From a virus, in the IMG/VR virus record IMGVR_UViG_3300030099_008323, positions 62,001 to 126,000 of that record: DNA of 64,000 nucleotides; one strand, written 5' to 3'. Below are positions 1-64,000 of the stretch, one piece after another. Within the stretch, counting starts at the first letter, position 1. Every line of letters starts with the position of its first letter. Below the pieces are notes generated by a model, which made no database searches, was not told the DNA's origin, and worked only from the letters and a program-made list of their open reading frames with translations. Position numbers and translations under genes: made by a program.

Positions 1-49
1 CCAGCTCTTCTTTAATAATTTGTTTTAATTTTGATCTTGTAATCTTCAC
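1..49 (-). CDS. 5' end of a phage protein with MKITRSKLKQIIKEEL N-terminus (partial)
   Basis: Only the first 16 codons lie in the window; the gene runs off the left edge. The start is a GTG at 49 that overlaps the stop of the preceding gene (GTGA). It is preceded by a strong Shine-Dalgarno (GGAGG, 8 bases upstream). The visible residues, MKITRSKLKQIIKEEL, are a basic amphipathic opening that I recognise as a recurrent N-terminus of marine phage proteins of otherwise unrelated function. It includes I-K-E, which fits the (L/I)-x-E cleavage motif of T4-type prohead proteases. Function beyond that cannot be seen. Confidence 0.6.
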   Translation of the reverse strand, partial: MKITRSKLKQIIKEEL

Positions 50-240
50 TTTCCGTGCCTCCATTGTGTTGCGAGGTCGACAAGTGCTTGTGACCCAATA
101 TAAGCTAATGTGACTGCAACCCAGTCCTCGCTAGTCAAAGCGTTCATATAAACGAGATACGTAGCTGTACCCCACGCTAAAAACTTTCTTGAAATAAATC
201 GCTCGACGTGTTTGTCAAGCCATGCTCTTACTTGTGACAT
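46..240 (-). CDS. small putative membrane protein, holin-like
   Basis: A 64-residue protein. It has a charged N-terminus (about residues 1-18), two hydrophobic stretches (about 20-35 and 40-56) and a short basic end, so it probably sits in the host inner membrane as a small two-pass or hairpin protein. Size and layout resemble small phage holin or holin-like proteins, but no diagnostic motif is present, and lysis is only a guess. The ATG at 240 is supported by a good ribosome binding site (AGGGGG about 9 bases upstream). The stop overlaps the GTG start of the next gene by four bases, which suggests translational coupling. Confidence 0.55.
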   Translation of the reverse strand: MSQVRAWLDKHVERFISRKFLAWGTATYLVYMNALTSEDWVAVTLAYIGSQALVDLATQWRHGK

Positions 241-260
241 AATATAGACCCCCTAACATA

Positions 261-270
261 CTAAATAGTT
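261..270 (+). promoter_or_regulatory. intergenic TAAATAG element, copy 1
   Basis: CTAAATAGTT (core TAAATAG at 262-268) lies in the 56-base gap upstream of the small membrane protein. On the coding strand it reads AACTATTTAG. It is one of five copies in intergenic gaps; see the finding. Orientation and function are unknown. On the plus strand it resembles the T4-type late promoter core (TATAAATA), but no gene is read in that direction. Confidence 0.3.
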
Positions 271-296
271 TAAATTTTACTAATAAGCCACATCTC

Positions 297-695
297 TTAA
301 AGACCTGTGAATGTAATTCTTTCACGATCGATACCCATATTATTTTTCCTAAGAAGATCTTGTATACTATCTCGCACAGCTTCTTTTTGTGAGTCCGTAA
401 TTTTCTTATATGTATCGCGCAGTTCATCATCTGTCATGCTAGTTTTAGTTAGAGATCTCATAAGATCAATGAAAATTTCAGGTGTGACCTGTATGTTATT
501 AACAACTTTTACAACCGGCCTTATCTTTATCTGCTCTTCTTCTGACTCCGGCGGGAGCTGTGGCGTCGACACATCTAAACTTTGGCCTCCAATCGTTGAT
601 CCATGGTCTTGGTCAGAATATGGAAGAGATCTACCTCCGCGAGTAGCTTCAGACTCACTAACATATCTTCTCCAATTTTCAAACAATTGTTTCAT
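297..695 (-). CDS. hypothetical phage protein with possible capsid-targeting N-terminus
   Basis: A 132-residue protein of unknown function. It opens with MKQLFENWRRYVSES, the kind of short amphipathic N-terminus seen on many phage virion-packaged proteins. L-F-E at residues 4-6 fits the T4 gp21 cleavage rule (L/I)-x-E. The middle (about 20-60) is acidic and proline-rich, probably disordered. The C-terminal half (about 65-125) is charged and predicted helical by eye. No enzymatic motif is visible. The ATG at 695 has no clear Shine-Dalgarno; instead the 13 bases ending 3 before the ATG (GACTATTTATAAC) nearly match the leader of the upstream gene. A packaged internal protein is a reasonable guess, not shown. 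Confidence 0.5.
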   Translation of the reverse strand: MKQLFENWRRYVSESEATRGGRSLPYSDQDHGSTIGGQSLDVSTPQLPPESEEEQIKIRPVVKVVNNIQVTPEIFIDLMRSLTKTSMTDDELRDTYKKITDSQKEAVRDSIQDLLRKNNMGIDRERITFTGL

Positions 696-700
696 AGTTA

Positions 701-707
701 TAAATAG
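701..707 (+). promoter_or_regulatory. intergenic TAAATAG element, copy 2
   Basis: It lies within TATAAATAGT (699-708) in the 35-base gap between the fibre-like gene and the 132-residue gene. On the coding strand it reads GACTATTTATAAC, three bases before the ATG. It is a perfect plus-strand match to the T4 late core TATAAATA, but that points away from the downstream gene. Confidence 0.3.
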
Positions 708-730
708 TCATACTTTTGCTCTTTTACCAG

Positions 731-1774
731 TTATGTTGTGGTATCATATTCCCATACGCATGTTACAAAAGTATCGTTCATGCCAGCATTAGGGTTAATA
801 CTAACTGCCAAAGTATCACCAGCAGAAAAACTATGTGACTGAGATGTAAAATCAAATGTTTGAGTTGTATCAACTGCCAAAGATGCAGTCACAGCTGCGA
901 CTGCGGCAGAGTTTTCATTGACCTCTAATCCAACTGCAGTCGCACCAGATGCTCCACCTCCAGACGCTCCAGCACACTTTATTAAAACTTTTACTAGCTT
1001 TCCATCATAGGGCGCAATCCAGTGGGTCCATTCACTAGCAGCGTGGCTTGATGCATTAACATCTGATGTAGTGTTAATAGGTAAATAGCGAAGAACAGAA
1101 GAGTTCCCATCGTTAAAAGAGTGATGAGTAAAATAATAATATTTAGCTTTTATAGTACTGGAAAAGCGAAATTCAGCTTCATCTTCCATCCAAGTTATTG
1201 TGCCATCATTACTATTTGCATTGAAGGTTAAAACAACATCCGTATCTCCGCCCTCGCCAATGCTAACGGCATCAGACTGCAAATCAATTAAAGTACCAGC
1301 GTCTAAGACAATATCTGTAGCTACAATCTCTAAATCATTTGCAGTTGGCGAGTTAATAAAAGAGTTAGTATCTCTAAAATTAATTTTGCCTGCGGCTCCA
1401 AGCGTCAAGTCTGTGCCATCAAAAGTAAGACTAGATTCAACAGCAAAAGTATTATCACTAGTGACCCAAGAGATAATTCCATTATCGGTATCACCCGAAA
1501 CAGACCTTGCGGACCCGCCGGCGCCTGAGGCCGTTGTCTTAATAACTCTATTATCTGAGTTTAAGGCTAAAAAACTAGCAGTATTCGCGATGGATCCAGC
1601 AGCGATATTTTGAAAATTAACGCCACCTTCAACTTTTAGATCCCCGCCCACGTGAAGAGTCGACTGTGGTTTTGTTTTGCCAACACCAATTCTAGTGTTT
1701 TTTTCATCTAAAAATAAAGTTTTGCCATCATTTAATAGCTTCTGAAGTTCTCTTTTTTTAGATGGAGTAGGCAT
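731..1774 (-). CDS. putative tail fibre / surface-exposed virion protein
   Basis: A 347-residue protein rich in Ala, Ser, Thr, Gly and Asp. Around residues 38-50 it has the LHVGGDLKVEGG pattern that opens many trimeric fibre shafts (a repeating hydrophobic-x-hydrophobic strand layout). Short beta repeats follow to about residue 220, then a C-terminal portion (about 235-347) that looks like a compact all-beta receptor-binding or jelly-roll domain. It probably forms a fibre or spike on the virion; receptor unknown. No chaperone or enzyme motif is seen. The start ATG (1774) lacks a Shine-Dalgarno and follows GACTATTTATTAC directly. The gene begins 12 bases after the SbcD-SbcC gene. Confidence 0.6.
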   Translation of the reverse strand: MPTPSKKRELQKLLNDGKTLFLDEKNTRIGVGKTKPQSTLHVGGDLKVEGGVNFQNIAAGSIANTASFLALNSDNRVIKTTASGAGGSARSVSGDTDNGIISWVTSDNTFAVESSLTFDGTDLTLGAAGKINFRDTNSFINSPTANDLEIVATDIVLDAGTLIDLQSDAVSIGEGGDTDVVLTFNANSNDGTITWMEDEAEFRFSSTIKAKYYYFTHHSFNDGNSSVLRYLPINTTSDVNASSHAASEWTHWIAPYDGKLVKVLIKCAGASGGGASGATAVGLEVNENSAAVAAVTASLAVDTTQTFDFTSQSHSFSAGDTLAVSINPNAGMNDTFVTCVWEYDTTT

Positions 1775-1778
1775 GTAA

Positions 1779-1785
1779 TAAATAG
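1779..1785 (+). promoter_or_regulatory. intergenic TAAATAG element, copy 3
   Basis: It occupies most of the 12-base gap between the SbcD-SbcC stop and the ATG of the fibre-like gene. The plus strand reads AATAAATAGTC (1777-1787). The coding strand reads GACTATTTATTAC followed immediately by ATG, nearly identical to copy 2. Confidence 0.3.
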
Positions 1786-1786
1786 T

Positions 1787-4700
1787 CTACTCATTAACAT
1801 ATGCCTTGCCTTCTATTTTCTCAATCATAATTTGCCTGTCGACAATATCCTTCAGAGAATCTAAGTGTGATATTAAAAGCACAGTTTTAAACTGAGTTTT
1901 GATCATATCTAAAATTCTAATAAATCCTTCCATATTTTCAGCATCCAAAGCAGTGCCTGGCTCATCCAAGATGAATATGTCACCTTTTGGAAGTGTTGAT
2001 ACATTTAATAAAGCAAGGCGAATGGCCATAGCTGCAATAGTTTTCTCTGCTCCGGAGCCCATCTCAATTGGGCGTGCGTCATAACTCGGATGCTTTATCA
2101 GTATATCAAGTTTCTTGTCATCATTTTCAAAGAAAACTTCAAAGTCAACAATGTTTGTCAATATTTTAGAAATCTCATCGTTTATGAGAGGAAGTCTTTT
2201 TTTAATTATATCATATGAAATTCCGTTTGCATGCATGCAGCGCATAAAAAGATCAGCGGTTGTATAGGCCTGCTGCATATCTTCATAGCTATTTCGCTGT
2301 GCAATTAACTCCGTATTTTTCTGCTCAAAACGACCAACTGAGGTGTATAAATCGATTAATTCTAATTTTTGTGTTTCTACTATCTTCTCCAAAGATAATA
2401 TTTCTTGTGATAGGTGTACTTCTTGTTTCTGTAGATCTTCAAGATTTTCTATAACTTCTCTATTTTCTTCATAAAGCTTCTCTTTTTCTTCTAAGGTTTC
2501 TAAAAGAGAGCTAGCTTTTAAAAGTTTAATCTTATCTTTCTCAATATCAATTTTTAGAGTTGACACCTCATTTCTTATAGCTACACCTCTCTCTTGAAGA
2601 AGAATATATTTACTAGAATATTCATCTAGCTTGTCGACATTCATTTCGTCTAACTTATTCTGTAAAGTTTTTTTATTTAGAGTTAGTTGATTTAAGCCAA
2701 TTTTAACTCTGTTTGTGTCATCGATTGCATATCTAGCATCAGAAACAAAATAACATTTTTCTTGCAGCTTGTGATTACACGGAGCAGATTTAAGCAATTC
2801 AATTTTTTTCTCAATTATCTGCTTTCTTGCCTTGTGCTTTGAAATTTTGTCTTCAATTTCCTGCAGCCTTTGTATAAATTCACTTGCAATTTGTTTTTTA
2901 TTATTAACATCTTCAATGTCGAAGCTATCAATAAAATTTTCAATTTTCTGTAGGAGTGCCTCTTCATCAACTACCCTTTCTCTTTTTTTCTTGAGATTGA
3001 CTTCTATCTTTGAAGCTTCAGTTTTAACAGTCTTCAATTTATCTAGAACTTGTTTAATATCAATTACTTCATTAGGAATTGATTTAATTTGATTTTGTAT
3101 GCCGCTTAAAGAATTTTTACAAGTCTGCAAAGCCAATATTTTTTCTTCGCTTAATCTTTGACGATTTAAGAGCTTTGTCTCCACTCTAGCTAGTTCAGTA
3201 TTAGATTGTTTTATTTCTTCATTTAAATTACGATCGGACATCTTACGAATAGCGCCTTTGAGATCGCTTGATTCGTCTTTTGCTAGTTTAAACTTCCGCT
3301 CAAAAATCTCTAAATCTAAAAATTTTGCTAATATTTCTTTTCTTCTTGTAGAACCTTCATTGATATAAGATAGTGATTCCAGCTGACTGGCCATTGAGGT
3401 AGTAAGAAAATCCTCAATTGTTCCAAATATTTTACGAATATTTTTGTCAGTTTGCATCCTGGTGATGCCGTTTAGGCTGGTGCTTACATCAGTTGCGTTA
3501 TCATAAACATTAAACTCTACATCAGTTTTCGCCTCATCAGTTTCTTTTCCTTTTAACTTTTTAGTGTATTTAGTGCTTTTTCTTTCAATACTATAGGTTT
3601 TAGTGCCTATATCAATCTCAACATAGCCGCGGCACCAGTCTTCGTCCTGGTTGATAAGATTAAAATTCTTCCTATTGTTTTTTGAAGTTGTATTGTATAT
3701 GGTATACAGGATACTATCAATAATACTTGATTTACCGGAAAAATTTTTTCCTAAGATGCCAACAATCCCCTCCATTTTTGAAAAATCAATACAATTTGAT
3801 TCTCCATAATTAAAAAGATTATCCCACGCGACTTTACTAAACTTCCAATTAATGTTTCTTCTTACATCCTCCTCATCTTCAACAACAGCGTTAAATTTTC
3901 TGTTCATATCAAAAACTTGTTTGAGCGCGGTAGAGCTTGGTTGGTAGTCCTTTAAGTATTCGTCAATAAACTCCTCTTGTACTGCGATATCGCGGAGATC
4001 TTCTTGAATTAAGCCATTTGTTAGTTCTTCAACAGAGCCTCTGTCGCCGGCAGATTTGTTCAAATAAGTAATGGCCTCGGGCTTAAAACGCACCTTAGCA
4101 ACATCTACCGCGCGCCTAACAACATCTAACGGCAAATTATTCTCAGAAATTAGCCGTAATCTTGCATTTTTTTGCACTTCAAGCTTATTAGGCAGTCTAC
4201 CTTTAGGAGTCAGTCTAATAGTTATAAAAGGCTTGGGATTGCGTAAAATTATATGCTTGCAAGTAAATGTATCTTTACCTTTGATATCCCAAATCAAAAA
4301 ACCTTTATCGTTGGTTTCCCCGTGGTTTTGTTGTACCGTCGAACCCGGATAACGTATTTTTCCCGCTTTGTCAAGGGCTTGATTGGTTTTGTGTATATCT
4401 CCAAGAAAACCATAATCAAAATTATTAAAAATATTAATATCATCTTCACCGTGCTCCATTGTCCAACCGGTATCAGTTTTTACGCCGCTAATCGAGCCAT
4501 GATACAGAGCAATATTAATTCGCTCGTTGCAGGTGGGATTTTGCCAATTATCTCTATCGAAAACCGAAAGGACATTAATAGTAAATTTCTCATCTAATTT
4601 TGTCTCTCCTGAGTTCTTAAGTAAATATAAGTTTGTGTGATTTAAAGCATCAATAATTGGAGATAAGGCATCTTGACGACTTGAGTTTTTCAAATTACCA

Positions 4701-4942
4701 TCATGATTGCCTAAAATCACATATGTTGGTGCAATATCTGCTAAGCTCGATAAAAAATTTGAGCACATTTCAACAAACTCTGGACTAATTTGAGTTTTTG
4801 TATGGGCAATATCTCCGCAATGTACAATGTAATCGGGCTTTTCTTGTCTCAGCTTCTCATATAAATTTTTAAAAACAGTTCTATATTCTTTGTGATATTT
4901 TAAATTACGAATGTGAGTATCTGCTATGTGTGCAAACTTCAT
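1787..4942 (-). CDS. SbcD-SbcC (T4 gp47-gp46) fusion: recombination nuclease/ATPase
   Basis: A 1051-residue protein that joins both halves of the Mre11-Rad50-type DNA end-processing complex. The N-terminal calcineurin-like phosphoesterase (about 1-340) has all metal-site motifs: D8/H10, D44, N79-H80-D81, H148, and D182/H184 in GDIH. The ATPase part has Walker A GKNFSGKS (398-405), two long coiled-coil arms (about 540-710 and 740-890), an ABC signature SGAEK (963-967) and Walker B/D-loop IFILDEPGTALD (989-1000). The hook at the arm tip is C722-x7-C730, with a His at 724, not the usual CxxC. In T4 the two functions are separate genes (47, 46), needed for recombination-dependent replication. I chose the inner ATG at 4942 (MKFAHIADTHI), five codons inside the longest frame, because it has a GGAG five bases upstream. 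Confidence 0.93.
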   Translation of the reverse strand: MKFAHIADTHIRNLKYHKEYRTVFKNLYEKLRQEKPDYIVHCGDIAHTKTQISPEFVEMCSNFLSSLADIAPTYVILGNHDGNLKNSSRQDALSPIIDALNHTNLYLLKNSGETKLDEKFTINVLSVFDRDNWQNPTCNERINIALYHGSISGVKTDTGWTMEHGEDDINIFNNFDYGFLGDIHKTNQALDKAGKIRYPGSTVQQNHGETNDKGFLIWDIKGKDTFTCKHIILRNPKPFITIRLTPKGRLPNKLEVQKNARLRLISENNLPLDVVRRAVDVAKVRFKPEAITYLNKSAGDRGSVEELTNGLIQEDLRDIAVQEEFIDEYLKDYQPSSTALKQVFDMNRKFNAVVEDEEDVRRNINWKFSKVAWDNLFNYGESNCIDFSKMEGIVGILGKNFSGKSSIIDSILYTIYNTTSKNNRKNFNLINQDEDWCRGYVEIDIGTKTYSIERKSTKYTKKLKGKETDEAKTDVEFNVYDNATDVSTSLNGITRMQTDKNIRKIFGTIEDFLTTSMASQLESLSYINEGSTRRKEILAKFLDLEIFERKFKLAKDESSDLKGAIRKMSDRNLNEEIKQSNTELARVETKLLNRQRLSEEKILALQTCKNSLSGIQNQIKSIPNEVIDIKQVLDKLKTVKTEASKIEVNLKKKRERVVDEEALLQKIENFIDSFDIEDVNNKKQIASEFIQRLQEIEDKISKHKARKQIIEKKIELLKSAPCNHKLQEKCYFVSDARYAIDDTNRVKIGLNQLTLNKKTLQNKLDEMNVDKLDEYSSKYILLQERGVAIRNEVSTLKIDIEKDKIKLLKASSLLETLEEKEKLYEENREVIENLEDLQKQEVHLSQEILSLEKIVETQKLELIDLYTSVGRFEQKNTELIAQRNSYEDMQQAYTTADLFMRCMHANGISYDIIKKRLPLINDEISKILTNIVDFEVFFENDDKKLDILIKHPSYDARPIEMGSGAEKTIAAMAIRLALLNVSTLPKGDIFILDEPGTALDAENMEGFIRILDMIKTQFKTVLLISHLDSLKDIVDRQIMIEKIEGKAYVNE

Positions 4943-4975
4943 GTATTCTCCGGTCATAACAATATAAAAACAAAA

Positions 4976-4983
4976 TATTTATT
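4976..4983 (-). promoter_or_regulatory. candidate late-type promoter core AATAAATA
   Basis: The minus strand reads CAATAAATATTTT, matching NATAAATA, the late core of T4-like phages. It sits 34 bases before the chosen start of the SbcD-SbcC gene, in the correct direction, and a gp55-like sigma factor is encoded in the window. The DNA is AT-rich, so a chance match is possible. Confidence 0.25.
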
Positions 4984-4989
4984 GTATTG

Positions 4990-5931
4990 CTAAATATTGA
5001 TAATTCTATTCAAAAGGTAAGTATCAGAATCAATAGCCACAGACTGGCTTTTTCTTTGCTCAAATGTTTTTATAGGCATCTCTGCTACATCATCATAAAG
5101 TGAAGTATCAATTAGATTAGTTTTAATATTGTGTTTCAATAAAAGATTAATAATAATATTAGTTTTTCTGTCAGCATCATTGTCTAGTGCTAAAAATACT
5201 TTAGTATCATGATTGACAATTTTCTGCAGTAAATATGAATTTTTGTTTAGAGTTGACCCTAGAATCGGTATTGAGTTTTCTCCGGCTCTCACAGCATCAA
5301 ACACTCCCTCTACCAGCACAATATCTTTATCAAAATCAATGTAAAGCTCATTAAAAATTATATCTTTAGAGAAACTAGGGTTTAGATACTTCTTCCAGCT
5401 ACCATCATAGGATCTAGCTATAAAATAATTTAATCTACCACTTTCGTTGAAAGATGGAATAATAATGCGGCCTCCAAACTTACCAGATGCACAGTAACCC
5501 ATCTTCCACCTGATTATATCTTGTTGTGTAAGCCCACGACTATACAAATAATTTAATGGTCTAGTTGCTGTAGAGGGTAGGTTTTTGTTAACCAATGAAA
5601 CAAATTTTTTTGGAAGTTCAATTTTCTGTTCTTCAACCTCGTCAGCCTCACCAAAAAGTTTTTCAACAAAATTGTTAATCTCAATCTGCTGGTCAAATGA
5701 AAGCCATTCTTTTCTGGTTGATAGACTAGCTTCATTTTTGATAATTGTATACAGGTTTCTACCAGACCAATCACAGACCCAACATTTAAAAACATTTTTC
5801 TCAATATTAACTGCTAATTTTTTTTTGTGATGGTTACATTTAGGACAGCTAAAGAGCAATTGAGAGTGGTTTTCTTGAAAATATGCTCCGAGGACCTCTT
5901 TTAATATTTTAATTTTTTTTATTTTTGACAT
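4990..5931 (-). CDS. DNA primase (CHC2 zinc finger + Toprim)
   Basis: A 313-residue primase of the T4 gp61/DnaG type that makes RNA primers for lagging-strand synthesis. The zinc-binding domain has C29-x2-C32 and C50-x2-C53 (FSCPKC, FKCWVC). The Toprim catalytic core shows E208 in LVEGVFDA and the acidic triad in LALDNDAD (D250, D252, D254). It is much shorter than bacterial DnaG, with no C-terminal helicase-interaction domain visible. I place the start at the ATG at 5931 (MSKIKKIK); the longer frame would need a TTG at 5961. It overlaps the end of the resolvase gene by 13 bases and is followed by the SbcD-SbcC fusion, forming a recombination/replication cluster. Confidence 0.88.
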   Translation of the reverse strand: MSKIKKIKILKEVLGAYFQENHSQLLFSCPKCNHHKKKLAVNIEKNVFKCWVCDWSGRNLYTIIKNEASLSTRKEWLSFDQQIEINNFVEKLFGEADEVEEQKIELPKKFVSLVNKNLPSTATRPLNYLYSRGLTQQDIIRWKMGYCASGKFGGRIIIPSFNESGRLNYFIARSYDGSWKKYLNPSFSKDIIFNELYIDFDKDIVLVEGVFDAVRAGENSIPILGSTLNKNSYLLQKIVNHDTKVFLALDNDADRKTNIIINLLLKHNIKTNLIDTSLYDDVAEMPIKTFEQRKSQSVAIDSDTYLLNRIINI

Positions 5932-6434
5932 TGAAGATAACCAGCTTGAGCAATAACCCAACTATCTGCCTTGTCAAAACAGTATGGCTTGGGGTTGCCA
6001 TGCTTAGTATATTCTATAAGAACATCCGAAACATTGTCAATCACATGCTGTATAACAACTTGTTTCGCTTTCACTCCTTTCGGCACTTTAATCCCACATT
6101 TTTTTCTTGCTGATGTAGCGGCGATATATTCAGGCTTTAATTTTAATATGCTGTAGCACAGCCAAGATACAATACCATTAAAGCGTGATAGTGTAGATAG
6201 AGTTTTGGCTGATGAAAAACCACTTCGAAAACTCTGCAGAGATTGTTCAATATAGACTCTTTTAATAAAAAAAGAAGATTTCAGATCGCCAATCTTGTCT
6301 TCGACGACCTTGGCCTTTTCAAAAAAATCTTTGTACTTTCTTAAATCCCAACCTTCATTATAGATGACGTTACCTGCCTCATCAATAATTGTGGCACCTG
6401 TTATGCTAGTGCTAATATCTAATCCTAAAATCAT
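5919..6434 (-). CDS. RuvC-like Holliday junction resolvase
   Basis: A 171-residue protein of the RuvC/RNase H-fold resolvase group, the length of bacterial RuvC. The four acidic catalytic positions are visible: D6 in ILGLDIST, E63 in VYIEQSL, and D154/D157 in CFDKADSW near the C-terminus. It should resolve branched DNA during phage recombination and before packaging, a role T4 gives to the unrelated endonuclease VII. It lies just upstream of primase and SbcD-SbcC in the same direction and overlaps the primase. No Shine-Dalgarno is evident before the ATG. Confidence 0.85.
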   Translation of the reverse strand: MILGLDISTSITGATIIDEAGNVIYNEGWDLRKYKDFFEKAKVVEDKIGDLKSSFFIKRVYIEQSLQSFRSGFSSAKTLSTLSRFNGIVSWLCYSILKLKPEYIAATSARKKCGIKVPKGVKAKQVVIQHVIDNVSDVLIEYTKHGNPKPYCFDKADSWVIAQAGYLQCQK

Positions 6435-6446
6435 TTATAGATTATA

Positions 6447-7625
6447 TCATATATCAAGCTTGAGTTTAAATGTATAACTTCGTTCTTCTAGCTTTTTAAC
6501 TGGATTTGCTAATGATGCGATTGCAATTAAATTTCTATTTTCGTCGTAAACTCCAACTTTAGAAATATATGTTATTGGTTTAAAACTAGCCGAGTATCCT
6601 TTGTAGCTGCTAGAAACTATATTTTTTATGCCAGCGGTATTATTTTGCACATAAAAACTGCTGCCTGATAATGCATATAAATTGCCAGTAACATAAGTTG
6701 GATTGTTGGAAAAATTCAATTGATTTTCTTTAGCGTGTGCAAACATTGTTATAGTGTTAACATGATTAACACCATTAAACTCTATACTAAAGCTAGAACT
6801 TGGCGCGTGGGAGTGAGCATTTGTGGTTGCAAAATATTGCCAAGAGGGAGACACAAAGCTTGCGCCGGAGCCAGGGCCATACTTGTCTCTATTAGCCGAT
6901 CCGCTTGGACCTTTTAAATCAGCACTTGAGGTTAACACCAAAAAGCCTTCGTTGTACATCGCTACGCCGACAACTTGATTCGTCAATGTACCTGTTGTTT
7001 GTATTATTTCGCCATTTCTGTTTATATCAGAAGCTTCTGCAATTAACGTACCAGTAATATAATATTTTAATTTAATCGAGCCTTTCTTGATCGATGAGCC
7101 ATAAAAAATTGAAGGTATCTGAATCAATTTTATAATATTAGACTCTAAAGAGTTTATTGTTCTATCTTCATAATTATATTGATAGTGCGGGCTTAATCCT
7201 GTATAATAATTTAAACTATTTTGCATGGCTTGCAGAATAGTCTTTTTGCGGCCTGTGAAAGAAGCTGCAAATAAATCAGAATGAATTGAGGAAGTGACAA
7301 CATAACTTCCTTGGATTGTATCCCCCATATCATTATTAAGAGTATAATCACTCAATGAGATAGTGTTAAAGGAAGTAAAATTACCTCTCTTAGTAATAAA
7401 AGGAAATATTAATTGGTTACTCGGCCTATTGACGTTTAAATCGTAAAGATTGACGCAGCCATTAGGTGTGTTACTGTTTTCAAACTCTTGATCAGTGTTG
7501 TTATAATAGATTGAACTTGTATATATAAAAAACTTTGTTTTTGGATAAGTTTTTATAGTATTTATTAATACATCATTTTTATCAAATTTAAAAAAATTAC
7601 CATATTCTGGTACGTGAGATGGCAT
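6447..7625 (-). CDS. virion structural protein, paralogue of the next upstream gene
   Basis: A 392-residue Ser/Asn/Tyr-rich protein with no enzymatic motif. Its last 80 residues (NPTYVTG, then YVQNN, YISKVGVYDENRNLIAIASLANPVKK, ending in FKLKLDI) align by eye with the end of the 366-residue protein at 7640-8740. I recognise this C-terminal module from phage tail and baseplate proteins of marine myoviruses. It probably forms part of the tail tip. The start ATG (7625) has a strong ribosome binding site (GGGGAGG). It is the last gene of the structural block before the recombination genes. Confidence 0.6.
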   Translation of the reverse strand: MPSHVPEYGNFFKFDKNDVLINTIKTYPKTKFFIYTSSIYYNNTDQEFENSNTPNGCVNLYDLNVNRPSNQLIFPFITKRGNFTSFNTISLSDYTLNNDMGDTIQGSYVVTSSIHSDLFAASFTGRKKTILQAMQNSLNYYTGLSPHYQYNYEDRTINSLESNIIKLIQIPSIFYGSSIKKGSIKLKYYITGTLIAEASDINRNGEIIQTTGTLTNQVVGVAMYNEGFLVLTSSADLKGPSGSANRDKYGPGSGASFVSPSWQYFATTNAHSHAPSSSFSIEFNGVNHVNTITMFAHAKENQLNFSNNPTYVTGNLYALSGSSFYVQNNTAGIKNIVSSSYKGYSASFKPITYISKVGVYDENRNLIAIASLANPVKKLEERSYTFKLKLDI

Positions 7626-7639
7626 AAACTACCTCCCCA

Positions 7640-8740
7640 CTAGTAATCTAACCTAACACGTAAAGTAAGCTCAGTGTTTGGGTCTTTTCTAATTGGCTCA
7701 GATAGTTTTGCTACGGCTAACATCTCGTTGTCTGCAGAATAAAGACCTACAGTTGTTATATATGACAAAGGTAAGTCATTAACATTGTTTTTAACAACTA
7801 TTTTGCTGCTGTTAACATATGTCGGATTAGAACTATAATTAAATTCATTGTGGTTGGCCCTACAGAAATAAATTGTAGAATTTAATTCAATTGTATTATT
7901 AAAACTAATGTTATGAATCCTGTGTCTAAAGCCTCCTGCTAGTGTGTCGATAGTGGAGCCAGTTGAAGCAAGCTTTATGCCAGTGCCAGTAGCACTAGCA
8001 AGCGCATGCGCAGGGTTGTGCTTGCCTTCGCCGGCAGCAAAAGAAGCTGGAGTGCCAAACTGGTCTAAGAAAATCGCTGACGTTAAAACGACTACGCCGG
8101 CTTGATAAAATACCAATCCAACGGATTGTGACTCTTCGCCGGCTTGGGCTGATGAGCCTGTGAAGAGCAAGCCATAATCGCCAGCGGGGCTAGTTCTAAA
8201 TTGATTTGCAGATAAGTAATCGCCTATTGTTGTTTTATTTTTTCTAGTTGAACCGTTGCCATCAACTGCTCCAGAAAGATGAAGCCCAATTCTAAATGAA
8301 TTTTTCTTAATTTCATCTTTTGTTAATAATCTAGAAAAATTAACAAAGAAACATTGATTCATAATACCGGTATTATCATCAAGTGTGCCGTCAGAGTCAA
8401 ATTTTCTTATGCTGCCACTTTCGTTGTAGCCCATTAAAACTTGAGCCATTTGATTATAAATATTGAGTTTTTTAGAGTTTTGTATATTTGCGCTTGCGCT
8501 AGCGGCTGAACTATAGCCATATGAAACATCAAAAATGTGGTTAGCTGAGGAACTTAAGAAAGGGTAATCGTAAACTGACTGAAACATTCCATGAGAGAAT
8601 GTTTTTATATTTAGTTCAGTGCCTGGCGTATTCTGATACGTGCCGGAAGCTATCGTACCAGTGACAGGAATTGATTCATGTAGAAGTGTCCTTGTGTTAA
8701 CAACATCATTATTTAATAAAGTTTTAAAAGTGCTGGCCAT
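7640..8740 (-). CDS. virion structural protein, paralogue of the 392-residue protein
   Basis: A 366-residue structural protein rich in Ala, Ser, Thr and Gly. The C-terminal module (about 300-366) contains SSNPTYVN, VKNNVNDLP, YITTVGLYSADNEMLAVAKLSEPI and ends LRVRLDY, shared with the 392-residue neighbour. The N-terminal parts (about 1-290) differ more, suggesting an old duplication with a conserved C-terminal fold. Gaps to both neighbours are 10-14 bases. It is likely part of the baseplate or tail periphery; the exact role is unknown. Confidence 0.6.
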   Translation of the reverse strand: MASTFKTLLNNDVVNTRTLLHESIPVTGTIASGTYQNTPGTELNIKTFSHGMFQSVYDYPFLSSSANHIFDVSYGYSSAASASANIQNSKKLNIYNQMAQVLMGYNESGSIRKFDSDGTLDDNTGIMNQCFFVNFSRLLTKDEIKKNSFRIGLHLSGAVDGNGSTRKNKTTIGDYLSANQFRTSPAGDYGLLFTGSSAQAGEESQSVGLVFYQAGVVVLTSAIFLDQFGTPASFAAGEGKHNPAHALASATGTGIKLASTGSTIDTLAGGFRHRIHNISFNNTIELNSTIYFCRANHNEFNYSSNPTYVNSSKIVVKNNVNDLPLSYITTVGLYSADNEMLAVAKLSEPIRKDPNTELTLRVRLDY

Positions 8741-8750
8741 AATTTTTCAC

Positions 8751-9848
8751 CTATGCTATTTTTACATATCTAATTGGAATATCTAATCTAAATCCAGTGT
8801 TTGCTCCAACAATTCGTACCGTTGAATCAATAAAGTAAGCAGTTTTGTTTGCTAAGAAGCCATCAACGCTTTGATTCGCCAAACCAAGAGTTGTGCTGGC
8901 AGATGCAGCCTCTGATCGACCGATTTGAGTGAACAGATAAGTCGATGAATTAAGCTCTTGCGAAGCATGAATTCTAAGGCCTAAAGTATTTCCTCTAGGA
9001 CCAGCGAAAACTTGTGGGTCGCCAATAGCCTCTAAGGCTGATTGTGTTCTCTTGTTATCTGTTGTCCTAGCATTTGCTGGAGTTGACATGTCGCTTCTGT
9101 TAATGTACGTATTATTGCTTAAATAATAGGAAGCAATATTATCATCGTCAATAAAATTAACTGCTGCAGGAGAATTAACTGTAACAGGCTTAACTCTGCC
9201 TAAACGATAATCTAATTCTACTATAAAAGCTGTCTCAAGTAAATCTGTGTCTAAGCCTATCTCAGGCGCTAGCTCATTTGTATCTAATCCTTGATCAATA
9301 CGAATAAAGTCCTGTGCCTCTGTTTCATTACCTCCGCCGAAGCCTCTAATAACTCCTGTAAACGTAGGTACGGGGTCGCCATCACCGACAGCGCCGCCGA
9401 CGCGAAAAGTTGACAAAGCTTTGTAGGTATCTTGGTCAACAGCAACATAAAACCTAGTGTCAGTCTTGTCAGTAGCAGAAGTTGCGCCAGTTCGATTGTA
9501 CATTTCAGATGAAGCCGGCTGGTTGACGGGGCTACTCGTATTATTTTTATTAACCTTAAGAGTGGGCATAAATAGAATATTAGTTCTTGAAATTGTCAAA
9601 AGCTTAGTTTTTAAATTTGATGTATTGTTAGTAAAAGCCTCTAAAACTGGTGTTTGCAAAATCTGCAAATCGTAAAAAGCACTGCCGCTTGAATGATTTT
9701 TATCATACAAACCATAGTTTATTTCATCATCACCAAAAGCAAATTTGCTTATTTTAAAACTACCGTCACCTTGCGCTAACCTCAATCGACCAGTATCAGT
9801 CAATACCGCATCAAGAATTATATCACCTGAGTTATCTAAAAATGCCAT
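8751..9848 (-). CDS. virion structural protein with LTxxGR N-terminal domain
   Basis: A 365-residue protein opening MAFLDNSGDIILDAVLTD and TGRLRLAQG, then KFAFGDDEINYG. I recognise this N-terminal domain as a recurrent family in large marine phages, always among structural genes. The same pattern (LT-x2-GR-x2-L-x2-G, F-x-DD-x3-Y) opens the 329-residue protein at 17276-18265. The rest looks like mixed beta structure without motifs. A good Shine-Dalgarno (AGAGGAG) precedes the ATG. The upstream 74-base gap, the largest in the window, carries a 16-base inverted repeat (9863-9878) around a TAAATAG element, so a separate promoter or processing site is possible here. Confidence 0.65.
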   Translation of the reverse strand: MAFLDNSGDIILDAVLTDTGRLRLAQGDGSFKISKFAFGDDEINYGLYDKNHSSGSAFYDLQILQTPVLEAFTNNTSNLKTKLLTISRTNILFMPTLKVNKNNTSSPVNQPASSEMYNRTGATSATDKTDTRFYVAVDQDTYKALSTFRVGGAVGDGDPVPTFTGVIRGFGGGNETEAQDFIRIDQGLDTNELAPEIGLDTDLLETAFIVELDYRLGRVKPVTVNSPAAVNFIDDDNIASYYLSNNTYINRSDMSTPANARTTDNKRTQSALEAIGDPQVFAGPRGNTLGLRIHASQELNSSTYLFTQIGRSEAASASTTLGLANQSVDGFLANKTAYFIDSTVRIVGANTGFRLDIPIRYVKIA

Positions 9849-9862
9849 CTGTATACTCCTCT

Positions 9863-9878
9863 TTAACTAAATAGTTAA
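9863..9878. promoter_or_regulatory. inverted repeat containing TAAATAG element, copy 4
   Basis: TTAACTA-AA-TAGTTAA is a perfect 7-2-7 inverted repeat in the 74-base gap upstream of the 365-residue gene. The TAAATAG core is at 9868-9874. It is too AT-rich and its loop too short for a convincing terminator; an operator or promoter element is as likely. Confidence 0.3.
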
Positions 9879-9922
9879 TAATCTTAATTATGTATTATTT
9901 TAATGTTTCTCTTGAATGCAGA

Positions 9923-12900
9923 CTAATATCCGCCTGAGCCGCCGCCGCCTGAGGCGCCGCCTGAGGGGCTGACATTGCCCATACCACCTGGTGTTGGCCC
10001 TGAGGGCATGCCAGTATTTCCAACAATGCCACCAGAGCTTGGAGTGTAACCACCATCTGACTGACTAGAACCTCCTTGATTACCTCCAGGTGTTAAACTA
10101 AGTTGATTTGCCTGATCAACAGTTTGAATGGTGTTGGTGGCTGCTGTACCTTGAACTGGAATTTTCTCAGCTGATACGAGCACTTTTTCCTCTTTCTTTT
10201 CAAATGCAAGGTTAACATCAATCTTCTTGCCGGATGTTTTTGAAGTTAATCTAATTTTATATTTCTTCTTAACATCTTTTGAAGAAAAAATACTATCGAC
10301 ATCAGAATTATCTGAGTTAAATAATTGAATTGTTGAGGGTGATATATACAAATATTTATTAAGCTCTATCCTAGGGTTTTCTAGCTCTGGTACAAGCAGC
10401 GGTACAGTCCTAATTATAGGCCTAACTGCGCCTTGCATATCAACTAACTCGACTAAATATATTTCAGACGGGTTAGATATGTGACCATGAGAGTCAATAG
10501 ATCTAAATGTGTAATAGTATTTTTTATTCGGCAATATAGTCTCTTCATAAACACTACCATTGACAGTCGCATAAAATTCAAAATCTCCATATGATTCTGG
10601 ATGAACTTCACTCCGGAAGATCTGAAAAGAACTAATTGGGTCATCAGAGCCAAATTCAATTTTACCATCAGGTGTAAGCTGCGCATCTTTAATTGTCTGA
10701 AATTGAATTTGATCAGACTCAAGTAACGATATTGGCTCTTGCCTGTACCTATCTACTGAACCATCAAGTAAAATTTTAATCTTGCTATTTACTGCTCTAT
10801 ATGGCACAATATTAACTTGTGGAGGTATTGGTGGTTTGTCAAGAATTGTCATGACAGGAGTCTCAAAAACTTTATCTGCAATTAGTTTAATTGATGGCTC
10901 AACCTTTACTCTTAGAGTCGCAGAAAAGTGTGTAAAATAATTATCATTCTGTGTCCCAATGGCATTATCAGCCATCAAACCTAAACCACCTAGTGTCATT
11001 GCTAGTCCTTGTGGGCCCAGGCCCGGGCCTTCAGCATTTCCAAAACTAATTTTAACTCCCTCAGCTAAACTTTGAAGATCTTCAGTTAATTCAACCGGCG
11101 AGTATGGGCCCTGGAGATCTTCTGGCAGGGCAAAGCCGGCTTGAAGAGCACCAATAGAGGGGAGGAAAATACTTAAATCAGTATAGTCGTCTGAATTAAT
11201 ATCCGGAGTGATTCCAGCAAGAACATCCGGATGAGGGGCGGTCCATTGATATCGGTACTTTGATCCAAAAACTATCCTATGGGCGTGGACAATATATTTG
11301 TATTTAGCCACATTACCATATTTAACTTGAGTATCAATATATTTCATTATATTGGTATCGTCTATATTGGGGAAAAACACATTTTGTATTGGTGTCTCAG
11401 ATCCGTCATTTCTAATGATATATTTTGTTACACTATAAAAAAGATCCTCTGTGTGGGCTGGCTTGCCATCTAGAATATCCTTGTAACTTCTTTTTGTGCC
11501 TTCATATATTTTCAAAATATTTTCTTTTAATGCCGGAACATTAATGTTTTTATTATAAACATTGTCCATATCTCCAGTTAACATAGTTGATATAATTTCG
11601 AAAAAACCTTTATCGCTCTCACTTTGAAGTTGGCATAAGAAATTTCTAATATCATAAGTATCAGTGTTATAATCATCAAAATAGTCTTCTATTTCAATAA
11701 ATTTATCAAGCATCTCAATAACATCAATAATTTGTTTAATATCTTGTACAGGTTGCTGTGCAGGAATATTAACAGGAGAACCATCATCAATATTTTGTTT
11801 TACCGGAGTGGAATTTAAATCAAAGAATCTATATGGTACTGCATAATCAAATTTTTGTGTTGCTGGATCCTGTACTTTTGTATCAATTGAATCAAATATT
11901 GTATCTTCTTCTACGATTGTTTGCTCGCCAGTAACAGGATTAATTATTATTTTTGTTGTTGGTGAAGTAGAGGCTCCAGATTCATCAAATTTATTAGTAA
12001 TATTTTTGTAGGGCAAAGATGAGTCCTCTCTTTGTTTTGAAAGTGACGAGGCAAGATGATACATAAATAAATTATGTAGATTATACTCTTTAATTAATTT
12101 TGATATTGATACATCTCCACCCTTTGCAGTTGAGCTTGTATTTTTTTCAGTAGAAAATTCTATTTCATTATAAAAAGGAAAATAATTTTTGTATTTATCA
12201 ACCTTGTTCATTATTGGTATGATATTAGGGTCAAATAAAACATTCATCATACACTTTTCTAGAAATTGAAATTTCTTGTTGAAAGCAAAATCATTGTTAA
12301 ACTTATTGTCTGTGGTTAGTCTGAAAGTGTATTCATTAATATAACTCTCAAATAGGCCATCAATGTCAACACCAGTTGGTTTTGGTCTTTTTTTGTATGG
12401 ATTAAACGCCGTGGTAGAATCGTATGGCGCACTTAAAATTTTATTAATAATATTGGAAGTTTTTTCTATTTTTGTGGTTTTAGCAATATCATAATCAACC
12501 GAACCTATAGAGCCATATAAAGTTACCAAAGTCTCAAATGGGTAATGAAAAAGAATATTATTAATGGCATCAGCGCCAGGCTTGTTAATTTCACTATAGT
12601 CTGCAAGCAAATCACCTTTATCATAAAATTTCTTTATCGCGCCGATTGTTTGGTTGTATTTTGCTTGCTGGCCGGCTAAATAATTTGTATCACCCTCTAA
12701 AATCTCTTGGCCGGCGATGATTCTTAGAAAACCGTATACACTAGGTAAGGAATTATTTAATTCGTTACGATTGGCGATCGCTGTTTCGTAATCAGCACTG
12801 TTTATTCTTTCGTTGTAGTATGTTTTATAGTTAGCTATAGAAATATTTGGGCCTGTCATGTTAAACTGCAGCTGCTCTTTTGGTGTAAAAGGACGGCTTG

Positions 12901-13450
12901 TAACGTAATAATGATCAAAAAAATCTTGAGATGTGTCAATAAGCGGAGGTACAAAGTCTCCGTTTGATTTAATAACACCCGTCTTAACTGCTGCCAGCCA
13001 AGAAAAATAACCTCCACTATGTCTTTCGGCTTGTGCTTCAGGTAATCCCAATGAAGACTCGCCAATCTCATTTAAATCACAATAAAAAGATATTTTCTCA
13101 ACTGTCGATTTTTTATTACTATCAAGCTCAAATGAAACGTCAGCACAGTGTTCTAATTGTATTTTGTGATTGTAGAAATACCTGAGAGGCCTCCAATTAT
13201 TTCCAAAAGACTCTTTCTCTGTATTTTCATTTTGCCTAGCTAGATCCCAATATTTGCCTAAAGCTATTCTAGCAAAATCTTTTTTAAAGTCGCCAAGCCT
13301 TAAATTTGATAAATTAGTAATTCCTATTACTTGATCAATATACTGAGGGTCATACCTGCTAAGATCAGTAGAACTTCTAGGCACTTGGGCATATGAAGTA
13401 GCGTCGACCACTATTTTCTCTTTTCCTACTATATTATCTTGTTGAGCCAT
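9923..13450 (-). CDS. large virion protein with Fn3-like domain and Gly-rich tail
   Basis: A 1175-residue protein of unknown exact role in the tail/baseplate block. The N-terminal 550 residues are mixed helical and aromatic-rich without known motifs. About residues 937-1007 look like a fibronectin-III-type beta sandwich (FQIFRSE, then YYTFRSIDSHG, then NPSEIY), as often seen on phage surfaces. The last 55 residues are a low-complexity Gly/Ser/Pro tail ending GGASGGGGSGGY. Start: the ATG at 13450 (MAQQDN) has AAAGAGA upstream; extending to the TTG at 13468 would place the start inside that site. It follows a 1259-residue protein that also has a Gln/Gly/Ser-rich tail. Confidence 0.6.
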   Translation of the reverse strand: MAQQDNIVGKEKIVVDATSYAQVPRSSTDLSRYDPQYIDQVIGITNLSNLRLGDFKKDFARIALGKYWDLARQNENTEKESFGNNWRPLRYFYNHKIQLEHCADVSFELDSNKKSTVEKISFYCDLNEIGESSLGLPEAQAERHSGGYFSWLAAVKTGVIKSNGDFVPPLIDTSQDFFDHYYVTSRPFTPKEQLQFNMTGPNISIANYKTYYNERINSADYETAIANRNELNNSLPSVYGFLRIIAGQEILEGDTNYLAGQQAKYNQTIGAIKKFYDKGDLLADYSEINKPGADAINNILFHYPFETLVTLYGSIGSVDYDIAKTTKIEKTSNIINKILSAPYDSTTAFNPYKKRPKPTGVDIDGLFESYINEYTFRLTTDNKFNNDFAFNKKFQFLEKCMMNVLFDPNIIPIMNKVDKYKNYFPFYNEIEFSTEKNTSSTAKGGDVSISKLIKEYNLHNLFMYHLASSLSKQREDSSLPYKNITNKFDESGASTSPTTKIIINPVTGEQTIVEEDTIFDSIDTKVQDPATQKFDYAVPYRFFDLNSTPVKQNIDDGSPVNIPAQQPVQDIKQIIDVIEMLDKFIEIEDYFDDYNTDTYDIRNFLCQLQSESDKGFFEIISTMLTGDMDNVYNKNINVPALKENILKIYEGTKRSYKDILDGKPAHTEDLFYSVTKYIIRNDGSETPIQNVFFPNIDDTNIMKYIDTQVKYGNVAKYKYIVHAHRIVFGSKYRYQWTAPHPDVLAGITPDINSDDYTDLSIFLPSIGALQAGFALPEDLQGPYSPVELTEDLQSLAEGVKISFGNAEGPGLGPQGLAMTLGGLGLMADNAIGTQNDNYFTHFSATLRVKVEPSIKLIADKVFETPVMTILDKPPIPPQVNIVPYRAVNSKIKILLDGSVDRYRQEPISLLESDQIQFQTIKDAQLTPDGKIEFGSDDPISSFQIFRSEVHPESYGDFEFYATVNGSVYEETILPNKKYYYTFRSIDSHGHISNPSEIYLVELVDMQGAVRPIIRTVPLLVPELENPRIELNKYLYISPSTIQLFNSDNSDVDSIFSSKDVKKKYKIRLTSKTSGKKIDVNLAFEKKEEKVLVSAEKIPVQGTAATNTIQTVDQANQLSLTPGGNQGGSSQSDGGYTPSSGGIVGNTGMPSGPTPGGMGNVSPSGGASGGGGSGGY

Positions 13451-13493
13451 AAAAATTCTCTTTTTCAATATTAATTAGGTTACTAATAATTTA

Positions 13494-16400
13494 TTAGCCA
13501 TTGTATGGGCCGGCGCCTGAGCCGCCTACAATTATGCTCTGGGAGCCTCCAGACATAGATGAACCTTGGCCTTGTTGATTCAACTGCTGACCAGGCGCGA
13601 GCTGAATTTGAGGCGCGCCGGATGCCGGCGAAGCTTGTGTTGCATTTTCTTGCACTTGCTGACTTTGTGCAGTCAAATTGCCTATTGAATGCTGTTGATT
13701 TTGTTTTCGCCACAGTGCTGTACTTGCCGGAGAGACCACACTCGATTTAAAGCCAAGCTCTAAAGGAATTATAACTTGCTGGTGATTAGGCGTAGAATAA
13801 TCTGAGATAGTGAAGTATTCATTTATAATAGGTATATCAATTCCGTCAATATTCTTTTCTTTATAAAATTTTAATCGACAAAATAATCTAATTCTAGGAT
13901 CTGAACTAACTCTGATTAGATCATCATTTGTTAAGAGTCTCCAATGTGTATTATCTTCTTTTGGAATTGCATCATATGAAAACCCAGTAAATACCTCTAC
14001 AGCTACTGTCATATTGTAGTGAAAAAATATAAAAGATTTATTTTCTTGAGGGTTCTCCAACTTGCTGCGCAATATATCATTTACTTCAGGACCAACTCCA
14101 TAATTTATCCTGTTATTCATATATTTAACCATCTTAAAATTATTTGGTCTTTTCTTGATCTCTACATACCCGCTTTTTACTCCTGCAAAATCTGGAGTTG
14201 GTATCTTTACAATTGATGAATTTTTATTCAGTTCACCAAAATAATTAGTAAGTTGCTCTTCGACTTCGCCATAGCCAGCGGCATCAGAGTATTGATCAGC
14301 CCCAAGAGGATATATATCGCTGAAAGGTCTTTTTACAGTACCATCAATTCTCCCATTAACTGCTCCGGGCTCTTTGTCAAAAAACTTATTAAATATAAGC
14401 TTTTCATGAAATGTAATTCCTAGTCTAGCTAATAAACCTTTGTAAGTGCCAATACTAGGCTTTGACATGATTGGATTATTGAGGTTTCTCACATCAGAAT
14501 GTTTGTTTTCTTTTTTAGTAATAGTGTAGCTAACTAACTCGGCAAATAATCCGTCATAATCCGTGAAAAAATATTCTGGAGCTAATACATCAAAATTATT
14601 TGATAATACCCTAGATACAGAATTATTAGCAAAGCTGCTAAAGAATAAAGCGCTCCTCTTCGAAGAATCTCGGTAATAAAGCGAGGAAGGTGTTAAATAG
14701 CTGTAAGCTGTTGAAGATAAATTATCAGAAAAATCTATAATAACACGTATATCTGGTCCTGAAAAATTTGATTGTTGTGCTTCTTTTATTCTTTCAACTG
14801 AATTGTAGTAGCTAGTATCTGGTACCAGCAAACCAATGTTTGTATTTGCAAAGGAATTATTATCTTTTGCTAGGCCAGTAAACTTGCAAGCATCAAGCTG
14901 GCAGCGGGCTCGGAAGTATTCCACTGATAAGTTTTTTAAGCCAAAAAAGTTTACATTTGTTATAGTGCTTAACCCATCGCCAAGATAATCAACAAAAACA
15001 GTATTTGTTGAGTCCACTCTATTAAGAGATCTAGGATTATCAAAAGTATGATGCTCAATGATTGTTGTTAGTGCTGGTGATGATAGCAGTTCATCTAAAT
15101 TATTAGTTTGTCCAGAGGAATTATTTTCCGTTAAGTCAGAGCCTCCGGGCTTTTGTTTGTTCGCACCTGTTTTAGTTTGTATTTTTTTTATAGCTGTGTC
15201 AAAGAATTTTATAAATAGCTCTATACCCTCAGGAGAACCAAATTCAGGATTAATCATTGATGCTAATGTATTATTTACTTGCGTATCAATGAACTCATCG
15301 GATAGAAGAAGCTTACATTGATTTAAATTGTCAATAGCAGTCTCCCATATGTACAAGCCATCTGAATTTTTTTTGCACACATTTTGAGCCTCACTAATAA
15401 ACTCAGGTTCGAAAGTCCTATAAATCATATTGTAATACGGTTTAAAAAATGATTTTCTATGTTCTTTAGAAATTAAATCCGCCCTATAGTTTTTAACTAA
15501 TTTATTGCTTCTAACACCAGAAAGTGATAAATTGTAATATTTATCTAATTTCCTTCTAGCTTGTTTAAGCTCATGTAAAAATTTGTTTAAAAAATGATAT
15601 GTACCGTCTTTGAAATGTAGTTCAACTCTATATTGATAAACACCTGCAGAGATATCTTTAGTTTCTAAATCTGAAAAACTAAAAAACCTCTTGCTGGTTG
15701 TGCCAGGACTAAGAGACAACTCATGTATCTGTGGGCTTGGTGTCGTAGTTCCATAATCATTTTGATCACCAATTACAGCAATTAATTTTGATGGCTCTTC
15801 ATAAGACGTATCATCTTTAAACTTTTTATAATTACGCCCAATTGTGTGCTCGTTTATGCGATCTCTATACACCTTTAATTCTATCAACCTTGAATTAGAA
15901 AGCACCTCGGGCGCCCAGAGCGGCTGCTGAGCTTTAGTAGCGACTGTATCAGACATGAGTCCCTGTACAGAGCGACGAAGGTCACTATACAACGTAGAAT
16001 TATTTTTTAGCAAATTGTCAAAATCAATAAAAAATAAGCCGCGGGTGCCACCAGATGCGTCGCGCGTTAAATAAAGCTTTGAATATTCATCATCATTGTC
16101 TCTGGTAAAATATTTTTTAGTTTTCTTTTCATAACTACCCAATTCTTTGCCAATTTGTTTTAATTGTAGCTCTGGCCTTGGGCCTAGAGTTGATCGATCA
16201 CCTCGGCCGACTACCCCCAAGACATTTGGTGCCGTAGGTGGAATTAAACTACCTCTAAAATCATCTATTTTATAGTTTGGATATTCAACTAATTCTAATT
16301 TTGGCTGTGATGCACCAGGAATATGCAGCTGGCCTACCATCCACCCTCTATTATAACCAAAAGATCCATCTCCAAAGTATCCTGATGGATCTGGATTATC

Positions 16401-17273
16401 AGGGCCATGTAAATGCACAGAGCCCTCCCAAATCTCTCCTCCAGGCATAAAAAAAGATTCTCTATTCTGCAACACATCCCCGGCATCAAAAACTATTTCA
16501 GAATTAACCGGGCCTTCAATGATATAATCTTCAAACTTACTAACACTATCATCGTTTATGTTGTTAAAATTTGCCTGAAGAAAATGAGGAACATGTAGTA
16601 AGCTGTAAAACATGAACCCTAATGATGAGCCTGCAATCTCAGGTGATACTATTGTATATCTGTATTCTATTGGTACTATATAATATGGCTTGCCCTTTCT
16701 AACCTCTTGCCTCACTTTCCCTTGAGAAATTGCACTTTGTAAATCTAAAGGTTGTTGGCCGCCGAAAGCAGTTGATGTAGCTATTTGAACTGGGGGAGGC
16801 AAAGCAAGATTTGAGGTGGCGCTAGCTAACAAACTATGCTTGCCTACATAGCCAACTTCAGGCGAAGAATCAATTCCAATTATTTTTGACATAGGCCCTC
16901 GTGGGAGCCAATTTTTACCTAATATAGCCCCTGCAACATATATGTTACCACCATCATCAGATCTTTTAATTGATAGTGGATCATTACTAGGCTTAAGTAC
17001 GTCGACGTTAACAACAGGCACAATTTGGACAAACAATGAATTGAACAAGCTACTTTTCTTGCCATCTGGGCCCGGAGGCGCGTATTGTCCAAGCCAAGAA
17101 GAGTGAACATTTGTAGCATTGGCTAACATTTCTAGATTTAAGGTAACAGTTATATTAGCTGTTTTTTGCTCAGTATTGTTGCCTACTATTACTTTTTCTC
17201 TGTCTAAAATAATCTTTCTGCAGTACACGTGCGGCAATAAACCTGCGCCCTCTATCATATCCAAGTACTTCAT
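13494..17273 (-). CDS. large virion protein, unknown role, Gln/Gly-rich tail
   Basis: A 1259-residue protein in the structural block. I recognise no enzyme motif; the sequence is a long mixture of beta-rich and helical stretches. The last 70 residues are low-complexity (Gln/Ser/Ala, then Gly/Ser, ending GGSGAGPYNG), similar in style to the tail of its downstream neighbour. The start is the ATG at 17273 (MKYLDMIEG), reached by a GGGGAGA in the end of the previous gene; a TTG at 17282 would fall within that site. It begins just after the stop of the 329-residue gene. It is likely a baseplate or tail-tip component. Confidence 0.55.
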   Translation of the reverse strand: MKYLDMIEGAGLLPHVYCRKIILDREKVIVGNNTEQKTANITVTLNLEMLANATNVHSSWLGQYAPPGPDGKKSSLFNSLFVQIVPVVNVDVLKPSNDPLSIKRSDDGGNIYVAGAILGKNWLPRGPMSKIIGIDSSPEVGYVGKHSLLASATSNLALPPPVQIATSTAFGGQQPLDLQSAISQGKVRQEVRKGKPYYIVPIEYRYTIVSPEIAGSSLGFMFYSLLHVPHFLQANFNNINDDSVSKFEDYIIEGPVNSEIVFDAGDVLQNRESFFMPGGEIWEGSVHLHGPDNPDPSGYFGDGSFGYNRGWMVGQLHIPGASQPKLELVEYPNYKIDDFRGSLIPPTAPNVLGVVGRGDRSTLGPRPELQLKQIGKELGSYEKKTKKYFTRDNDDEYSKLYLTRDASGGTRGLFFIDFDNLLKNNSTLYSDLRRSVQGLMSDTVATKAQQPLWAPEVLSNSRLIELKVYRDRINEHTIGRNYKKFKDDTSYEEPSKLIAVIGDQNDYGTTTPSPQIHELSLSPGTTSKRFFSFSDLETKDISAGVYQYRVELHFKDGTYHFLNKFLHELKQARRKLDKYYNLSLSGVRSNKLVKNYRADLISKEHRKSFFKPYYNMIYRTFEPEFISEAQNVCKKNSDGLYIWETAIDNLNQCKLLLSDEFIDTQVNNTLASMINPEFGSPEGIELFIKFFDTAIKKIQTKTGANKQKPGGSDLTENNSSGQTNNLDELLSSPALTTIIEHHTFDNPRSLNRVDSTNTVFVDYLGDGLSTITNVNFFGLKNLSVEYFRARCQLDACKFTGLAKDNNSFANTNIGLLVPDTSYYNSVERIKEAQQSNFSGPDIRVIIDFSDNLSSTAYSYLTPSSLYYRDSSKRSALFFSSFANNSVSRVLSNNFDVLAPEYFFTDYDGLFAELVSYTITKKENKHSDVRNLNNPIMSKPSIGTYKGLLARLGITFHEKLIFNKFFDKEPGAVNGRIDGTVKRPFSDIYPLGADQYSDAAGYGEVEEQLTNYFGELNKNSSIVKIPTPDFAGVKSGYVEIKKRPNNFKMVKYMNNRINYGVGPEVNDILRSKLENPQENKSFIFFHYNMTVAVEVFTGFSYDAIPKEDNTHWRLLTNDDLIRVSSDPRIRLFCRLKFYKEKNIDGIDIPIINEYFTISDYSTPNHQQVIIPLELGFKSSVVSPASTALWRKQNQQHSIGNLTAQSQQVQENATQASPASGAPQIQLAPGQQLNQQGQGSSMSGGSQSIIVGGSGAGPYNG

Positions 17274-17275
17274 TG

Positions 17276-18265
17276 CTAACAAATCTCCCCAGGATAATCT
17301 GATTCATCTTCATAAATATCAAAAGTTCTATCTCTATCTCTTTGGGAGATTTCTTCACAAGTGGCAACGTCTTTTTCAGCAAACAATCCAGATCTAGTTT
17401 TGTTGTCTTTTACTACGTCATACTTACAGATAACTTCGTCTTCAATTTGATTATCGACTCTAATATCAAAATAATAGTCAGCATATTTAGGTCCTATCTC
17501 TGGACCTATATTCTCTAATATTTGAGAATTTGTAAAATTATCAGGAACAAACGAGAGAGTTCTAAGTGTCTCTGTTGTAACACCACTTTCTGTTGTCTCT
17601 TCTATTTCAAATATCTCTAGGTCAAAATTAAGTTTTTGATCCCGAGAATTAGCTTCTACAAATTTAATTAGTATAAAATTTTCATCTTCAGCTGCAGAAA
17701 TTATTGTTGACCCGCCTGAGAGGCCGGCTTCGTTAATATCTGTGACAGCCTGAGAATTACCAAATGTTTTTATTTCCATAACAGAATCAAGCTGAGGAAT
17801 ATCTAACACTATATTTGAACCTGTTATGTTTGCTGGTCCGGAGCCAACTATGGTCAATGTGTTTGATGAGCCAGTTATAGAACCTTGCAGAAAATTTACT
17901 CCCCATGCTGGAGCGTGTTTGGAGTTTAAATCCATTGTGCCGATCGGCTTTGGAAGTCTATAATTTTTTTCTGCACTTTTCTGCAAATTATCATATCTAT
18001 TTTCATCATAGTGATCAAATAGAAGTTCAAATTCTTTTTCTAGTGATGTAAAGCCAGTTTGTGTCTTCATAGTTTGTGTCTGTTTTATTCGCTCAATCGA
18101 TTCATTTTGCTCTTCAACTATGCCCGCCTTTCCTGAATCGTACATCACATTGTCATCGAAAAAAGAATAATATTTAGGTTTAAATTTACCCCTAGAAAGT
18201 AAATTTCTTCCAAATTGAGTTAATTTAAGTTCGATGACGTCTTGTTTTTTATTAAAATATTCCAT
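17276..18265 (-). CDS. virion structural protein with LTxxGR N-terminal domain
   Basis: A 329-residue acidic protein. Residues 1-45 (VIELKLTQFGRNLLSRGKF, then YYSFFDDNVMYD) match in pattern the N-terminus of the 365-residue protein at 8751-9848 (LT-x2-GR, DD-x3-Y), so the two probably share a docking domain. The rest (about 100-329) is beta-rich, very acidic and contains GS-rich loops. It starts one codon after the 1788-residue gene ends, without a clear Shine-Dalgarno, so translational coupling is likely. It probably links two large baseplate proteins. Confidence 0.55.
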   Translation of the reverse strand: MEYFNKKQDVIELKLTQFGRNLLSRGKFKPKYYSFFDDNVMYDSGKAGIVEEQNESIERIKQTQTMKTQTGFTSLEKEFELLFDHYDENRYDNLQKSAEKNYRLPKPIGTMDLNSKHAPAWGVNFLQGSITGSSNTLTIVGSGPANITGSNIVLDIPQLDSVMEIKTFGNSQAVTDINEAGLSGGSTIISAAEDENFILIKFVEANSRDQKLNFDLEIFEIEETTESGVTTETLRTLSFVPDNFTNSQILENIGPEIGPKYADYYFDIRVDNQIEDEVICKYDVVKDNKTRSGLFAEKDVATCEEISQRDRDRTFDIYEDESDYPGEIC

Positions 18266-18268
18266 TTT

Positions 18269-21200
18269 TTACATAGTAATTTCTATATCTAGCTTAATTG
18301 CCTCTATAAGAGAGAAGTAATCATATGGCCAGTTTGTTCCGTATACCTCGTGAGTAGATCTATTCTTGAGAGAATTATCAAATCTTGTCGGTAATTTTAA
18401 TTTTTTTCTGTCAGGGTCTTGGTCAATAAATCTTGATTTAATTGCCCGGGCGATTTGTCTATTTTTATAAGTATCGTAATTTTTTTCTGCTTTTTGTTTA
18501 AGTTTGAAAACCATAAATTTTAAATTCCTATAAAAATCTTTTACTGTCCAATCTGGTACCAAACCATTTTGTCTAGCATCACTAATTTCGTCTACCCAAT
18601 TTTGAGTAAATATCATTGGGCTCAAAAAATCTGCCAGATTTAGATTAGATAAGCTGCTTACAATCTCATCTCCATCACTATTTTTAAAAATTTGTGGTGA
18701 ATAGATGTTAGAATCTACAATCTCTAAAATTCGTCTAGGATTTGTCGCGGCTAAAGAGAGTTGTTTTTCCATACGCATACTTATATCTGGCATAACACCT
18801 TGATAGATATTTATTAAATCTTGCTTATGAAGTTTATGAGCAAAAGGAATTACAATCATCTGGAATGGGTCAATTGCTGCATTGTTTAAGAAATCAAATT
18901 CTGGTGGTAACTGAAAACCGCCAAGATTATTTTCAATACCCATCATCTTCTTTATCATGTGTCCACAATCTGTCATTGATGCATTATTATAACTTTTAGT
19001 TGATGACCCCCAAAGCTCTTTATAATCTAGTTGTGCTGGGTCATATAACTCGCGAGATAATAAGATGCTGTATATATTTTCAAATATTTGTTTATTAATT
19101 GGCAAAAAGTGTTTTCCAGGGATAATATGCCGTGTAGAATATATTTCTGACTCACTGTCAATTGGTTGAAAATTAATTGGCTGTTCAAAGTAAGGAATAA
19201 CAACAACTGCCTCAGATACAAGCTTTGAATGGGCTATTCTGCCTATCTCTACAGACTGCTCATCAAAAAGATTTATATCGCTCAACAAAGAACCTGTTGT
19301 TTGTATCTCGGCGCGGTGGGCTGTTCTTTCAGTAAAGAAATCTTTTCCATTGGCTGCGGAGAGTCTGGAGTCAACATTGTTGTCTTGACTAACTAAACGG
19401 CGATTTTCTAAAAAGACATCTTCAACTTTTAGAACAATTCCTTTTTCCATTGTTGTTGGATCTATGTTCAAGTTTTCATAAATGCTGTTCATTGCTGCAG
19501 CATCATACGGATCGGTGCCATATCCTGCCCATATTGATTTACCAGTCGATGCACTATGATACGGGTTTTCAAGCAACTTAAATTGTCGTCTTAAAGATAA
19601 ATTTGCCTGCTTCGAAGAAAATCCAGATATTCCAGAAGATCCGGCTTTTTCATTGTGAGTAAATTCTTCATAAGCTGATATAGAGGATGAAAAATCTAAA
19701 ACAGGGCACACCCACTTAGGATTAATATACCATACACTTTTTTCCGCGTCATTCTGGCCTAAAGTCTTAATTTGTACCGGATTGTTAAACACATCAACAC
19801 TAGCATCAATCTTCATCCTACCAGTTGTTATTTTCTGAGCCGATCCAGAAGTTGGAATGGTAATTGCTAGCTTGTTATCTAAGTCATATTCTTCTTTATA
19901 AAAAGATCCACTTCTTTCGTTACATTTAGAGAATATTGAAAACAAATCGTTTGTTGTTGTATCGGGCGTAAAGCTAAACACCATGCTGCTTTTTCCGTAG
20001 AAATATGGAGGTGTATATGTTTGATAAGCAGGATCTTGTAGATTATACATGTAGTATTTTTCTGAGTCTTGATAGTGTAATGAAAAAGTATCAATAGTGC
20101 CGTCATTCTTAAGAGAAGTAATTCTTTGGTTAGAGGTATCACCCACTGCGCCGACATCCACTATTTCAATTGGTGGGCCGTATAAATAACCCCTAAGAGA
20201 AGACGTAACATTGTGTGTTGTATTGGATGATGCCGGAATATGTAGTCCTGATTCTCTAGGACCCTCACACATAATTTGATCTTTGCCCATCTCTAATGAA
20301 ATTGCTGCATAATATGTTGAATCTAAGTCTGCTGCCAGTTCCGTGTCAATTGCATTTGAAAACAATATTGGCATCTTTACACCGGGCGTTTGATCGCTTA
20401 AGAAAAATTCCATTGTTTCTGCTAGGAAATTATGCATTGAGTCCTGGTATAAATTCTGTGTATTACCCTTCGTAGTTTTAGATATCTTTCTATTGTCCAT
20501 GTAAAAATGCACGTTGGGGGCATTATAACCATTTGTTACTATATTTGAATCTGGATTATCAGATTCCCTGTGTCTGTTTTGATCAAAATAGTCTGGCATC
20601 AGGAATGTTCTTATTGGATTTTCTTTCTTACCGGCGCTGAAATATGTCTTTAATTTGCCGACATCTCTTAGAAGCTCAAAATTAAATCTAGTAGTAAATC
20701 CACCACCAGAATTTTGAAGAAATGACTGCACAATACCAGGCAGAATCATTCTTGCGCCTTGGGCTTGAAAGCCGCCATATGGAATTGATCCTGTTACTTG
20801 TATATCTAAAGGCTGAAGTGCCACAGATGCAGTTAAAGTTGGTACGTAAAAGTTCATTGGGGAAAATGTTGTAGTGTTAACAGTGCCATCAGTCCTATTA
20901 ACATGATAATCAACAGCTATGCCAGACTTAATAGAGTTGTATAATACTCCTGGCGCCATTGTAGGCTCTAAAAGAGCTTGCAGCTTTGAATTAAGATCTA
21001 AATTAAGATCTGATTGCAACAAAGCCTCTTGCCCAAAACCATTTTTAAAGTAAGCGCCGATTTGCACAGTGCGCGTAACTGGGTAAAAACCATTATAAGG
21101 AAGTAGTTTTTTTAACCCTTTGCACCTAAAGGATATCTTTTGTGGTATTAAATCATCTCCAATAATTTTTGTGTCTAATAGTTTAGTAAAATCTGTTAAA

Positions 21201-23635
21201 TCATCAGTGTGTGCATATCTCTTTAAAAACTCAATTCCTTGTGGATCTCTCTTATAACTGTGTATGCCTTCTGTATTAGGAACTGCAAATCTTTGTCTTA
21301 CCGGATTTGATGTTAAAACCTGAGATAGAAAGCGGGCAGCTGCAGGGTTTAATTCTAGCTCTGGCGACCACTCATATAGTTCACTAGATGGCGCTAAGGA
21401 TTTATGCGATTCTGCGCCTCGGTATGGCCCAGAGCCAGTAACTCCACGGGCGCCTTCGAGCTTTAAGAAATCTAGCTTATGATATCTGAATGTTTCATTG
21501 TTAGAAAAATAGTCAGAAATATCTGCGCTAGCTGCTCTTAATATTCTAAACTTTTTAGATTTTTTGTCTTGTTTTTTATAATAAACAAGCGGTGAGGAAT
21601 TTTCATAATTGCTTATTAAGGGAGAGTAGTAGGAATAATGATCAGAGTCAGATATTCTAAATTCAGAAATTATTGAGTAGTCTTTTCCAACATATCTAAG
21701 ATCTTCGCCTATAAATGATTCATAAGAGTCATACATGGGGTTTCTACCGACAATCTTATGCGTCGCCCAAAATGGTGAATTATAGGGGTAGACATGCCTG
21801 TGGAGCTGTAAAGAAGCTGTTGTGTTTAAATAACCGTGTATCCCAAAAGATGAAGTGGTTGCTGATCTGCCGCGTCCGTCAACGTCATTTGCAGCAAAGT
21901 CTGGTTTTGTGTGTAGAGTATTTGAATCTGACGCCTGATGTCTTCTATAGAATATTGTAGGCTTCGTGCTATACACTAGCTCGCCAGCAGATCTTGTAAT
22001 AAGATTCATTGTGCCTGTTATAGCACTTAAAAAACTTTGACTTAAATGAAACAAGTGCTGCAAGCCGGCGAAGCCTTGATTGGCTGCGGATGAAGTCGCA
22101 GAATGAGGCGTTAAACCTATCATAACTCCATTACCACCACGAGAAGAAGTTAAATAATTTGGTCTGGTATAGACATCATCCCTAACGTCTAGAGGCCAAG
22201 TGCTCAATAATGTTATGGGATATGGCTGATAAGCATCAAGCTGCACCATACCGCTTCCTGTTGAAGCATTTCTAAACTGATCAAGGCCACCACTAAGGCA
22301 ATTAATTTGATTTGTTACAATTCCATTTACAATATATCTTATTACATGATCATCAGCACCAATATCAGTATGATTATCCATATAAGGCAAATTAACAATT
22401 GTGCCTGTCACTGCCATTGATGCGGTGCCGGCGGCAACAGCAATGCCGGAATAAAGTCCTGGAATTGAAAAACTTTGTGTCACTATTTGTGAATTAACTG
22501 CTATCTCTGGATCTCTTAGCCTAGATGATAAAGTAACTCCGCGCGATGATTGAGGATTTTCTTCATCTTGATTTGCCTTTCCTGGTACAGACGCACTTAT
22601 TGCGGCGGGTGGCTGAGAGTTTTTCCAAAAAGTTCTATACTGCTGTACATTATAGCTGGTCATGCCAAACTTCTCTGGGCTTGCACTACCATTGCTTAAT
22701 TGAGAGTTATTCTGCTCATATCTTGGTTTTTCAGTTGTAAATTTTCTGTAAGTATTAATAGCTCTTGGAAATATTGTTTGTGAATATTTAAAGTTTTGAG
22801 CCCCAAGCTCTCTAGCCAATTTAATAGTTTTTAAATGCTCATCTTTGTTTTGTATTGAGCCTGTAGTGGACGGATCTCCATCTGATAAATGCAGGCGATT
22901 GTTCAATTCATTATTAGAGAAATATAAGATCTCGTTGAAAAGTGTATGTTTGGCTTTAACACTGCCGATTTCATAAGTCAGCGGTTTATAATGTGAAATA
23001 ACAGATGGTTCATAAAAATGCCTAAGGTCTGGCTTTGTGGGTATGTCACCAAAAGATGTAGATTTTATAAGCTTGTGTCTTAAATCTGGATGTGGCTGTG
23101 GAAAATACTTATCGTGGTCATAATTTTTAATTGTTTTTTTTGGTTGACTGGCATCAATTGACATTGTATTATTAAGACGTAGATGTCTTGCAACAGGATG
23201 ATCGCCACCTCTAATTTGCTTCCACGATGGGTGTTGATATGGGCCATTCCTTCGATGAAGAAGCGTATTTAACAAAGATGCGGCGCCGATGGGATCTGTT
23301 GTTAATAATTCGTCGACAAGACCGCCTCGATAATTAAATTTTTTGTTGTTGACAACGACTTGTGATGGAAAACCTAAAACATTAGTTGCAACCAAAAAGT
23401 TGCTGGGATGATCTTGCCCTTGGCTTCTTAGCCCTGGATAGCCTTTATCTACATTACCGTGCGTACCAGATATTGGTTCATATACATTTGTATTGAGTCC
23501 GACAAAATCATTAGGTATGAATCCAGCGTTAGCTGATCCAGTTACACTCCGAACATTAAGCCTTACATTATTAGCTGCAACCCAGCTGCCTACTTCACTG
23601 GCTGTTAGAAAATTTAATGATCCGCTTATAGCCAT
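18269..23635 (-). CDS. giant virion protein (1788 residues), probable baseplate/tail-tip component
   Basis: A 1788-residue protein with no recognised catalytic motif. It opens MAISGSLNFLTASEVGSW. It is Asn/Ser/Tyr-rich with many short beta-prone segments, typical of phage surface or wedge proteins. It lies two large genes downstream of the gp6-like wedge protein, where T4 has gp7, gp8 and gp10; an equivalent role is inference from order only. The ATG has a good ribosome binding site (AAAGAGG). The 37-base gap before it holds TATAAATA on the plus strand and a 14-base palindrome. Confidence 0.55.
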   Translation of the reverse strand: MAISGSLNFLTASEVGSWVAANNVRLNVRSVTGSANAGFIPNDFVGLNTNVYEPISGTHGNVDKGYPGLRSQGQDHPSNFLVATNVLGFPSQVVVNNKKFNYRGGLVDELLTTDPIGAASLLNTLLHRRNGPYQHPSWKQIRGGDHPVARHLRLNNTMSIDASQPKKTIKNYDHDKYFPQPHPDLRHKLIKSTSFGDIPTKPDLRHFYEPSVISHYKPLTYEIGSVKAKHTLFNEILYFSNNELNNRLHLSDGDPSTTGSIQNKDEHLKTIKLARELGAQNFKYSQTIFPRAINTYRKFTTEKPRYEQNNSQLSNGSASPEKFGMTSYNVQQYRTFWKNSQPPAAISASVPGKANQDEENPQSSRGVTLSSRLRDPEIAVNSQIVTQSFSIPGLYSGIAVAAGTASMAVTGTIVNLPYMDNHTDIGADDHVIRYIVNGIVTNQINCLSGGLDQFRNASTGSGMVQLDAYQPYPITLLSTWPLDVRDDVYTRPNYLTSSRGGNGVMIGLTPHSATSSAANQGFAGLQHLFHLSQSFLSAITGTMNLITRSAGELVYSTKPTIFYRRHQASDSNTLHTKPDFAANDVDGRGRSATTSSFGIHGYLNTTASLQLHRHVYPYNSPFWATHKIVGRNPMYDSYESFIGEDLRYVGKDYSIISEFRISDSDHYSYYSPLISNYENSSPLVYYKKQDKKSKKFRILRAASADISDYFSNNETFRYHKLDFLKLEGARGVTGSGPYRGAESHKSLAPSSELYEWSPELELNPAAARFLSQVLTSNPVRQRFAVPNTEGIHSYKRDPQGIEFLKRYAHTDDLTDFTKLLDTKIIGDDLIPQKISFRCKGLKKLLPYNGFYPVTRTVQIGAYFKNGFGQEALLQSDLNLDLNSKLQALLEPTMAPGVLYNSIKSGIAVDYHVNRTDGTVNTTTFSPMNFYVPTLTASVALQPLDIQVTGSIPYGGFQAQGARMILPGIVQSFLQNSGGGFTTRFNFELLRDVGKLKTYFSAGKKENPIRTFLMPDYFDQNRHRESDNPDSNIVTNGYNAPNVHFYMDNRKISKTTKGNTQNLYQDSMHNFLAETMEFFLSDQTPGVKMPILFSNAIDTELAADLDSTYYAAISLEMGKDQIMCEGPRESGLHIPASSNTTHNVTSSLRGYLYGPPIEIVDVGAVGDTSNQRITSLKNDGTIDTFSLHYQDSEKYYMYNLQDPAYQTYTPPYFYGKSSMVFSFTPDTTTNDLFSIFSKCNERSGSFYKEEYDLDNKLAITIPTSGSAQKITTGRMKIDASVDVFNNPVQIKTLGQNDAEKSVWYINPKWVCPVLDFSSSISAYEEFTHNEKAGSSGISGFSSKQANLSLRRQFKLLENPYHSASTGKSIWAGYGTDPYDAAAMNSIYENLNIDPTTMEKGIVLKVEDVFLENRRLVSQDNNVDSRLSAANGKDFFTERTAHRAEIQTTGSLLSDINLFDEQSVEIGRIAHSKLVSEAVVVIPYFEQPINFQPIDSESEIYSTRHIIPGKHFLPINKQIFENIYSILLSRELYDPAQLDYKELWGSSTKSYNNASMTDCGHMIKKMMGIENNLGGFQLPPEFDFLNNAAIDPFQMIVIPFAHKLHKQDLINIYQGVMPDISMRMEKQLSLAATNPRRILEIVDSNIYSPQIFKNSDGDEIVSSLSNLNLADFLSPMIFTQNWVDEISDARQNGLVPDWTVKDFYRNLKFMVFKLKQKAEKNYDTYKNRQIARAIKSRFIDQDPDRKKLKLPTRFDNSLKNRSTHEVYGTNWPYDYFSLIEAIKLDIEITM

Positions 23636-23655
23636 TTTTTACCTCTTTCCTATCT

Positions 23656-23675
23656 TATAAATAGATTATAATCTA
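23656..23675. promoter_or_regulatory. TAAATAG element, copy 5, next to a 14-base palindrome
   Basis: TATAAATA (23656-23663, plus strand) is followed by the perfect palindrome TAGATTA/TAATCTA (23662-23675), which includes the stop codon of the 1990-residue gene. On the coding strand the segment contains TATAAT, a possible -10 box, about 35 bases before the ATG of the 1788-residue gene. Confidence 0.3.
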
Positions 23676-26600
23676 ATTTAATGATGCTGTTATCCATCTT
23701 GTTTGATTCTCTGTTCGCGGTATCATATGAGAAACAAAAGCATTGTCAAATGAAGAAGCTGTTATAACTGTCATACCTGCAAAATCTGCAGAGGATCCTG
23801 AAAGTTCAAGCCTCTCTATATTATTTCTGTGATATTTATGCCTCGATGCATCACCAGATATAGCATAATCATCAGATCTAATTGTTCCGACGGCCTCACT
23901 ACCATATACCCTGGCAGTATTGGTACCATGAGAACTAACGCCATATCTTCCACTATGAGCTTGCAATTGTGAATTGAAAACTTTTCTAACCCAGTTATTT
24001 CTAAATGTCATTGCATTGTAAACAGAAAAAGTTTCATGTGCAACATCTAAAAAGCCACGAGACATAACTTCAAACCCACCTGGTGAGCTAAATTTTGTTT
24101 TAATTCTAGTTCTATTCCTTATACTGCCAGTTAGAAATGTCCTATCTAAAAGTGTGTAGTTAACACCAATGTCACCATCATCTAATCTTATACCAGAATT
24201 ATTGCGTCGTGGTGTGCTTCCATCGATTAGTGAAGCAACATTCAGCCTGTGTTCAATACTTGAAACATCTAAATTCAGACTTTCGGCAGTCGACCTTTTG
24301 ATTTTATCGGCGTTCTTAACGAACCATGGATCATTTGCCTCAGGACTAACTGTGCTAACATATTGATATCTATCTAAGAAATTACCAGCTTTTGTTGGTG
24401 AGGAAGACGTCATGTGTATATTTCTAATATTTACAGGTCTTTTCGCAAACTCTGGCCTCATATAGAACGCGCGCGGTCGATTATGATTATCGTGTGTGGC
24501 ATCAAATAACTTAAATGAGTTCCTCTCGATACCACCGTCGTCAGGACCTATATACAAATTTATATCTGCAATTGCACAGTCACCTAAGTGAAGAATTCCA
24601 GAAGTATATAAAAACCTTAAGTAAAATCTTTTACCTATAAATTTGTCTAAACCATTGCCAAATGCAGCATTCGCTGTTGTTGTCGCAACGCGCCAAGGGT
24701 CATCAGAAGCAGTTTGTTGTTGGCCACTAATTGATCCAATTGCGTTAAGTGTGGTGGCTGTCGTATTTCCAGCATACCAATAAATTGGCAAGTCAGTTAC
24801 GTTGTTATTAAAATCTACACTAGTACAAGCTTGCACTTTTAGAGTGCCTTGGCTTACGCCAAACATATGATATCTAAAAAACAAAAAGACATCATCATCC
24901 TCAGCCACATCAAGTAAATCAATTAGTGGAGTAACCAATCCAAACGTCTCACCTACTCTGTCGGGCAAAACCTCACAATATGCATAGCCAGCATTTGGTA
25001 CGTATCCTATTGATGGGCCGGTATGAATACTATCAGTTGAGCCGCTGAAGAAAGACCAACTGTTATCAGTGCCTAATCCATTTCTCCAATACTCTTCTTC
25101 CCCAGGGTCGCCGGCTGCGGATCCAGAGGGCAAGTTCAATACTGTCACATCTGTTGTTGCAGTATCAGTGGTATTTGCAAAAGGCTCGTAAACTAGACTA
25201 GAAGTCAATGATTCATTTAGAAAAGATTGTAAATGCCATCCTTCAGGTCTTGTTAGTTGTCCATCTAATTTATTTAAATTATTAGAGTTCTTAACAGAAT
25301 CGTGGATGTTTAAGCCAACATGGCGATGTTGCATACCACCAACATGCATCTCAGTAAAAGGGCCCTGAAGTGGTATCTCTGCATGGGGACCATATTTGTC
25401 ATCATGCATATTGGTAAAGTCTAGGTTTATCGCACTTGGGCTAAACTGAGCTATATATCCAGTGTTGAACGAAGATGAATAAATGCTAAAAGGTAACAAT
25501 AATGTACTTTTATAATCGTCTTCCTCTGCTACAAAGTCTGCACGTGGATTCTTTGCAAACATTGTGTAGGCTTTCATAATAAAGAGTTGTTTATTAATCT
25601 CAGGTGGAACGTTTTGATCTCGTATATCGATTTTCTTATTTTCATTATCTAAGTCTATGTAAATAAAGTCATCATCACTACCCCATTTAATCGCGTTCTT
25701 ATAAAAATCATGCACTTTATTATTGGTCGGATTAGAACCTGCCTTAAGGTTGTGAGATTTTCTGACAAAATAATTAGCCAAAGTACTCACAGACCTAACA
25801 CCGAAGAATGAAGATCCATATCTTGTGCCAGCAGCAGTCTTAAGAGTAGGCTCAGAGCTTGAGACTAGTGTTTGTGCTGTTTTCAAGAATATATTTCTAG
25901 CCTCATCAACGCCGGTAACTCCAGATGATAACTCTAGAACATCCCTTTCGGCTCTGTTTTTCCACCATGCTGCTCTAATATTTTGAGGCGCGGGAGATTG
26001 ACGCAGCGGTGGCTGCAGCACTTTATAACCTCTTGCTGCATGCTCCATCGCATCAGCATTACCTCTTATGTTGGCCCTTTCTGATCCATCCGGCTCTACA
26101 GTATGTGGTAAGTTTCCTATACCTTGAAGTGATGCTCCTAGATCTGGCGGCTTAAGAGAGAGAGTTGGAAACTTTGTCCAATACTTATTTCTTTCAAGCA
26201 CATGGCTTTCAACCATATTCCTAAGCATTTCAGATGTGTTAGAAGATGCGGGTATCAACTGAATAATCATTGCAGTTATAGCATCATCGATCCATTTATA
26301 GTATTCTATAAACTTGTCTAGATCTGGCTCATTCTGAACCTTGTCAAAGAAGATATCTCTAATTTTACCTAGTTTTTTGTATTCTTGCCTGTAGCGATTG
26401 ACTGGATCGCCAATCAAATTGTTAAAATCAACAATTGTCGAAAACATTCTGAGCATCTCATCAGATATTGTCTGATACATGCTCTTCTCAACGGATAGTA
26501 TATGCTGTACATACGTGGTATCTCTAGTGAAAACAACGTCATCTTGCTTGTTTAAGATCTGTACCATGTCATCACTATTGATAACCTCCGGTAAGTTCTG

Positions 26601-29600
26601 ACGAGCTGTTTGCACAAATTCAATATCAACTGCTTGATCACGTTGAGCTGAGGATGATACAAAGAAATCACCTCGACCTGTATAATTATACTCCGTGAAA
26701 GCTGACATTGGGCCATATGTCTTAGCTTGTCTTCTGCTGGCAGAGCCAGATGTAAAGTCTTCGATTATAAATCTTCCGCTAGCATCTGAGCCGGTTACAT
26801 TATCCATTGTCCAATTCAGAGCTAGAGTTTTGATTTGCGGCATGAAAGACTTAGCATCTCTATCATTTCTGTTATCTGGGCGTCCAGAAGTTAATTGTAC
26901 GTGATTATTCTCATAAGGGTTTAAAGCTCCGTAATTAGATGCATCTCTAGCATGTCCCTTAATCGCTTCGTCAGAAAGATAATCAAACCAAACACGTGTC
27001 GAAGAAACCTTAACGTCAGAGTGCTTTAGAATACTACCGGTATAATTTTGTCTTTTAGCTCCAACATATATTCTTTTTGGCTCTGCAAAAAAACGCATTG
27101 CTCTTTTAATTGTCATCGTATTTGATATTTTAAATTCATTTTTTACAATGTTAGAGACTGTATTTACTCCGTAAAGTTCATATGTATAAGAATTTTTTTC
27201 TGTATGTAAACTTCCTGTCAGGGAGCCACTTACCATTGGTGCTGCTGGATACCTCGTAGGCCTAAGTCGAAATGCTAAATTCCATTTTTCATTATCATAA
27301 GCAGCTGCATAAGTCTCGGGTGTTTCAATAGAAGAGAATGCAACTGGGTTGTCAGATGAAATTTTAAACTTAACGTTTCTTCTATCATGATCTGGCTTGG
27401 TTGCAACAACATCAAAAGTTGTTTCAGTGCCCGGTGCATAAGCATAATCTGTATCAGAGGCGCCGACTGCACTAAGACCAAAAATGGCTGTTTCGTCAGA
27501 AGGGAACAAAGAATAGTTATCGTCATTCGCTATTGTTCTCTTGGGGAAAAATACTTCTGTCTCAATGGTAAATGAAGACCCTGACGCCAATACATGACTC
27601 ATGCTTGGTATATATGAAATTGAATTTGAATCGTTAGGGTCTTTAAACTGATATGCAGTGGCAGTATAGGCGCCACCATAACTATTATTCTCAGCTAATC
27701 TAGATTCAGGGTCATCAAAGTCTAAATATTTTTTTCTATATGCAGTGCTTGTAAAGTTGTCTTTTAGCTCATACTCATCGTTGCTAGCATATATATTAAA
27801 TTTAATTAGCTCTTCGTCAACACCAAAACATCTTAAAAAGTTTCGCATTGACTTGTTTGTGCCTTTTGATTTTTGTATAAAAGTTAAGTTGTTGTAGATA
27901 TTTTGATAAATTGTATTTTTAACATCATGAAGTTTTTTCTCAAATAATCTTCTTTCATCTCGTTGCAAAAATTTAGCCAGCATATCAGCATCAGAAAATA
28001 ATTCAGGTGGGCTGTAGCCTCTGGCAGATAATAACCTGTCAGCAAAAGGAAGCGGCTTTTCATACTTTGAATCATAGGGATAATTTATATCTTTTAAAGT
28101 TGGTAGCTTCTCCATCTTCAAATAAATTTCGTCAAAGAAACTTGACATAATCTGTGTTAAGAATTTTAAATGATCAGACCTTTTCTCATCGTCTTCCAAA
28201 ATCCAACCTGGCATTGATCTGTACAAAGAAGAATTATTTTCATGGTCATGTATTGATCCTGATGCTTTCTTAGATGCTAGCAGATTAGCGACAGCTGGAT
28301 GGTGTGCATATAAAATAGGATCTTTAAATTCAGAAGCGGCAGCGGACGATGACACAATTGCAGAACCAATAGATCTATTCGCTGCTTTATAATTAATAAA
28401 TTCACCATTTGATATTCTTCCAGAATAATCTAAAATAGTTTTATCTGTCGCTGCGACACCAGTTATACCTTCGTTAAATTTAAAGTACACCCCTAAATCA
28501 ATCTTGTTATTTTGATCATCATACTTTACATTATCAGTATTTGTACCGCCATTTATTGGTGTCCTAAAGTTTCTTCCAATTTGTTGTGCGTTTCTTTCAG
28601 TTTTCCAATATCTGAATTCGTCAAAAGAAGTAGCTATAATATTGCCCCAGCCTTTTTCTGCGTTATCTAAATCAGAGTTTGATGGGCCCGCGAGGGCGCC
28701 AATGGATGCGACTAAGGTACCAGTAATTGGATTAATTTGTGCTGCAGCTGTTTTGTCAGATTTTAGCTGACCATCGACATACAATCTTGTTTGCGTTGAT
28801 GACCCAACTTTTTTTGCAGTTAGTGCATAGTGGTGCCAACCACTACCAGAAATATTTGATAATCCTGTTATGTGATCGTGTGAGAATGCTGTAGTGCCTG
28901 AAGCAATTGATAGGAGAATTCTAGATTGCAAAGCAGCTGTCGTGCCTCCTCTCATCATAACCTTCACATTACCAAAAGTACTTCCGGCAGCACCAGATGA
29001 AATAAGATTAAATATAGTTTCATATTTTGTTGCAGAAGTTGATAACCAAGCATCTTTCTTCATCCAAAATTCAACTGTTGCTCCTTTAGATAAATCAAAT
29101 TCTAAATTATTTGTTCTTTGGCTAGCGGTGTGATATACATTGGCCTTTGATATTCCATCTCTAGAGGCGCCAGCTGAAAGATCACTCTTAAAATCACCTT
29201 TTGAATCTGGATTCGGACCACCTTTAAAATATATATACTCCGGAACACTACTACTAAAGAAATTACCTTGGCCAGTGTTAGTGTACGTGTTTTGTGTTGA
29301 GTTAAATTTTACATGCCCGTTTGTTCTTGGATATTCATTCTCGAATATAAAAAGATCTAAACCAGTGCTTTCATTTTCCCACTCTGTTTTTTCTGCTAAT
29401 GAACCATCGTAAGGGTATGTTTGATATACACGCTTTATAGAATTTTCATAGTATAGCTCTGCTTGGCCAAATCTTGCAAAATTAGAAGCTGTTGTGTAAT
29501 CAACATCTGGAAGAAACCGATCTCTTTTTTCTATGTAAGCATCAATGAATCTAGGGGACTCCACATCTTCACGCAAGTTATCTAAACTTTTATCTTTTAG

Positions 29601-29645
29601 TAACTTAGCAGAATATCCCTTATCAAATAATTCTTTAATGCTCAT
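23673..29645 (-). CDS. giant virion protein (1990 residues) with LamG-like domain
   Basis: A 1990-residue protein. The N-terminal 120 residues (FIDAYIEKRDRFLPDVDY, then YQTYPYDGSL) are a conserved opening I recognise from marine phage structural proteins. About 190-365 is a laminin-G/concanavalin-like jelly roll (VEFWMKK, then GSGWHHYALTAKKVG, then RLYVDGQLK), a fold that often binds carbohydrate. The remaining roughly 1600 residues have no motif I can name; several beta-rich segments late in the protein could be further binding domains. It lies just after the 519-residue DNRLRE-like protein and two genes after the gp6-like wedge protein. Likely a baseplate arm or host-contact protein; the ligand is unknown. 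Confidence 0.65.
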   Translation of the reverse strand: MSIKELFDKGYSAKLLKDKSLDNLREDVESPRFIDAYIEKRDRFLPDVDYTTASNFARFGQAELYYENSIKRVYQTYPYDGSLAEKTEWENESTGLDLFIFENEYPRTNGHVKFNSTQNTYTNTGQGNFFSSSVPEYIYFKGGPNPDSKGDFKSDLSAGASRDGISKANVYHTASQRTNNLEFDLSKGATVEFWMKKDAWLSTSATKYETIFNLISSGAAGSTFGNVKVMMRGGTTAALQSRILLSIASGTTAFSHDHITGLSNISGSGWHHYALTAKKVGSSTQTRLYVDGQLKSDKTAAAQINPITGTLVASIGALAGPSNSDLDNAEKGWGNIIATSFDEFRYWKTERNAQQIGRNFRTPINGGTNTDNVKYDDQNNKIDLGVYFKFNEGITGVAATDKTILDYSGRISNGEFINYKAANRSIGSAIVSSSAAASEFKDPILYAHHPAVANLLASKKASGSIHDHENNSSLYRSMPGWILEDDEKRSDHLKFLTQIMSSFFDEIYLKMEKLPTLKDINYPYDSKYEKPLPFADRLLSARGYSPPELFSDADMLAKFLQRDERRLFEKKLHDVKNTIYQNIYNNLTFIQKSKGTNKSMRNFLRCFGVDEELIKFNIYASNDEYELKDNFTSTAYRKKYLDFDDPESRLAENNSYGGAYTATAYQFKDPNDSNSISYIPSMSHVLASGSSFTIETEVFFPKRTIANDDNYSLFPSDETAIFGLSAVGASDTDYAYAPGTETTFDVVATKPDHDRRNVKFKISSDNPVAFSSIETPETYAAAYDNEKWNLAFRLRPTRYPAAPMVSGSLTGSLHTEKNSYTYELYGVNTVSNIVKNEFKISNTMTIKRAMRFFAEPKRIYVGAKRQNYTGSILKHSDVKVSSTRVWFDYLSDEAIKGHARDASNYGALNPYENNHVQLTSGRPDNRNDRDAKSFMPQIKTLALNWTMDNVTGSDASGRFIIEDFTSGSASRRQAKTYGPMSAFTEYNYTGRGDFFVSSSAQRDQAVDIEFVQTARQNLPEVINSDDMVQILNKQDDVVFTRDTTYVQHILSVEKSMYQTISDEMLRMFSTIVDFNNLIGDPVNRYRQEYKKLGKIRDIFFDKVQNEPDLDKFIEYYKWIDDAITAMIIQLIPASSNTSEMLRNMVESHVLERNKYWTKFPTLSLKPPDLGASLQGIGNLPHTVEPDGSERANIRGNADAMEHAARGYKVLQPPLRQSPAPQNIRAAWWKNRAERDVLELSSGVTGVDEARNIFLKTAQTLVSSSEPTLKTAAGTRYGSSFFGVRSVSTLANYFVRKSHNLKAGSNPTNNKVHDFYKNAIKWGSDDDFIYIDLDNENKKIDIRDQNVPPEINKQLFIMKAYTMFAKNPRADFVAEEDDYKSTLLLPFSIYSSSFNTGYIAQFSPSAINLDFTNMHDDKYGPHAEIPLQGPFTEMHVGGMQHRHVGLNIHDSVKNSNNLNKLDGQLTRPEGWHLQSFLNESLTSSLVYEPFANTTDTATTDVTVLNLPSGSAAGDPGEEEYWRNGLGTDNSWSFFSGSTDSIHTGPSIGYVPNAGYAYCEVLPDRVGETFGLVTPLIDLLDVAEDDDVFLFFRYHMFGVSQGTLKVQACTSVDFNNNVTDLPIYWYAGNTTATTLNAIGSISGQQQTASDDPWRVATTTANAAFGNGLDKFIGKRFYLRFLYTSGILHLGDCAIADINLYIGPDDGGIERNSFKLFDATHDNHNRPRAFYMRPEFAKRPVNIRNIHMTSSSPTKAGNFLDRYQYVSTVSPEANDPWFVKNADKIKRSTAESLNLDVSSIEHRLNVASLIDGSTPRRNNSGIRLDDGDIGVNYTLLDRTFLTGSIRNRTRIKTKFSSPGGFEVMSRGFLDVAHETFSVYNAMTFRNNWVRKVFNSQLQAHSGRYGVSSHGTNTARVYGSEAVGTIRSDDYAISGDASRHKYHRNNIERLELSGSSADFAGMTVITASSFDNAFVSHMIPRTENQTRWITASLN

Positions 29646-29668
29646 ATTTTAAACCCAACTCTATAGTC

Positions 29669-31228
29669 TTAATTATCTTCAACTCTAAATTTAAACACCT
29701 CTTCTTGTTCACGCCAACCAACAGAGGTATAATAAGCTAATTTTATACCGTACAAATAGCCAGGCTCTAGCAAAGACATATCTAAATCAAAGTAGCTTCC
29801 AGAGTTGTCATATGATAAATAAGTATGATAAGTGCTGCTGCCAGTTGAATTATTTATTACGGTTGCATTGTCAACCATTCTTATTATTTCGTACGAAGCG
29901 CTTTGGATAATTGTATTTTCCGGATCCAAGCTTGCAATACTATAAATTGTTTGGGATGATTTTCTAGCTCTTGTAAAAACTCTAAACCTAGCCTGTTCAT
30001 TACTGACATATAAAGGTTTAAGATTGGTAATTTTTGTTGCGTAACGTGGATAGTTATTCCAACCAGGTGATGTTAAAGTCTCTGGCTTAATAGCACCAGT
30101 AAAGAACTCAGTTGAGCCAGTATGCCAAACATCGTACAAAGTCTTAAGAGACGTTGACCCTGTAAAAGCAAATGAACAAGAGTATATGCCAGTAGCCACA
30201 AAACCACCGGTTATATTAAGATTGTTTGTATCTCCAGTAAAGCCCACGCCGCTAGCCTTATCATTTCTACTAGGCTGCAATTTTGGTCCAAATGGAGCAG
30301 TATCATCTGTAGACCCAGAATATATACTGACCAATATGGTACCAGTGCCTACAGACGGTATATTTGTTAATCTACCTCTAACATAGTTGTAAAGATAAAT
30401 TGTATTAAGATTATCTTCTGCTGGTGCTAATGAGCTGCTATAGAAAAAACTTCCTCTATTATCCAGTCTTCTAGAGTCCCATCGAGCTTCAATGTTAGGT
30501 TTTTTAAAAAAGAACTCACTAGTTCTTGAAAAAAACCTCTTAGTGTAAAAACTTGTCTTTTGACCTGCCGTATTAGCCAACACAAAGCTATCTGATGCAG
30601 TTACAAGCGCAGAAAAACTAGATGTCAGGAATATTCCAAAACCATAATTTGCTTGGTTTCCAGCAATCCACTCTTCAACAGCAGCAGTAACATCTAGAAA
30701 AATATCCTCATCTCCATCTTCAAACGTAAATGTGTAATTTGGCATTGTTGTTCCGGGAGCATATGTTGAGGAATGATAAGTGCCACCAATTTGAGCCCAT
30801 GAGTCTGTTTTAGATCTTCTTATCCAGTTTGAGCCTACAATTGCATCTTCTGTTACATCCGTATAGCCCTCCATATCCAAGCCATGGCCTTCTTGCCAAG
30901 ACTGAGATACAGCTAAAACATTGACTGTAAAATCTCTAGGTAGTTGCTCTGAGTGCCTAGCATTACATACCCTCAAATAAAAACTCACACTCCCAGAAGC
31001 AGGAATATCTCCGTTGGTTCTATCTGCAGCAATTTTTGTTATAGGAAATTCGAGCAATACGCGAGATAGTTCTGCCGATGATGTTGTATTCCCCTGGCCA
31101 TATAACGAAAAAACCTCTAAAATGTCTGACGCGCCCATATTTGAGCCTGTGCCTCTAGTAGTTAAATTAGATTGAAAAGCATTAGTGATAGTGTTGTCTT
31201 TATTAGCTGTGTATCTCTTGACGCCCAT
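29669..31228 (-). CDS. virion protein with DNRLRE/CBM-like N-terminal region
   Basis: A 519-residue protein. Residues about 20-230 follow the DNRLRE-type beta-sandwich pattern: SRVLLEFPI, then a block of strands (SVSFYLRVCNAR), then SQSWQEGHGLDMEG, then FLDVTAAVEEWIAG and YGFGIFLTSS. That pattern is common in carbohydrate-binding modules of bacterial surface proteins. The C-terminal half is also beta-rich. The assignment is by pattern only. Its ATG shares one base with the stop of the gp6-like gene (TAATG), so it is translated together with a wedge protein and probably sits on the baseplate. Confidence 0.55.
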   Translation of the reverse strand: MGVKRYTANKDNTITNAFQSNLTTRGTGSNMGASDILEVFSLYGQGNTTSSAELSRVLLEFPITKIAADRTNGDIPASGSVSFYLRVCNARHSEQLPRDFTVNVLAVSQSWQEGHGLDMEGYTDVTEDAIVGSNWIRRSKTDSWAQIGGTYHSSTYAPGTTMPNYTFTFEDGDEDIFLDVTAAVEEWIAGNQANYGFGIFLTSSFSALVTASDSFVLANTAGQKTSFYTKRFFSRTSEFFFKKPNIEARWDSRRLDNRGSFFYSSSLAPAEDNLNTIYLYNYVRGRLTNIPSVGTGTILVSIYSGSTDDTAPFGPKLQPSRNDKASGVGFTGDTNNLNITGGFVATGIYSCSFAFTGSTSLKTLYDVWHTGSTEFFTGAIKPETLTSPGWNNYPRYATKITNLKPLYVSNEQARFRVFTRARKSSQTIYSIASLDPENTIIQSASYEIIRMVDNATVINNSTGSSTYHTYLSYDNSGSYFDLDMSLLEPGYLYGIKLAYYTSVGWREQEEVFKFRVEDN

Positions 31229-33018
31229 TATTTAATAGTTCCTTTGATATCTGTGTTTGCAAATTTTAATTCATAAATTGCATTTTCAGGAGCATACAAT
31301 ATTCTTCCATCAGCGGAAGTGTAATGCTTAAGATTGACACTTTCGTCAGAATATCTTTCACCAACTTTTTCAACTATCTCAACATTTACTACATCAACTA
31401 TTTCTTCTAAGTTATTAAGTTTATTAAATATATCAATAATATAAATTGGTTGTCCTATATCTAGTTTCTCTTCAAACATCCCTTCAATTGATTCAATGCC
31501 TGCATTCAAAGCCTCGTATTTATCTTGATCAAAATTAACAACAGCAGTAAAATTAATTCCAATATTTATTATCATCGGATCTAAAATGTCGACAGTATCA
31601 TTTATCATTTTGTAATGGTTTATCCACGTTTTGACATTATTCTTTAAAACGGGATTAGCTACAGCTAATTTACCATCTAAATCTTCGCCTAATACATATA
31701 GATTTAAATTTCTTTTAAATGAATCTTGATCTCGAATTATTTTTGCTCGTTTAATTTTTCCAAATTTCGATGGCATCCTGTATATTAGAGCTTGATAGTC
31801 TTCAGCAGTCACTGCTCTATTTTGTGAAGAGAAAACATCATTAATTCTTTGTTTCAATTCAGAAACTGTTGGAAGACTTACATCTCCATTTATTGAAGTT
31901 TCGTTGGTGCATTCTAAGCTGTTCTTAACATAGTTTATTTTAGCGGTATCTGTTGCACTGCTGGGAAATACAAATAATGGATCTGAGATAGATGACAATT
32001 CACGTGCAGCTAAATTAGAATTTTCAGTTGTATTCGCTCTGTACACAACATTTAATATTGTATTTGCTGGTGATATGCCAAATTTGTCAGTTTCAATTAA
32101 TTTTGCTGGATCAAAAGATGTATCTTTTTCGTAATCTCTGCCATGCATTTGCAAAACAATTTTTGATGGGTGCGTTGTATTGTCATTCTTGAGAGAAGAT
32201 TCTGAGCCATATCCAAACTTTAATAATGTTTGGCCGGCTCTGCTGAATACGGTAAATCTCCTTGGTATGCTAGTCGCAACCATAACATTTGGTGTTAGAT
32301 CTTTTGATTTATTATCTTTATTAATTACAGACCTGAATACAGTATCTTGTGATAAGTAATCAACTTCAAAATATTGGTGTCCCTCAGTATCAATTACTGA
32401 TATGATCTCACTAACATTGGCATCATCAATCGAAACAGTCAAGAATCTTCTAAAATCACCAACTGAAATAGAAGTTGTTTTTAGTTCACCAGAAACTACT
32501 TTTCCAAAAGATTTAACAGCAAAAGATGTTGGATTACCTGAGTTATCTGACGTAGCTGTAATTATTTCATTGTTTGTGTCTGCAAAGTTTACATCATCAA
32601 CCAAAGAAAAAACTTGTCCTGAATTTGAAGTAATTTTTGTTCCCTTAGCCAAAACTGGAAGATAATTTAAATCAGGCGCCGTTGCATTAGGTTGTGTTGT
32701 GACTAAAATATAAAATGTTGCAATTCCAAAAGAATTTGCCTTTAAAGGTTGTTTATAGCCAACTTGCTCACCCATTCTTAATATATTATTATACTCAACT
32801 GCGGTATCGAGAAATGATTCATTAGCTTGATAATCTAGATAAAAAGAAAGAATGTCTCCAACATAAGACACAGTATCTAACATTAATGATCCAAAAGATG
32901 CTTCTGAAAAATCTTTATGGATAGAAGGGTAATAACGCTTTGCATAATCTACTAAGCCTTCTTTTATAGAAGTAAAATCTCTATTTGTATATTTTATTAT
33001 TTTTTTATCTTTGCTCAT
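31228..33018 (-). CDS. gp6: baseplate wedge protein, T4 gp6-like (baseplate J family)
   Basis: A 596-residue protein, close in size to T4 gp6 (660). The N-terminus (YTNRDFTSIKEGLVDYAKRY, then FGSLMLDTVSYVGDILSFYL) and the AVTAEDYQALIYRMP segment near residue 405, followed by FGKIKRAKI and LYVLGEDLDGKL, are hallmarks of the gp6/GpJ wedge family. gp6 dimers form the inner ring that joins the wedges and clamps the hub. It overlaps the gp25-like gene by four bases (ATGA), the usual gene pairing in contractile-tail systems, and this anchors the whole block as baseplate. Confidence 0.92.
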   Translation of the reverse strand: MSKDKKIIKYTNRDFTSIKEGLVDYAKRYYPSIHKDFSEASFGSLMLDTVSYVGDILSFYLDYQANESFLDTAVEYNNILRMGEQVGYKQPLKANSFGIATFYILVTTQPNATAPDLNYLPVLAKGTKITSNSGQVFSLVDDVNFADTNNEIITATSDNSGNPTSFAVKSFGKVVSGELKTTSISVGDFRRFLTVSIDDANVSEIISVIDTEGHQYFEVDYLSQDTVFRSVINKDNKSKDLTPNVMVATSIPRRFTVFSRAGQTLLKFGYGSESSLKNDNTTHPSKIVLQMHGRDYEKDTSFDPAKLIETDKFGISPANTILNVVYRANTTENSNLAARELSSISDPLFVFPSSATDTAKINYVKNSLECTNETSINGDVSLPTVSELKQRINDVFSSQNRAVTAEDYQALIYRMPSKFGKIKRAKIIRDQDSFKRNLNLYVLGEDLDGKLAVANPVLKNNVKTWINHYKMINDTVDILDPMIINIGINFTAVVNFDQDKYEALNAGIESIEGMFEEKLDIGQPIYIIDIFNKLNNLEEIVDVVNVEIVEKVGERYSDESVNLKHYTSADGRILYAPENAIYELKFANTDIKGTIK

Positions 33019-33416
33019 ATCTTATTTGTTCCGTCAGTAGATAAAACTAAACTAGTATTTAAATTTAAACCAGGAATTGAATAATCAATAGACAAATTTA
33101 GTATTTGAGAATCTTTTGCAAAATCTTCACTCAAATCCTGATCAAAAGAAATTTTATTCACTTCAATAAAAGGAAGATATTTTTTTGTTTGATTTATTAT
33201 TCTCTGTCTAATTTTAGGTATTGCATCACTCTTTTTTTCAAAAAGAAAATTACGCAGCCCAATACCAAAATCTGGGTTCATAACTCTCTCTCCCGGAGAA
33301 GTTAGTAAAAGATTTTTAAAATTTTGATTAATTTGTTCTGGAAAAGTAGTGGTGAGACCATAGAAACCATGCTCACTATCTCTTCTCAATGGTAACTTTG
33401 GTCCTATTCCTATCAT
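33015..33416 (-). CDS. gp25: baseplate wedge protein, T4 gp25-like
   Basis: A 133-residue protein of the gp25/GpW family (132 residues in T4). Diagnostic features: an N-terminal IGPKLPLRRD extension, then INQNFKNLLLTSPGERVMNPDFGIGLRNFLFE (about 29-60), which includes the conserved EPR-like loop (here GER) and the GxGLRxFLFE strand. gp25 sits between the sheath and the gp6 ring and helps trigger contraction. Coupled to the gp6-like gene by a four-base overlap, and placed directly after the 3752-residue gene. Confidence 0.93.
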   Translation of the reverse strand: MIGIGPKLPLRRDSEHGFYGLTTTFPEQINQNFKNLLLTSPGERVMNPDFGIGLRNFLFEKKSDAIPKIRQRIINQTKKYLPFIEVNKISFDQDLSEDFAKDSQILNLSIDYSIPGLNLNTSLVLSTDGTNKI

Positions 33417-33426
33417 ATCTTAATCC

Positions 33427-36400
33427 TTATAATTCATCTTCGCAATTAACACCATCTTGGTTTTCAATGCTTTGAGATAATTCATGCTGCTTCTCTTCAT
33501 ATCCATCTATAAATAGTAGTGCAAGATAAATCATACCAGGAATGGTGCTCGGTGGACCAACAAAGAAAGGTATTGGTACTAATCCTCCGAGAAAAGGCAG
33601 CTGAGAAGGCACTAATGCAGCCCACAAACTAGGCAACAACCACGGTGATGAAAATATATCTTTAAGCACTTGTTTTGCTTTGGTGACTTTTTCATCTATT
33701 TCTTTTGTAATCTCCAACATTTGCTCTTCTAATTCGCTAACGCTGTCTTTTGCTTCTTTGTATGCTTCTATCAAATCCGCTGCTGAGTCCATCTGTTCTT
33801 TAAAATCTAAGAACGATTCATCATCCTTTAAAGTTTGCGGTACTTTGGACATATTCACTTCAAATTTCCACTCTGTTATTTCATCTGCCGATGCGTCAAG
33901 TGTAATTGCATCTTCAATGTCTTCGTCAGACCATCCCTCAGGCGCGACCGCTGATTTCCAAGCAGGGGTCAAACCTGTTTTGGTTGCACTTAAGGCAGCA
34001 CTAACTGAAGAAGCGTTAACTTCTATTTCCGTCATTGAGCTTTTTGCTTCATCTATGGCCGTTTGAATTCCTTGTTTAACTGCTCTAAGTGCTTGCTCTA
34101 CTGCTGCAATGGTCGCTTTTTGAATTGTATTTGCTATATCAATAATCGATTTTGCAATTATAATAGCCATGTCTGTGACTTCAACAAACCCTTTCAATAT
34201 AAGCATTGGTGTTCTTAATATTATCTTCAAGATCTCTTTCTCTAAATCAGGATCTTGGCCGCGGGTATCACCCATATCACCTGCTAAAGCTGGATGTCCG
34301 CCCGGGCCTAGAGGGTCAGGCTGATACTCAAATCTATCAGAATTAATCAGTGCTTCAAATATCTGCCTTAGCGCTGACTTTGACTGCTCTAAGATTTTTG
34401 TATTGTCTGTTATAAATCTAGACAAACTATCACCAGCATATAAAAATGAAAGAGTCATGTATCGGCGAAGTGGTAACAAGTGCTCAAAAACTAATTTAAA
34501 TTCAGCAGAATTCTGAAGTTCAATTAATAAATCAGAAGCAAGATCTCTATAAAACAGTTGAGAAAAATTATTAGAAAAGTGAGCTATTAATCCGTTAATA
34601 CTATCTTTTTTGTCAAAATCAGTGCTCATTTCTCTCAACACTGTATCCAAGCCAAGAATTTTGTAATCAGCCACAACATTATTCTTGTCAAACTTTGAGT
34701 AGAATCCTAATTGTGAGTATGGTCGAATAGGACTCTCATCAGAATCAGTATTGTATCTAAAGCCTTTTCTATCAAAAATTAATTTTCTAGACACCTCAAC
34801 AATTGGTATGTGTATTTCATTCGATGGAGTTCCCGCGGCGTCTTCACCTATGTATATTTTAGATTTGTTTGTAGTATAGTCATATACTTCTCGTCGACGA
34901 AGACGCTGAGATATTAAAGTTTTGCACTCGTTCAGGCCTCTCCTATTCATATGCTTACCCATGAAAGATGCAAAGTTTTTTATTCCTTCATCATTCACGG
35001 CACTGGGAGATTCTACAACGTGACTGCATGCATATGTCATACGAATCCCAATTTCTAAATTTTTAAAAAACGGTTTTAAGCCAAATCTATCAAAATATTT
35101 TTTTAATATTTCGTTATTTTCTATTTCTTTTAAAAATTTATTGTGGTAGAAGTCTGTCCATATATTTAAAGGAACATAGCCATACAAATGTGTATGCCAA
35201 GGATTAGCTCCGTAAATATTTTGTGCATCCTTAATATAATTACCTGAAGCATCAACCTCAGGTTTAACTACAGTGCCATCTGCCAAGCCCTCCCTGTAAT
35301 TTATTAATATTGGAAGATGCTCTTCTGGGTTATATTCAACAGGAGTGCCAATTGATACATCGCAAACTTGACCAGTATTTGGATCTACATACTCAACAAA
35401 CCTAAACTGATTCAAATCGTCCTGCTCAATAACTTTTACATAAGTTTGAAATATGATATTTCCTATTTGAGCATTTAAGTTATTAGACACAGTTAATTCA
35501 TGAATATTTTCTTTATCATATGGGAGTAAACCCTTGAACATGTCTGAAAAAACAACATCTCGGGCTGGCTCGCCTTCATTTTTTCCTTCGTCATAGTTTG
35601 CCCAATTTTCACTATTTATAAACTGGTCTGCTTTTATAACATACGTGCCGTCTTTTGCGGAACCCTCGGATAAAGAATTATAATCTGTTGTAGATAAATC
35701 CCCCAAAGCTTTATCATAAAATTGTCTAGTTGGCAATGAGTGGAAATAATCTTTTTGTCTATTTCTTTTCATATCTCGTCTTAAGGATGATCCTACAATG
35801 TCATCATTTATACCGAAGTTTTGATTTATGTCCGTAACCGTGTTAATATTTTTAAAGCTAAAGTTTGAATTTTTAAACGGGTGCCCATGATTAAAGCTAT
35901 AAATATTGTTGTTTAATTTAGCATCAACAATTATCTCATATCCAAAATTAAGATAAAAAGATCTTAATATTTCAGCTTCCAGTGTAATGTCTTCGTCATT
36001 AACAGATTCATATCTCGATCGGTATCTATCAACAAAATCTTCATCTGCATTAGATAACTTTGTAATATTTAGTTTTGTTGTAATTCTCTCTCCATTAATA
36101 AACATATCATCAATTATAGAAGATATTTCTCTAGACTCATTTTTAATTAAGATATCTAAAGGACTCGATTCGACCAACCTACTCCAATTGTCCTTGTAAT
36201 TTAATTTCGTTTGGTTGGTGACTATTTCTCTAGCATGCCTAGATATGAAGCTTATGTCACCAAAATCATTAATTATATTTTGTAATATTACTTTAGTCAT
36301 CAATTCATCTGAAAAAATATCTTGCATATCCATAACGTCCCACGCTATGACGCTAGCGATGCACATCTCCAAAGAATATATTTTAATAATTAATAAAACT

Positions 36401-39400
36401 ATACCTTGCAGTAAGGAATTTTTTACAGAATTTTCGCCCTCAGGGGAACTTTCATACACATCTCTACAAATTGATTTTTCATAATATTCCATAATATGAC
36501 TTTTAATCGCACCAATATTAAAAAAGTCAGTATCAGCTTCTTTTAGATCTTTTGACGATGTAATACCAAGGTTATTAAATATTTGCTGGCAAGCCTCATC
36601 TGCTTTTGATGTCTCTCCTCTAGCCTGCGGCGTCTTTAATATCTTATCCCATAGCTTTCTTAAGAACTTTCTTTTATTGAGTCTAGAAGTACGAAGGCGA
36701 GCAAACATCTGATTAGTATATGCAAATTGAAGAGCTGAATATCCATATGTAGCCATGTTAAATTCAATTGAAGACATAAATTCAGCCACTTGCTCAGTTG
36801 ATGGTGGTACATATTTTTGTTCAGTCTCAACACCTAGACCGAGGGCGTTTAAAACTGCGCTAGCTTGGGCTACTTGGGCTGTGTTTGTAGCACCGAGGAC
36901 TCCTTGGTGGCCACCATATTCTTTATAGTATTTCTCAAATTTGTTCCGGAGCAATCTTCCAAATACTTTTGCCTTGTAGTTCATTGTTTCTAAGCCGCGA
37001 AACCTTTCCTCTTGTAGGGCTTTAGTTTGTTGGTCTGATGGCGCCTGAGCTAGTAACCCTTCGGTATCTGGCGAGTTAATAATAACATCTTGTACTTTAT
37101 TAAACTCTTCGTCTATAACACTATGCATAATATCATTTATAGAGTTGTTTTCTGCGGCGGTAGGATAAAGTTCTTTTAATAAACCCTCTACATCGCTATC
37201 TATATTTTTAATAAACGAAAAATTGTAATCGATATCTGCTACATGATTATGAAATCTTGAATCAATGCTGTTAAACATTCTTGGTGGATCGTTTGAGATA
37301 AACTTTGCTTTTGCAAAATGATAATCATCTTTAAAACTATTATATATTACACTTGCGGCGCCGTTTTGATACCATATTTCTTTATTACTATCAAATGTTG
37401 ATATAGAATCACTAATCCCCTGTATCTGTCCTTCGTCTCCTAGGACAGTTAAATCACTAAATATTTCACCAATTTGTTTATTTAATTCGCTCTGATTAAC
37501 GCCGTAAACTATTTTGTTATCAATCGGCAGTGGATACCTCAAAGTATTAGGATTAAAGTTATTATAAAATGATGGCACTCTTGGCTCATATTCAGAATCT
37601 CTTTGATAATTTGATGTGTTATTGGTAGGATCCTCTTTTTTAAAATTACCATCTGGTGTAAAACCTAAATACTGAGGGAATAAATCATTGTCACCTAAGG
37701 TTTCATAAAATTTCTTGTTAACTAAATTTTCTCCCATCTCCCACGAGCCAGGGTCGTCAAACATATCTGGCTTGCGAAAATACTTAAAGAAAGTTACCGC
37801 TAAGGGAATAATTTGAGGGTGGCTATTTACATGTAGCCTAATCTTTGCATGTGTATTCGTTCTGAAACCATCAAAGTCACTATTTTTAAAAGGTGGATAA
37901 TAATCTTCGAAGATTGGTACATGTAATTCTTCTAAGGCTGAATTTAAAATGTTCTGCAGACTTTCATAATCTATGACTCCGGGAGATTCTAATATTTCTA
38001 TCATAGCGTCAATTTGTTTCTTTACACTCTTAAGTCGCTTATTCAGCTGCTTACGAACTTTGTCGCGATCGTCTTGATATGATTCGTCAGAATCGTAATC
38101 TGATCTGGGTGGAGTGTAAAAATCAATAATATCTTCAGAAATTGAAAACTGTGCGTCCTCATGGGCTCTTATCTCAGATTTTTTATCATCAAGCTCTCTT
38201 CGTTTTTTATCTTTTGCTTCATGTTCATATGAAGGTATGTCTCTAAGTTGTTGAAATAATATATGTTTTTCTTGTTCGAGTTCTTGTAGATGGTCGTTAT
38301 AATCTAAGGTTTGCTGTAGTAAATTTACACCCCCAATTGATAATTGTGTTCCAATGTCTTCAATTGCGCTTATAGAAGTCGCGCTATCTATATGCCCTAT
38401 GTCACTATTGTCCACTAGACGGCCGGTGTTTAAACATGCCGAAGAAAAAGAAGTGCCCAATAAGACATGTTCAATACTTAAGTTTTGTTCTAAATTTGGA
38501 TATATAGCTTTAATTCTTTCTTGTGTTAGCCCGGAGGCCTCAGCTAGTGTCATGTGCATAAATGCCCACGCTAGATTACCAATATAAAGAGTTGTTGTCC
38601 TAGCCATTGTCACTTCTTGATCGTAATCGCTCAGGCCGGCCTGGGCTAATTTTCTATCTATCTCTTCATCACTATAATCCTCATCTTCCCATTGATCAAT
38701 GAGATTTTCAGCTGTTTCAACTCTATCTGGATCAATTCCAAAATGAGAGCCAACCTGCACAGTATGAGGGTATGCACTTCCATCGCCAATATAATGTGGA
38801 CTTTCTGTTAGTTTTACTACTCCTGGAGATGTAGCCCTCCACACATAATCTTTATCATTTATATCATGCTTATCATCACTGTTGGGGTCATATATAGTTT
38901 GCCAAGTGATCTTTGCGCCTGTGTAATATTGTAACATCCCGTTCCAATAATTTGGGTTAGGGTTAATATCTATCAACCTATCAGTTAGCTTATATTTTTT
39001 CTTCCATATAAATTTTCTGTTTTTATTAGTGAAATCTACTGCAGTTTGCTTTGTCTCCTGATGGTTTTCCATAAAAGCTGCAAATTCTGCTTTTTTATCA
39101 GGCTTGTGGTAGTTGCTGTGGCCAGGTGAAGTTGAAAGCCCAAAAGAACCTCCAGTTTTCAAATTGTTTATTTGCCCGGAATATTGTCCGTCGTTTCTGC
39201 GGCGGCGTGGGGCGCTATCATAGGACTTTTCGTCCAGCAACATATCAACAGAATAAACAATGTTATCCAAACCGGGAGGTTTAATACTTTTTTCAAATTG
39301 CTCATAAATAACTTTATCAATATTTTCTTTTGTTTCAGTATTAGAAATTGTAGTATATTCAGAATTTTTAGAAAGAGATTCAATATAATTTTCAATAAAT

Positions 39401-42400
39401 GGTGCCAGACTATCATATCTGTTTTTATAAGTATTAAAAAATTCAATTGAATTTTCTGTTAGCACTCTGCTGTTTTCAAAAGGAAGATCGGAGTTGTCTA
39501 AAAGATCAGAAAGATCTATTGGTGATAACAACTCTCCAGCTAGAGGATTTGATGACTTACTAGACCAATATTTCGTACCCTCGGGAAGCTCATTAAAAAA
39601 CTCTGTCATAAGAACTGGCAACATCTGCTCTCTTCCAAATAAATTTTTTCCGCCATTTCTTATGAAATGGCCTATATTGCTATTGCCGACTTCATCTGGC
39701 CATGGAAGCTGCATATTTATTATTTTTCTGGCTAATGACACATAAGTCAAACTAGCTCCATAGCCAGCAAGCTCAGGGGCGTTAGAAATAGGATCGGCAA
39801 CTCCTAAAATAGGTACTCGCGGGGCAGATACATCATCCATTGAGTGGAAAATTAACTTTTGTACAGGGTTTTCCAATAACGCATTCTCTGGCGCTTTGAA
39901 TTGCGCTGAATTATAATGTATAAATTCATTGTAAGTCAAGCAATAGTTGGTATTTCTATATCTATTTTCTGTATCGGTTGAAGTATTTATAAAGTTAGGG
40001 CCAACAAAAGCGAAGCACTCAACTTTATAAGGATCTCTAGTAGCCTCTAAAAATTCTGTTTGCGCAAGCGCCATCTCATTTGGATCCGATATGGCCATTA
40101 AAGCTCTTGAGGGCAGGGAGAAGAATTTTAATGTCGACAAATCTCGAAGAAGAGTGCCTTCAACATTCATCAATATATTATCAGTAACCCTGTTCATTGT
40201 GTCTTTAATCCCCGCCGGCAAGGAAAAGGCGCCTTGAGGGCCACAAATTTCAGGTAACTTATTAGCAATTGGGTTACCTGTTGGGTATAAAAGATCTGCA
40301 ATGTCTTTTATTGTTCCACTTAAATCTTCTAACTCACGAGCAAATTGTCTCCTGGCTTGTTCATCAGACATTCCTGTATCCACAAGTTGTGTAATTCTAG
40401 CTGCGCTATTATAATCACTCTTTTGGCACAGTCCTTGTGAGGCTATTATGCGCGCGCCTTGAATAGTATCACATATGTCAATATCAATATCTTCTGATAT
40501 TCTTGTAAATATTGATTGGATAACTGCTCCGGAATCAATGCCGGCTCTATAAATACCATTGTGATTTGTAATTGTAAACTCAACACACTGGTTCAAAAGA
40601 TTAGTAGACGCCTGTGTTTTTAACAAAGCACATAGTTGATCTGTAGAGAGAGTCTCAACTATTTCAGTAAGCCACTTCAACAAATCGTTAGACCTGACTT
40701 CAGCGGGACCAACAGACTGACCTCCTCTAAAACCAGCTAGCTTACCAATGTCAGGTATCAATTGCGACGGATTGTTTCTTCCTAAAGATGAGCCTCTATC
40801 CTGTTCATCATCCTGCTCAAAGCATGTATTAAGATAGTGGGTAAGAACTGAATTTAAAATCTGACCAAGCATGGTGCCTACCGTACCCAAAAAAGTATCT
40901 AAAAGCATGTCTCCATAATCGCCCATAAAATTATTTGTGTTTAAATTATCTGAAAGATCAAGCTTTGGAGTGGGAAACCTAAACATTTTTTGTAAGTTCT
41001 CCCAATAATTTTCATAATATGAGGAATTAAACCCTTCGCCTCTTAGCAAATCTCTAGGCATATTCAATAGAGGACCTATGATAGCTTCACATATCTGCCC
41101 CAAATCTACAACTCTTTTTGCATAGGCAACCCACGCTTTAGCATCCTCAGCAAAAGCCTTAGTCGCATTAGACGTTTCAGCTGTAGCATAAACAGCTGCA
41201 TTGTTAGAATAATTAAAAGCGTCGCCTATGTCCCCTAAAGCATCAAAAGTACTGTTGATTAAAGAATCATACTGTTCTTTTTTAGGAACCAAAAAACCAT
41301 TTTGGACCATTATAGCATTTGCTTCAGCCACTGAATATCCTAATTCTTTTAGTCTCTGTCTCTCCTCTTGTATACTGCGTAAGTTATATCTTTCTAGATT
41401 TCCTTGTGCATCATATACCGGTGGCCTGATTACTCCAGGATTTAATTCAATCGCTACACCGCCTTTTTCTAAATTTTTAATGACATTAATTGCATAAGGG
41501 TCGACAACGCCAAATAATAAAGCTGCTGTCGCGAATGGTGCTCCGTCGTATGTCTCATCTAAATTTAATCCATCCTGTGAACTAAATTGAACTTCACCTG
41601 TGATAGGATCAGGTACGCCCTCAGAACGCTCTTCGCCTAAAATTTTGTCTAGATTATTGTCAATTCTATCTCTTAGACCATCTGCTGGATTAATTCCTAA
41701 AGCCATGGCTAGCGTTGGATTATAGTCGATCAATGCTTGTTTGAAGCCCATAGGATCGCTTTCAATAATTTTGACGATCACTGCCTCACATATTGCTTCA
41801 GCAGTTAGTGGCATACCAAACTTAGATTGCAAACAAGACATTAGAAGAGATAAAATACTTTGTGGATCTAAGTTGTTAAGAAACCCTCGATATAAAATCA
41901 TTAATTTTTCAAAAGCTACACTACTTGACTCCTCAAGTTCTTTTTGCCTCTCCTCAATGCTCTCTCTAGAGGACTGAGGACCAACTGCTGGAGTTGGCTT
42001 TTTAAATTGATCAAAGTAACTAGCTTGGCACTCTGGGCGACTATAAAACTGTTCTAAAATTTTTCGATCAGCTGTTGTAAGATCTGTCGACATTTCGTTA
42101 ATTTGCTTTAGTAACTCTTGACAGCTTATCATCTCTGGACTTGAGCTTTTTTTCTTAGATATATATACTCTCAATGGCGGAACAGAGTGTGTCATTAACA
42201 TCTCTATCCATGGGTCATTAATATCTTCAGTCATTGACGTCGGCGAGCTGGGGGTTTCCTCATATTTTACTAAGTGCCTAGCGTTCATTAAATAATGTAA
42301 AGTGCGTGTACCAATAACAGAAGATGTCTTAAGAATGCTTGGTGGCGAATCTCCAGATGATTCATCTGCTTCACTTTCTGATACAGCAATATCAGCTATC

Positions 42401-44685
42401 TCGTTTCGTAAATAACTTAAGCCTTTTCTTAAAATAACAGCTGAGCGATTTTCTCTTAAAAAACTTTCTGTTGGGCGGTCTGGAAAATAAGGGTCAAAAT
42501 CAAATAAATCAAGCTGATCATCTTCTAAGTCCCTTAGAGAATTGGGGTCTGGAGAAAATAAAACGTGTGAAACTGTTAGCCTTACATCTTCACCAACTTT
42601 GCCATTGTCTCTTAAACCAACTTGAATTATATGATCGAACTCGTCACTATCAGAGAAAGATTTAGATATTAATTCGTTTAAGCGATCTTGCTCCGTAGTA
42701 TAAGGTGACCACTGCCTCTGTAAAAAGCCTTCAAATTTTGTTCGAAGACCTTTAAAAGCCTTTATCTGCTCTTCAACTTTATACTCTAAATCATATGGAT
42801 CTGTTATTTTGTTACCGGCATCTTCAAAAGTCTGTATTTGACTTTTAAATTTTTCAAAAACTTCTATCAAATTATCTACTTGTTTTTTGAAACCATTATT
42901 TTTTGTTGTGAAATTAAAAACAAAATTGTTGCCGCTATAGAATTCAGAATTTGTCGAAAATGTATTGAAATATGGTTTTGTCGACATTGGTAGTGAGTCA
43001 ACATATGACGCAGGTATAGCAAAAAGAACCTGCTGCTTTCCTGTGTTGAGTCCACTAGTTTGCATCCTTGTTGAAACAGGTGCAAAATATTCGTCTCTTA
43101 GCATCTGCAAAAGATTTACTGGCACTGTAGTATTGCTAAATGGGTCTTTTCCTAGATATCTTAAAAGATCATTAAAGGTTTTATTAAGTATGGCTGGTGG
43201 TACCTCTAAGCTAGTTGCTAAGCCAATGCCTTCTGACTGTCCTTCACCAACAATAAAATAGTAATAACCCTCAGAAAATTTATGAGTTTTTTTAAATCGA
43301 CCAGCAATATATCCTTGGGGCGTCAATTTTATTTTCTTATTAAAAACTTTTTCAGACTCTAACTCATTATATTTATTAAAATTAAAGTACCCCAGCCTCA
43401 CGTCCATGGGCTTCATTTCATTTGTCCAAGTATAAGTGATTTTATCATCTGCCAAGACTTTTGAAAACTTATCACTAGTTTTTGATGCGGGGCCCTTAGT
43501 TAAATTGTTTGCCCCATAGCTTGTAATATTTGTTGTTAAATTTAATTTAATCAGAGGGTCTGGCAAGGAATTAACAGAAGCCTCGCGCTTTCTTAAATAT
43601 TCAGGCCTAGTATAAAGAATCTTTTGATAATTGTTGGTAACTTTATTAACTAGCTTACCTATTTCTGAGTCTTCGCCACTTTCTGTACCTTGGCCGGAAA
43701 AAACAGGTACAAAGCCAACCCATATACCAGTTGCACTAGAAACTATCTCAGTAACAAAGACTGTCATTCCTAAAGGAAATTCAACTCCAGATGAATAGTC
43801 AGTGTAAAGACCCGATACAGCTATCGGCTCTGCTTTGCTGTTAATTAGCTGAAAGTCAGGATCATCCCAACCACGTGGAAGTGGACTAGAGCCTTTTTGT
43901 GGGGAATAACGTACAGGAATAAAATCTTTATCTGTTTGGCCTTTGGCTTCTTGGAGTTGTGAGAATGTCTTTTTTAAAATCATTCCTATGTAATAATCAC
44001 CAACAGTTATGCCTCGTCCTAGTAAGCTAGCTTCCAGCTCAGCATCGCTCTTAATGATTGCAGTACCAGCCTCAGCAGTATTAGGTACTGATCTAATATC
44101 ACCCAATAAATTAACTTGTATGCCTAAAGTGTCAAGAAAGACAGACGCTGCACCACCTGCTATCAGCAACCCATCCAACTTATCAAATAAATCTTGCTTG
44201 GGAACTGGATCAAAATAATTTGCTATTGATCCAGTTCCATCAAAATTGTTCCAGAATGGATTTTCTTTAGCAACTAATATATCCTCCAGCAGTGTCTCTA
44301 CAAGAGGGCCTATGATGTTTTTATAGAACGAGTATTCATCAGTGCCTGGTGGATGACCAAGAGCTACAGTCTGCACAATATTTGTTATAGATCCCCTGAC
44401 AATGCTCATAACTTCCATAAAAGGATTAATTTGTGCTTTATTCGCGTCGGGAATTTGTGTATCGTCTGCATTATCTGCTAAAGACCAAACATCTGTTTTA
44501 GGGCCCCACTGTTGAGCAACTGGGCTGTCTGGATCAATATCTACCTCAACTTGCTCGCCGGCTAAAAATACCGGGATGCCCATAAAAGTTACGGATCCGG
44601 TTGAACTTACACTTAATACTTGATTAAGCTCATCAATTAATTTAGCTAATTCATCTTTAGATTTTTTTGCTTGCGCAATTGACAT
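33427..44685 (-). CDS. giant virion protein (3752 residues) upstream of gp25
   Basis: A single uninterrupted frame of 11.26 kb coding for a protein of about 420 kDa by length, among the largest in phages. I recognise no enzyme domain. The sequence is mixed helical and loop with many Tyr, Asn and Asp. Coiled-coil-like segments lie near residues 2130-2170 and about 3570-3690. A strongly hydrophobic, Pro-rich stretch lies close to the C-terminus (about 3690-3735, with LWAALVPSQLPFLGGLVPIP and IPGMIYLALLFIDGY), followed by an acidic end. Position before gp25/gp6 suggests a baseplate hub, tape-measure-like or wedge role, but neither composition nor motif decides. A GAGG lies 8 bases before the ATG. 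Confidence 0.6.
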   Translation of the reverse strand: MSIAQAKKSKDELAKLIDELNQVLSVSSTGSVTFMGIPVFLAGEQVEVDIDPDSPVAQQWGPKTDVWSLADNADDTQIPDANKAQINPFMEVMSIVRGSITNIVQTVALGHPPGTDEYSFYKNIIGPLVETLLEDILVAKENPFWNNFDGTGSIANYFDPVPKQDLFDKLDGLLIAGGAASVFLDTLGIQVNLLGDIRSVPNTAEAGTAIIKSDAELEASLLGRGITVGDYYIGMILKKTFSQLQEAKGQTDKDFIPVRYSPQKGSSPLPRGWDDPDFQLINSKAEPIAVSGLYTDYSSGVEFPLGMTVFVTEIVSSATGIWVGFVPVFSGQGTESGEDSEIGKLVNKVTNNYQKILYTRPEYLRKREASVNSLPDPLIKLNLTTNITSYGANNLTKGPASKTSDKFSKVLADDKITYTWTNEMKPMDVRLGYFNFNKYNELESEKVFNKKIKLTPQGYIAGRFKKTHKFSEGYYYFIVGEGQSEGIGLATSLEVPPAILNKTFNDLLRYLGKDPFSNTTVPVNLLQMLRDEYFAPVSTRMQTSGLNTGKQQVLFAIPASYVDSLPMSTKPYFNTFSTNSEFYSGNNFVFNFTTKNNGFKKQVDNLIEVFEKFKSQIQTFEDAGNKITDPYDLEYKVEEQIKAFKGLRTKFEGFLQRQWSPYTTEQDRLNELISKSFSDSDEFDHIIQVGLRDNGKVGEDVRLTVSHVLFSPDPNSLRDLEDDQLDLFDFDPYFPDRPTESFLRENRSAVILRKGLSYLRNEIADIAVSESEADESSGDSPPSILKTSSVIGTRTLHYLMNARHLVKYEETPSSPTSMTEDINDPWIEMLMTHSVPPLRVYISKKKSSSPEMISCQELLKQINEMSTDLTTADRKILEQFYSRPECQASYFDQFKKPTPAVGPQSSRESIEERQKELEESSSVAFEKLMILYRGFLNNLDPQSILSLLMSCLQSKFGMPLTAEAICEAVIVKIIESDPMGFKQALIDYNPTLAMALGINPADGLRDRIDNNLDKILGEERSEGVPDPITGEVQFSSQDGLNLDETYDGAPFATAALLFGVVDPYAINVIKNLEKGGVAIELNPGVIRPPVYDAQGNLERYNLRSIQEERQRLKELGYSVAEANAIMVQNGFLVPKKEQYDSLINSTFDALGDIGDAFNYSNNAAVYATAETSNATKAFAEDAKAWVAYAKRVVDLGQICEAIIGPLLNMPRDLLRGEGFNSSYYENYWENLQKMFRFPTPKLDLSDNLNTNNFMGDYGDMLLDTFLGTVGTMLGQILNSVLTHYLNTCFEQDDEQDRGSSLGRNNPSQLIPDIGKLAGFRGGQSVGPAEVRSNDLLKWLTEIVETLSTDQLCALLKTQASTNLLNQCVEFTITNHNGIYRAGIDSGAVIQSIFTRISEDIDIDICDTIQGARIIASQGLCQKSDYNSAARITQLVDTGMSDEQARRQFARELEDLSGTIKDIADLLYPTGNPIANKLPEICGPQGAFSLPAGIKDTMNRVTDNILMNVEGTLLRDLSTLKFFSLPSRALMAISDPNEMALAQTEFLEATRDPYKVECFAFVGPNFINTSTDTENRYRNTNYCLTYNEFIHYNSAQFKAPENALLENPVQKLIFHSMDDVSAPRVPILGVADPISNAPELAGYGASLTYVSLARKIINMQLPWPDEVGNSNIGHFIRNGGKNLFGREQMLPVLMTEFFNELPEGTKYWSSKSSNPLAGELLSPIDLSDLLDNSDLPFENSRVLTENSIEFFNTYKNRYDSLAPFIENYIESLSKNSEYTTISNTETKENIDKVIYEQFEKSIKPPGLDNIVYSVDMLLDEKSYDSAPRRRRNDGQYSGQINNLKTGGSFGLSTSPGHSNYHKPDKKAEFAAFMENHQETKQTAVDFTNKNRKFIWKKKYKLTDRLIDINPNPNYWNGMLQYYTGAKITWQTIYDPNSDDKHDINDKDYVWRATSPGVVKLTESPHYIGDGSAYPHTVQVGSHFGIDPDRVETAENLIDQWEDEDYSDEEIDRKLAQAGLSDYDQEVTMARTTTLYIGNLAWAFMHMTLAEASGLTQERIKAIYPNLEQNLSIEHVLLGTSFSSACLNTGRLVDNSDIGHIDSATSISAIEDIGTQLSIGGVNLLQQTLDYNDHLQELEQEKHILFQQLRDIPSYEHEAKDKKRRELDDKKSEIRAHEDAQFSISEDIIDFYTPPRSDYDSDESYQDDRDKVRKQLNKRLKSVKKQIDAMIEILESPGVIDYESLQNILNSALEELHVPIFEDYYPPFKNSDFDGFRTNTHAKIRLHVNSHPQIIPLAVTFFKYFRKPDMFDDPGSWEMGENLVNKKFYETLGDNDLFPQYLGFTPDGNFKKEDPTNNTSNYQRDSEYEPRVPSFYNNFNPNTLRYPLPIDNKIVYGVNQSELNKQIGEIFSDLTVLGDEGQIQGISDSISTFDSNKEIWYQNGAASVIYNSFKDDYHFAKAKFISNDPPRMFNSIDSRFHNHVADIDYNFSFIKNIDSDVEGLLKELYPTAAENNSINDIMHSVIDEEFNKVQDVIINSPDTEGLLAQAPSDQQTKALQEERFRGLETMNYKAKVFGRLLRNKFEKYYKEYGGHQGVLGATNTAQVAQASAVLNALGLGVETEQKYVPPSTEQVAEFMSSIEFNMATYGYSALQFAYTNQMFARLRTSRLNKRKFLRKLWDKILKTPQARGETSKADEACQQIFNNLGITSSKDLKEADTDFFNIGAIKSHIMEYYEKSICRDVYESSPEGENSVKNSLLQGIVLLIIKIYSLEMCIASVIAWDVMDMQDIFSDELMTKVILQNIINDFGDISFISRHAREIVTNQTKLNYKDNWSRLVESSPLDILIKNESREISSIIDDMFINGERITTKLNITKLSNADEDFVDRYRSRYESVNDEDITLEAEILRSFYLNFGYEIIVDAKLNNNIYSFNHGHPFKNSNFSFKNINTVTDINQNFGINDDIVGSSLRRDMKRNRQKDYFHSLPTRQFYDKALGDLSTTDYNSLSEGSAKDGTYVIKADQFINSENWANYDEGKNEGEPARDVVFSDMFKGLLPYDKENIHELTVSNNLNAQIGNIIFQTYVKVIEQDDLNQFRFVEYVDPNTGQVCDVSIGTPVEYNPEEHLPILINYREGLADGTVVKPEVDASGNYIKDAQNIYGANPWHTHLYGYVPLNIWTDFYHNKFLKEIENNEILKKYFDRFGLKPFFKNLEIGIRMTYACSHVVESPSAVNDEGIKNFASFMGKHMNRRGLNECKTLISQRLRRREVYDYTTNKSKIYIGEDAAGTPSNEIHIPIVEVSRKLIFDRKGFRYNTDSDESPIRPYSQLGFYSKFDKNNVVADYKILGLDTVLREMSTDFDKKDSINGLIAHFSNNFSQLFYRDLASDLLIELQNSAEFKLVFEHLLPLRRYMTLSFLYAGDSLSRFITDNTKILEQSKSALRQIFEALINSDRFEYQPDPLGPGGHPALAGDMGDTRGQDPDLEKEILKIILRTPMLILKGFVEVTDMAIIIAKSIIDIANTIQKATIAAVEQALRAVKQGIQTAIDEAKSSMTEIEVNASSVSAALSATKTGLTPAWKSAVAPEGWSDEDIEDAITLDASADEITEWKFEVNMSKVPQTLKDDESFLDFKEQMDSAADLIEAYKEAKDSVSELEEQMLEITKEIDEKVTKAKQVLKDIFSSPWLLPSLWAALVPSQLPFLGGLVPIPFFVGPPSTIPGMIYLALLFIDGYEEKQHELSQSIENQDGVNCEDEL

Positions 44686-44717
44686 TTATTACCTCGTCAT
44701 ATTATATATTATCATAT

Positions 44718-46133
44718 TTAATTTGTTTTGTTATTTGGGCTGCCTATATACTTACTGCCACTGTCATAAAAATATTTACTTTTTACTGCAGCGAGATTAT
44801 GAGAGTGTTTAAGCATGTCAACCTCAACTTTTGAGGCAACGTCAACGTCTAGAGTAAGGCCCTTCATGAACACATCTAAATTAAGCAAGCTGTTGAGCGC
44901 AAAAAATGGCGAAACATGATCATGATTTGCAATGGCTTGATTAAATTTTTGTTGATATTTTATGTATGAATGCATGCTTTGAGCAATTTTTTCTACATGA
45001 AACATCACTCTTTTCATGCCCTCAGCCAGATTATCTCCTAGTACTAATGGTTGTAGTGTAGTGTGGTCATTGTTGGCGATAAGCTCAATTCCAGCATTTT
45101 CTCCAGATATATCACCATTTTGTGAGTTCTTTTTGTCAGTTCCAGTAACTAATCTCAAGCTCTCCCTAGCAATCAATCTTACATTATCAGCCTTGAGTGC
45201 TACGGCAGATTTAGCATTAAAAGGACTAGCTGCATCTCTTATGTTTGATTTACCTTTCATCTCAGCTATTCCAAAATTTTTGTCAACGTCCGTTTTTTGA
45301 CTAATATAAATTCTTGCGGCGTCAACAAAAAAATTAGGATTTATTTTAATTGGCACTTGTATATTTCCACGTGGCGTGGTACCATCTATTGTTGTATCTG
45401 TAGCAGCAATGTCGGCAGGCTCTTCTACATATTCTCTAGGATGAGGGCCTGCCATACCTACAACAATATCAATTGAGTCTGTTTGTGTATGGCCTTTACC
45501 TCCATAGCCTGTGTGAGGAAAACTAACTCTGTCATTCCCAAGAACTATAAAAGCATTATTGTCTAACCCTCTTATAACTTTCTCACATGCCGTATTTTGC
45601 CTGTCAATCATTGGCTGCAATCTTTTTGCGCCGAAGACTCCAGAAACGCCTAGGGCACCTCGCTGTTGCTCGCTCAATTTTCTATAATCTTGCAGTCGAG
45701 TAGAGCGTACGCCGGCGATGTATCTTGTATCTTTTGTTTGGCTCGGGGGCCTAACTGGTATTCTTCCAGAATCTGGCTGTCCTGGATTACGATCTGGTGG
45801 TTTATATGGGCTTTCTTCTAACTGTTCAGAACTAGTTGTTTCAGACAATTTATCTAAATTATTTGGACTCGGGCTAATTATTGGCCCTGCGGGGTCAGCA
45901 GGCTGAATATCGATTGTATCTGCCAATGGATTATCTTGGCCACCATTTATAGTAGCATTGGGATTCTGTTTTTTTACTTCATTTATAAATCTTTTAGCTT
46001 CTACTGCGTTAGTTGTGTTTAATGATTTTCTTGGTACTCCGTTTTGATCAACAACGTCTATACTATAGTATTGATTAATACCAGCGGCACCTGATTGGTT
46101 AACGGTCCTAAATAATATATCTTCTTGCGCCAT
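44718..46133 (-). CDS. baseplate-associated virion protein, possible spike-related
   Basis: A 471-residue protein. The N-terminal 140 residues are Pro/Asn-rich linkers. The middle to C-terminal part (about 255-460) has KADNVRLIARESLRLVTG, then GIELIANNDHTTLQPLVLGDNL, then a helical IKYQQKFNQAIANHDHVSPF. I know this block from structural proteins of marine myoviruses encoded near the spike and baseplate genes; its beta-strand repeats (VRLIA, LRLVT, IELIA) resemble a short beta-helix. Start at ATG 46133 (MAQEDI), with CAGGGAG upstream and one base after the stop of the 1337-residue gene; the longer TTG start at 46142 is unlikely. Confidence 0.6.
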   Translation of the reverse strand: MAQEDILFRTVNQSGAAGINQYYSIDVVDQNGVPRKSLNTTNAVEAKRFINEVKKQNPNATINGGQDNPLADTIDIQPADPAGPIISPSPNNLDKLSETTSSEQLEESPYKPPDRNPGQPDSGRIPVRPPSQTKDTRYIAGVRSTRLQDYRKLSEQQRGALGVSGVFGAKRLQPMIDRQNTACEKVIRGLDNNAFIVLGNDRVSFPHTGYGGKGHTQTDSIDIVVGMAGPHPREYVEEPADIAATDTTIDGTTPRGNIQVPIKINPNFFVDAARIYISQKTDVDKNFGIAEMKGKSNIRDAASPFNAKSAVALKADNVRLIARESLRLVTGTDKKNSQNGDISGENAGIELIANNDHTTLQPLVLGDNLAEGMKRVMFHVEKIAQSMHSYIKYQQKFNQAIANHDHVSPFFALNSLLNLDVFMKGLTLDVDVASKVEVDMLKHSHNLAAVKSKYFYDSGSKYIGSPNNKTN

Positions 46134-46134
46134 T

Positions 46135-49100
46135 TTATGCAACTCCCTGTGGATTGTAATCGCCGCGCGGGTCTACATTCATCATTTTGACCTCTAATTG
46201 TAAGGCTTCATCTTCGAGCTGATCCCATGGAATAGAATTAACTGGATCGGTTGGTAGAGGATTCCAAAACTGAAAATATGAATGATTATCAACTTTAGTT
46301 GTGACACCCGGCCATGATATAGCTATAATCTTGTCAACAACATTCTTAATGCCATACAGTCTATCTAAGCGTGCTTTTTCCCGGAGGCTCCACTTATACT
46401 GACCCGTAATAGCATTTCGCCAACGACCAGATTTGAATCTTCTCTTCATGAAAAAGCTATTACCCCACTTCATACCTGAAGCTTCACAGAAGGCTATAAT
46501 CCACCTAGTTGGGTTTGATAGAGGGTAACCTGATAAAGGCACGATCGGGGTATCAGTAGCCTCAACTAAAACTTTTTCTACTTCGGCTGTATGTAAATCA
46601 CTATCATGTAAAGCAGCTTTTTCGATATCGTTTGTTACTAATTGAACTCTGCTATTATAATCGCCGTCCCTCCAACAATTCTCTCTAAAAGACTCATAAT
46701 GATTATTAAAAACGCCTAAGTCATATAGCTCTTTTGCAAAAGCAGGATGCCCACCCAGGCCTGGCGACCAAGCACCTGTCCATACGCTCATTGAGCCATG
46801 GCCGGGATTATTAGGGTTGCCGCACAAAAAGGCATCGATGTTCAAAGCCAAGCCGTAAGCGGCCGGCGACATTCCGGTATCATACGCAACAATACCATCT
46901 TTACCACCAGGCTTCCCTTTGTAAGAGCCAACTATACCAGAAGCTACATGAAAAGGATAGTAATTTGAAGCTGCGCATGCTTTTCTCCACGCCATTTCAA
47001 TTCTGGGTGCGAGGCAAGACCATACAGATACATCACTTTTTTTTCTTTTAACGGCGCCATTTCTAGCCCTTACCTGGTGAAAAAATTTGTCAGCCTCAAA
47101 TTTATATTGAGAATACGAAGGAATTTTTTCTTCAAGTTTGGAATCTTCACTAGAAATGTTTGTTGTTATTTGTTGGTCTGTACCTTCGAGAATAACTGAA
47201 CTAACAGTATGGAATGTGTAATCTGTTTTCTTTGGCGCAAACGGGATATGCTGTATAATTTCAGCAGCAGTGCGGAAAGCGCTCTTGAACTTTTTATCTC
47301 TGCAAATTGTTGTTGGTGCTGTAGACACCGCGTCAATACCTGGCGCTTGATAGGGAGATTCTGCCATTCTGACTGGGATTTGTTCACAGTCTCCTACGCG
47401 CTCGGGGGCGCCAATTCTTTTTAATTGTTCTAATTTTTGCTTCGCCTTTTGAGCTTCGATTTTCAAGGAATCCAATTCAGCTATTTTTTTTACCAATGGG
47501 GTTGTAATTGCGGCGTCGGATTGACCAGGAAAGACTAAAGGCTCGCCATAAATTTTGGTTACTTCTGCAAGATCTTGAAACTTTGTTGAAACAAAATAAG
47601 ATTTTAGCGCGCGGAAGGTATCTTTGTAGCTTAGCCCAGATTGACCAACTAAAACTCCAGACCCATCGTAAACGCTGTCAGCTTCATTTTCTGCTAAGGC
47701 CAGTTCTGTATCCTTTAGGTTTGCCTCTTGAGCTGCCTGCTGTTGAGTGCGGATTTGATCTTGTAGATATATTTCATAGTTTACAACTCTTTCGATTATT
47801 AATAATCTCTTTACGTTAGTCCACCACTCGGACATGTCCCTCATAAACTCACCGTCTTTTCCAAAGTATAGTAAATCTCTCTTACAATACCTTTTATATT
47901 CGTCTATTTTACAAACATTGCTAACATCACCAACCATTTGAAACAGAGCATTAGAGAAATACTCTATTTTAGGGAGCATCTCATCCCTCTCTCTAAGCAA
48001 TATGGTTGCGCTAGAAAGGCCAGTTTGGCTAGAGATTGCGCCGGCGTGATCTGGCATATCGGAAGTAGTAACAGAATTATAGGACTCTTTTCTTCTCATT
48101 GGCTCTTCACCAGTCTTGTAGACCATCGCGTAACCAACAGCTTCATCAGCGTCAATGTTTGGACCCGTAATATGAAGATTTACAGTTAAATTATTAATAG
48201 TTTTGGTAAACTTTAATTCGCCGGCTTGGACAGAGGGCGCTACAGCAGCTGCATTAATCTCATTGGGGCTAACCGCCATGTTAAATTGAGTATTGACTTC
48301 AGATCCGTGTGTAAAGAACTCTCGGCCGGCGCACTCAGAAGATTTAAATTCTTCTTCCGTTGCAATATAATTAAACTCTACTCTCCTAGATGGATTATTT
48401 TGAATTCTCCTCTGCAAATCATTTTGAAAAAATTCTATTGGTGGAAAATGTTGAAAATGAAAAAATTTAGATTTGTCAATACCTCTAGAAATAAAATCAA
48501 ACCTATCAATTGGCATCGACAAAAAAGATTTTCTTGCTTCATTTTGTGTTCTTCTTTGAAGAGATATTTTTGATAGACCAGCTAGTGTTACGGCTGCCAA
48601 TCCGTCAGCTATAACAGAAACATATTCCACACCTTCATAAGTTATACCTAGGTAATTTTGAATTACCTGCAGAACTTCTTCGTGCATTGCCGCAAAATTG
48701 CCACCTGTAACACTACCATCAAATGTACTTAATTCGCGCTGCTGTAATCTTGTGATTTGTGATAAATTTTCGTTTGTCTTTGAAGGTATTGAATTAAGAT
48801 AATTTGTTACCTCGGCGCGCATAGATGGAACAGTGAAATTAATTTTTGTCCTTATAGAAGGATTTGTAGTTGTACTGGCTTTGGAAGGTGTTGTTCGTGA
48901 TATTCCTAGCGCCATATCGCTTACTCTAGCGGCATCGCCATTTCTTGTACCAAATCCAAGTGAATAAAACATTTCCGGGATTACCAGTATAACATTTCTT
49001 TTATTTTTAATAAGGTCTTTAATAGACGGCGCTATTTTATTTTTAAAATCATTATTAGTACTAATATCTACTCCAACTGGCGTATTTGGGCCCGAAGACC

Positions 49101-50148
49101 AAGAATTTCCAAATCCTCCTATATCATGTAAATAATATTTTATCTCAACTGGCTGAGATGCATCTAACATTTTAGAGGCATATATGATAGTCTCTCTTCC
49201 TGGTGATATTGGTCTATCTAATAAATCTAAATATCCATTATTTTTTAAATGACCAACCCAAACAAAAGCATTCTCTCCATCAGGTGAAGGTCCTCCAATT
49301 TTTCCTACAGCAGATGGCAAAGGATGATTTTTAAGAATATTAACAAAATGTGATTTTGTTTGTGCTGTTCCATCTCCATATATACCGGTTTTATTTGTTG
49401 ATTTTATAAATTTAAAAGATGGTGATGGAAGATTTGCACTGGAAAACGTACTAACAACTAATTTTTTCGCTCCAGCATCATTATATTCTGGAGGTGGACA
49501 TTCTTTATCTATTTTTGCGCCGGCTAGCTCCACCACAGTCTGCATTCTTGCTATTACATTTTCGTGAAATGGTCCTAGGAGTAATCCTGCGGGATTTCCA
49601 GTCAAGCTAGCAGTTCTAGATTCTTTATTTGGTAACGAGACAAGAACTAACTGGCCGACCGCAAGACTGTTAAAAGACTCAGTATCACCTATTGCCCAGA
49701 ACTCACCATGCAGAGAGTCTAATAATTTATCCCATGGCTTTGGAAGTTGAAAATCTAAATCTAAATCTGTATCGTAAACCTTAGCTATGACTCTAATTGG
49801 ATTTTCTGATGCTGATCTTAGTTTTTCTTCATAAACTGCATCTGATAGCATAAGCTCTTGTTGCAATCTTTGCTTACCGCGTAAATTTAAACACTTAGTC
49901 TCACCATATCCAACAGTATTTGGTCCTTTTAAAATTCTTAATATTCTTGCAGGATGAGGGCCTGAACTATCAGGAAGCATCTGATATTTAAATTCATTAT
50001 CTAATATGCCCCTAATGTGCTCGAATACATCAACGCCCGGGTTCTTGCGCGCTCTTAATATATTGCCATGAAGACTGGTAAGCCTAGAGAATTGCTCTGA
50101 ATAGAGCGCTTGAGTTTTTAAATTTTGGGTGTTTGGTTCTTCTGCCAC
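46135..50148 (-). CDS. large virion protein (1337 residues) with decayed M15-peptidase-like C-terminus
   Basis: A 1337-residue protein and the first gene of the structural block. It starts with GTG at 50148 behind a very strong GGAGGAG. The N-terminal 250 residues are beta-rich and could be an OB-like or hub domain. Helical segments follow near 780-830 and 900-935. The C-terminal region (about 1060-1295) resembles a D-Ala-D-Ala/L-Ala-D-Glu carboxypeptidase (M15): SPAAYGLALNID (about 1093-1104) aligns with S-x-H-x2-G-x-A-x-D, MKWGN (about 1225) with the WGG motif, and DNHSYFQF (about 1285) with the final D-x-H-F. The first His and Asp read Ala and Asn, so activity is doubtful. A tail-associated cell-wall-binding role is inference. 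Confidence 0.55.
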   Translation of the reverse strand: MAEEPNTQNLKTQALYSEQFSRLTSLHGNILRARKNPGVDVFEHIRGILDNEFKYQMLPDSSGPHPARILRILKGPNTVGYGETKCLNLRGKQRLQQELMLSDAVYEEKLRSASENPIRVIAKVYDTDLDLDFQLPKPWDKLLDSLHGEFWAIGDTESFNSLAVGQLVLVSLPNKESRTASLTGNPAGLLLGPFHENVIARMQTVVELAGAKIDKECPPPEYNDAGAKKLVVSTFSSANLPSPSFKFIKSTNKTGIYGDGTAQTKSHFVNILKNHPLPSAVGKIGGPSPDGENAFVWVGHLKNNGYLDLLDRPISPGRETIIYASKMLDASQPVEIKYYLHDIGGFGNSWSSGPNTPVGVDISTNNDFKNKIAPSIKDLIKNKRNVILVIPEMFYSLGFGTRNGDAARVSDMALGISRTTPSKASTTTNPSIRTKINFTVPSMRAEVTNYLNSIPSKTNENLSQITRLQQRELSTFDGSVTGGNFAAMHEEVLQVIQNYLGITYEGVEYVSVIADGLAAVTLAGLSKISLQRRTQNEARKSFLSMPIDRFDFISRGIDKSKFFHFQHFPPIEFFQNDLQRRIQNNPSRRVEFNYIATEEEFKSSECAGREFFTHGSEVNTQFNMAVSPNEINAAAVAPSVQAGELKFTKTINNLTVNLHITGPNIDADEAVGYAMVYKTGEEPMRRKESYNSVTTSDMPDHAGAISSQTGLSSATILLRERDEMLPKIEYFSNALFQMVGDVSNVCKIDEYKRYCKRDLLYFGKDGEFMRDMSEWWTNVKRLLIIERVVNYEIYLQDQIRTQQQAAQEANLKDTELALAENEADSVYDGSGVLVGQSGLSYKDTFRALKSYFVSTKFQDLAEVTKIYGEPLVFPGQSDAAITTPLVKKIAELDSLKIEAQKAKQKLEQLKRIGAPERVGDCEQIPVRMAESPYQAPGIDAVSTAPTTICRDKKFKSAFRTAAEIIQHIPFAPKKTDYTFHTVSSVILEGTDQQITTNISSEDSKLEEKIPSYSQYKFEADKFFHQVRARNGAVKRKKSDVSVWSCLAPRIEMAWRKACAASNYYPFHVASGIVGSYKGKPGGKDGIVAYDTGMSPAAYGLALNIDAFLCGNPNNPGHGSMSVWTGAWSPGLGGHPAFAKELYDLGVFNNHYESFRENCWRDGDYNSRVQLVTNDIEKAALHDSDLHTAEVEKVLVEATDTPIVPLSGYPLSNPTRWIIAFCEASGMKWGNSFFMKRRFKSGRWRNAITGQYKWSLREKARLDRLYGIKNVVDKIIAISWPGVTTKVDNHSYFQFWNPLPTDPVNSIPWDQLEDEALQLEVKMMNVDPRGDYNPQGVA

Positions 50149-50160
50149 CTTTCTCCTCCA

Positions 50161-50457
50161 CTATTCATCTTTAATCAGATCATATATTTCATCTTTTTCA
50201 AGAGAAGAAAGGTTAGAAACAGTAGTTTCTTTTTTTGATATAAGAGTAGCTAACTTAACCATTTGTTCATTAGAGCGTTGCAGTGTTTCAAGATACTTTG
50301 CTGCAACAGGGCCAGAGTATTGATGTTTCGTTGTATCTTCTTTTAGCATCTTCATGAGATCCAGCAGTAATGTTGAGGCTAGCGCTCTATCTTCTCTAAG
50401 GTTGTTTATAGCCTCTGTTGCCAACTCTTTTGAATCTAAATGTTTCCCTTTTCCCAT
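50161..50457 (-). CDS. small helical protein next to the late sigma factor
   Basis: A 98-residue charged, all-helical protein (MGKGKHLDSKELATEAINNL, later a YLETLQRSNEQMVKLATLI segment). I recognise similar short proteins beside sigma factors in marine phages but know no function. It overlaps the end of the sigma gene by 22 bases and precedes the structural block by 12. T4 pairs its late sigma gp55 with the small co-activator gp33 (112 residues); an analogous partner role is possible from size and position, with no sequence motif to support it. Confidence 0.5.
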   Translation of the reverse strand: MGKGKHLDSKELATEAINNLREDRALASTLLLDLMKMLKEDTTKHQYSGPVAAKYLETLQRSNEQMVKLATLISKKETTVSNLSSLEKDEIYDLIKDE

Positions 50458-51137
50458 TCTATTTTAAAGCTCCTATATCTACTTCTTATACGGTTTAAAT
50501 TATTAACAATCTGCTTAGTATTCAAACCGGTTATCTCTCTCATGTATAGGTAAATAGCTTTTTTATTAAAAATTTCAATTTGTTCTATGCTATCAAAAAG
50601 TATATTTATTGCATCAAGTACTTTTTTTTCATTATCTTTTAATTTAAGTTTTTCCCACTGTTTCATCTCTTTGAATAAATGCTGCCAAAACTCTATCTGC
50701 TCTCTATCAGTTTCATACGTATTCTCTGTAACAAGTTCTTTTAACTCAGTGTCACTTGTCAGGTCTTCATATTTAAGATCTCTTTTTAACTTTTTAGAGT
50801 TTTGTTTTACTTTGTGAATAAACCAATTTTTAGTTATAACGCTAAAATATGAAAATGCTTTAGATTTTTTGCTAGGGTCGTATTTATCAAGAATTGTCAT
50901 TAGCCATATTTTACAATCGTCTTTTAAATAATCAATATTTGGTAAGTTGTTGAACTTATAAGTATATACAATTTTATCCACCATTTCATTAAAGGCTGGT
51001 TCTATAAAATCTATGTACAACTCTGTCCTTACCATTCGATCATCATTCAAGGCATATTTAATAATTGCCTCTTCATGTACTTTAGTAAAGTAGTTATTCT
51101 TTTTTCTAGTCCTTGTTTTCTTCTTCTTCATCGTCAT
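50436..51137 (-). CDS. gp55: late sigma factor, T4 gp55-like
   Basis: A sigma-70-related protein of about 233 residues, size similar to T4 gp55 (185) and cyanophage homologues. Its core holds the region-2-like segment NEMVDKIVYTYKF, then IDYLKDDCKIWLMTILDKYD, then KSKAFSYFSVITKNWFIHKV, the family hallmark with aromatic residues for promoter melting. The C-terminal third is helical and basic. It would direct host RNA polymerase to late promoters (TATAAATA type in T4-like phages). The first ATG not requiring TTG is at 51137; a second ATG at 51131 (MKKKKTRTRKKNN) is also possible. It overlaps the membrane protein gene upstream by about 30 bases and leads directly into the structural genes. Confidence 0.85.
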   Translation of the reverse strand: MTMKKKKTRTRKKNNYFTKVHEEAIIKYALNDDRMVRTELYIDFIEPAFNEMVDKIVYTYKFNNLPNIDYLKDDCKIWLMTILDKYDPSKKSKAFSYFSVITKNWFIHKVKQNSKKLKRDLKYEDLTSDTELKELVTENTYETDREQIEFWQHLFKEMKQWEKLKLKDNEKKVLDAINILFDSIEQIEIFNKKAIYLYMREITGLNTKQIVNNLNRIRSRYRSFKIEWEKGNI

Positions 51138-51486
51138 ATGTTTCAACTTCTACTTGTATATCTTCATCGTATTCTACTTGAAGATCTATGATATCATTCA
51201 CTAAACGTCGTGAATGTTGAATTAAACTTTGTAACTTTTCATCGCCGTAAAAAGCTTCTAGTTGGTGTATGCTCTCCAAATGATCCAAAAAAGATTCAAT
51301 AGAAGTAAAAATTGACGTGATGTCATCTCTTAAGTTTTGTTGCTGTCTAAGCAGTTGGATAGTGTACCAAGCTAATACAATATTAGCCACTACACTAACA
51401 AACAATAAAAATGAAAGTGGACCTATCACATACATTATTAATACTGAATTAATAACTGCTGACAATATTAATAAATAATTAATCAC
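51106..51486 (-). CDS. two-helix membrane protein with acidic cytoplasmic tail
   Basis: A 126-residue protein. Residues 1-45 form two hydrophobic transmembrane segments. They are followed by a helical, coiled-coil-prone domain (about 48-100, with FLDHLESIHQLEAFYGDEKL) and a very acidic C-terminus (YDDEEEENKD). I recognise this family as a small conserved membrane protein of T4-like marine phages with no known role. It starts with GTG at 51486, behind TGGGAA in the end of the Zn-ribbon gene, overlapping it by eight bases. Confidence 0.6.
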   Translation of the reverse strand: MINYLLILSAVINSVLIMYVIGPLSFLLFVSVVANIVLAWYTIQLLRQQQNLRDDITSIFTSIESFLDHLESIHQLEAFYGDEKLQSLIQHSRRLVNDIIDLQVEYDEDIQVEVETYDDEEEENKD

Positions 51487-51739
51487 TTTTTTCCCACATT
51501 ATATTACTCATCTTTTCTTTCTCCTCATTCAATTCTTCACTAAATTCGTCAATTGATCTTTTTACAATATCACCTATTTTTTCTTTTTTATTAATTTTTT
51601 GTAAAGAAAATTTTGACGGCAGCTTCTCTAATGTGTTGTTATTACCACACGTATCACAATCTTTTTTAATATCGCTAACAGAGTGGTAAAAAAAATTTTC
51701 AACATCACAAGAACTACATCGGTAAAGATATTTTGGCAT
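51479..51739 (-). CDS. small zinc-ribbon protein (FmdB-like)
   Basis: An 86-residue protein opening MPKYLYRCSSCDVENFFYHS, with C8-x2-C11 and C28-x2-C31, the FmdB/zinc-ribbon pattern (aromatic Y-x-Y-x-C at the start, DC-x2-CG at the second knuckle). The C-terminal half is charged helix. Such proteins are common in phages and are thought to bind nucleic acid or partner proteins; the function here is unknown. It overlaps the 70-residue gene by one base (TAATG). Confidence 0.7.
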   Translation of the reverse strand: MPKYLYRCSSCDVENFFYHSVSDIKKDCDTCGNNNTLEKLPSKFSLQKINKKEKIGDIVKRSIDEFSEELNEEKEKMSNIMWEKSD

Positions 51740-51951
51740 TATTCACTGCCATTGCTGTGAGGATATTCATCATGCTCCTCATATTCTTCTTTAAATTTAA
51801 CCAATGGTGGATTCATGACAAACAATTCTTTATTTTCGCTCACCTTAAAATTAAAATTTTTAAGAACTGGAACAATATCACTTTGTTCTAATAAAGATTT
51901 CTGCAGAGCCATCATAACAGCTCCTAGTGCCTCATCTGATAATTTATACAT
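51739..51951 (-). CDS. small conserved phage protein, unknown function
   Basis: A 70-residue protein (MYKLSDEALGAVMMALQKSL, then LEQSDIVPVL) with an N-terminal helix pair, a short beta-prone middle and an acidic end with two His. I recognise the opening from small proteins of marine T4-like phages; no function is known to me. Its ATG at 51951 has an excellent GGAGAAG within the end of the SDR gene, which it overlaps by eight bases. It marks the junction between the glycan island and the transcription/structural genes. Confidence 0.65.
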   Translation of the reverse strand: MYKLSDEALGAVMMALQKSLLEQSDIVPVLKNFNFKVSENKELFVMNPPLVKFKEEYEEHDEYPHSNGSE

Positions 51952-52810
51952 TACTTCTCCTTTTTATATTATTTATATAATCTTCTAAATTATGCTTTGT
52001 TTTCCATTTTAATTCTTCCTCACATCTTCTGAAAGGTATAACTGGATCTTTTCTATTACCTTTTTGTTGCTGTATATATTCAATATTATTAGAAAACATA
52101 CGAGCTACTTCTTCAATAGAATGTAAAGAATTACTATCACACAAGCAATATCCATCACCAGAACCATGAATACCTATTTTTTCCAAGCCGCTAACAACGT
52201 CTTGTATATGTGTAAAAAATCTTTTTTGTGTGCCAGGTCTAACAACTTTTAAAGCCTTGCCAGCTTTATATAATTCTTCGAATATACCAATTACAGTAGC
52301 ATACTTGCCATTTGATATTTGTCCGGGACCATATACATTAAAAAAGTATGCAATTGCATATTCTAGTCCAAACCACTCAGAATAGTTCTTAATTAACTCT
52401 ACGTTTTTTGCCTTAACCCAGGAGTACGGAGTTAAATTTTCATCCCTACCGGAATTTCCAAACTTGCTACTTGATCCGCCATATATTAATTTTGAATTGT
52501 TTTTCAAACAATATTTCAATACTTGATATGTCCCATCAACATTGTACTTCCATACTTTATCAATATCTTCAAAACTAGTTGATATTCTAGCATATTCACC
52601 AAGATGATATACAATATCTGCTTTTATACTAACTAAATCTAAAATATTGTTAGTGCTACCGGGAATATGGTTTACCCGTGTGTCAAAGAATAATTGACGT
52701 CCAGTAAAGTAATTATCCAGACAATATATATTATTAGATCTATCAAGTAGAAGTTTTTCAATTAAGGCTGATCCTATAAATCCGGCCCCACCTGTAACTA
52801 ATATATTCAT
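51944..52810 (-). CDS. extended SDR nucleotide-sugar epimerase/dehydratase
   Basis: A 288-residue extended short-chain dehydrogenase. NAD(P) site TGGAGFIG (6-13, G7-x2-G10-x2-G13), catalytic Y129-x3-K133 in TPYSWVKAK with the preceding Ser near 113-115, and the FFNVYGPGQ segment typical of UDP/GDP/ADP-sugar epimerases and dehydratases. Substrate cannot be read from the sequence. Its neighbours (kinase, nucleotidyltransferase, phosphatase) make an HldD-like 6-epimerase step one option, but UDP-sugar 4-epimerase or decarboxylase relatives fit equally. It is the last gene of the sugar island, with an AGGGAG before the ATG that overlaps the cupin stop. Confidence 0.8.
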   Translation of the reverse strand: MNILVTGGAGFIGSALIEKLLLDRSNNIYCLDNYFTGRQLFFDTRVNHIPGSTNNILDLVSIKADIVYHLGEYARISTSFEDIDKVWKYNVDGTYQVLKYCLKNNSKLIYGGSSSKFGNSGRDENLTPYSWVKAKNVELIKNYSEWFGLEYAIAYFFNVYGPGQISNGKYATVIGIFEELYKAGKALKVVRPGTQKRFFTHIQDVVSGLEKIGIHGSGDGYCLCDSNSLHSIEEVARMFSNNIEYIQQQKGNRKDPVIPFRRCEEELKWKTKHNLEDYINNIKRRSNV

Positions 52811-53169
52811 TAGTCTCCCTTAATTAGTCTATAACTGTCTTCATCGAAATGTTGAGTTGAAAATTCAAATAGCTCTGTATCCTCTAGCGCAATCATTTGA
52901 TGTCTTAGTCCAGTTGGGACGTGAAAATTATCTCCTGGAACTAATATTATTTCTTTAGCGCAATCCAAATCATCATATTTAGAATACTTTACTTTTATTT
53001 TACCAGACTGAACATAAAAAACCTCGTCTTTGATTTTATGATAGTGCCAAGAACATCTCCTATCTTTGACAAAATAAAGTAATTTTCCGCAATATTGTTC
53101 TTTGTTAACAATCCACTTTTCAAAACCCCAGCCTTTAGGCACAAAATGAATCGGTAAAAAACTTCTCAT
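52810..53169 (-). CDS. cupin, probable sugar or sugar-phosphate isomerase-like
   Basis: A 119-residue single cupin barrel. Metal-site motif WHYHKIKDEVFYV (two His plus Glu), PGDNFHVPTG with a further GLRHQM; it opens with VPKGWGFEKWI, typical of small cupins in surface-sugar clusters. It could act on a sugar phosphate or nucleotide sugar; the reaction is unknown. The ATG at 53169 is preferred because AAGGGGG lies six bases upstream; upstream ATGs at 53172, 53187 and 53193 are possible. It overlaps the HAD gene by 35 bases. Confidence 0.7.
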   Translation of the reverse strand: MRSFLPIHFVPKGWGFEKWIVNKEQYCGKLLYFVKDRRCSWHYHKIKDEVFYVQSGKIKVKYSKYDDLDCAKEIILVPGDNFHVPTGLRHQMIALEDTELFEFSTQHFDEDSYRLIKGD

Positions 53170-53479
53170 CATTAACCCCCTTATCATCAACATAATAATC
53201 TGCAGCTGGTTTTCCTAAAAACAACTGATGATATTTGCATCCCCACTCACCAAGCTGCTTTGCAGTTAAAACATAAAAATCTTGTATTGCTTTTTGAGCA
53301 TTGTTATCATGCCTGCCCATACCGCGAGCTGTCATATAGATAATTTTATGGCCATCATCATACAAAGAATTAATAAAACTAATTCTATCTCTCATAGGCT
53401 CCGACAATAAATAATTGCCACCACTCAGCTCACACTGTTTAGTACAAATAGTGCCATCAATATCAAATACATATGTCAT
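53135..53479 (-). CDS. HAD-superfamily phosphatase (capsule/LPS type)
   Basis: A 114-residue minimal HAD phosphatase. Motif I is VFDIDGTIC (D6 nucleophile, D8 acid/base), motif II is YMTARG near residue 52, and the C-terminal acidic motif is YYVDDKG near 95-101. The small size with no cap resembles phosphatases of capsule clusters. Encoded next to a heptose-type kinase and nucleotidyltransferase, it could supply the GmhB-like removal of one phosphate between those steps, although it is shorter than GmhB (about 190 residues). Overlaps the nucleotidyltransferase by four bases; GGAG precedes its ATG. Confidence 0.75.
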   Translation of the reverse strand: MTYVFDIDGTICTKQCELSGGNYLLSEPMRDRISFINSLYDDGHKIIYMTARGMGRHDNNAQKAIQDFYVLTAKQLGEWGCKYHQLFLGKPAADYYVDDKGVNDEKFFTDSFCA

Positions 53480-53856
53480 TTTTTCTCCAATGCCTTAGTT
53501 GTTGAATACCCATCAATATACCCAAAGATCTTAACCCTAGCAATATCTTTTCCAACAACTTCTTCTGGTTTGTAATCTCCACCTTTTACAATTATATCAG
53601 GCTTTAGCTTTTTAATTAAGTTATAAGGTGTATCTTCTTCAAAAATTACAACCCCATCAACATATTTACAAGACTCAAGCATAAATTTTCTATCCTCTGC
53701 AGAAAAAATTGGCCTTGAGGATCCTTTGAGATTTTTGACACTCTCATCGCTGTTGATACCAACTATTACGTCCCCCAAGCTTTTACAATATCTTAAAAGC
53801 TCAAAATGTCCTCTGTGTAACACGTCGAAACAACCATTAGTAAAAACAACACTCAT
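53476..53856 (-). CDS. HldC/RfaE2-type sugar-phosphate nucleotidyltransferase
   Basis: A 126-residue cytidylyltransferase-fold enzyme closely patterned on the C-terminal half of HldE (heptose-1-phosphate adenylyltransferase). NGCFDVLHRGH carries the HxGH nucleotide motif (H14, H17). Further family signals are VGINSDESVKNLKG, RPIFSAEDR, KPDIIVKGGDY, VVGKD, and the C-terminal GYSTTK. The expected reaction is ATP + D-glycero-beta-D-manno-heptose 1-phosphate to ADP-heptose; other sugar 1-phosphates are possible. Its ATG overlaps the kinase stop (ATGA), so the domain pair that bacteria often fuse is split here but translationally coupled. Confidence 0.85.
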   Translation of the reverse strand: MSVVFTNGCFDVLHRGHFELLRYCKSLGDVIVGINSDESVKNLKGSSRPIFSAEDRKFMLESCKYVDGVVIFEEDTPYNLIKKLKPDIIVKGGDYKPEEVVGKDIARVKIFGYIDGYSTTKALEKK

Positions 53857-54584
53857 ACCGTACTAACTCCTCTTTTCTGCACAACAGCTGTGGCGCATTG
53901 ATTAGCAAAGTTAATTGATTGCTCTATGTTCGATGTCTCTACAAATTTAACCACCAAGGCAGATATAAATGTATCGCCTGCTCCAGATGAATCTTTAATC
54001 TCAACCTCTGGCACTGGATATAAAACATTAAGATGCTTACATCCATCTCTACTCATTGTCACAATTAGTTTGTCTTTTATATCATTAGATATAGTGTGCT
54101 TTGTCTTTTCATATTCAGTGTTGTTAATTTTTATATATTTAACATGCTCACACCAATCACCTAATATTTTTTTTGTGTCCAGGAACACACAATCATGTTT
54201 TAAAGAGATGTTTTTTATATCGTCTTCAGATAAAAATCCTTTGTTATAATCAGAAATTATAACAGCATCATAGTTGTCAAAAGATATATTATTAATGTTA
54301 GATCTTCCATATTGTTTGTCATTTTCATCAACTCTCATAAACATATGGTTCATATTAAAATCTATATATCTAGTCTTTGTAATCCCCTTCCAATTTTCAT
54401 TGGTAAGCAAATTAGCTTTAGCTCCTAATGAAGAAACATTTCTGTATACATTTCTTGCCATACCACCATTATCAACTGATTTTACAGGATTAAAAACAGG
54501 CACTGGAGCTTCAGGGCATAATCGATTACATTCGCCATAAATAAAAACGTCCCTACAGCTCTCTCCGATAACTAATATCTTCAC
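53853..54584 (-). CDS. PfkB-family sugar kinase, HldE N-domain/RfaE1-like
   Basis: A 243-residue PfkB-type kinase. VKILVIGESCRDVFIYG opens the fold, CPEAPVPVF is the HldE-specific segment, GGMARNV the sugar-binding loop, and DSSGAGDTFISAL the anion hole with catalytic Asp. It is shorter than the HldE kinase domain (about 318 residues), mostly in the middle. The likely reaction is phosphorylation of heptose 7-phosphate at C1. I place the start at the GTG at 54584: TAGAGG lies six bases upstream and the DegT-fold stop ends two bases before; an ATG at 54602 would overlap that gene. Confidence 0.82.
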   Translation of the reverse strand: MKILVIGESCRDVFIYGECNRLCPEAPVPVFNPVKSVDNGGMARNVYRNVSSLGAKANLLTNENWKGITKTRYIDFNMNHMFMRVDENDKQYGRSNINNISFDNYDAVIISDYNKGFLSEDDIKNISLKHDCVFLDTKKILGDWCEHVKYIKINNTEYEKTKHTISNDIKDKLIVTMSRDGCKHLNVLYPVPEVEIKDSSGAGDTFISALVVKFVETSNIEQSINFANQCATAVVQKRGVSTV

Positions 54585-54585
54585 T

Positions 54586-55746
54586 CTAGCCTCTAACAAC
54601 ATCGCATATGTGTTTTATTTCTTCAAATGTCAACTCAGGATAATTTGGTAAGAAAAAACCGTTTGAGTGTATCTTATTACTCATTCGGTCATTAAACCTA
54701 CCGTACCTTTCATACCAAAAAGGATGCAAGCCTAGATTTCCTGCACTGAATATTCTAGTCTCTACACCATTTTCTACCAGTCTTTCTACTATCTGCTGCC
54801 TATGTTGATTACTCTCAGCCAAAGCACCAAAGGAGATTGACACAGGTTTGTTATTAAACCAATTTTGATACTGTACATATCCGTCCAAAAGGCGCGCATA
54901 TTCTAAATGATTCTCATATCTTCTTTGTGTTGCCCAGTCAGCTTTCTTAACTTGTCTAATTCCTAAAAATGCCTGTAAGTCAGTTGACCTTAAATTAAAA
55001 CCAGGCACAAAAAATGTAAAAGGCTTATGAAAATCATCAACCCTATATTTCTTAATTAAGCGACCATATTCTTTCTCATCTAGATCTTTTGCCCAACCAT
55101 GGCTGCGCAGCATAAGCAGCATATCGTATAGCTCTTTATCATCTGTATTCACCATACCGCCCTCAATAGTTGAAAGCTGGTGGCCAAAATAAAACGAAAA
55201 CGAAGACATATCGCCAATTGTACCAACCTTGCTGCCATCTTCATACTCTGCGCCTAAAGCAGCACATGCATCTTCCAATAAACAAAAGCCATATTTTTCT
55301 TTGAGTTGTAGCAATTTCTCCTTATAATGTGGCACTCCTAATACCTGCACATATATTACAGCGTCAGGCTTTTCAGTCTTGCAAATAAATTCTAACTGGT
55401 CTAGATCAATACCAAAGGTTTCTTCATCAGCACCAACCATAATTGGCTTAAGCCCAAGTTGAATCGCTGGTGATATTGTTGTGACCCAGCCAACCGAAGG
55501 CACAGCAATTTTTTTATTCTTTATTCTGCCAGACATTAAAGCGGCCGCAACCATCAAGAGATTTGCTGAAGATCCAGAATTATTAAAAACTGCATAATCA
55601 GTGCCAATAAATTCAGCCCAATCTTTTTCTACCTGCCAAGTCAGCTCACCCTTTGTAAGTCTAGGATAGCTTTTTAACCATGTACACAGTGCATCGATAT
55701 CTTCATCATTAATTGTTTCTTTAGCTAGGGGATATTTAATGTCCAT
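54586..55746 (-). CDS. PLP-dependent sugar 3-dehydratase (ColD/RfbH type, DegT fold)
   Basis: A 386-residue DegT/DnrJ/EryC1/StrS-fold protein, the length of ColD (388). It has the PLP-binding NNSGSSANLL and LLEDACAALGAEY segments. At the site of the internal aldimine the sequence reads SFYFGHQLSTIEGG: His189 replaces the Lys six residues before EGG. That replacement is the signature of the dehydratases ColD (His188) and E1/RfbH, which remove the 3-hydroxyl of a 4-keto-6-deoxysugar, instead of aminotransferases. A 3,6-dideoxysugar product is therefore expected; the nucleotide carrier (GDP or CDP) cannot be told. AAGGTG precedes the ATG. Confidence 0.88.
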   Translation of the reverse strand: MDIKYPLAKETINDEDIDALCTWLKSYPRLTKGELTWQVEKDWAEFIGTDYAVFNNSGSSANLLMVAAALMSGRIKNKKIAVPSVGWVTTISPAIQLGLKPIMVGADEETFGIDLDQLEFICKTEKPDAVIYVQVLGVPHYKEKLLQLKEKYGFCLLEDACAALGAEYEDGSKVGTIGDMSSFSFYFGHQLSTIEGGMVNTDDKELYDMLLMLRSHGWAKDLDEKEYGRLIKKYRVDDFHKPFTFFVPGFNLRSTDLQAFLGIRQVKKADWATQRRYENHLEYARLLDGYVQYQNWFNNKPVSISFGALAESNQHRQQIVERLVENGVETRIFSAGNLGLHPFWYERYGRFNDRMSNKIHSNGFFLPNYPELTFEEIKHICDVVRG

Positions 55747-55747
55747 A

Positions 55748-56425
55748 TTACACCTTTATATTATATTTTTTATGTTTTGCAAAGTTCTTGCAAAGATTTT
55801 CATAAACTATTTTATCATAAAAGTCATTTTTTTTAATACTTTCATGTGGTAAATTTGTAATTTTAAATTCTGTCTCTTCACAAACTTTTTTTCCTATTAA
55901 TGCACAGTATGTGCCAAGCCAATTATCACAATAATGGTGAATAAAAGATTCAGCGAAGATTACACCATCTAAATATTTATCTATTGTGTCTCTTAAAAAT
56001 AGAGGATATCTTATTATCTGTGGCGCATTTTTGCCTCTGCCACTAAGTCCAGCTGCGTATCGAGCCCAACGAGGTATAACAAAAGAGTGATTGTTTTCAT
56101 CACATGGAGATTTTATTATAAAATCAGTACCGTTATTATATTCTATTTCCATTTTCTTTATTAAATCATTAATATTGGCCGGCGGTAGTGTAACTCCTGT
56201 TAGACAAACAATAAATTTTCCTGTAGAGTTTTTATAAAGATTATTATAACAAGACACACTAGAGCCTGTGTCTTCAAATATTTTATATTCTATATTATTT
56301 TCACAAGAAATTTTTTTTGGACTGGCAATCAATATTTCATATGAGTAATCAATTTTTATTTTATTGAGAAAATTTATTTGCCTTAAGCAATCATCCAACG
56401 AGACAATTAGAAATGATATGTCCAT
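55748..56425 (-). CDS. putative glycosyltransferase (GT-A-like, divergent)
   Basis: A 225-residue protein. The start (MDISFLIVSLDDCLRQINFL, then YEILIASPK) resembles the first beta-alpha-beta of family 2 transferases, and TGKFIVCLTGV at about 70 corresponds to the strand before a DxD, although no DxD is seen. A later DGVIFAESFIHHYCDNWLG suggests an acceptor-side acidic motif. It is Lys/Asn-rich and more AT-rich than the structural genes. Context (between the dehydratase and the oxygenase) supports a sugar-transfer role, but the assignment is weak. GAAGG precedes the ATG. Confidence 0.5.
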   Translation of the reverse strand: MDISFLIVSLDDCLRQINFLNKIKIDYSYEILIASPKKISCENNIEYKIFEDTGSSVSCYNNLYKNSTGKFIVCLTGVTLPPANINDLIKKMEIEYNNGTDFIIKSPCDENNHSFVIPRWARYAAGLSGRGKNAPQIIRYPLFLRDTIDKYLDGVIFAESFIHHYCDNWLGTYCALIGKKVCEETEFKITNLPHESIKKNDFYDKIVYENLCKNFAKHKKYNIKV

Positions 56426-56440
56426 GATGCCTTCAAAAAT

Positions 56441-57400
56441 CTAATCCAAAAACTCTACTATTTTAATTGGTGCTCTTTCATAAAGCCTGGTATCTGCTAA
56501 TTTAGGATTTGCATACTTTATATTAGCTTGTTCTAGGGTCTCTTGTACAGAAATAAAAAGTGTATCTCCTAGTTTAGAGTATATCTCTTTATCTAAATAT
56601 TCATATCGATAATCTTCTAGATGAGCTTTCTTTCTAGTTTTTGCATCATAATACAGAGAATTAGGATTGTTAGTAATTACACCAAGGTCAAAAGATACCC
56701 TTATACCACCTTCGTTTAAACTTGTTCTGTGCAGACATGCATGGTCAAAAACGCTTATATAGCCCATTCTAGCATATCCTAGAAATTTTTTATCATTAAA
56801 TTTTTTTAATCCCTCATCATAATTTTCTAAGGGCAAAAAGAAATCTTTATTAACGTCACATGGTTCATAAAACTCTAGTTTTGTAGAAGGATCTCCTGTT
56901 AGAGACACGCCTAGTATTGCATCTCCAACATGAGATGCCCAAGAATCAGAATGTAGCTTTGTTGTAGCTAATGGCCTTGTGTGGTCTAAATCAGCTGTTT
57001 TGCCGGACATAACTCTTACAGTGCATGGCTGCACAGCCAAAAAATTATCTAATATATTAACTTCTCTAAGTGCGGTTACAATATGTTTTTGTAGATTGTT
57101 ATACTCTACAATATTTTCTTTTTTTGGATGAAACGCGCCATTGGGGGTTCGATTAGGTAATCTTAATATTTCTTTTTCATATTTTATTAAAAATTGTTCA
57201 TCAATAGCAATTTCTTTTTTTTGTACGACAGAAAGTGCTTTTGCAATGTATTTTAATACAAGATCTGTCAAAATACCATGTGTTTGTTCAGATAATTTAA
57301 TATCAAAATATATTCCGTGATCTCTATCCAAAATACAGTCAGGTCTTAAATAATCGTATAAACTGGATCTTTTTTCTAGTATCTCTTCTCTTTTTTTCAT
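56441..57400 (-). CDS. 2-oxoglutarate/Fe(II) dioxygenase, phytanoyl-CoA-hydroxylase-like
   Basis: A 319-residue protein with the facial triad of 2OG-Fe(II) oxygenases: H150-x-D152 in KLHSDSW, a distal His (H220 or H224 in FDHACLHRTS) and R234 in GGIRVSFD for 2-oxoglutarate. It would hydroxylate a small substrate, and within this island probably a sugar, a nucleotide sugar or a glycan substituent; the substrate is not visible. The ATG at 57400 overlaps the epimerase stop (ATGA). A GTG 18 codons upstream gives a longer frame, but it lies inside the neighbouring gene and lacks a reason. Confidence 0.75.
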   Translation of the reverse strand: MKKREEILEKRSSLYDYLRPDCILDRDHGIYFDIKLSEQTHGILTDLVLKYIAKALSVVQKKEIAIDEQFLIKYEKEILRLPNRTPNGAFHPKKENIVEYNNLQKHIVTALREVNILDNFLAVQPCTVRVMSGKTADLDHTRPLATTKLHSDSWASHVGDAILGVSLTGDPSTKLEFYEPCDVNKDFFLPLENYDEGLKKFNDKKFLGYARMGYISVFDHACLHRTSLNEGGIRVSFDLGVITNNPNSLYYDAKTRKKAHLEDYRYEYLDKEIYSKLGDTLFISVQETLEQANIKYANPKLADTRLYERAPIKIVEFLD

Positions 57401-57909
57401 ATGAATGAGGCCTCTTGATCTCTTATAGATAAAATAGGATTGTTTATTGGCCACTTTATATTAAGCGTGGGATCATTCCACTTAATAGATATTTGATTTT
57501 CTGGGCCATTATATCTCTCAGACCACTTATAAAAAAATAAACATTTTTTACTCACACATAAATGGCCATTCAAAAAACCTGCTGGTACATAAACCATTGT
57601 AGGTTTTTGATCAGACAGGTGAAAAGTCTTTGTCTTTAAGAAAGTATCTGAATCTTGCCTAAAATCAACAACGGCAAGAAATATCTCTCCATGTAAACAA
57701 CTTATTAATTTACCAGTAATATAGTCTCCATGTAAACCTCTTAAAACATTTTTGTAAGATATTGTAATCTTGTCTTCAATAAATTTAGGTAATATGTTGC
57801 AGTCCTCATATATCGACCAAATTTCACCACGGTTATCTACATGTTTATCTAATTTTATTTCTAACAAACCATCTAAATTATGATTAATTATTTCTCTTAC
57901 ATACTTCAT
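57397..57909 (-). CDS. RmlC-type nucleotide-sugar 3,5- or 5-epimerase
   Basis: A 170-residue cupin of the dTDP-4-dehydrorhamnose 3,5-epimerase family (RmlC is about 183). The active-site NVLRGLHGD (R57, H60) and DFRQDSDTFLK, then VPAGFLNGH, FFYKWSERYNGPENQISIKW and NDPTLNIKWP follow the RmlC pattern. The GD following RGLH differs from the usual HYQ. It acts on a 4-keto-6-deoxysugar at C5 (and C3), consistent with its place beside the ColD-type dehydratase. Overlaps both neighbours by four bases. Confidence 0.82.
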   Translation of the reverse strand: MKYVREIINHNLDGLLEIKLDKHVDNRGEIWSIYEDCNILPKFIEDKITISYKNVLRGLHGDYITGKLISCLHGEIFLAVVDFRQDSDTFLKTKTFHLSDQKPTMVYVPAGFLNGHLCVSKKCLFFYKWSERYNGPENQISIKWNDPTLNIKWPINNPILSIRDQEASFI

Positions 57910-58856
57910 GGAATGAATTTACACTTAATTTTATCATAACACAACTCGTCCTCATTTAAGAAAAAATACTCGTTTACCTTTTCTAGTAGACGAGATGAAT
58001 TTTTTGCAAATCCATTTTCATCATAGGCATCTGGATTGTGTGGCATAATTTTATTGCACTCTTCGTATCCAACACCGCATTCATACGCCTCTTTATCATT
58101 TATAAATGCTAGAGCATCACGGCCATAAAGTAAATTATTCCATGTATTTGAATGCTTATGTGAGTGATGAGAAAAACCTGCAGAAGCGCCGTCGATGCTA
58201 GTATGATGTCTTATTTGACGATCTGCCATTATCACCCATCTTTGAGATGATGCCGCGGCAATATAATTAAATACAGATTCTGAACAATGCGCTGCAAATA
58301 CGTCAGGCTCAATTTTATTATTACAATTTTTAAATATTTCCTTGCTAAACAAGTGAGTATGTTGATTAATAGATTTACCTATGGGGATTATATAATCATC
58401 TCCTGTAATCTGCATTTTATCAGTTGTATGTTTAAATTTAGGATCTAAAATGTCTAAAGCCTCATCAGTGTCCACTTGCAGCGCAACAATTCCATTTGGG
58501 CCAGATTTTAGACACTCATAGGATTTTGCTAGTATATCATCATCTTCAAACCAACACCCAGAATCAACATACATATAAGACTCAAACTCTCCTAGATGTC
58601 TTACAGATTCTTGACATGCCTTATTAAAAGTTATATTTACAGTATGAAGCTCTGGAGTTAGACAGTAGGATATCTGATTGCCAAATGTTTCTAATATTTT
58701 TTTAATACATTCAGGGCTATTTTTGCAAGACGACAAAACAACCCTAAAGCCATCAAAATTTTGATTTAAGAATGTTCTAATGCATTTTATATAATGCTCA
58801 GTGTTGTCTCTTCTGATGCCACATGTGTTATAAACCAATAATACTTTGTTTTGCAT
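57906..58856 (-). CDS. glycosyltransferase-like protein, tandem copy A
   Basis: A 316-residue GT-A-like protein: VLLVYNTCGI, DNTEHYIKCI, RVVLSSCKNS, then YMYVDSGCWFEDD, where a DxD-type site may be D-S-G. The paralogous neighbour (copy B) matches over the whole length, and the two share a 48-base identical block near their 3' ends (see repeats). The conserved HTVNITFNKA and the EECNKIMPHNPDAYD segment are likely substrate or acceptor determinants. No TM segment. TAGGA precedes the ATG, overlapping the stop of copy B. Donor and acceptor are unknown. Confidence 0.65.
   Translation of the reverse strand: MQNKVLLVYNTCGIRRDNTEHYIKCIRTFLNQNFDGFRVVLSSCKNSPECIKKILETFGNQISYCLTPELHTVNITFNKACQESVRHLGEFESYMYVDSGCWFEDDDILAKSYECLKSGPNGIVALQVDTDEALDILDPKFKHTTDKMQITGDDYIIPIGKSINQHTHLFSKEIFKNCNNKIEPDVFAAHCSESVFNYIAAASSQRWVIMADRQIRHHTSIDGASAGFSHHSHKHSNTWNNLLYGRDALAFINDKEAYECGVGYEECNKIMPHNPDAYDENGFAKNSSRLLEKVNEYFFLNEDELCYDKIKCKFIP
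58017..58064. repeat. 48-base identical block, copy in gene A
   Basis: This is identical base for base to 58974-59021. It encodes the C-terminal EECNKIMPHNPDAYDE segment in both paralogous glycosyltransferases, while the flanking codons differ, including at synonymous positions. Confidence 0.9.
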
Positions 58857-58862
58857 ATTTTC

Positions 58863-59840
58863 CTAAGGGATAAACTTACACTTTATTGTATCATAATTTA
58901 ATTCTTTATTTGACAAAAATAAATATTTTTTTATTACACTTTGTAAATTATCTATGTTCTTGCATAGGCCCTCTTCATCATAGGCATCTGGATTGTGTGG
59001 CATAATTTTATTGCACTCTTCATACCCTAAACCTGCATCTGCAGCTAATTTATTATTAACAAAATCTACCGCGTCTCTTCCATATAGTAAATTATTCCAA
59101 GAGTTATTTTTAACTAATTCACCACTCTTATTTTTAGATTCTACTCTATGCGTAAATCCTGACGAGGGGCCATCAACAGCTTTCAAATGCCTAACCTGAT
59201 AGTCGGCCATTATAGCCCATCTTTTGCCAACTGATGCTGCAATGTAATTCAGCACAGACTCTGAACAAAAGGCAGCAAAAACATCAGGATAAAGCTTCTT
59301 ATATTTTTTAAATATTTGATTACTAAAAACAGCAGTGTGCTGATTAACAGATGTTCCAATTGGCACTACTAGATGCTCGCCAGTAACTTGGATATGCTTT
59401 GATTCGTATAAATATGGATAGCCTAAATTTTCTAAGCATTCATCTGTATCGGTCTGTACCACAACAATACCATAATTATTTTCAACTAAAGTTTTATGAG
59501 ATAGACTGAAAATATCATTTTGGTCATCGAAAGTACATCCAGAATCAACGTACATATACCCATCAAATTCACCAAACTTCTTTACAGATTCTTGAACTGC
59601 CTTGTTGAAAGTTATATTAACGGTATGTAATTCTGGTGTCAAAGAATAAGATATCTTATTACCAAATTCTTGATAAATTTTCTTAATGCAATCAGTACTA
59701 TTTTTACAAGAAGATAATACTACTCTACAGTTATCTAAATTTTGAGCTAGCATACTTTTTAGTGAGGATATATACCAATCCGTGTTATCGCCATTTATTC
59801 CACATGTGTTATACACTGCTAATATTTTATTATTATTCAT
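58863..59840 (-). CDS. glycosyltransferase-like protein, tandem copy B
   Basis: A 325-residue paralogue of the next gene downstream: the same NTCGI, RVVLSSCKNS, ELHTVNITFNKA, YMYVDSG and NSWNNLLYGRDA segments. Differences cluster in the middle (residues about 105-190), where substrate choice would be set. It overlaps the radical SAM gene by four bases (ATGA). The pair arose by tandem duplication followed by divergence, except for the 48-base block. The function is probably transfer of two related sugars, or successive residues, to one glycan. Confidence 0.65.
   Translation of the reverse strand: MNNNKILAVYNTCGINGDNTDWYISSLKSMLAQNLDNCRVVLSSCKNSTDCIKKIYQEFGNKISYSLTPELHTVNITFNKAVQESVKKFGEFDGYMYVDSGCTFDDQNDIFSLSHKTLVENNYGIVVVQTDTDECLENLGYPYLYESKHIQVTGEHLVVPIGTSVNQHTAVFSNQIFKKYKKLYPDVFAAFCSESVLNYIAASVGKRWAIMADYQVRHLKAVDGPSSGFTHRVESKNKSGELVKNNSWNNLLYGRDAVDFVNNKLAADAGLGYEECNKIMPHNPDAYDEEGLCKNIDNLQSVIKKYLFLSNKELNYDTIKCKFIP
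58974..59021. repeat. 48-base identical block, copy in gene B
   Basis: This is the second copy of the 58017-58064 sequence, in the same orientation, 957 bases apart. Confidence 0.9.
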
Positions 59841-61033
59841 ATAAATTCTGGATGTTTAATTTTTGAAACAATTTGTTTTTGCGCATCTAAAAGCTTTTGC
59901 TTATCTAAATTATCAATATCTTTATACAATGTCCACATCATTTTATTGCTCTCATGTGGCTTACAAAGCTGTGTACATTTAGAGAAACACTCAACATTAT
60001 CGATTAAATGCATAACTTTTTGTCTTTTATTAACATTTTGCCAAATATCTTTAAAACTACTGTCGTACAATCTACCATAGCTATATTGCTTATACCCTCG
60101 ATGATTTGTACAAACATAAACATGGCCGTCTGCGCCAACGCAGGGTTGGATTTGCGATCCTAAACATTTTTTATAGTTTCTTCCATATAGAGATGGATCA
60201 TTTTCTAAATCTTGCAGCTTGTACCCATTAATTTGATATTTATCCCCTAATATTTCTTTAGCCTGCTTGAGCAAGGGCTCTACCTCTGTATTCCAAAAAT
60301 CAATCTCTCTTTGTACACCCTCTTCTCTTTCACGATTCACAACCTCGGGTTTAAACTGGCAGTAGTCAACATCAAATTTACTAAAGTATTTAGCAAAATC
60401 TACAATCTCACTATAGGTGTCAGGAGTTATAACAAAACCAACACCTATAGTTATTTTTTTACCTTTATTATTATTAATTTGTACTAGTTTAGCTAAGTTA
60501 TCAGACATCTTTTGCCAGCCTTGATTTTTTCTAGCTCTTCTAACTGAATTATATGTTTCTGGGGTTCCAGCATCAATCGAAAAGCGCACCCAAGTCATAT
60601 TTTCAACAAATGTATCAAATAGATCCCACCTGTCAAGTAAAACACCGTTAGTGAAAATACCCATTTTAACAGAATTAGCTCCTAAAAATTGAATAGCCTC
60701 TTTCAAATGTCTATTAAGTGTTGGTTCTCCGCCGCCGGTCCAATTTACTGCCCTAACTTTCATGTCAACAAAGTCTCTGCAAAGATCCATTAGGACCTTG
60801 CGGGGCATAATTGATCGATCAAAAGTTTCTAAATTTTTTGATTCTGGAAGGTGTATATACGAGGATATACAAAAATAGCATCCGTGATTGCATGCATTGC
60901 TAGGATCAACCTCCACTAAAACAGGATTTGAATAGCCTGTTTCTAAATGTTCTAAAGCTCTGTCGACATTAGCGATTATCTTTGCTTGGGGGTTGAAAAT
61001 AAGAGAATCATTTAATAAATCTTCAATTTTCAT
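59837..61033 (-). CDS. radical SAM protein with SPASM-like C-terminus
   Basis: A 398-residue radical SAM enzyme. The [4Fe-4S] motif is C48-x3-C52-x2-C55 (NACNHGCYFC), followed by VNWTGGGEPTLNRH (the GGEP motif). The C-terminal third carries several Cys (KKCLGSQIQPCVGADG, VYVCTNHRGYKQY, CFSKC, QLCK), consistent with a SPASM/twitch auxiliary-cluster domain. Such proteins modify peptides, sugars or alcohols. In a glycan island a sugar dehydrogenation, epimerisation or deoxygenation is plausible, but peptide modification cannot be excluded. It overlaps the exostosin-like gene by 11 bases and is coupled to copy B. Confidence 0.85.
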   Translation of the reverse strand: MKIEDLLNDSLIFNPQAKIIANVDRALEHLETGYSNPVLVEVDPSNACNHGCYFCISSYIHLPESKNLETFDRSIMPRKVLMDLCRDFVDMKVRAVNWTGGGEPTLNRHLKEAIQFLGANSVKMGIFTNGVLLDRWDLFDTFVENMTWVRFSIDAGTPETYNSVRRARKNQGWQKMSDNLAKLVQINNNKGKKITIGVGFVITPDTYSEIVDFAKYFSKFDVDYCQFKPEVVNREREEGVQREIDFWNTEVEPLLKQAKEILGDKYQINGYKLQDLENDPSLYGRNYKKCLGSQIQPCVGADGHVYVCTNHRGYKQYSYGRLYDSSFKDIWQNVNKRQKVMHLIDNVECFSKCTQLCKPHESNKMMWTLYKDIDNLDKQKLLDAQKQIVSKIKHPEFI

Positions 61034-61937
61034 TTTTATTTTTTAGCCACTTTAAAAAATATTCGGTAGGATCTTTAAAATATTCACGTATCACGTCGTC
61101 AAAATATCTTTTAGCTTTTTCAGCTCTTTGTTCCAACAATTTGTGGGGTATATTATTTATCTCCTGAAGACATTCTTTAATATATTCTGGGCTATTATCC
61201 TCCTTACATATTCTATAAACAAAACTAGTATCGTAAGTATCTTCACCAACTAAAAAATAATCATAATCTGATATTAATATTGGTACCCTATTATAATAGC
61301 AGCTCTCTAGCAACCTTACACTATCAATTCCAGATCCCCTAGGACACAAAGATATGCTACTTTGCAACATAGTATCGATGTAATCTTTTTGTACCTTTGA
61401 TCCAATTTCAGATGGACCAGACCAAGTCCTATTGATATGAAGATTCTTATCTAAATCTGAATGATGAAGTGCATGGACCATCATTGCTCTAACAATATGA
61501 TTTAAATATCCACGAAAACCAAAACTTTTTTTCCTGGGAAACTCATACTGTTCATTTTGATTATCAATAATATCCAATAAAAGATGAGAAAAAGTTGGTC
61601 TGGCAAAAAGATATTTAATATCTGAGTAAATCTTAAGTGGACCCATAGTTGTGATGATACAATTGTGAAGCCAATTAGGTATTTGCATTCCACCTTCACC
61701 TTCTATATCACATATATGCTTATCTTCATTTCCGTCAAAATATTCAAAATCAGATTTTTTAAAATTTTGATATTGATCATTGGGGATCTGTCCCATATAA
61801 AAATAATCAGCTTCTTCCGGGCTGACTATTGTACAATGATCTCTAATTCCTTGCTCACTTAATGGCACCGTATTATAATAGATTTTAGTATCATCATGCA
61901 CATGTTTTTTTGCATTAGGATATACGTATAATTTCAT
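61023..61937 (-). CDS. exostosin-like glycosyltransferase (GT47)
   Basis: A 304-residue GT-B-type protein. The C-terminal nucleotide-sugar site is SISLCPRGSGIDSVRLLESC, then NRVPILISDY, the exostosin pattern (CPRG, R-L-x-E, P-x-I-I). The N-terminus (MKLYVYPN and EEADYFYMGQ) is like exostosin families that begin K-V-Y-V-Y. It should transfer a sugar from a nucleotide donor to a growing glycan. It starts two bases after the ThDP enzyme stops. No Shine-Dalgarno beyond ATGGAA. Confidence 0.75.
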   Translation of the reverse strand: MKLYVYPNAKKHVHDDTKIYYNTVPLSEQGIRDHCTIVSPEEADYFYMGQIPNDQYQNFKKSDFEYFDGNEDKHICDIEGEGGMQIPNWLHNCIITTMGPLKIYSDIKYLFARPTFSHLLLDIIDNQNEQYEFPRKKSFGFRGYLNHIVRAMMVHALHHSDLDKNLHINRTWSGPSEIGSKVQKDYIDTMLQSSISLCPRGSGIDSVRLLESCYYNRVPILISDYDYFLVGEDTYDTSFVYRICKEDNSPEYIKECLQEINNIPHKLLEQRAEKAKRYFDDVIREYFKDPTEYFLKWLKNKNEN

Positions 61938-61939
61938 AT

Positions 61940-63808
61940 TTATTCCATCGATTCGCTAACATTAAAAATACTAGGCATTGGTGGATCCTCAGAAATAGGC
62001 AGAGGCTCTACAATCATATTTTCATAAAATTCTTCTCTAGGAAGATAAGGGTACATATCCTCTACTGGAGTACTCCAGCCAACTATTTTTGGCTCATATG
62101 TATGGTATTCATGGCAATTAACGTCACAAACCATTGGGCCATCAAACTCTAGAAATTGTCTTATCTTGTCTCTAACTTGTTCATATGTATCCTCTCCAGT
62201 TATAGTCATTGTAGGTACTCCATATGCGTCTGCAATTGCAATGAAGTTTGGCGGCGCATATCCTTTTGGGCCACATGCTTCACTTCTTCCTTCAAAGTTG
62301 ACTTCTTGAAATGCTTTCGTAATTCCGTATATATGATTATTTAAAATAACTGTTTTAAGCTTAATATTGTAATTTAAAAGAGTCTGAAGCTCTTGAATAT
62401 TCATATTAAACCCACCGTCTCCAATAACACAAACAACATTTTGATCTTCGCTAGCAGCGAATACGCCTCCCATTGCTCCAGCAAAAGAAAAGCCCATAGG
62501 TGAATTTCCGTTATTTGTATAATATCTTTGACCGGTCTTTGTTTTAAAAGCGTGGTTCAACACAACAATATTACCGCCACAGTCTCCTACCAACACATCA
62601 TTGGATTTCATTTCCTCTGACAATATTCTTGCAAAAGCATATGGATGAACAGAGTCACCCTCCTTAAACATATCTTCCGTGACAGGATCATACTTCTCCT
62701 TCCAATCTTTTACTTTAGTCATCCACTTAGAGAAGTCTGGCAAATAAGAGCCGGCAGTAGAGTTATTGCAATATGCTAGCCTTTCTCTTAAGAGCTTTAT
62801 AAAAAGCTTAGCATCTGAATGAATACACTCATCGAATGGAAGCTGCTGCCATTTTTTAACTAAATTAGCTTTGTCAATGTCAACCATATATTTTTTTGCT
62901 TCTCTAGCAAAAGTACTAGGCTCACCGCCAGTTATCCTACCAGATATTCTACTTCCAATAGCTAATATTAAATCAGAATTCTGTATACCAAAATTTCTTC
63001 CAGCGCCGCCGTATGTGCCGATTCTACCACCATAATATTCAAAATCAGAACAAACTATGTCAAGAGCGTTCCAAGTTGGAAAACAGGGTATCTGTAGTTC
63101 TCTAGCTAACTCCATAAAATCTTCATTTGCATCAGCAAGGCCCACGCCTGCTCCAATCATCAAGCAAGGCCTTTCAGAGTTTTTTAAATCTTCTATAAAC
63201 TTATCAATCTGAAAATTAATCTTGTCGACATTAAAAACTGGCTGGTTAATCTCTTTGTTGTAAGACCTAAGAGAATCAACCTCAACTTCCATTTTTGCCA
63301 CATCAATTGGTAAATCAATTAGTACAGGGCCCGGTCGTCCAGTAGTTGCAATGTGAATTGCCTTTTCCAGCTCATACCTGATGTCCTCTGGGTTTTCTAC
63401 TAGTTTAGCATATTTTGTAATTGGTTCTACAATACTGACTATATCAGTCTCTTGAAATCCTATTTGCCTAATTGACTCATCAGGTCGCATGTATTGCGTC
63501 TTGATTTGACCAGTGATAAATACACATGGAACTGTATCATAAAAACAATTGCCAATTGGTGTTACAAAGTTCATACCACCAGGACCACTGGTTGCAATAG
63601 ACACGCCATATTTTCCAGAAACCTTTGCATAGCCCTCTGCGGCAAAGCCACCAGCTTGCTCATGCATAACAGCAATATATCTGGTTTTATCATTTCTGGT
63701 GAACGCATCAATCAAATGACCATTAGCTGCTCCATAAACTACAAAAACTTCTTTTATACCATCTTCTGCTAAGTGATCAATAACATAATCAGCAACTTTT
63801 TTTTTCAT
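61940..63808 (-). CDS. ThDP-dependent acetolactate-synthase-like enzyme (possible YerE-type sugar carboligase)
   Basis: A 622-residue protein of the acetohydroxyacid synthase/pyruvate oxidase family with all three domains. The PYR domain has the catalytic Glu in AVMHEQAGGFAAEGYAK (E50). The middle domain has ALDIVCSD and GTYGGAGRN. The PP domain has the ThDP motif VIGDGGFNMNIQEL (GDG ... N). It has no regulatory partner nearby, so branched-chain amino acid synthesis is unlikely. In O-antigen clusters, relatives such as YerE add a two-carbon unit from pyruvate to a 4-keto-3,6-dideoxysugar, which fits the ColD-type dehydratase here. The start has AGAGGA six bases upstream; the first codons hold a nine-A run. 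Confidence 0.82.
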   Translation of the reverse strand: MKKKVADYVIDHLAEDGIKEVFVVYGAANGHLIDAFTRNDKTRYIAVMHEQAGGFAAEGYAKVSGKYGVSIATSGPGGMNFVTPIGNCFYDTVPCVFITGQIKTQYMRPDESIRQIGFQETDIVSIVEPITKYAKLVENPEDIRYELEKAIHIATTGRPGPVLIDLPIDVAKMEVEVDSLRSYNKEINQPVFNVDKINFQIDKFIEDLKNSERPCLMIGAGVGLADANEDFMELARELQIPCFPTWNALDIVCSDFEYYGGRIGTYGGAGRNFGIQNSDLILAIGSRISGRITGGEPSTFAREAKKYMVDIDKANLVKKWQQLPFDECIHSDAKLFIKLLRERLAYCNNSTAGSYLPDFSKWMTKVKDWKEKYDPVTEDMFKEGDSVHPYAFARILSEEMKSNDVLVGDCGGNIVVLNHAFKTKTGQRYYTNNGNSPMGFSFAGAMGGVFAASEDQNVVCVIGDGGFNMNIQELQTLLNYNIKLKTVILNNHIYGITKAFQEVNFEGRSEACGPKGYAPPNFIAIADAYGVPTMTITGEDTYEQVRDKIRQFLEFDGPMVCDVNCHEYHTYEPKIVGWSTPVEDMYPYLPREEFYENMIVEPLPISEDPPMPSIFNVSESME

Positions 63809-63887
63809 TTATTCCTCTATTGTATACCATGCATCATTATAAGCTCTTTTTTAAAATGCTTAAATTCTTCCGCGTCAAATTTTTTAT

Positions 63888-64000
63888 CTACTTTTTTTTT
63901 ACTGTAGTTGTTTCAGGGGTGGCGCTATGATTCGTTGGAAAGCCCTGATCAGTCTCATAAACAACCTCATCGTGCTTCCAATTACCACCACCTAAGAGCT
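63888..64000 (-). CDS. 3' end of an unidentified gene, possible -1 frameshift (partial)
   Basis: The last 36 codons (LLGGGNWKHDEVVYETDQGF, ending in PETTTVKKK) end at TAG 63890-63888; the gene runs off the right edge, and I do not recognise the family. The stop lies directly after A_AAA_AAG. Reading on in the -1 frame adds 24 residues (VDKKFDAEEFKHF, then KKELIMMHGIQ) and ends at 63817, eight bases before the next ATG. Both stop and spacing then look normal for this genome. So the true end may be 63817, by programmed frameshift or because one A is missing from the A9 run. Confidence 0.6.
   Translation of the reverse strand, partial: LLGGGNWKHDEVVYETDQGFPTNHSATPETTTVKKK
63891..63897 (-). other. 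A_AAA_AAG slippery heptamer before an in-frame stop
   Basis: The coding strand reads GTA AAA AAA AAG TAG. The zero-frame codons AAA-AAG before TAG form the classic bacterial -1 slippery heptamer, the type used in E. coli dnaX. No downstream stimulatory hairpin is obvious in the next 70 AT-rich bases. Confidence 0.5.

What the first reader, a model, noticed from the sequence alone, without database searches (positions are those of the whole stretch)
51944..64000. A contiguous phage-borne glycan synthesis island of at least 13 genes
Seen: ThDP carboligase, GT47, radical SAM, two GT-A-like, RmlC-type, 2OG oxygenase, GT, ColD-type dehydratase, kinase, nucleotidyltransferase, HAD, cupin and SDR follow each other on one strand, with mostly overlaps or gaps under 20 bases. 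Inference: it builds an unusual sugar and attaches it, either to virion proteins, to the host LPS (blocking superinfection) or, less likely, to DNA. The combination of activated heptose-type enzymes and dideoxysugar-type enzymes in one phage operon is what I would look at first as a possible new system.
Basis: partly seen in the sequence, partly recalled or inferred. Interest (0 to 1): 0.6.

Follow-up and report, generated by a model that had tools for sequence, protein, structure and literature searches.

The report
Phage branched-sugar island with PanB partner
A T4-like marine phage carries a sugar-building gene island whose core pairs an enzyme that adds carbon branches to deoxy sugars with PanB, a supposed vitamin B5 enzyme, which suggests that viral PanB, until now read as a vitamin gene, makes a building block for an unusual sugar coat.

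Summary
Fourteen tightly packed minus-strand genes lie at 51944-63808, and the island runs on past the window end, about 21.4 kb and 24 genes in all, inside a 186-kb T4-like myovirus record. It is not a chimera: at least six independent contigs keep it between the same phage genes.

The first gene past the window edge is panB. In 57 of 58 distinct viral PanB loci the neighbour is an AHAS-like ThDP gene; the 58th is interrupted only by a 66-aa opposite-strand ORF. Every DegT motif scored nearby carries the ColD/RfbH-type histidine. The ThDP enzymes group with JanthE (YerE-like carboligase), not AHAS, and none of 64 scorable ones has the AHAS tryptophan. PanC, IlvC and IlvD are absent. Viral PanB has changed ThDP subtype and gene order repeatedly without losing the pairing, and one virus recruited an unrelated bacterial PanB into the same slot.

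Best explanation: PanB makes a 4-hydroxy-2-oxo acid, which the ThDP enzyme couples to a 4-keto-3-deoxy sugar made by the ColD-type dehydratase, giving a branched sugar. Glycosyltransferases then attach it, most likely to virion protein. The chemistry is inferred, not shown. The heptose-type half is already known from cyanophages.

The parts
51944..52810 (-). SDR1, epimerase-type nucleotide-sugar enzyme (HldD/GalE-like; SSSKFG, no dehydratase Asp-Glu)
   Evidence: PF01370 115 bits; TIGR02197 76.7 bits, below cut-off; motif
52810..53193 (-). small cupin of the heptose-type cassette (true start probably internal)
   Evidence: PF07883; conserved next to HAD in relatives
53135..53479 (-). HAD phosphatase, capsule type (EcbF-BcbF-like)
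   Evidence: TIGR01689 28 bits, weak; order conserved
53476..53856 (-). HldE-C-like sugar-1-phosphate nucleotidyltransferase
   Evidence: TIGR02199 152 bits, cut-off 181.5
53853..54602 (-). HldE-N-like PfkB sugar kinase
   Evidence: TIGR02198 120 bits, cut-off 345; 51-55% identical to kinases of cyanophages S-SM2 and P-TIM68
54586..55746 (-). ColD-type PMP-dependent 3-dehydratase (SFYFGHQLSTIEGG, His in place of PLP Lys)
   Evidence: PF01041; ColD 2gms 188 bits; motif
55748..56425 (-). unassigned protein, possible glycosyltransferase
   Evidence: no Pfam match; 27-29% hits in L008/L009
56441..57454 (-). probable Fe(II)/2OG oxygenase; start more likely near 57400
   Evidence: HxD...H and Arg conserved in three homologues; no Pfam; fold failed
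57397..57909 (-). RmlC-type 3,5-epimerase
   Evidence: PF00908 133.5 bits
57906..58856 (-). GT-A-fold glycosyltransferase 1
   Evidence: AlphaFold pLDDT 90.5; Foldseek SpsA/TarP
58863..59840 (-). GT-A-fold glycosyltransferase 2, paralogue of the former
   Evidence: 59% identical to GTA1
59837..61033 (-). radical SAM/SPASM enzyme
   Evidence: PF04055, PF13186
61023..61937 (-). GT47 / RXYLT1-like glycosyltransferase
   Evidence: PF24785 35 bits over cut-off, PF03016 below cut-off
61940..63808 (-). YerE-like ThDP-dependent carboligase (Phe in place of AHAS Trp)
   Evidence: PF02775/02776/00205; best PDB hit JanthE 8rph 303.7 bits; tree; residue
63888..64000 (-). 3' end of panB (full gene 63888-64826 in extended window coordinates = L002:889-1827); nine further island genes run to extended coordinate 73295 (B12-radical SAM, SDR2, methyltransferase, LicD-like, Mpo1-like, p133, GT2-type, two GT4)

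Best explanation
The island is a phage-encoded glycan factory whose core makes a carbon-branched deoxy sugar. Inferred steps: (1) the ColD-type enzyme removes the 3-OH of a nucleotide-bound 4-keto-6-deoxy sugar, probably GDP-linked and supplied by the host in this phage; (2) PanB hydroxymethylates a 2-oxo acid (pyruvate or 2-oxoisovalerate) with methylene-THF to give a 4-hydroxy-2-oxo acid; (3) the YerE/ErwE-like ThDP enzyme decarboxylates that acid and adds its acyl unit to the C4 ketone of the sugar, leaving a tertiary alcohol with a hydroxylated branch; (4) SDR, RmlC, radical-SAM and oxygenase genes tailor it; (5) a separate heptose-type cassette makes a second activated sugar; (6) six or seven soluble glycosyltransferases assemble the glycan on a cytoplasmic acceptor, most likely a virion protein. 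Shown: gene content, conservation, pairing, residues and phylogeny. Inferred: substrates, reactions and acceptor.
For: PanB-ThDP adjacency in 57 of 58 distinct viral PanBs, the 58th separated only by a 66-aa opposite-strand ORF. Reverse search from two other ThDP subtypes: every locus not cut off by a contig end has PanB next door. Viral PanB is one clade, yet the ThDP subtype has changed at least 4-5 times on starred branches, and gene order changes with the subtype. L182 carries a bacterial-lineage PanB (67% identical to a spirochaete protein) in the same slot. Every DegT motif scored nearby has His for Lys. In the two ThDP-first subtypes a His-type dehydratase lies near in 33 of 34 loci and a 4,6-dehydratase motif in 29 of 34. 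ThDP: closest solved structure is JanthE, above AHAS; JanthE falls inside the viral radiation and AHAS outside; AHAS Trp is absent in all 64 scorable viral proteins. PanB catalytic motifs are kept. ErwE uses 4-hydroxy-2-oxobutanoate-type donors on CDP-4-keto-3,6-dideoxyglucose (PMC12247030), the class of compound PanB chemistry makes. No PanC, IlvC or IlvD in 26-28 viral records, controls positive. No initiating transferase or polytopic membrane protein.
Against: No enzyme activity is known for any viral member. This record encodes no recognisable 4,6-dehydratase, and most loci with this ThDP subtype lack one within the DNA held, so the acceptor sugar must come from the host or be something else. 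The ThDP enzyme also occurs without PanB in some viruses (L018-L021, L023), so PanB is not essential to the ThDP step. PanB pocket residues look canonical, so ketopantoate remains a possible product. The virion target rests only on the absence of membrane export genes; Wzx/Wzy and ABC families were not searched by HMM.
Confidence: 0.6

Rival explanations
1. PanB and the ThDP enzyme are auxiliary metabolic genes that boost pantothenate/CoA or branched-chain amino acids, and sit in the glycan island by chance.
For: PanB passes the curated TIGR00222 cut-off. Two papers read viral PanB this way (PMC8940887; PMC6851583), and a prasinovirus review reads viral acetolactate synthase as amino-acid synthesis (PMC5371798). 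Microcystis phage MaAM05 does have panB close to panC.
Against: PanC, IlvD and KARI are absent from all 26-28 viral records tested. The ThDP proteins lack the AHAS Trp and fall outside AHAS. The constant partners are ThDP and His-type DegT, not pan or ilv genes. MaAM05 PanB belongs to bacterial PanB, not the viral clade. In a virome study the only pantothenate-pathway gene listed as viral-enriched is K00606, which is panB to my knowledge (PMC4022391).
Confidence: 0.13
2. PanB and the ThDP enzyme make a branched acyl group (pantoyl-like or acyloin-derived) that decorates an amino sugar, rather than a C-branch on the sugar ring.
For: PanB retains canonical catalytic residues. Acylated amino sugars are common in polysaccharides (established knowledge).
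Against: The associated DegT enzymes are all His-type dehydratases, which remove OH instead of adding NH2. The ThDP relative of known function, JanthE, performs ketone carboligation. No dedicated acyl-transfer gene was recognised in the island.
Confidence: 0.13
3. The glycan is built on host LPS or capsule during infection, blocking superinfection, rather than on the virion (a rival for the target only, compatible with the sugar chemistry proposed).
For: Heptose-type enzymes are typical of LPS core; comparable cyanophage cassettes carry heptose-synthesis annotations.
Against: No initiating sugar-phosphate transferase and no polytopic membrane protein in the island. Host flippases or direct addition to LPS core inside the cell could still serve.
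Confidence: 0.3
4. The sugars are attached to phage DNA.
For: Glycosyltransferases and nucleotide-sugar enzymes are present; T4 glucosylates its DNA (established knowledge).
Against: No thymidylate synthase/dCMP hydroxymethylase family protein in the record.
Confidence: 0.04
5. Assembly chimera with a host O-antigen contig.
For: Sugar-enzyme content resembles O-antigen loci.
Against: Same flanks (Cas4-like/GT4 side and Zn-ribbon/late sigma side) in several independent metagenome contigs; T4-like core genes in the record.
Confidence: 0.01

Closest known systems
YerE / ErwE / JanthE branched-sugar pathways of bacterial LPS (yersiniose, erwiniose)
   Same: AHAS-fold ThDP carboligase closest to JanthE, near a His-type 3-dehydratase and SDR genes; ErwE uses 4-hydroxy-2-oxo acid donors (PMC12247030)
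   Different: Phage-encoded, fixed pairing with PanB as presumed donor source, ColD-type instead of RfbH-type dehydratase in this phage, no encoded 4,6-dehydratase here, no LPS export genes
ColD of the GDP-colitose pathway
   Same: His at the PLP-lysine position; highest PDB score (188 bits)
   Different: No GDP-mannose 4,6-dehydratase recognised in the record; shares an island with a ThDP carboligase
Heptose-type sugar cassettes of Kyanoviridae cyanophages (S-SM2, P-TIM68)
   Same: Split HldE-like kinase and adenylyltransferase with HAD, cupin and SDR genes; T4-like myovirus
   Different: Those islands have a transketolase-type ThDP gene and no PanB or YerE-like gene
Viral pantoate transferase reported as a vitamin B5 auxiliary gene (PMC8940887, PMC6851583)
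   Same: Probably the same gene family
   Different: Context here is sugar branching, without PanC
Acetolactate synthase plus 4,6-dehydratases and glycosyltransferases of prasinovirus OtV5 (PMC2386258)
   Same: Acetolactate-synthase-like gene among sugar genes in a marine virus
   Different: Eukaryotic virus; adjacency to PanB not examined here

Membership tests
YerE-like ThDP carboligase | AHAS-type N, middle and C domains, GDG motif and catalytic Glu (HEQ) | tested here: met
YerE-like ThDP carboligase | Groups with a characterised YerE-like enzyme and apart from AHAS | tested here: met
   JanthE inside the viral radiation (99*), five AHAS outside (100*), root placed on AHAS
YerE-like ThDP carboligase | Gene cluster makes a 4-keto-3,6-dideoxy sugar acceptor | tested here: inconclusive
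   His-type 3-dehydratase present; 4,6-dehydratase in 29/34 loci of the other two subtypes but not in this record
YerE-like ThDP carboligase | Couples 2-oxo acid to a ketone giving a tertiary alcohol | not testable with these tools
   needs enzyme assay
Acetohydroxyacid synthase (BCAA synthesis) | Acceptor-specificity Trp (Arabidopsis W574) | tested here: not met
   Phe in window; no Trp in 64 scorable viral proteins; Trp in 4 of 5 AHAS controls
Acetohydroxyacid synthase (BCAA synthesis) | Accompanied by IlvC and IlvD | tested here: not met
   0 of 26 records
Vitamin B5 auxiliary pathway | PanB family match and catalytic residues | tested here: met
Vitamin B5 auxiliary pathway | Accompanied by PanC | tested here: not met
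   0 of 28 records, controls positive
ColD / RfbH 3-dehydratase | His replacing the PLP lysine | tested here: met
   SFYFGHQLSTIEGG
ColD / RfbH 3-dehydratase | Closest to ColD among solved relatives | tested here: met
   188 vs 130 bits for the CDP-type
Lipid-linked O-antigen/capsule locus | Initiating transferase and flippase/polymerase | tested here: not met
   PF02397 absent; no polytopic protein in the island by hydropathy; Wzx/Wzy HMMs not run
DNA glucosylation (T4-type) | Hydroxymethyl nucleotide synthase of the thymidylate synthase family | tested here: not met
   PF00303 absent, controls positive
Heptose-type cassette of cyanophages | HldE-N-like kinase, HldE-C-like adenylyltransferase, HAD, cupin, SDR together | tested here: met

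The most novel reading that the evidence does not exclude
Viral PanB is not a vitamin B5 gene at all but the donor-making enzyme of a virus-specific branched-sugar pathway. It would turn one-carbon units (methylene-THF) into 4-hydroxy-2-oxo acids that YerE-like carboligases graft onto deoxy sugars, and the pairing has been assembled repeatedly in marine phages with different ThDP partners and, once, with a different PanB lineage. No characterised branched-sugar pathway that I know of uses a ketopantoate-hydroxymethyltransferase homologue.
Probability: 0.5. Interest if true: 0.76.

Novelty: new variant of a known kind. Interest (0 to 1): 0.62.

Why it matters
PanB was the most abundant vitamin-related viral gene in an oxygen-minimum-zone study and was read there as boosting host coenzyme A (PMC8940887). 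If the pairing found here reflects function, that reading is wrong for this viral clade, and a whole class of 'metabolic reprogramming' genes becomes a glycan-coating pathway. It would also give biocatalysis a naturally paired donor-maker and carboligase for tertiary alcohols from viruses, which the field's own review names as unexplored (PMC12247030). The claim is directly testable with two purified enzymes.

Tried and rejected
The 2OG oxygenase fold had only three sequences and failed (pLDDT 42); not used. T4-type late promoter TATAAATA: 12 sites, 10.4 expected, 39 of 100 shuffles as many: no signal.

ThDP and PanB tblastn in the phage collection found mainly host housekeeping genes in contaminated or unverified records, apart from MaAM05 panB. 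Searches for papers joining viral acetolactate synthase, PanB and glycans found none.

Chimera, DNA modification and BCAA pathway were considered and rejected for the reasons given under rivals. The 5ahk structure, deposited as acetolactate synthase II, may be PpYerE (recollection, unverified); it falls between AHAS and the other rows. A paper on PanB side activity and one on formaldehyde ligases were read for evidence that PanB accepts pyruvate; neither gave it, so the donor substrate stays open.
Full report
WHAT IS THERE. The window is bases 62001-126000 of a 186,103-base virus record. Fourteen minus-strand ORFs at 51944-63808 are packed with gaps of -59 to +15 bases. The island does not stop at the window edge: panB, a B12-dependent radical SAM enzyme, a second SDR, a methyltransferase, a LicD-like protein, an Mpo1-like protein, a 133-aa protein and three glycosyltransferases follow at once, so it covers about 21.4 kb and 24 genes. 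The record is a T4-like myovirus: terminase, portal, major head protein, maturation protease, baseplate wedge, UvsX and PhoH all match PHROG families. Its terminase is 44% identical to that of Flavobacterium phage immuto. The island is not a chimera: contigs from several metagenomes (L008, L009, L010, L034, L042, L045) keep it between the same flanking genes.

CHECK OF EACH GENE. The two GT-A-like proteins have no Pfam match, but a confident model of the first (pLDDT 90.5) matches SpsA and TarP. The oxygenase is supported only by its conserved HxD...H and Arg. The 225-aa 'GT' remains unassigned. The DegT protein is ColD-type: histidine replaces the PLP lysine (SFYFGHQLSTIEGG) and ColD is its best solved relative (188 bits vs 130 for the CDP-type dehydrase).

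THE CENTRAL OBSERVATION. Scanning viral contigs with PanB gave 68 loci. Pooled with the ThDP scan, 57 of 58 distinct viral PanB genes lie directly beside an AHAS-like ThDP gene; in the 58th only a 66-aa opposite-strand ORF intervenes. Searches started from two other ThDP subtypes gave the same result from the other side: every locus not cut by a contig end has PanB next door. Every DegT motif scored nearby is the His type, either ColD-like or RfbH-like. ThDP genes without PanB do exist (L018-L021, L023), so the dependence is one-sided: PanB goes with ThDP, not always the reverse.

THE PAIRING SURVIVES PARTNER CHANGES. Viral PanB forms one clade (99*), but its ThDP partner falls into at least three subtypes, with at least 4-5 switches forced by starred branches. 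Gene order follows the subtype: PanB first with subtype T1, ThDP first with T2a and T2b. L010 and L029 are sister PanBs with different ThDP subtypes in opposite order. In L182 the slot is held by a PanB from another lineage, 67% identical to a spirochaete protein. Chance neighbourhood does not explain this.

WHAT THE ThDP ENZYME IS. Its best solved relative is JanthE (8rph, 303.7 bits), ahead of plant AHAS (240 bits). JanthE is a characterised YerE-like enzyme coupling 2-oxo acids to ketones (PMC12188165). On a tree rooted with AHAS, JanthE lies inside the viral radiation. The AHAS acceptor-specificity tryptophan is absent from all 64 scorable viral proteins and present in 4 of 5 AHAS controls.

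WHY NOT VITAMIN OR AMINO-ACID METABOLISM. PanC is absent from 28 records, IlvD and KARI from 26, with positive controls; these records may be fragments. One cultured phage, MaAM05, does carry panB close to panC, but its PanB belongs to the bacterial group. Published readings of viral PanB as a vitamin B5 gene (PMC8940887, PMC6851583) discuss the pantothenate role and, in the passages read, not the neighbouring genes. In a virome study the only pantothenate-pathway gene listed as viral-enriched is K00606 (PMC4022391), which is panB to my knowledge.

PROPOSED MECHANISM (inferred). PanB transfers hydroxymethyl from methylene-THF to a 2-oxo acid, giving a 4-hydroxy-2-oxo acid. That is the donor class preferred by ErwE, which couples it to CDP-4-keto-3,6-dideoxyglucose to make erwiniose (PMC12247030). 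In the T2a and T2b loci the acceptor side is visible: 33 of 34 have a His-type dehydratase and 29 of 34 a 4,6-dehydratase motif. In this phage the 4,6-dehydratase is missing, so a host GDP-4-keto-6-deoxymannose is the likeliest source. That is the main gap.

WHERE THE SUGAR GOES. No initiating sugar transferase, no polytopic membrane protein in the island and no thymidylate-synthase-type base modifier. This favours a cytoplasmic protein acceptor, probably the virion, over lipid-linked O-antigen or DNA, but does not prove it.

COMPARISON WITH WHAT IS KNOWN. The heptose-type half is known from cyanophages S-SM2 and P-TIM68, whose islands also carry a transketolase-type ThDP gene. YerE-like chemistry is known from bacterial LPS. 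New here are the viral YerE-like enzymes and their fixed pairing with PanB. I file the island as a new variant of a known kind.

LIMITS. No activity was measured. Adjacency counts include related contigs, though identical PanBs were counted once. PanB specificity cannot be read from sequence.

Noticed in passing
L002:17560-19782 and L004:3530-4042 (same record): A run of small genes whose products share the N-terminus MKITKSQLKQIIKEELE.VLNE with unrelated C-terminal parts; possibly a leader or capsid-targeting sequence cut by the head maturation protease.
   Followed up: no
L208:6978-8186 (S-SM2) and L209:6847-7992 (P-TIM68): Cyanophage sugar islands carry a transketolase-type ThDP gene beside a zinc alcohol dehydrogenase and the heptose-type kinase; possibly a non-homologous counterpart of the YerE-like branching enzyme.
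   Followed up: no
L182 (ThDP-PanB region): PanB from a separate lineage with motif GDMPQGSYEIS, shared with spirochaete and Cloacimonadota loci L102 and L147 that lack panC next door; these bacterial proteins may not be true PanB.
   Followed up: partly
L002:1829-3382; L019-L021: The B12-dependent radical SAM gene sits beside PanB here but directly beside ThDP in viruses without PanB, so it may act on the same branch.
   Followed up: no
L002:4826-5464 and window 61023-61937: A LicD-like gene and an RXYLT1-like GT in one island: relatives of the eukaryotic fukutin and RXYLT1 families that act on alpha-dystroglycan glycans.
   Followed up: no
L026 and L027: Two adjacent ORFs both hit the ThDP query (60/51% and 58/49%); either a split gene or a tandem pair.
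   Followed up: no
L043:15974-17537: Sialic-acid-synthase-like (NeuB) and CMP-sugar synthetase-like genes next to the ThDP-PanB core of this contig, read by eye.
   Followed up: no
window 33427-44685: A single 3752-codon ORF with no PHROG match in the structural region.
   Followed up: no
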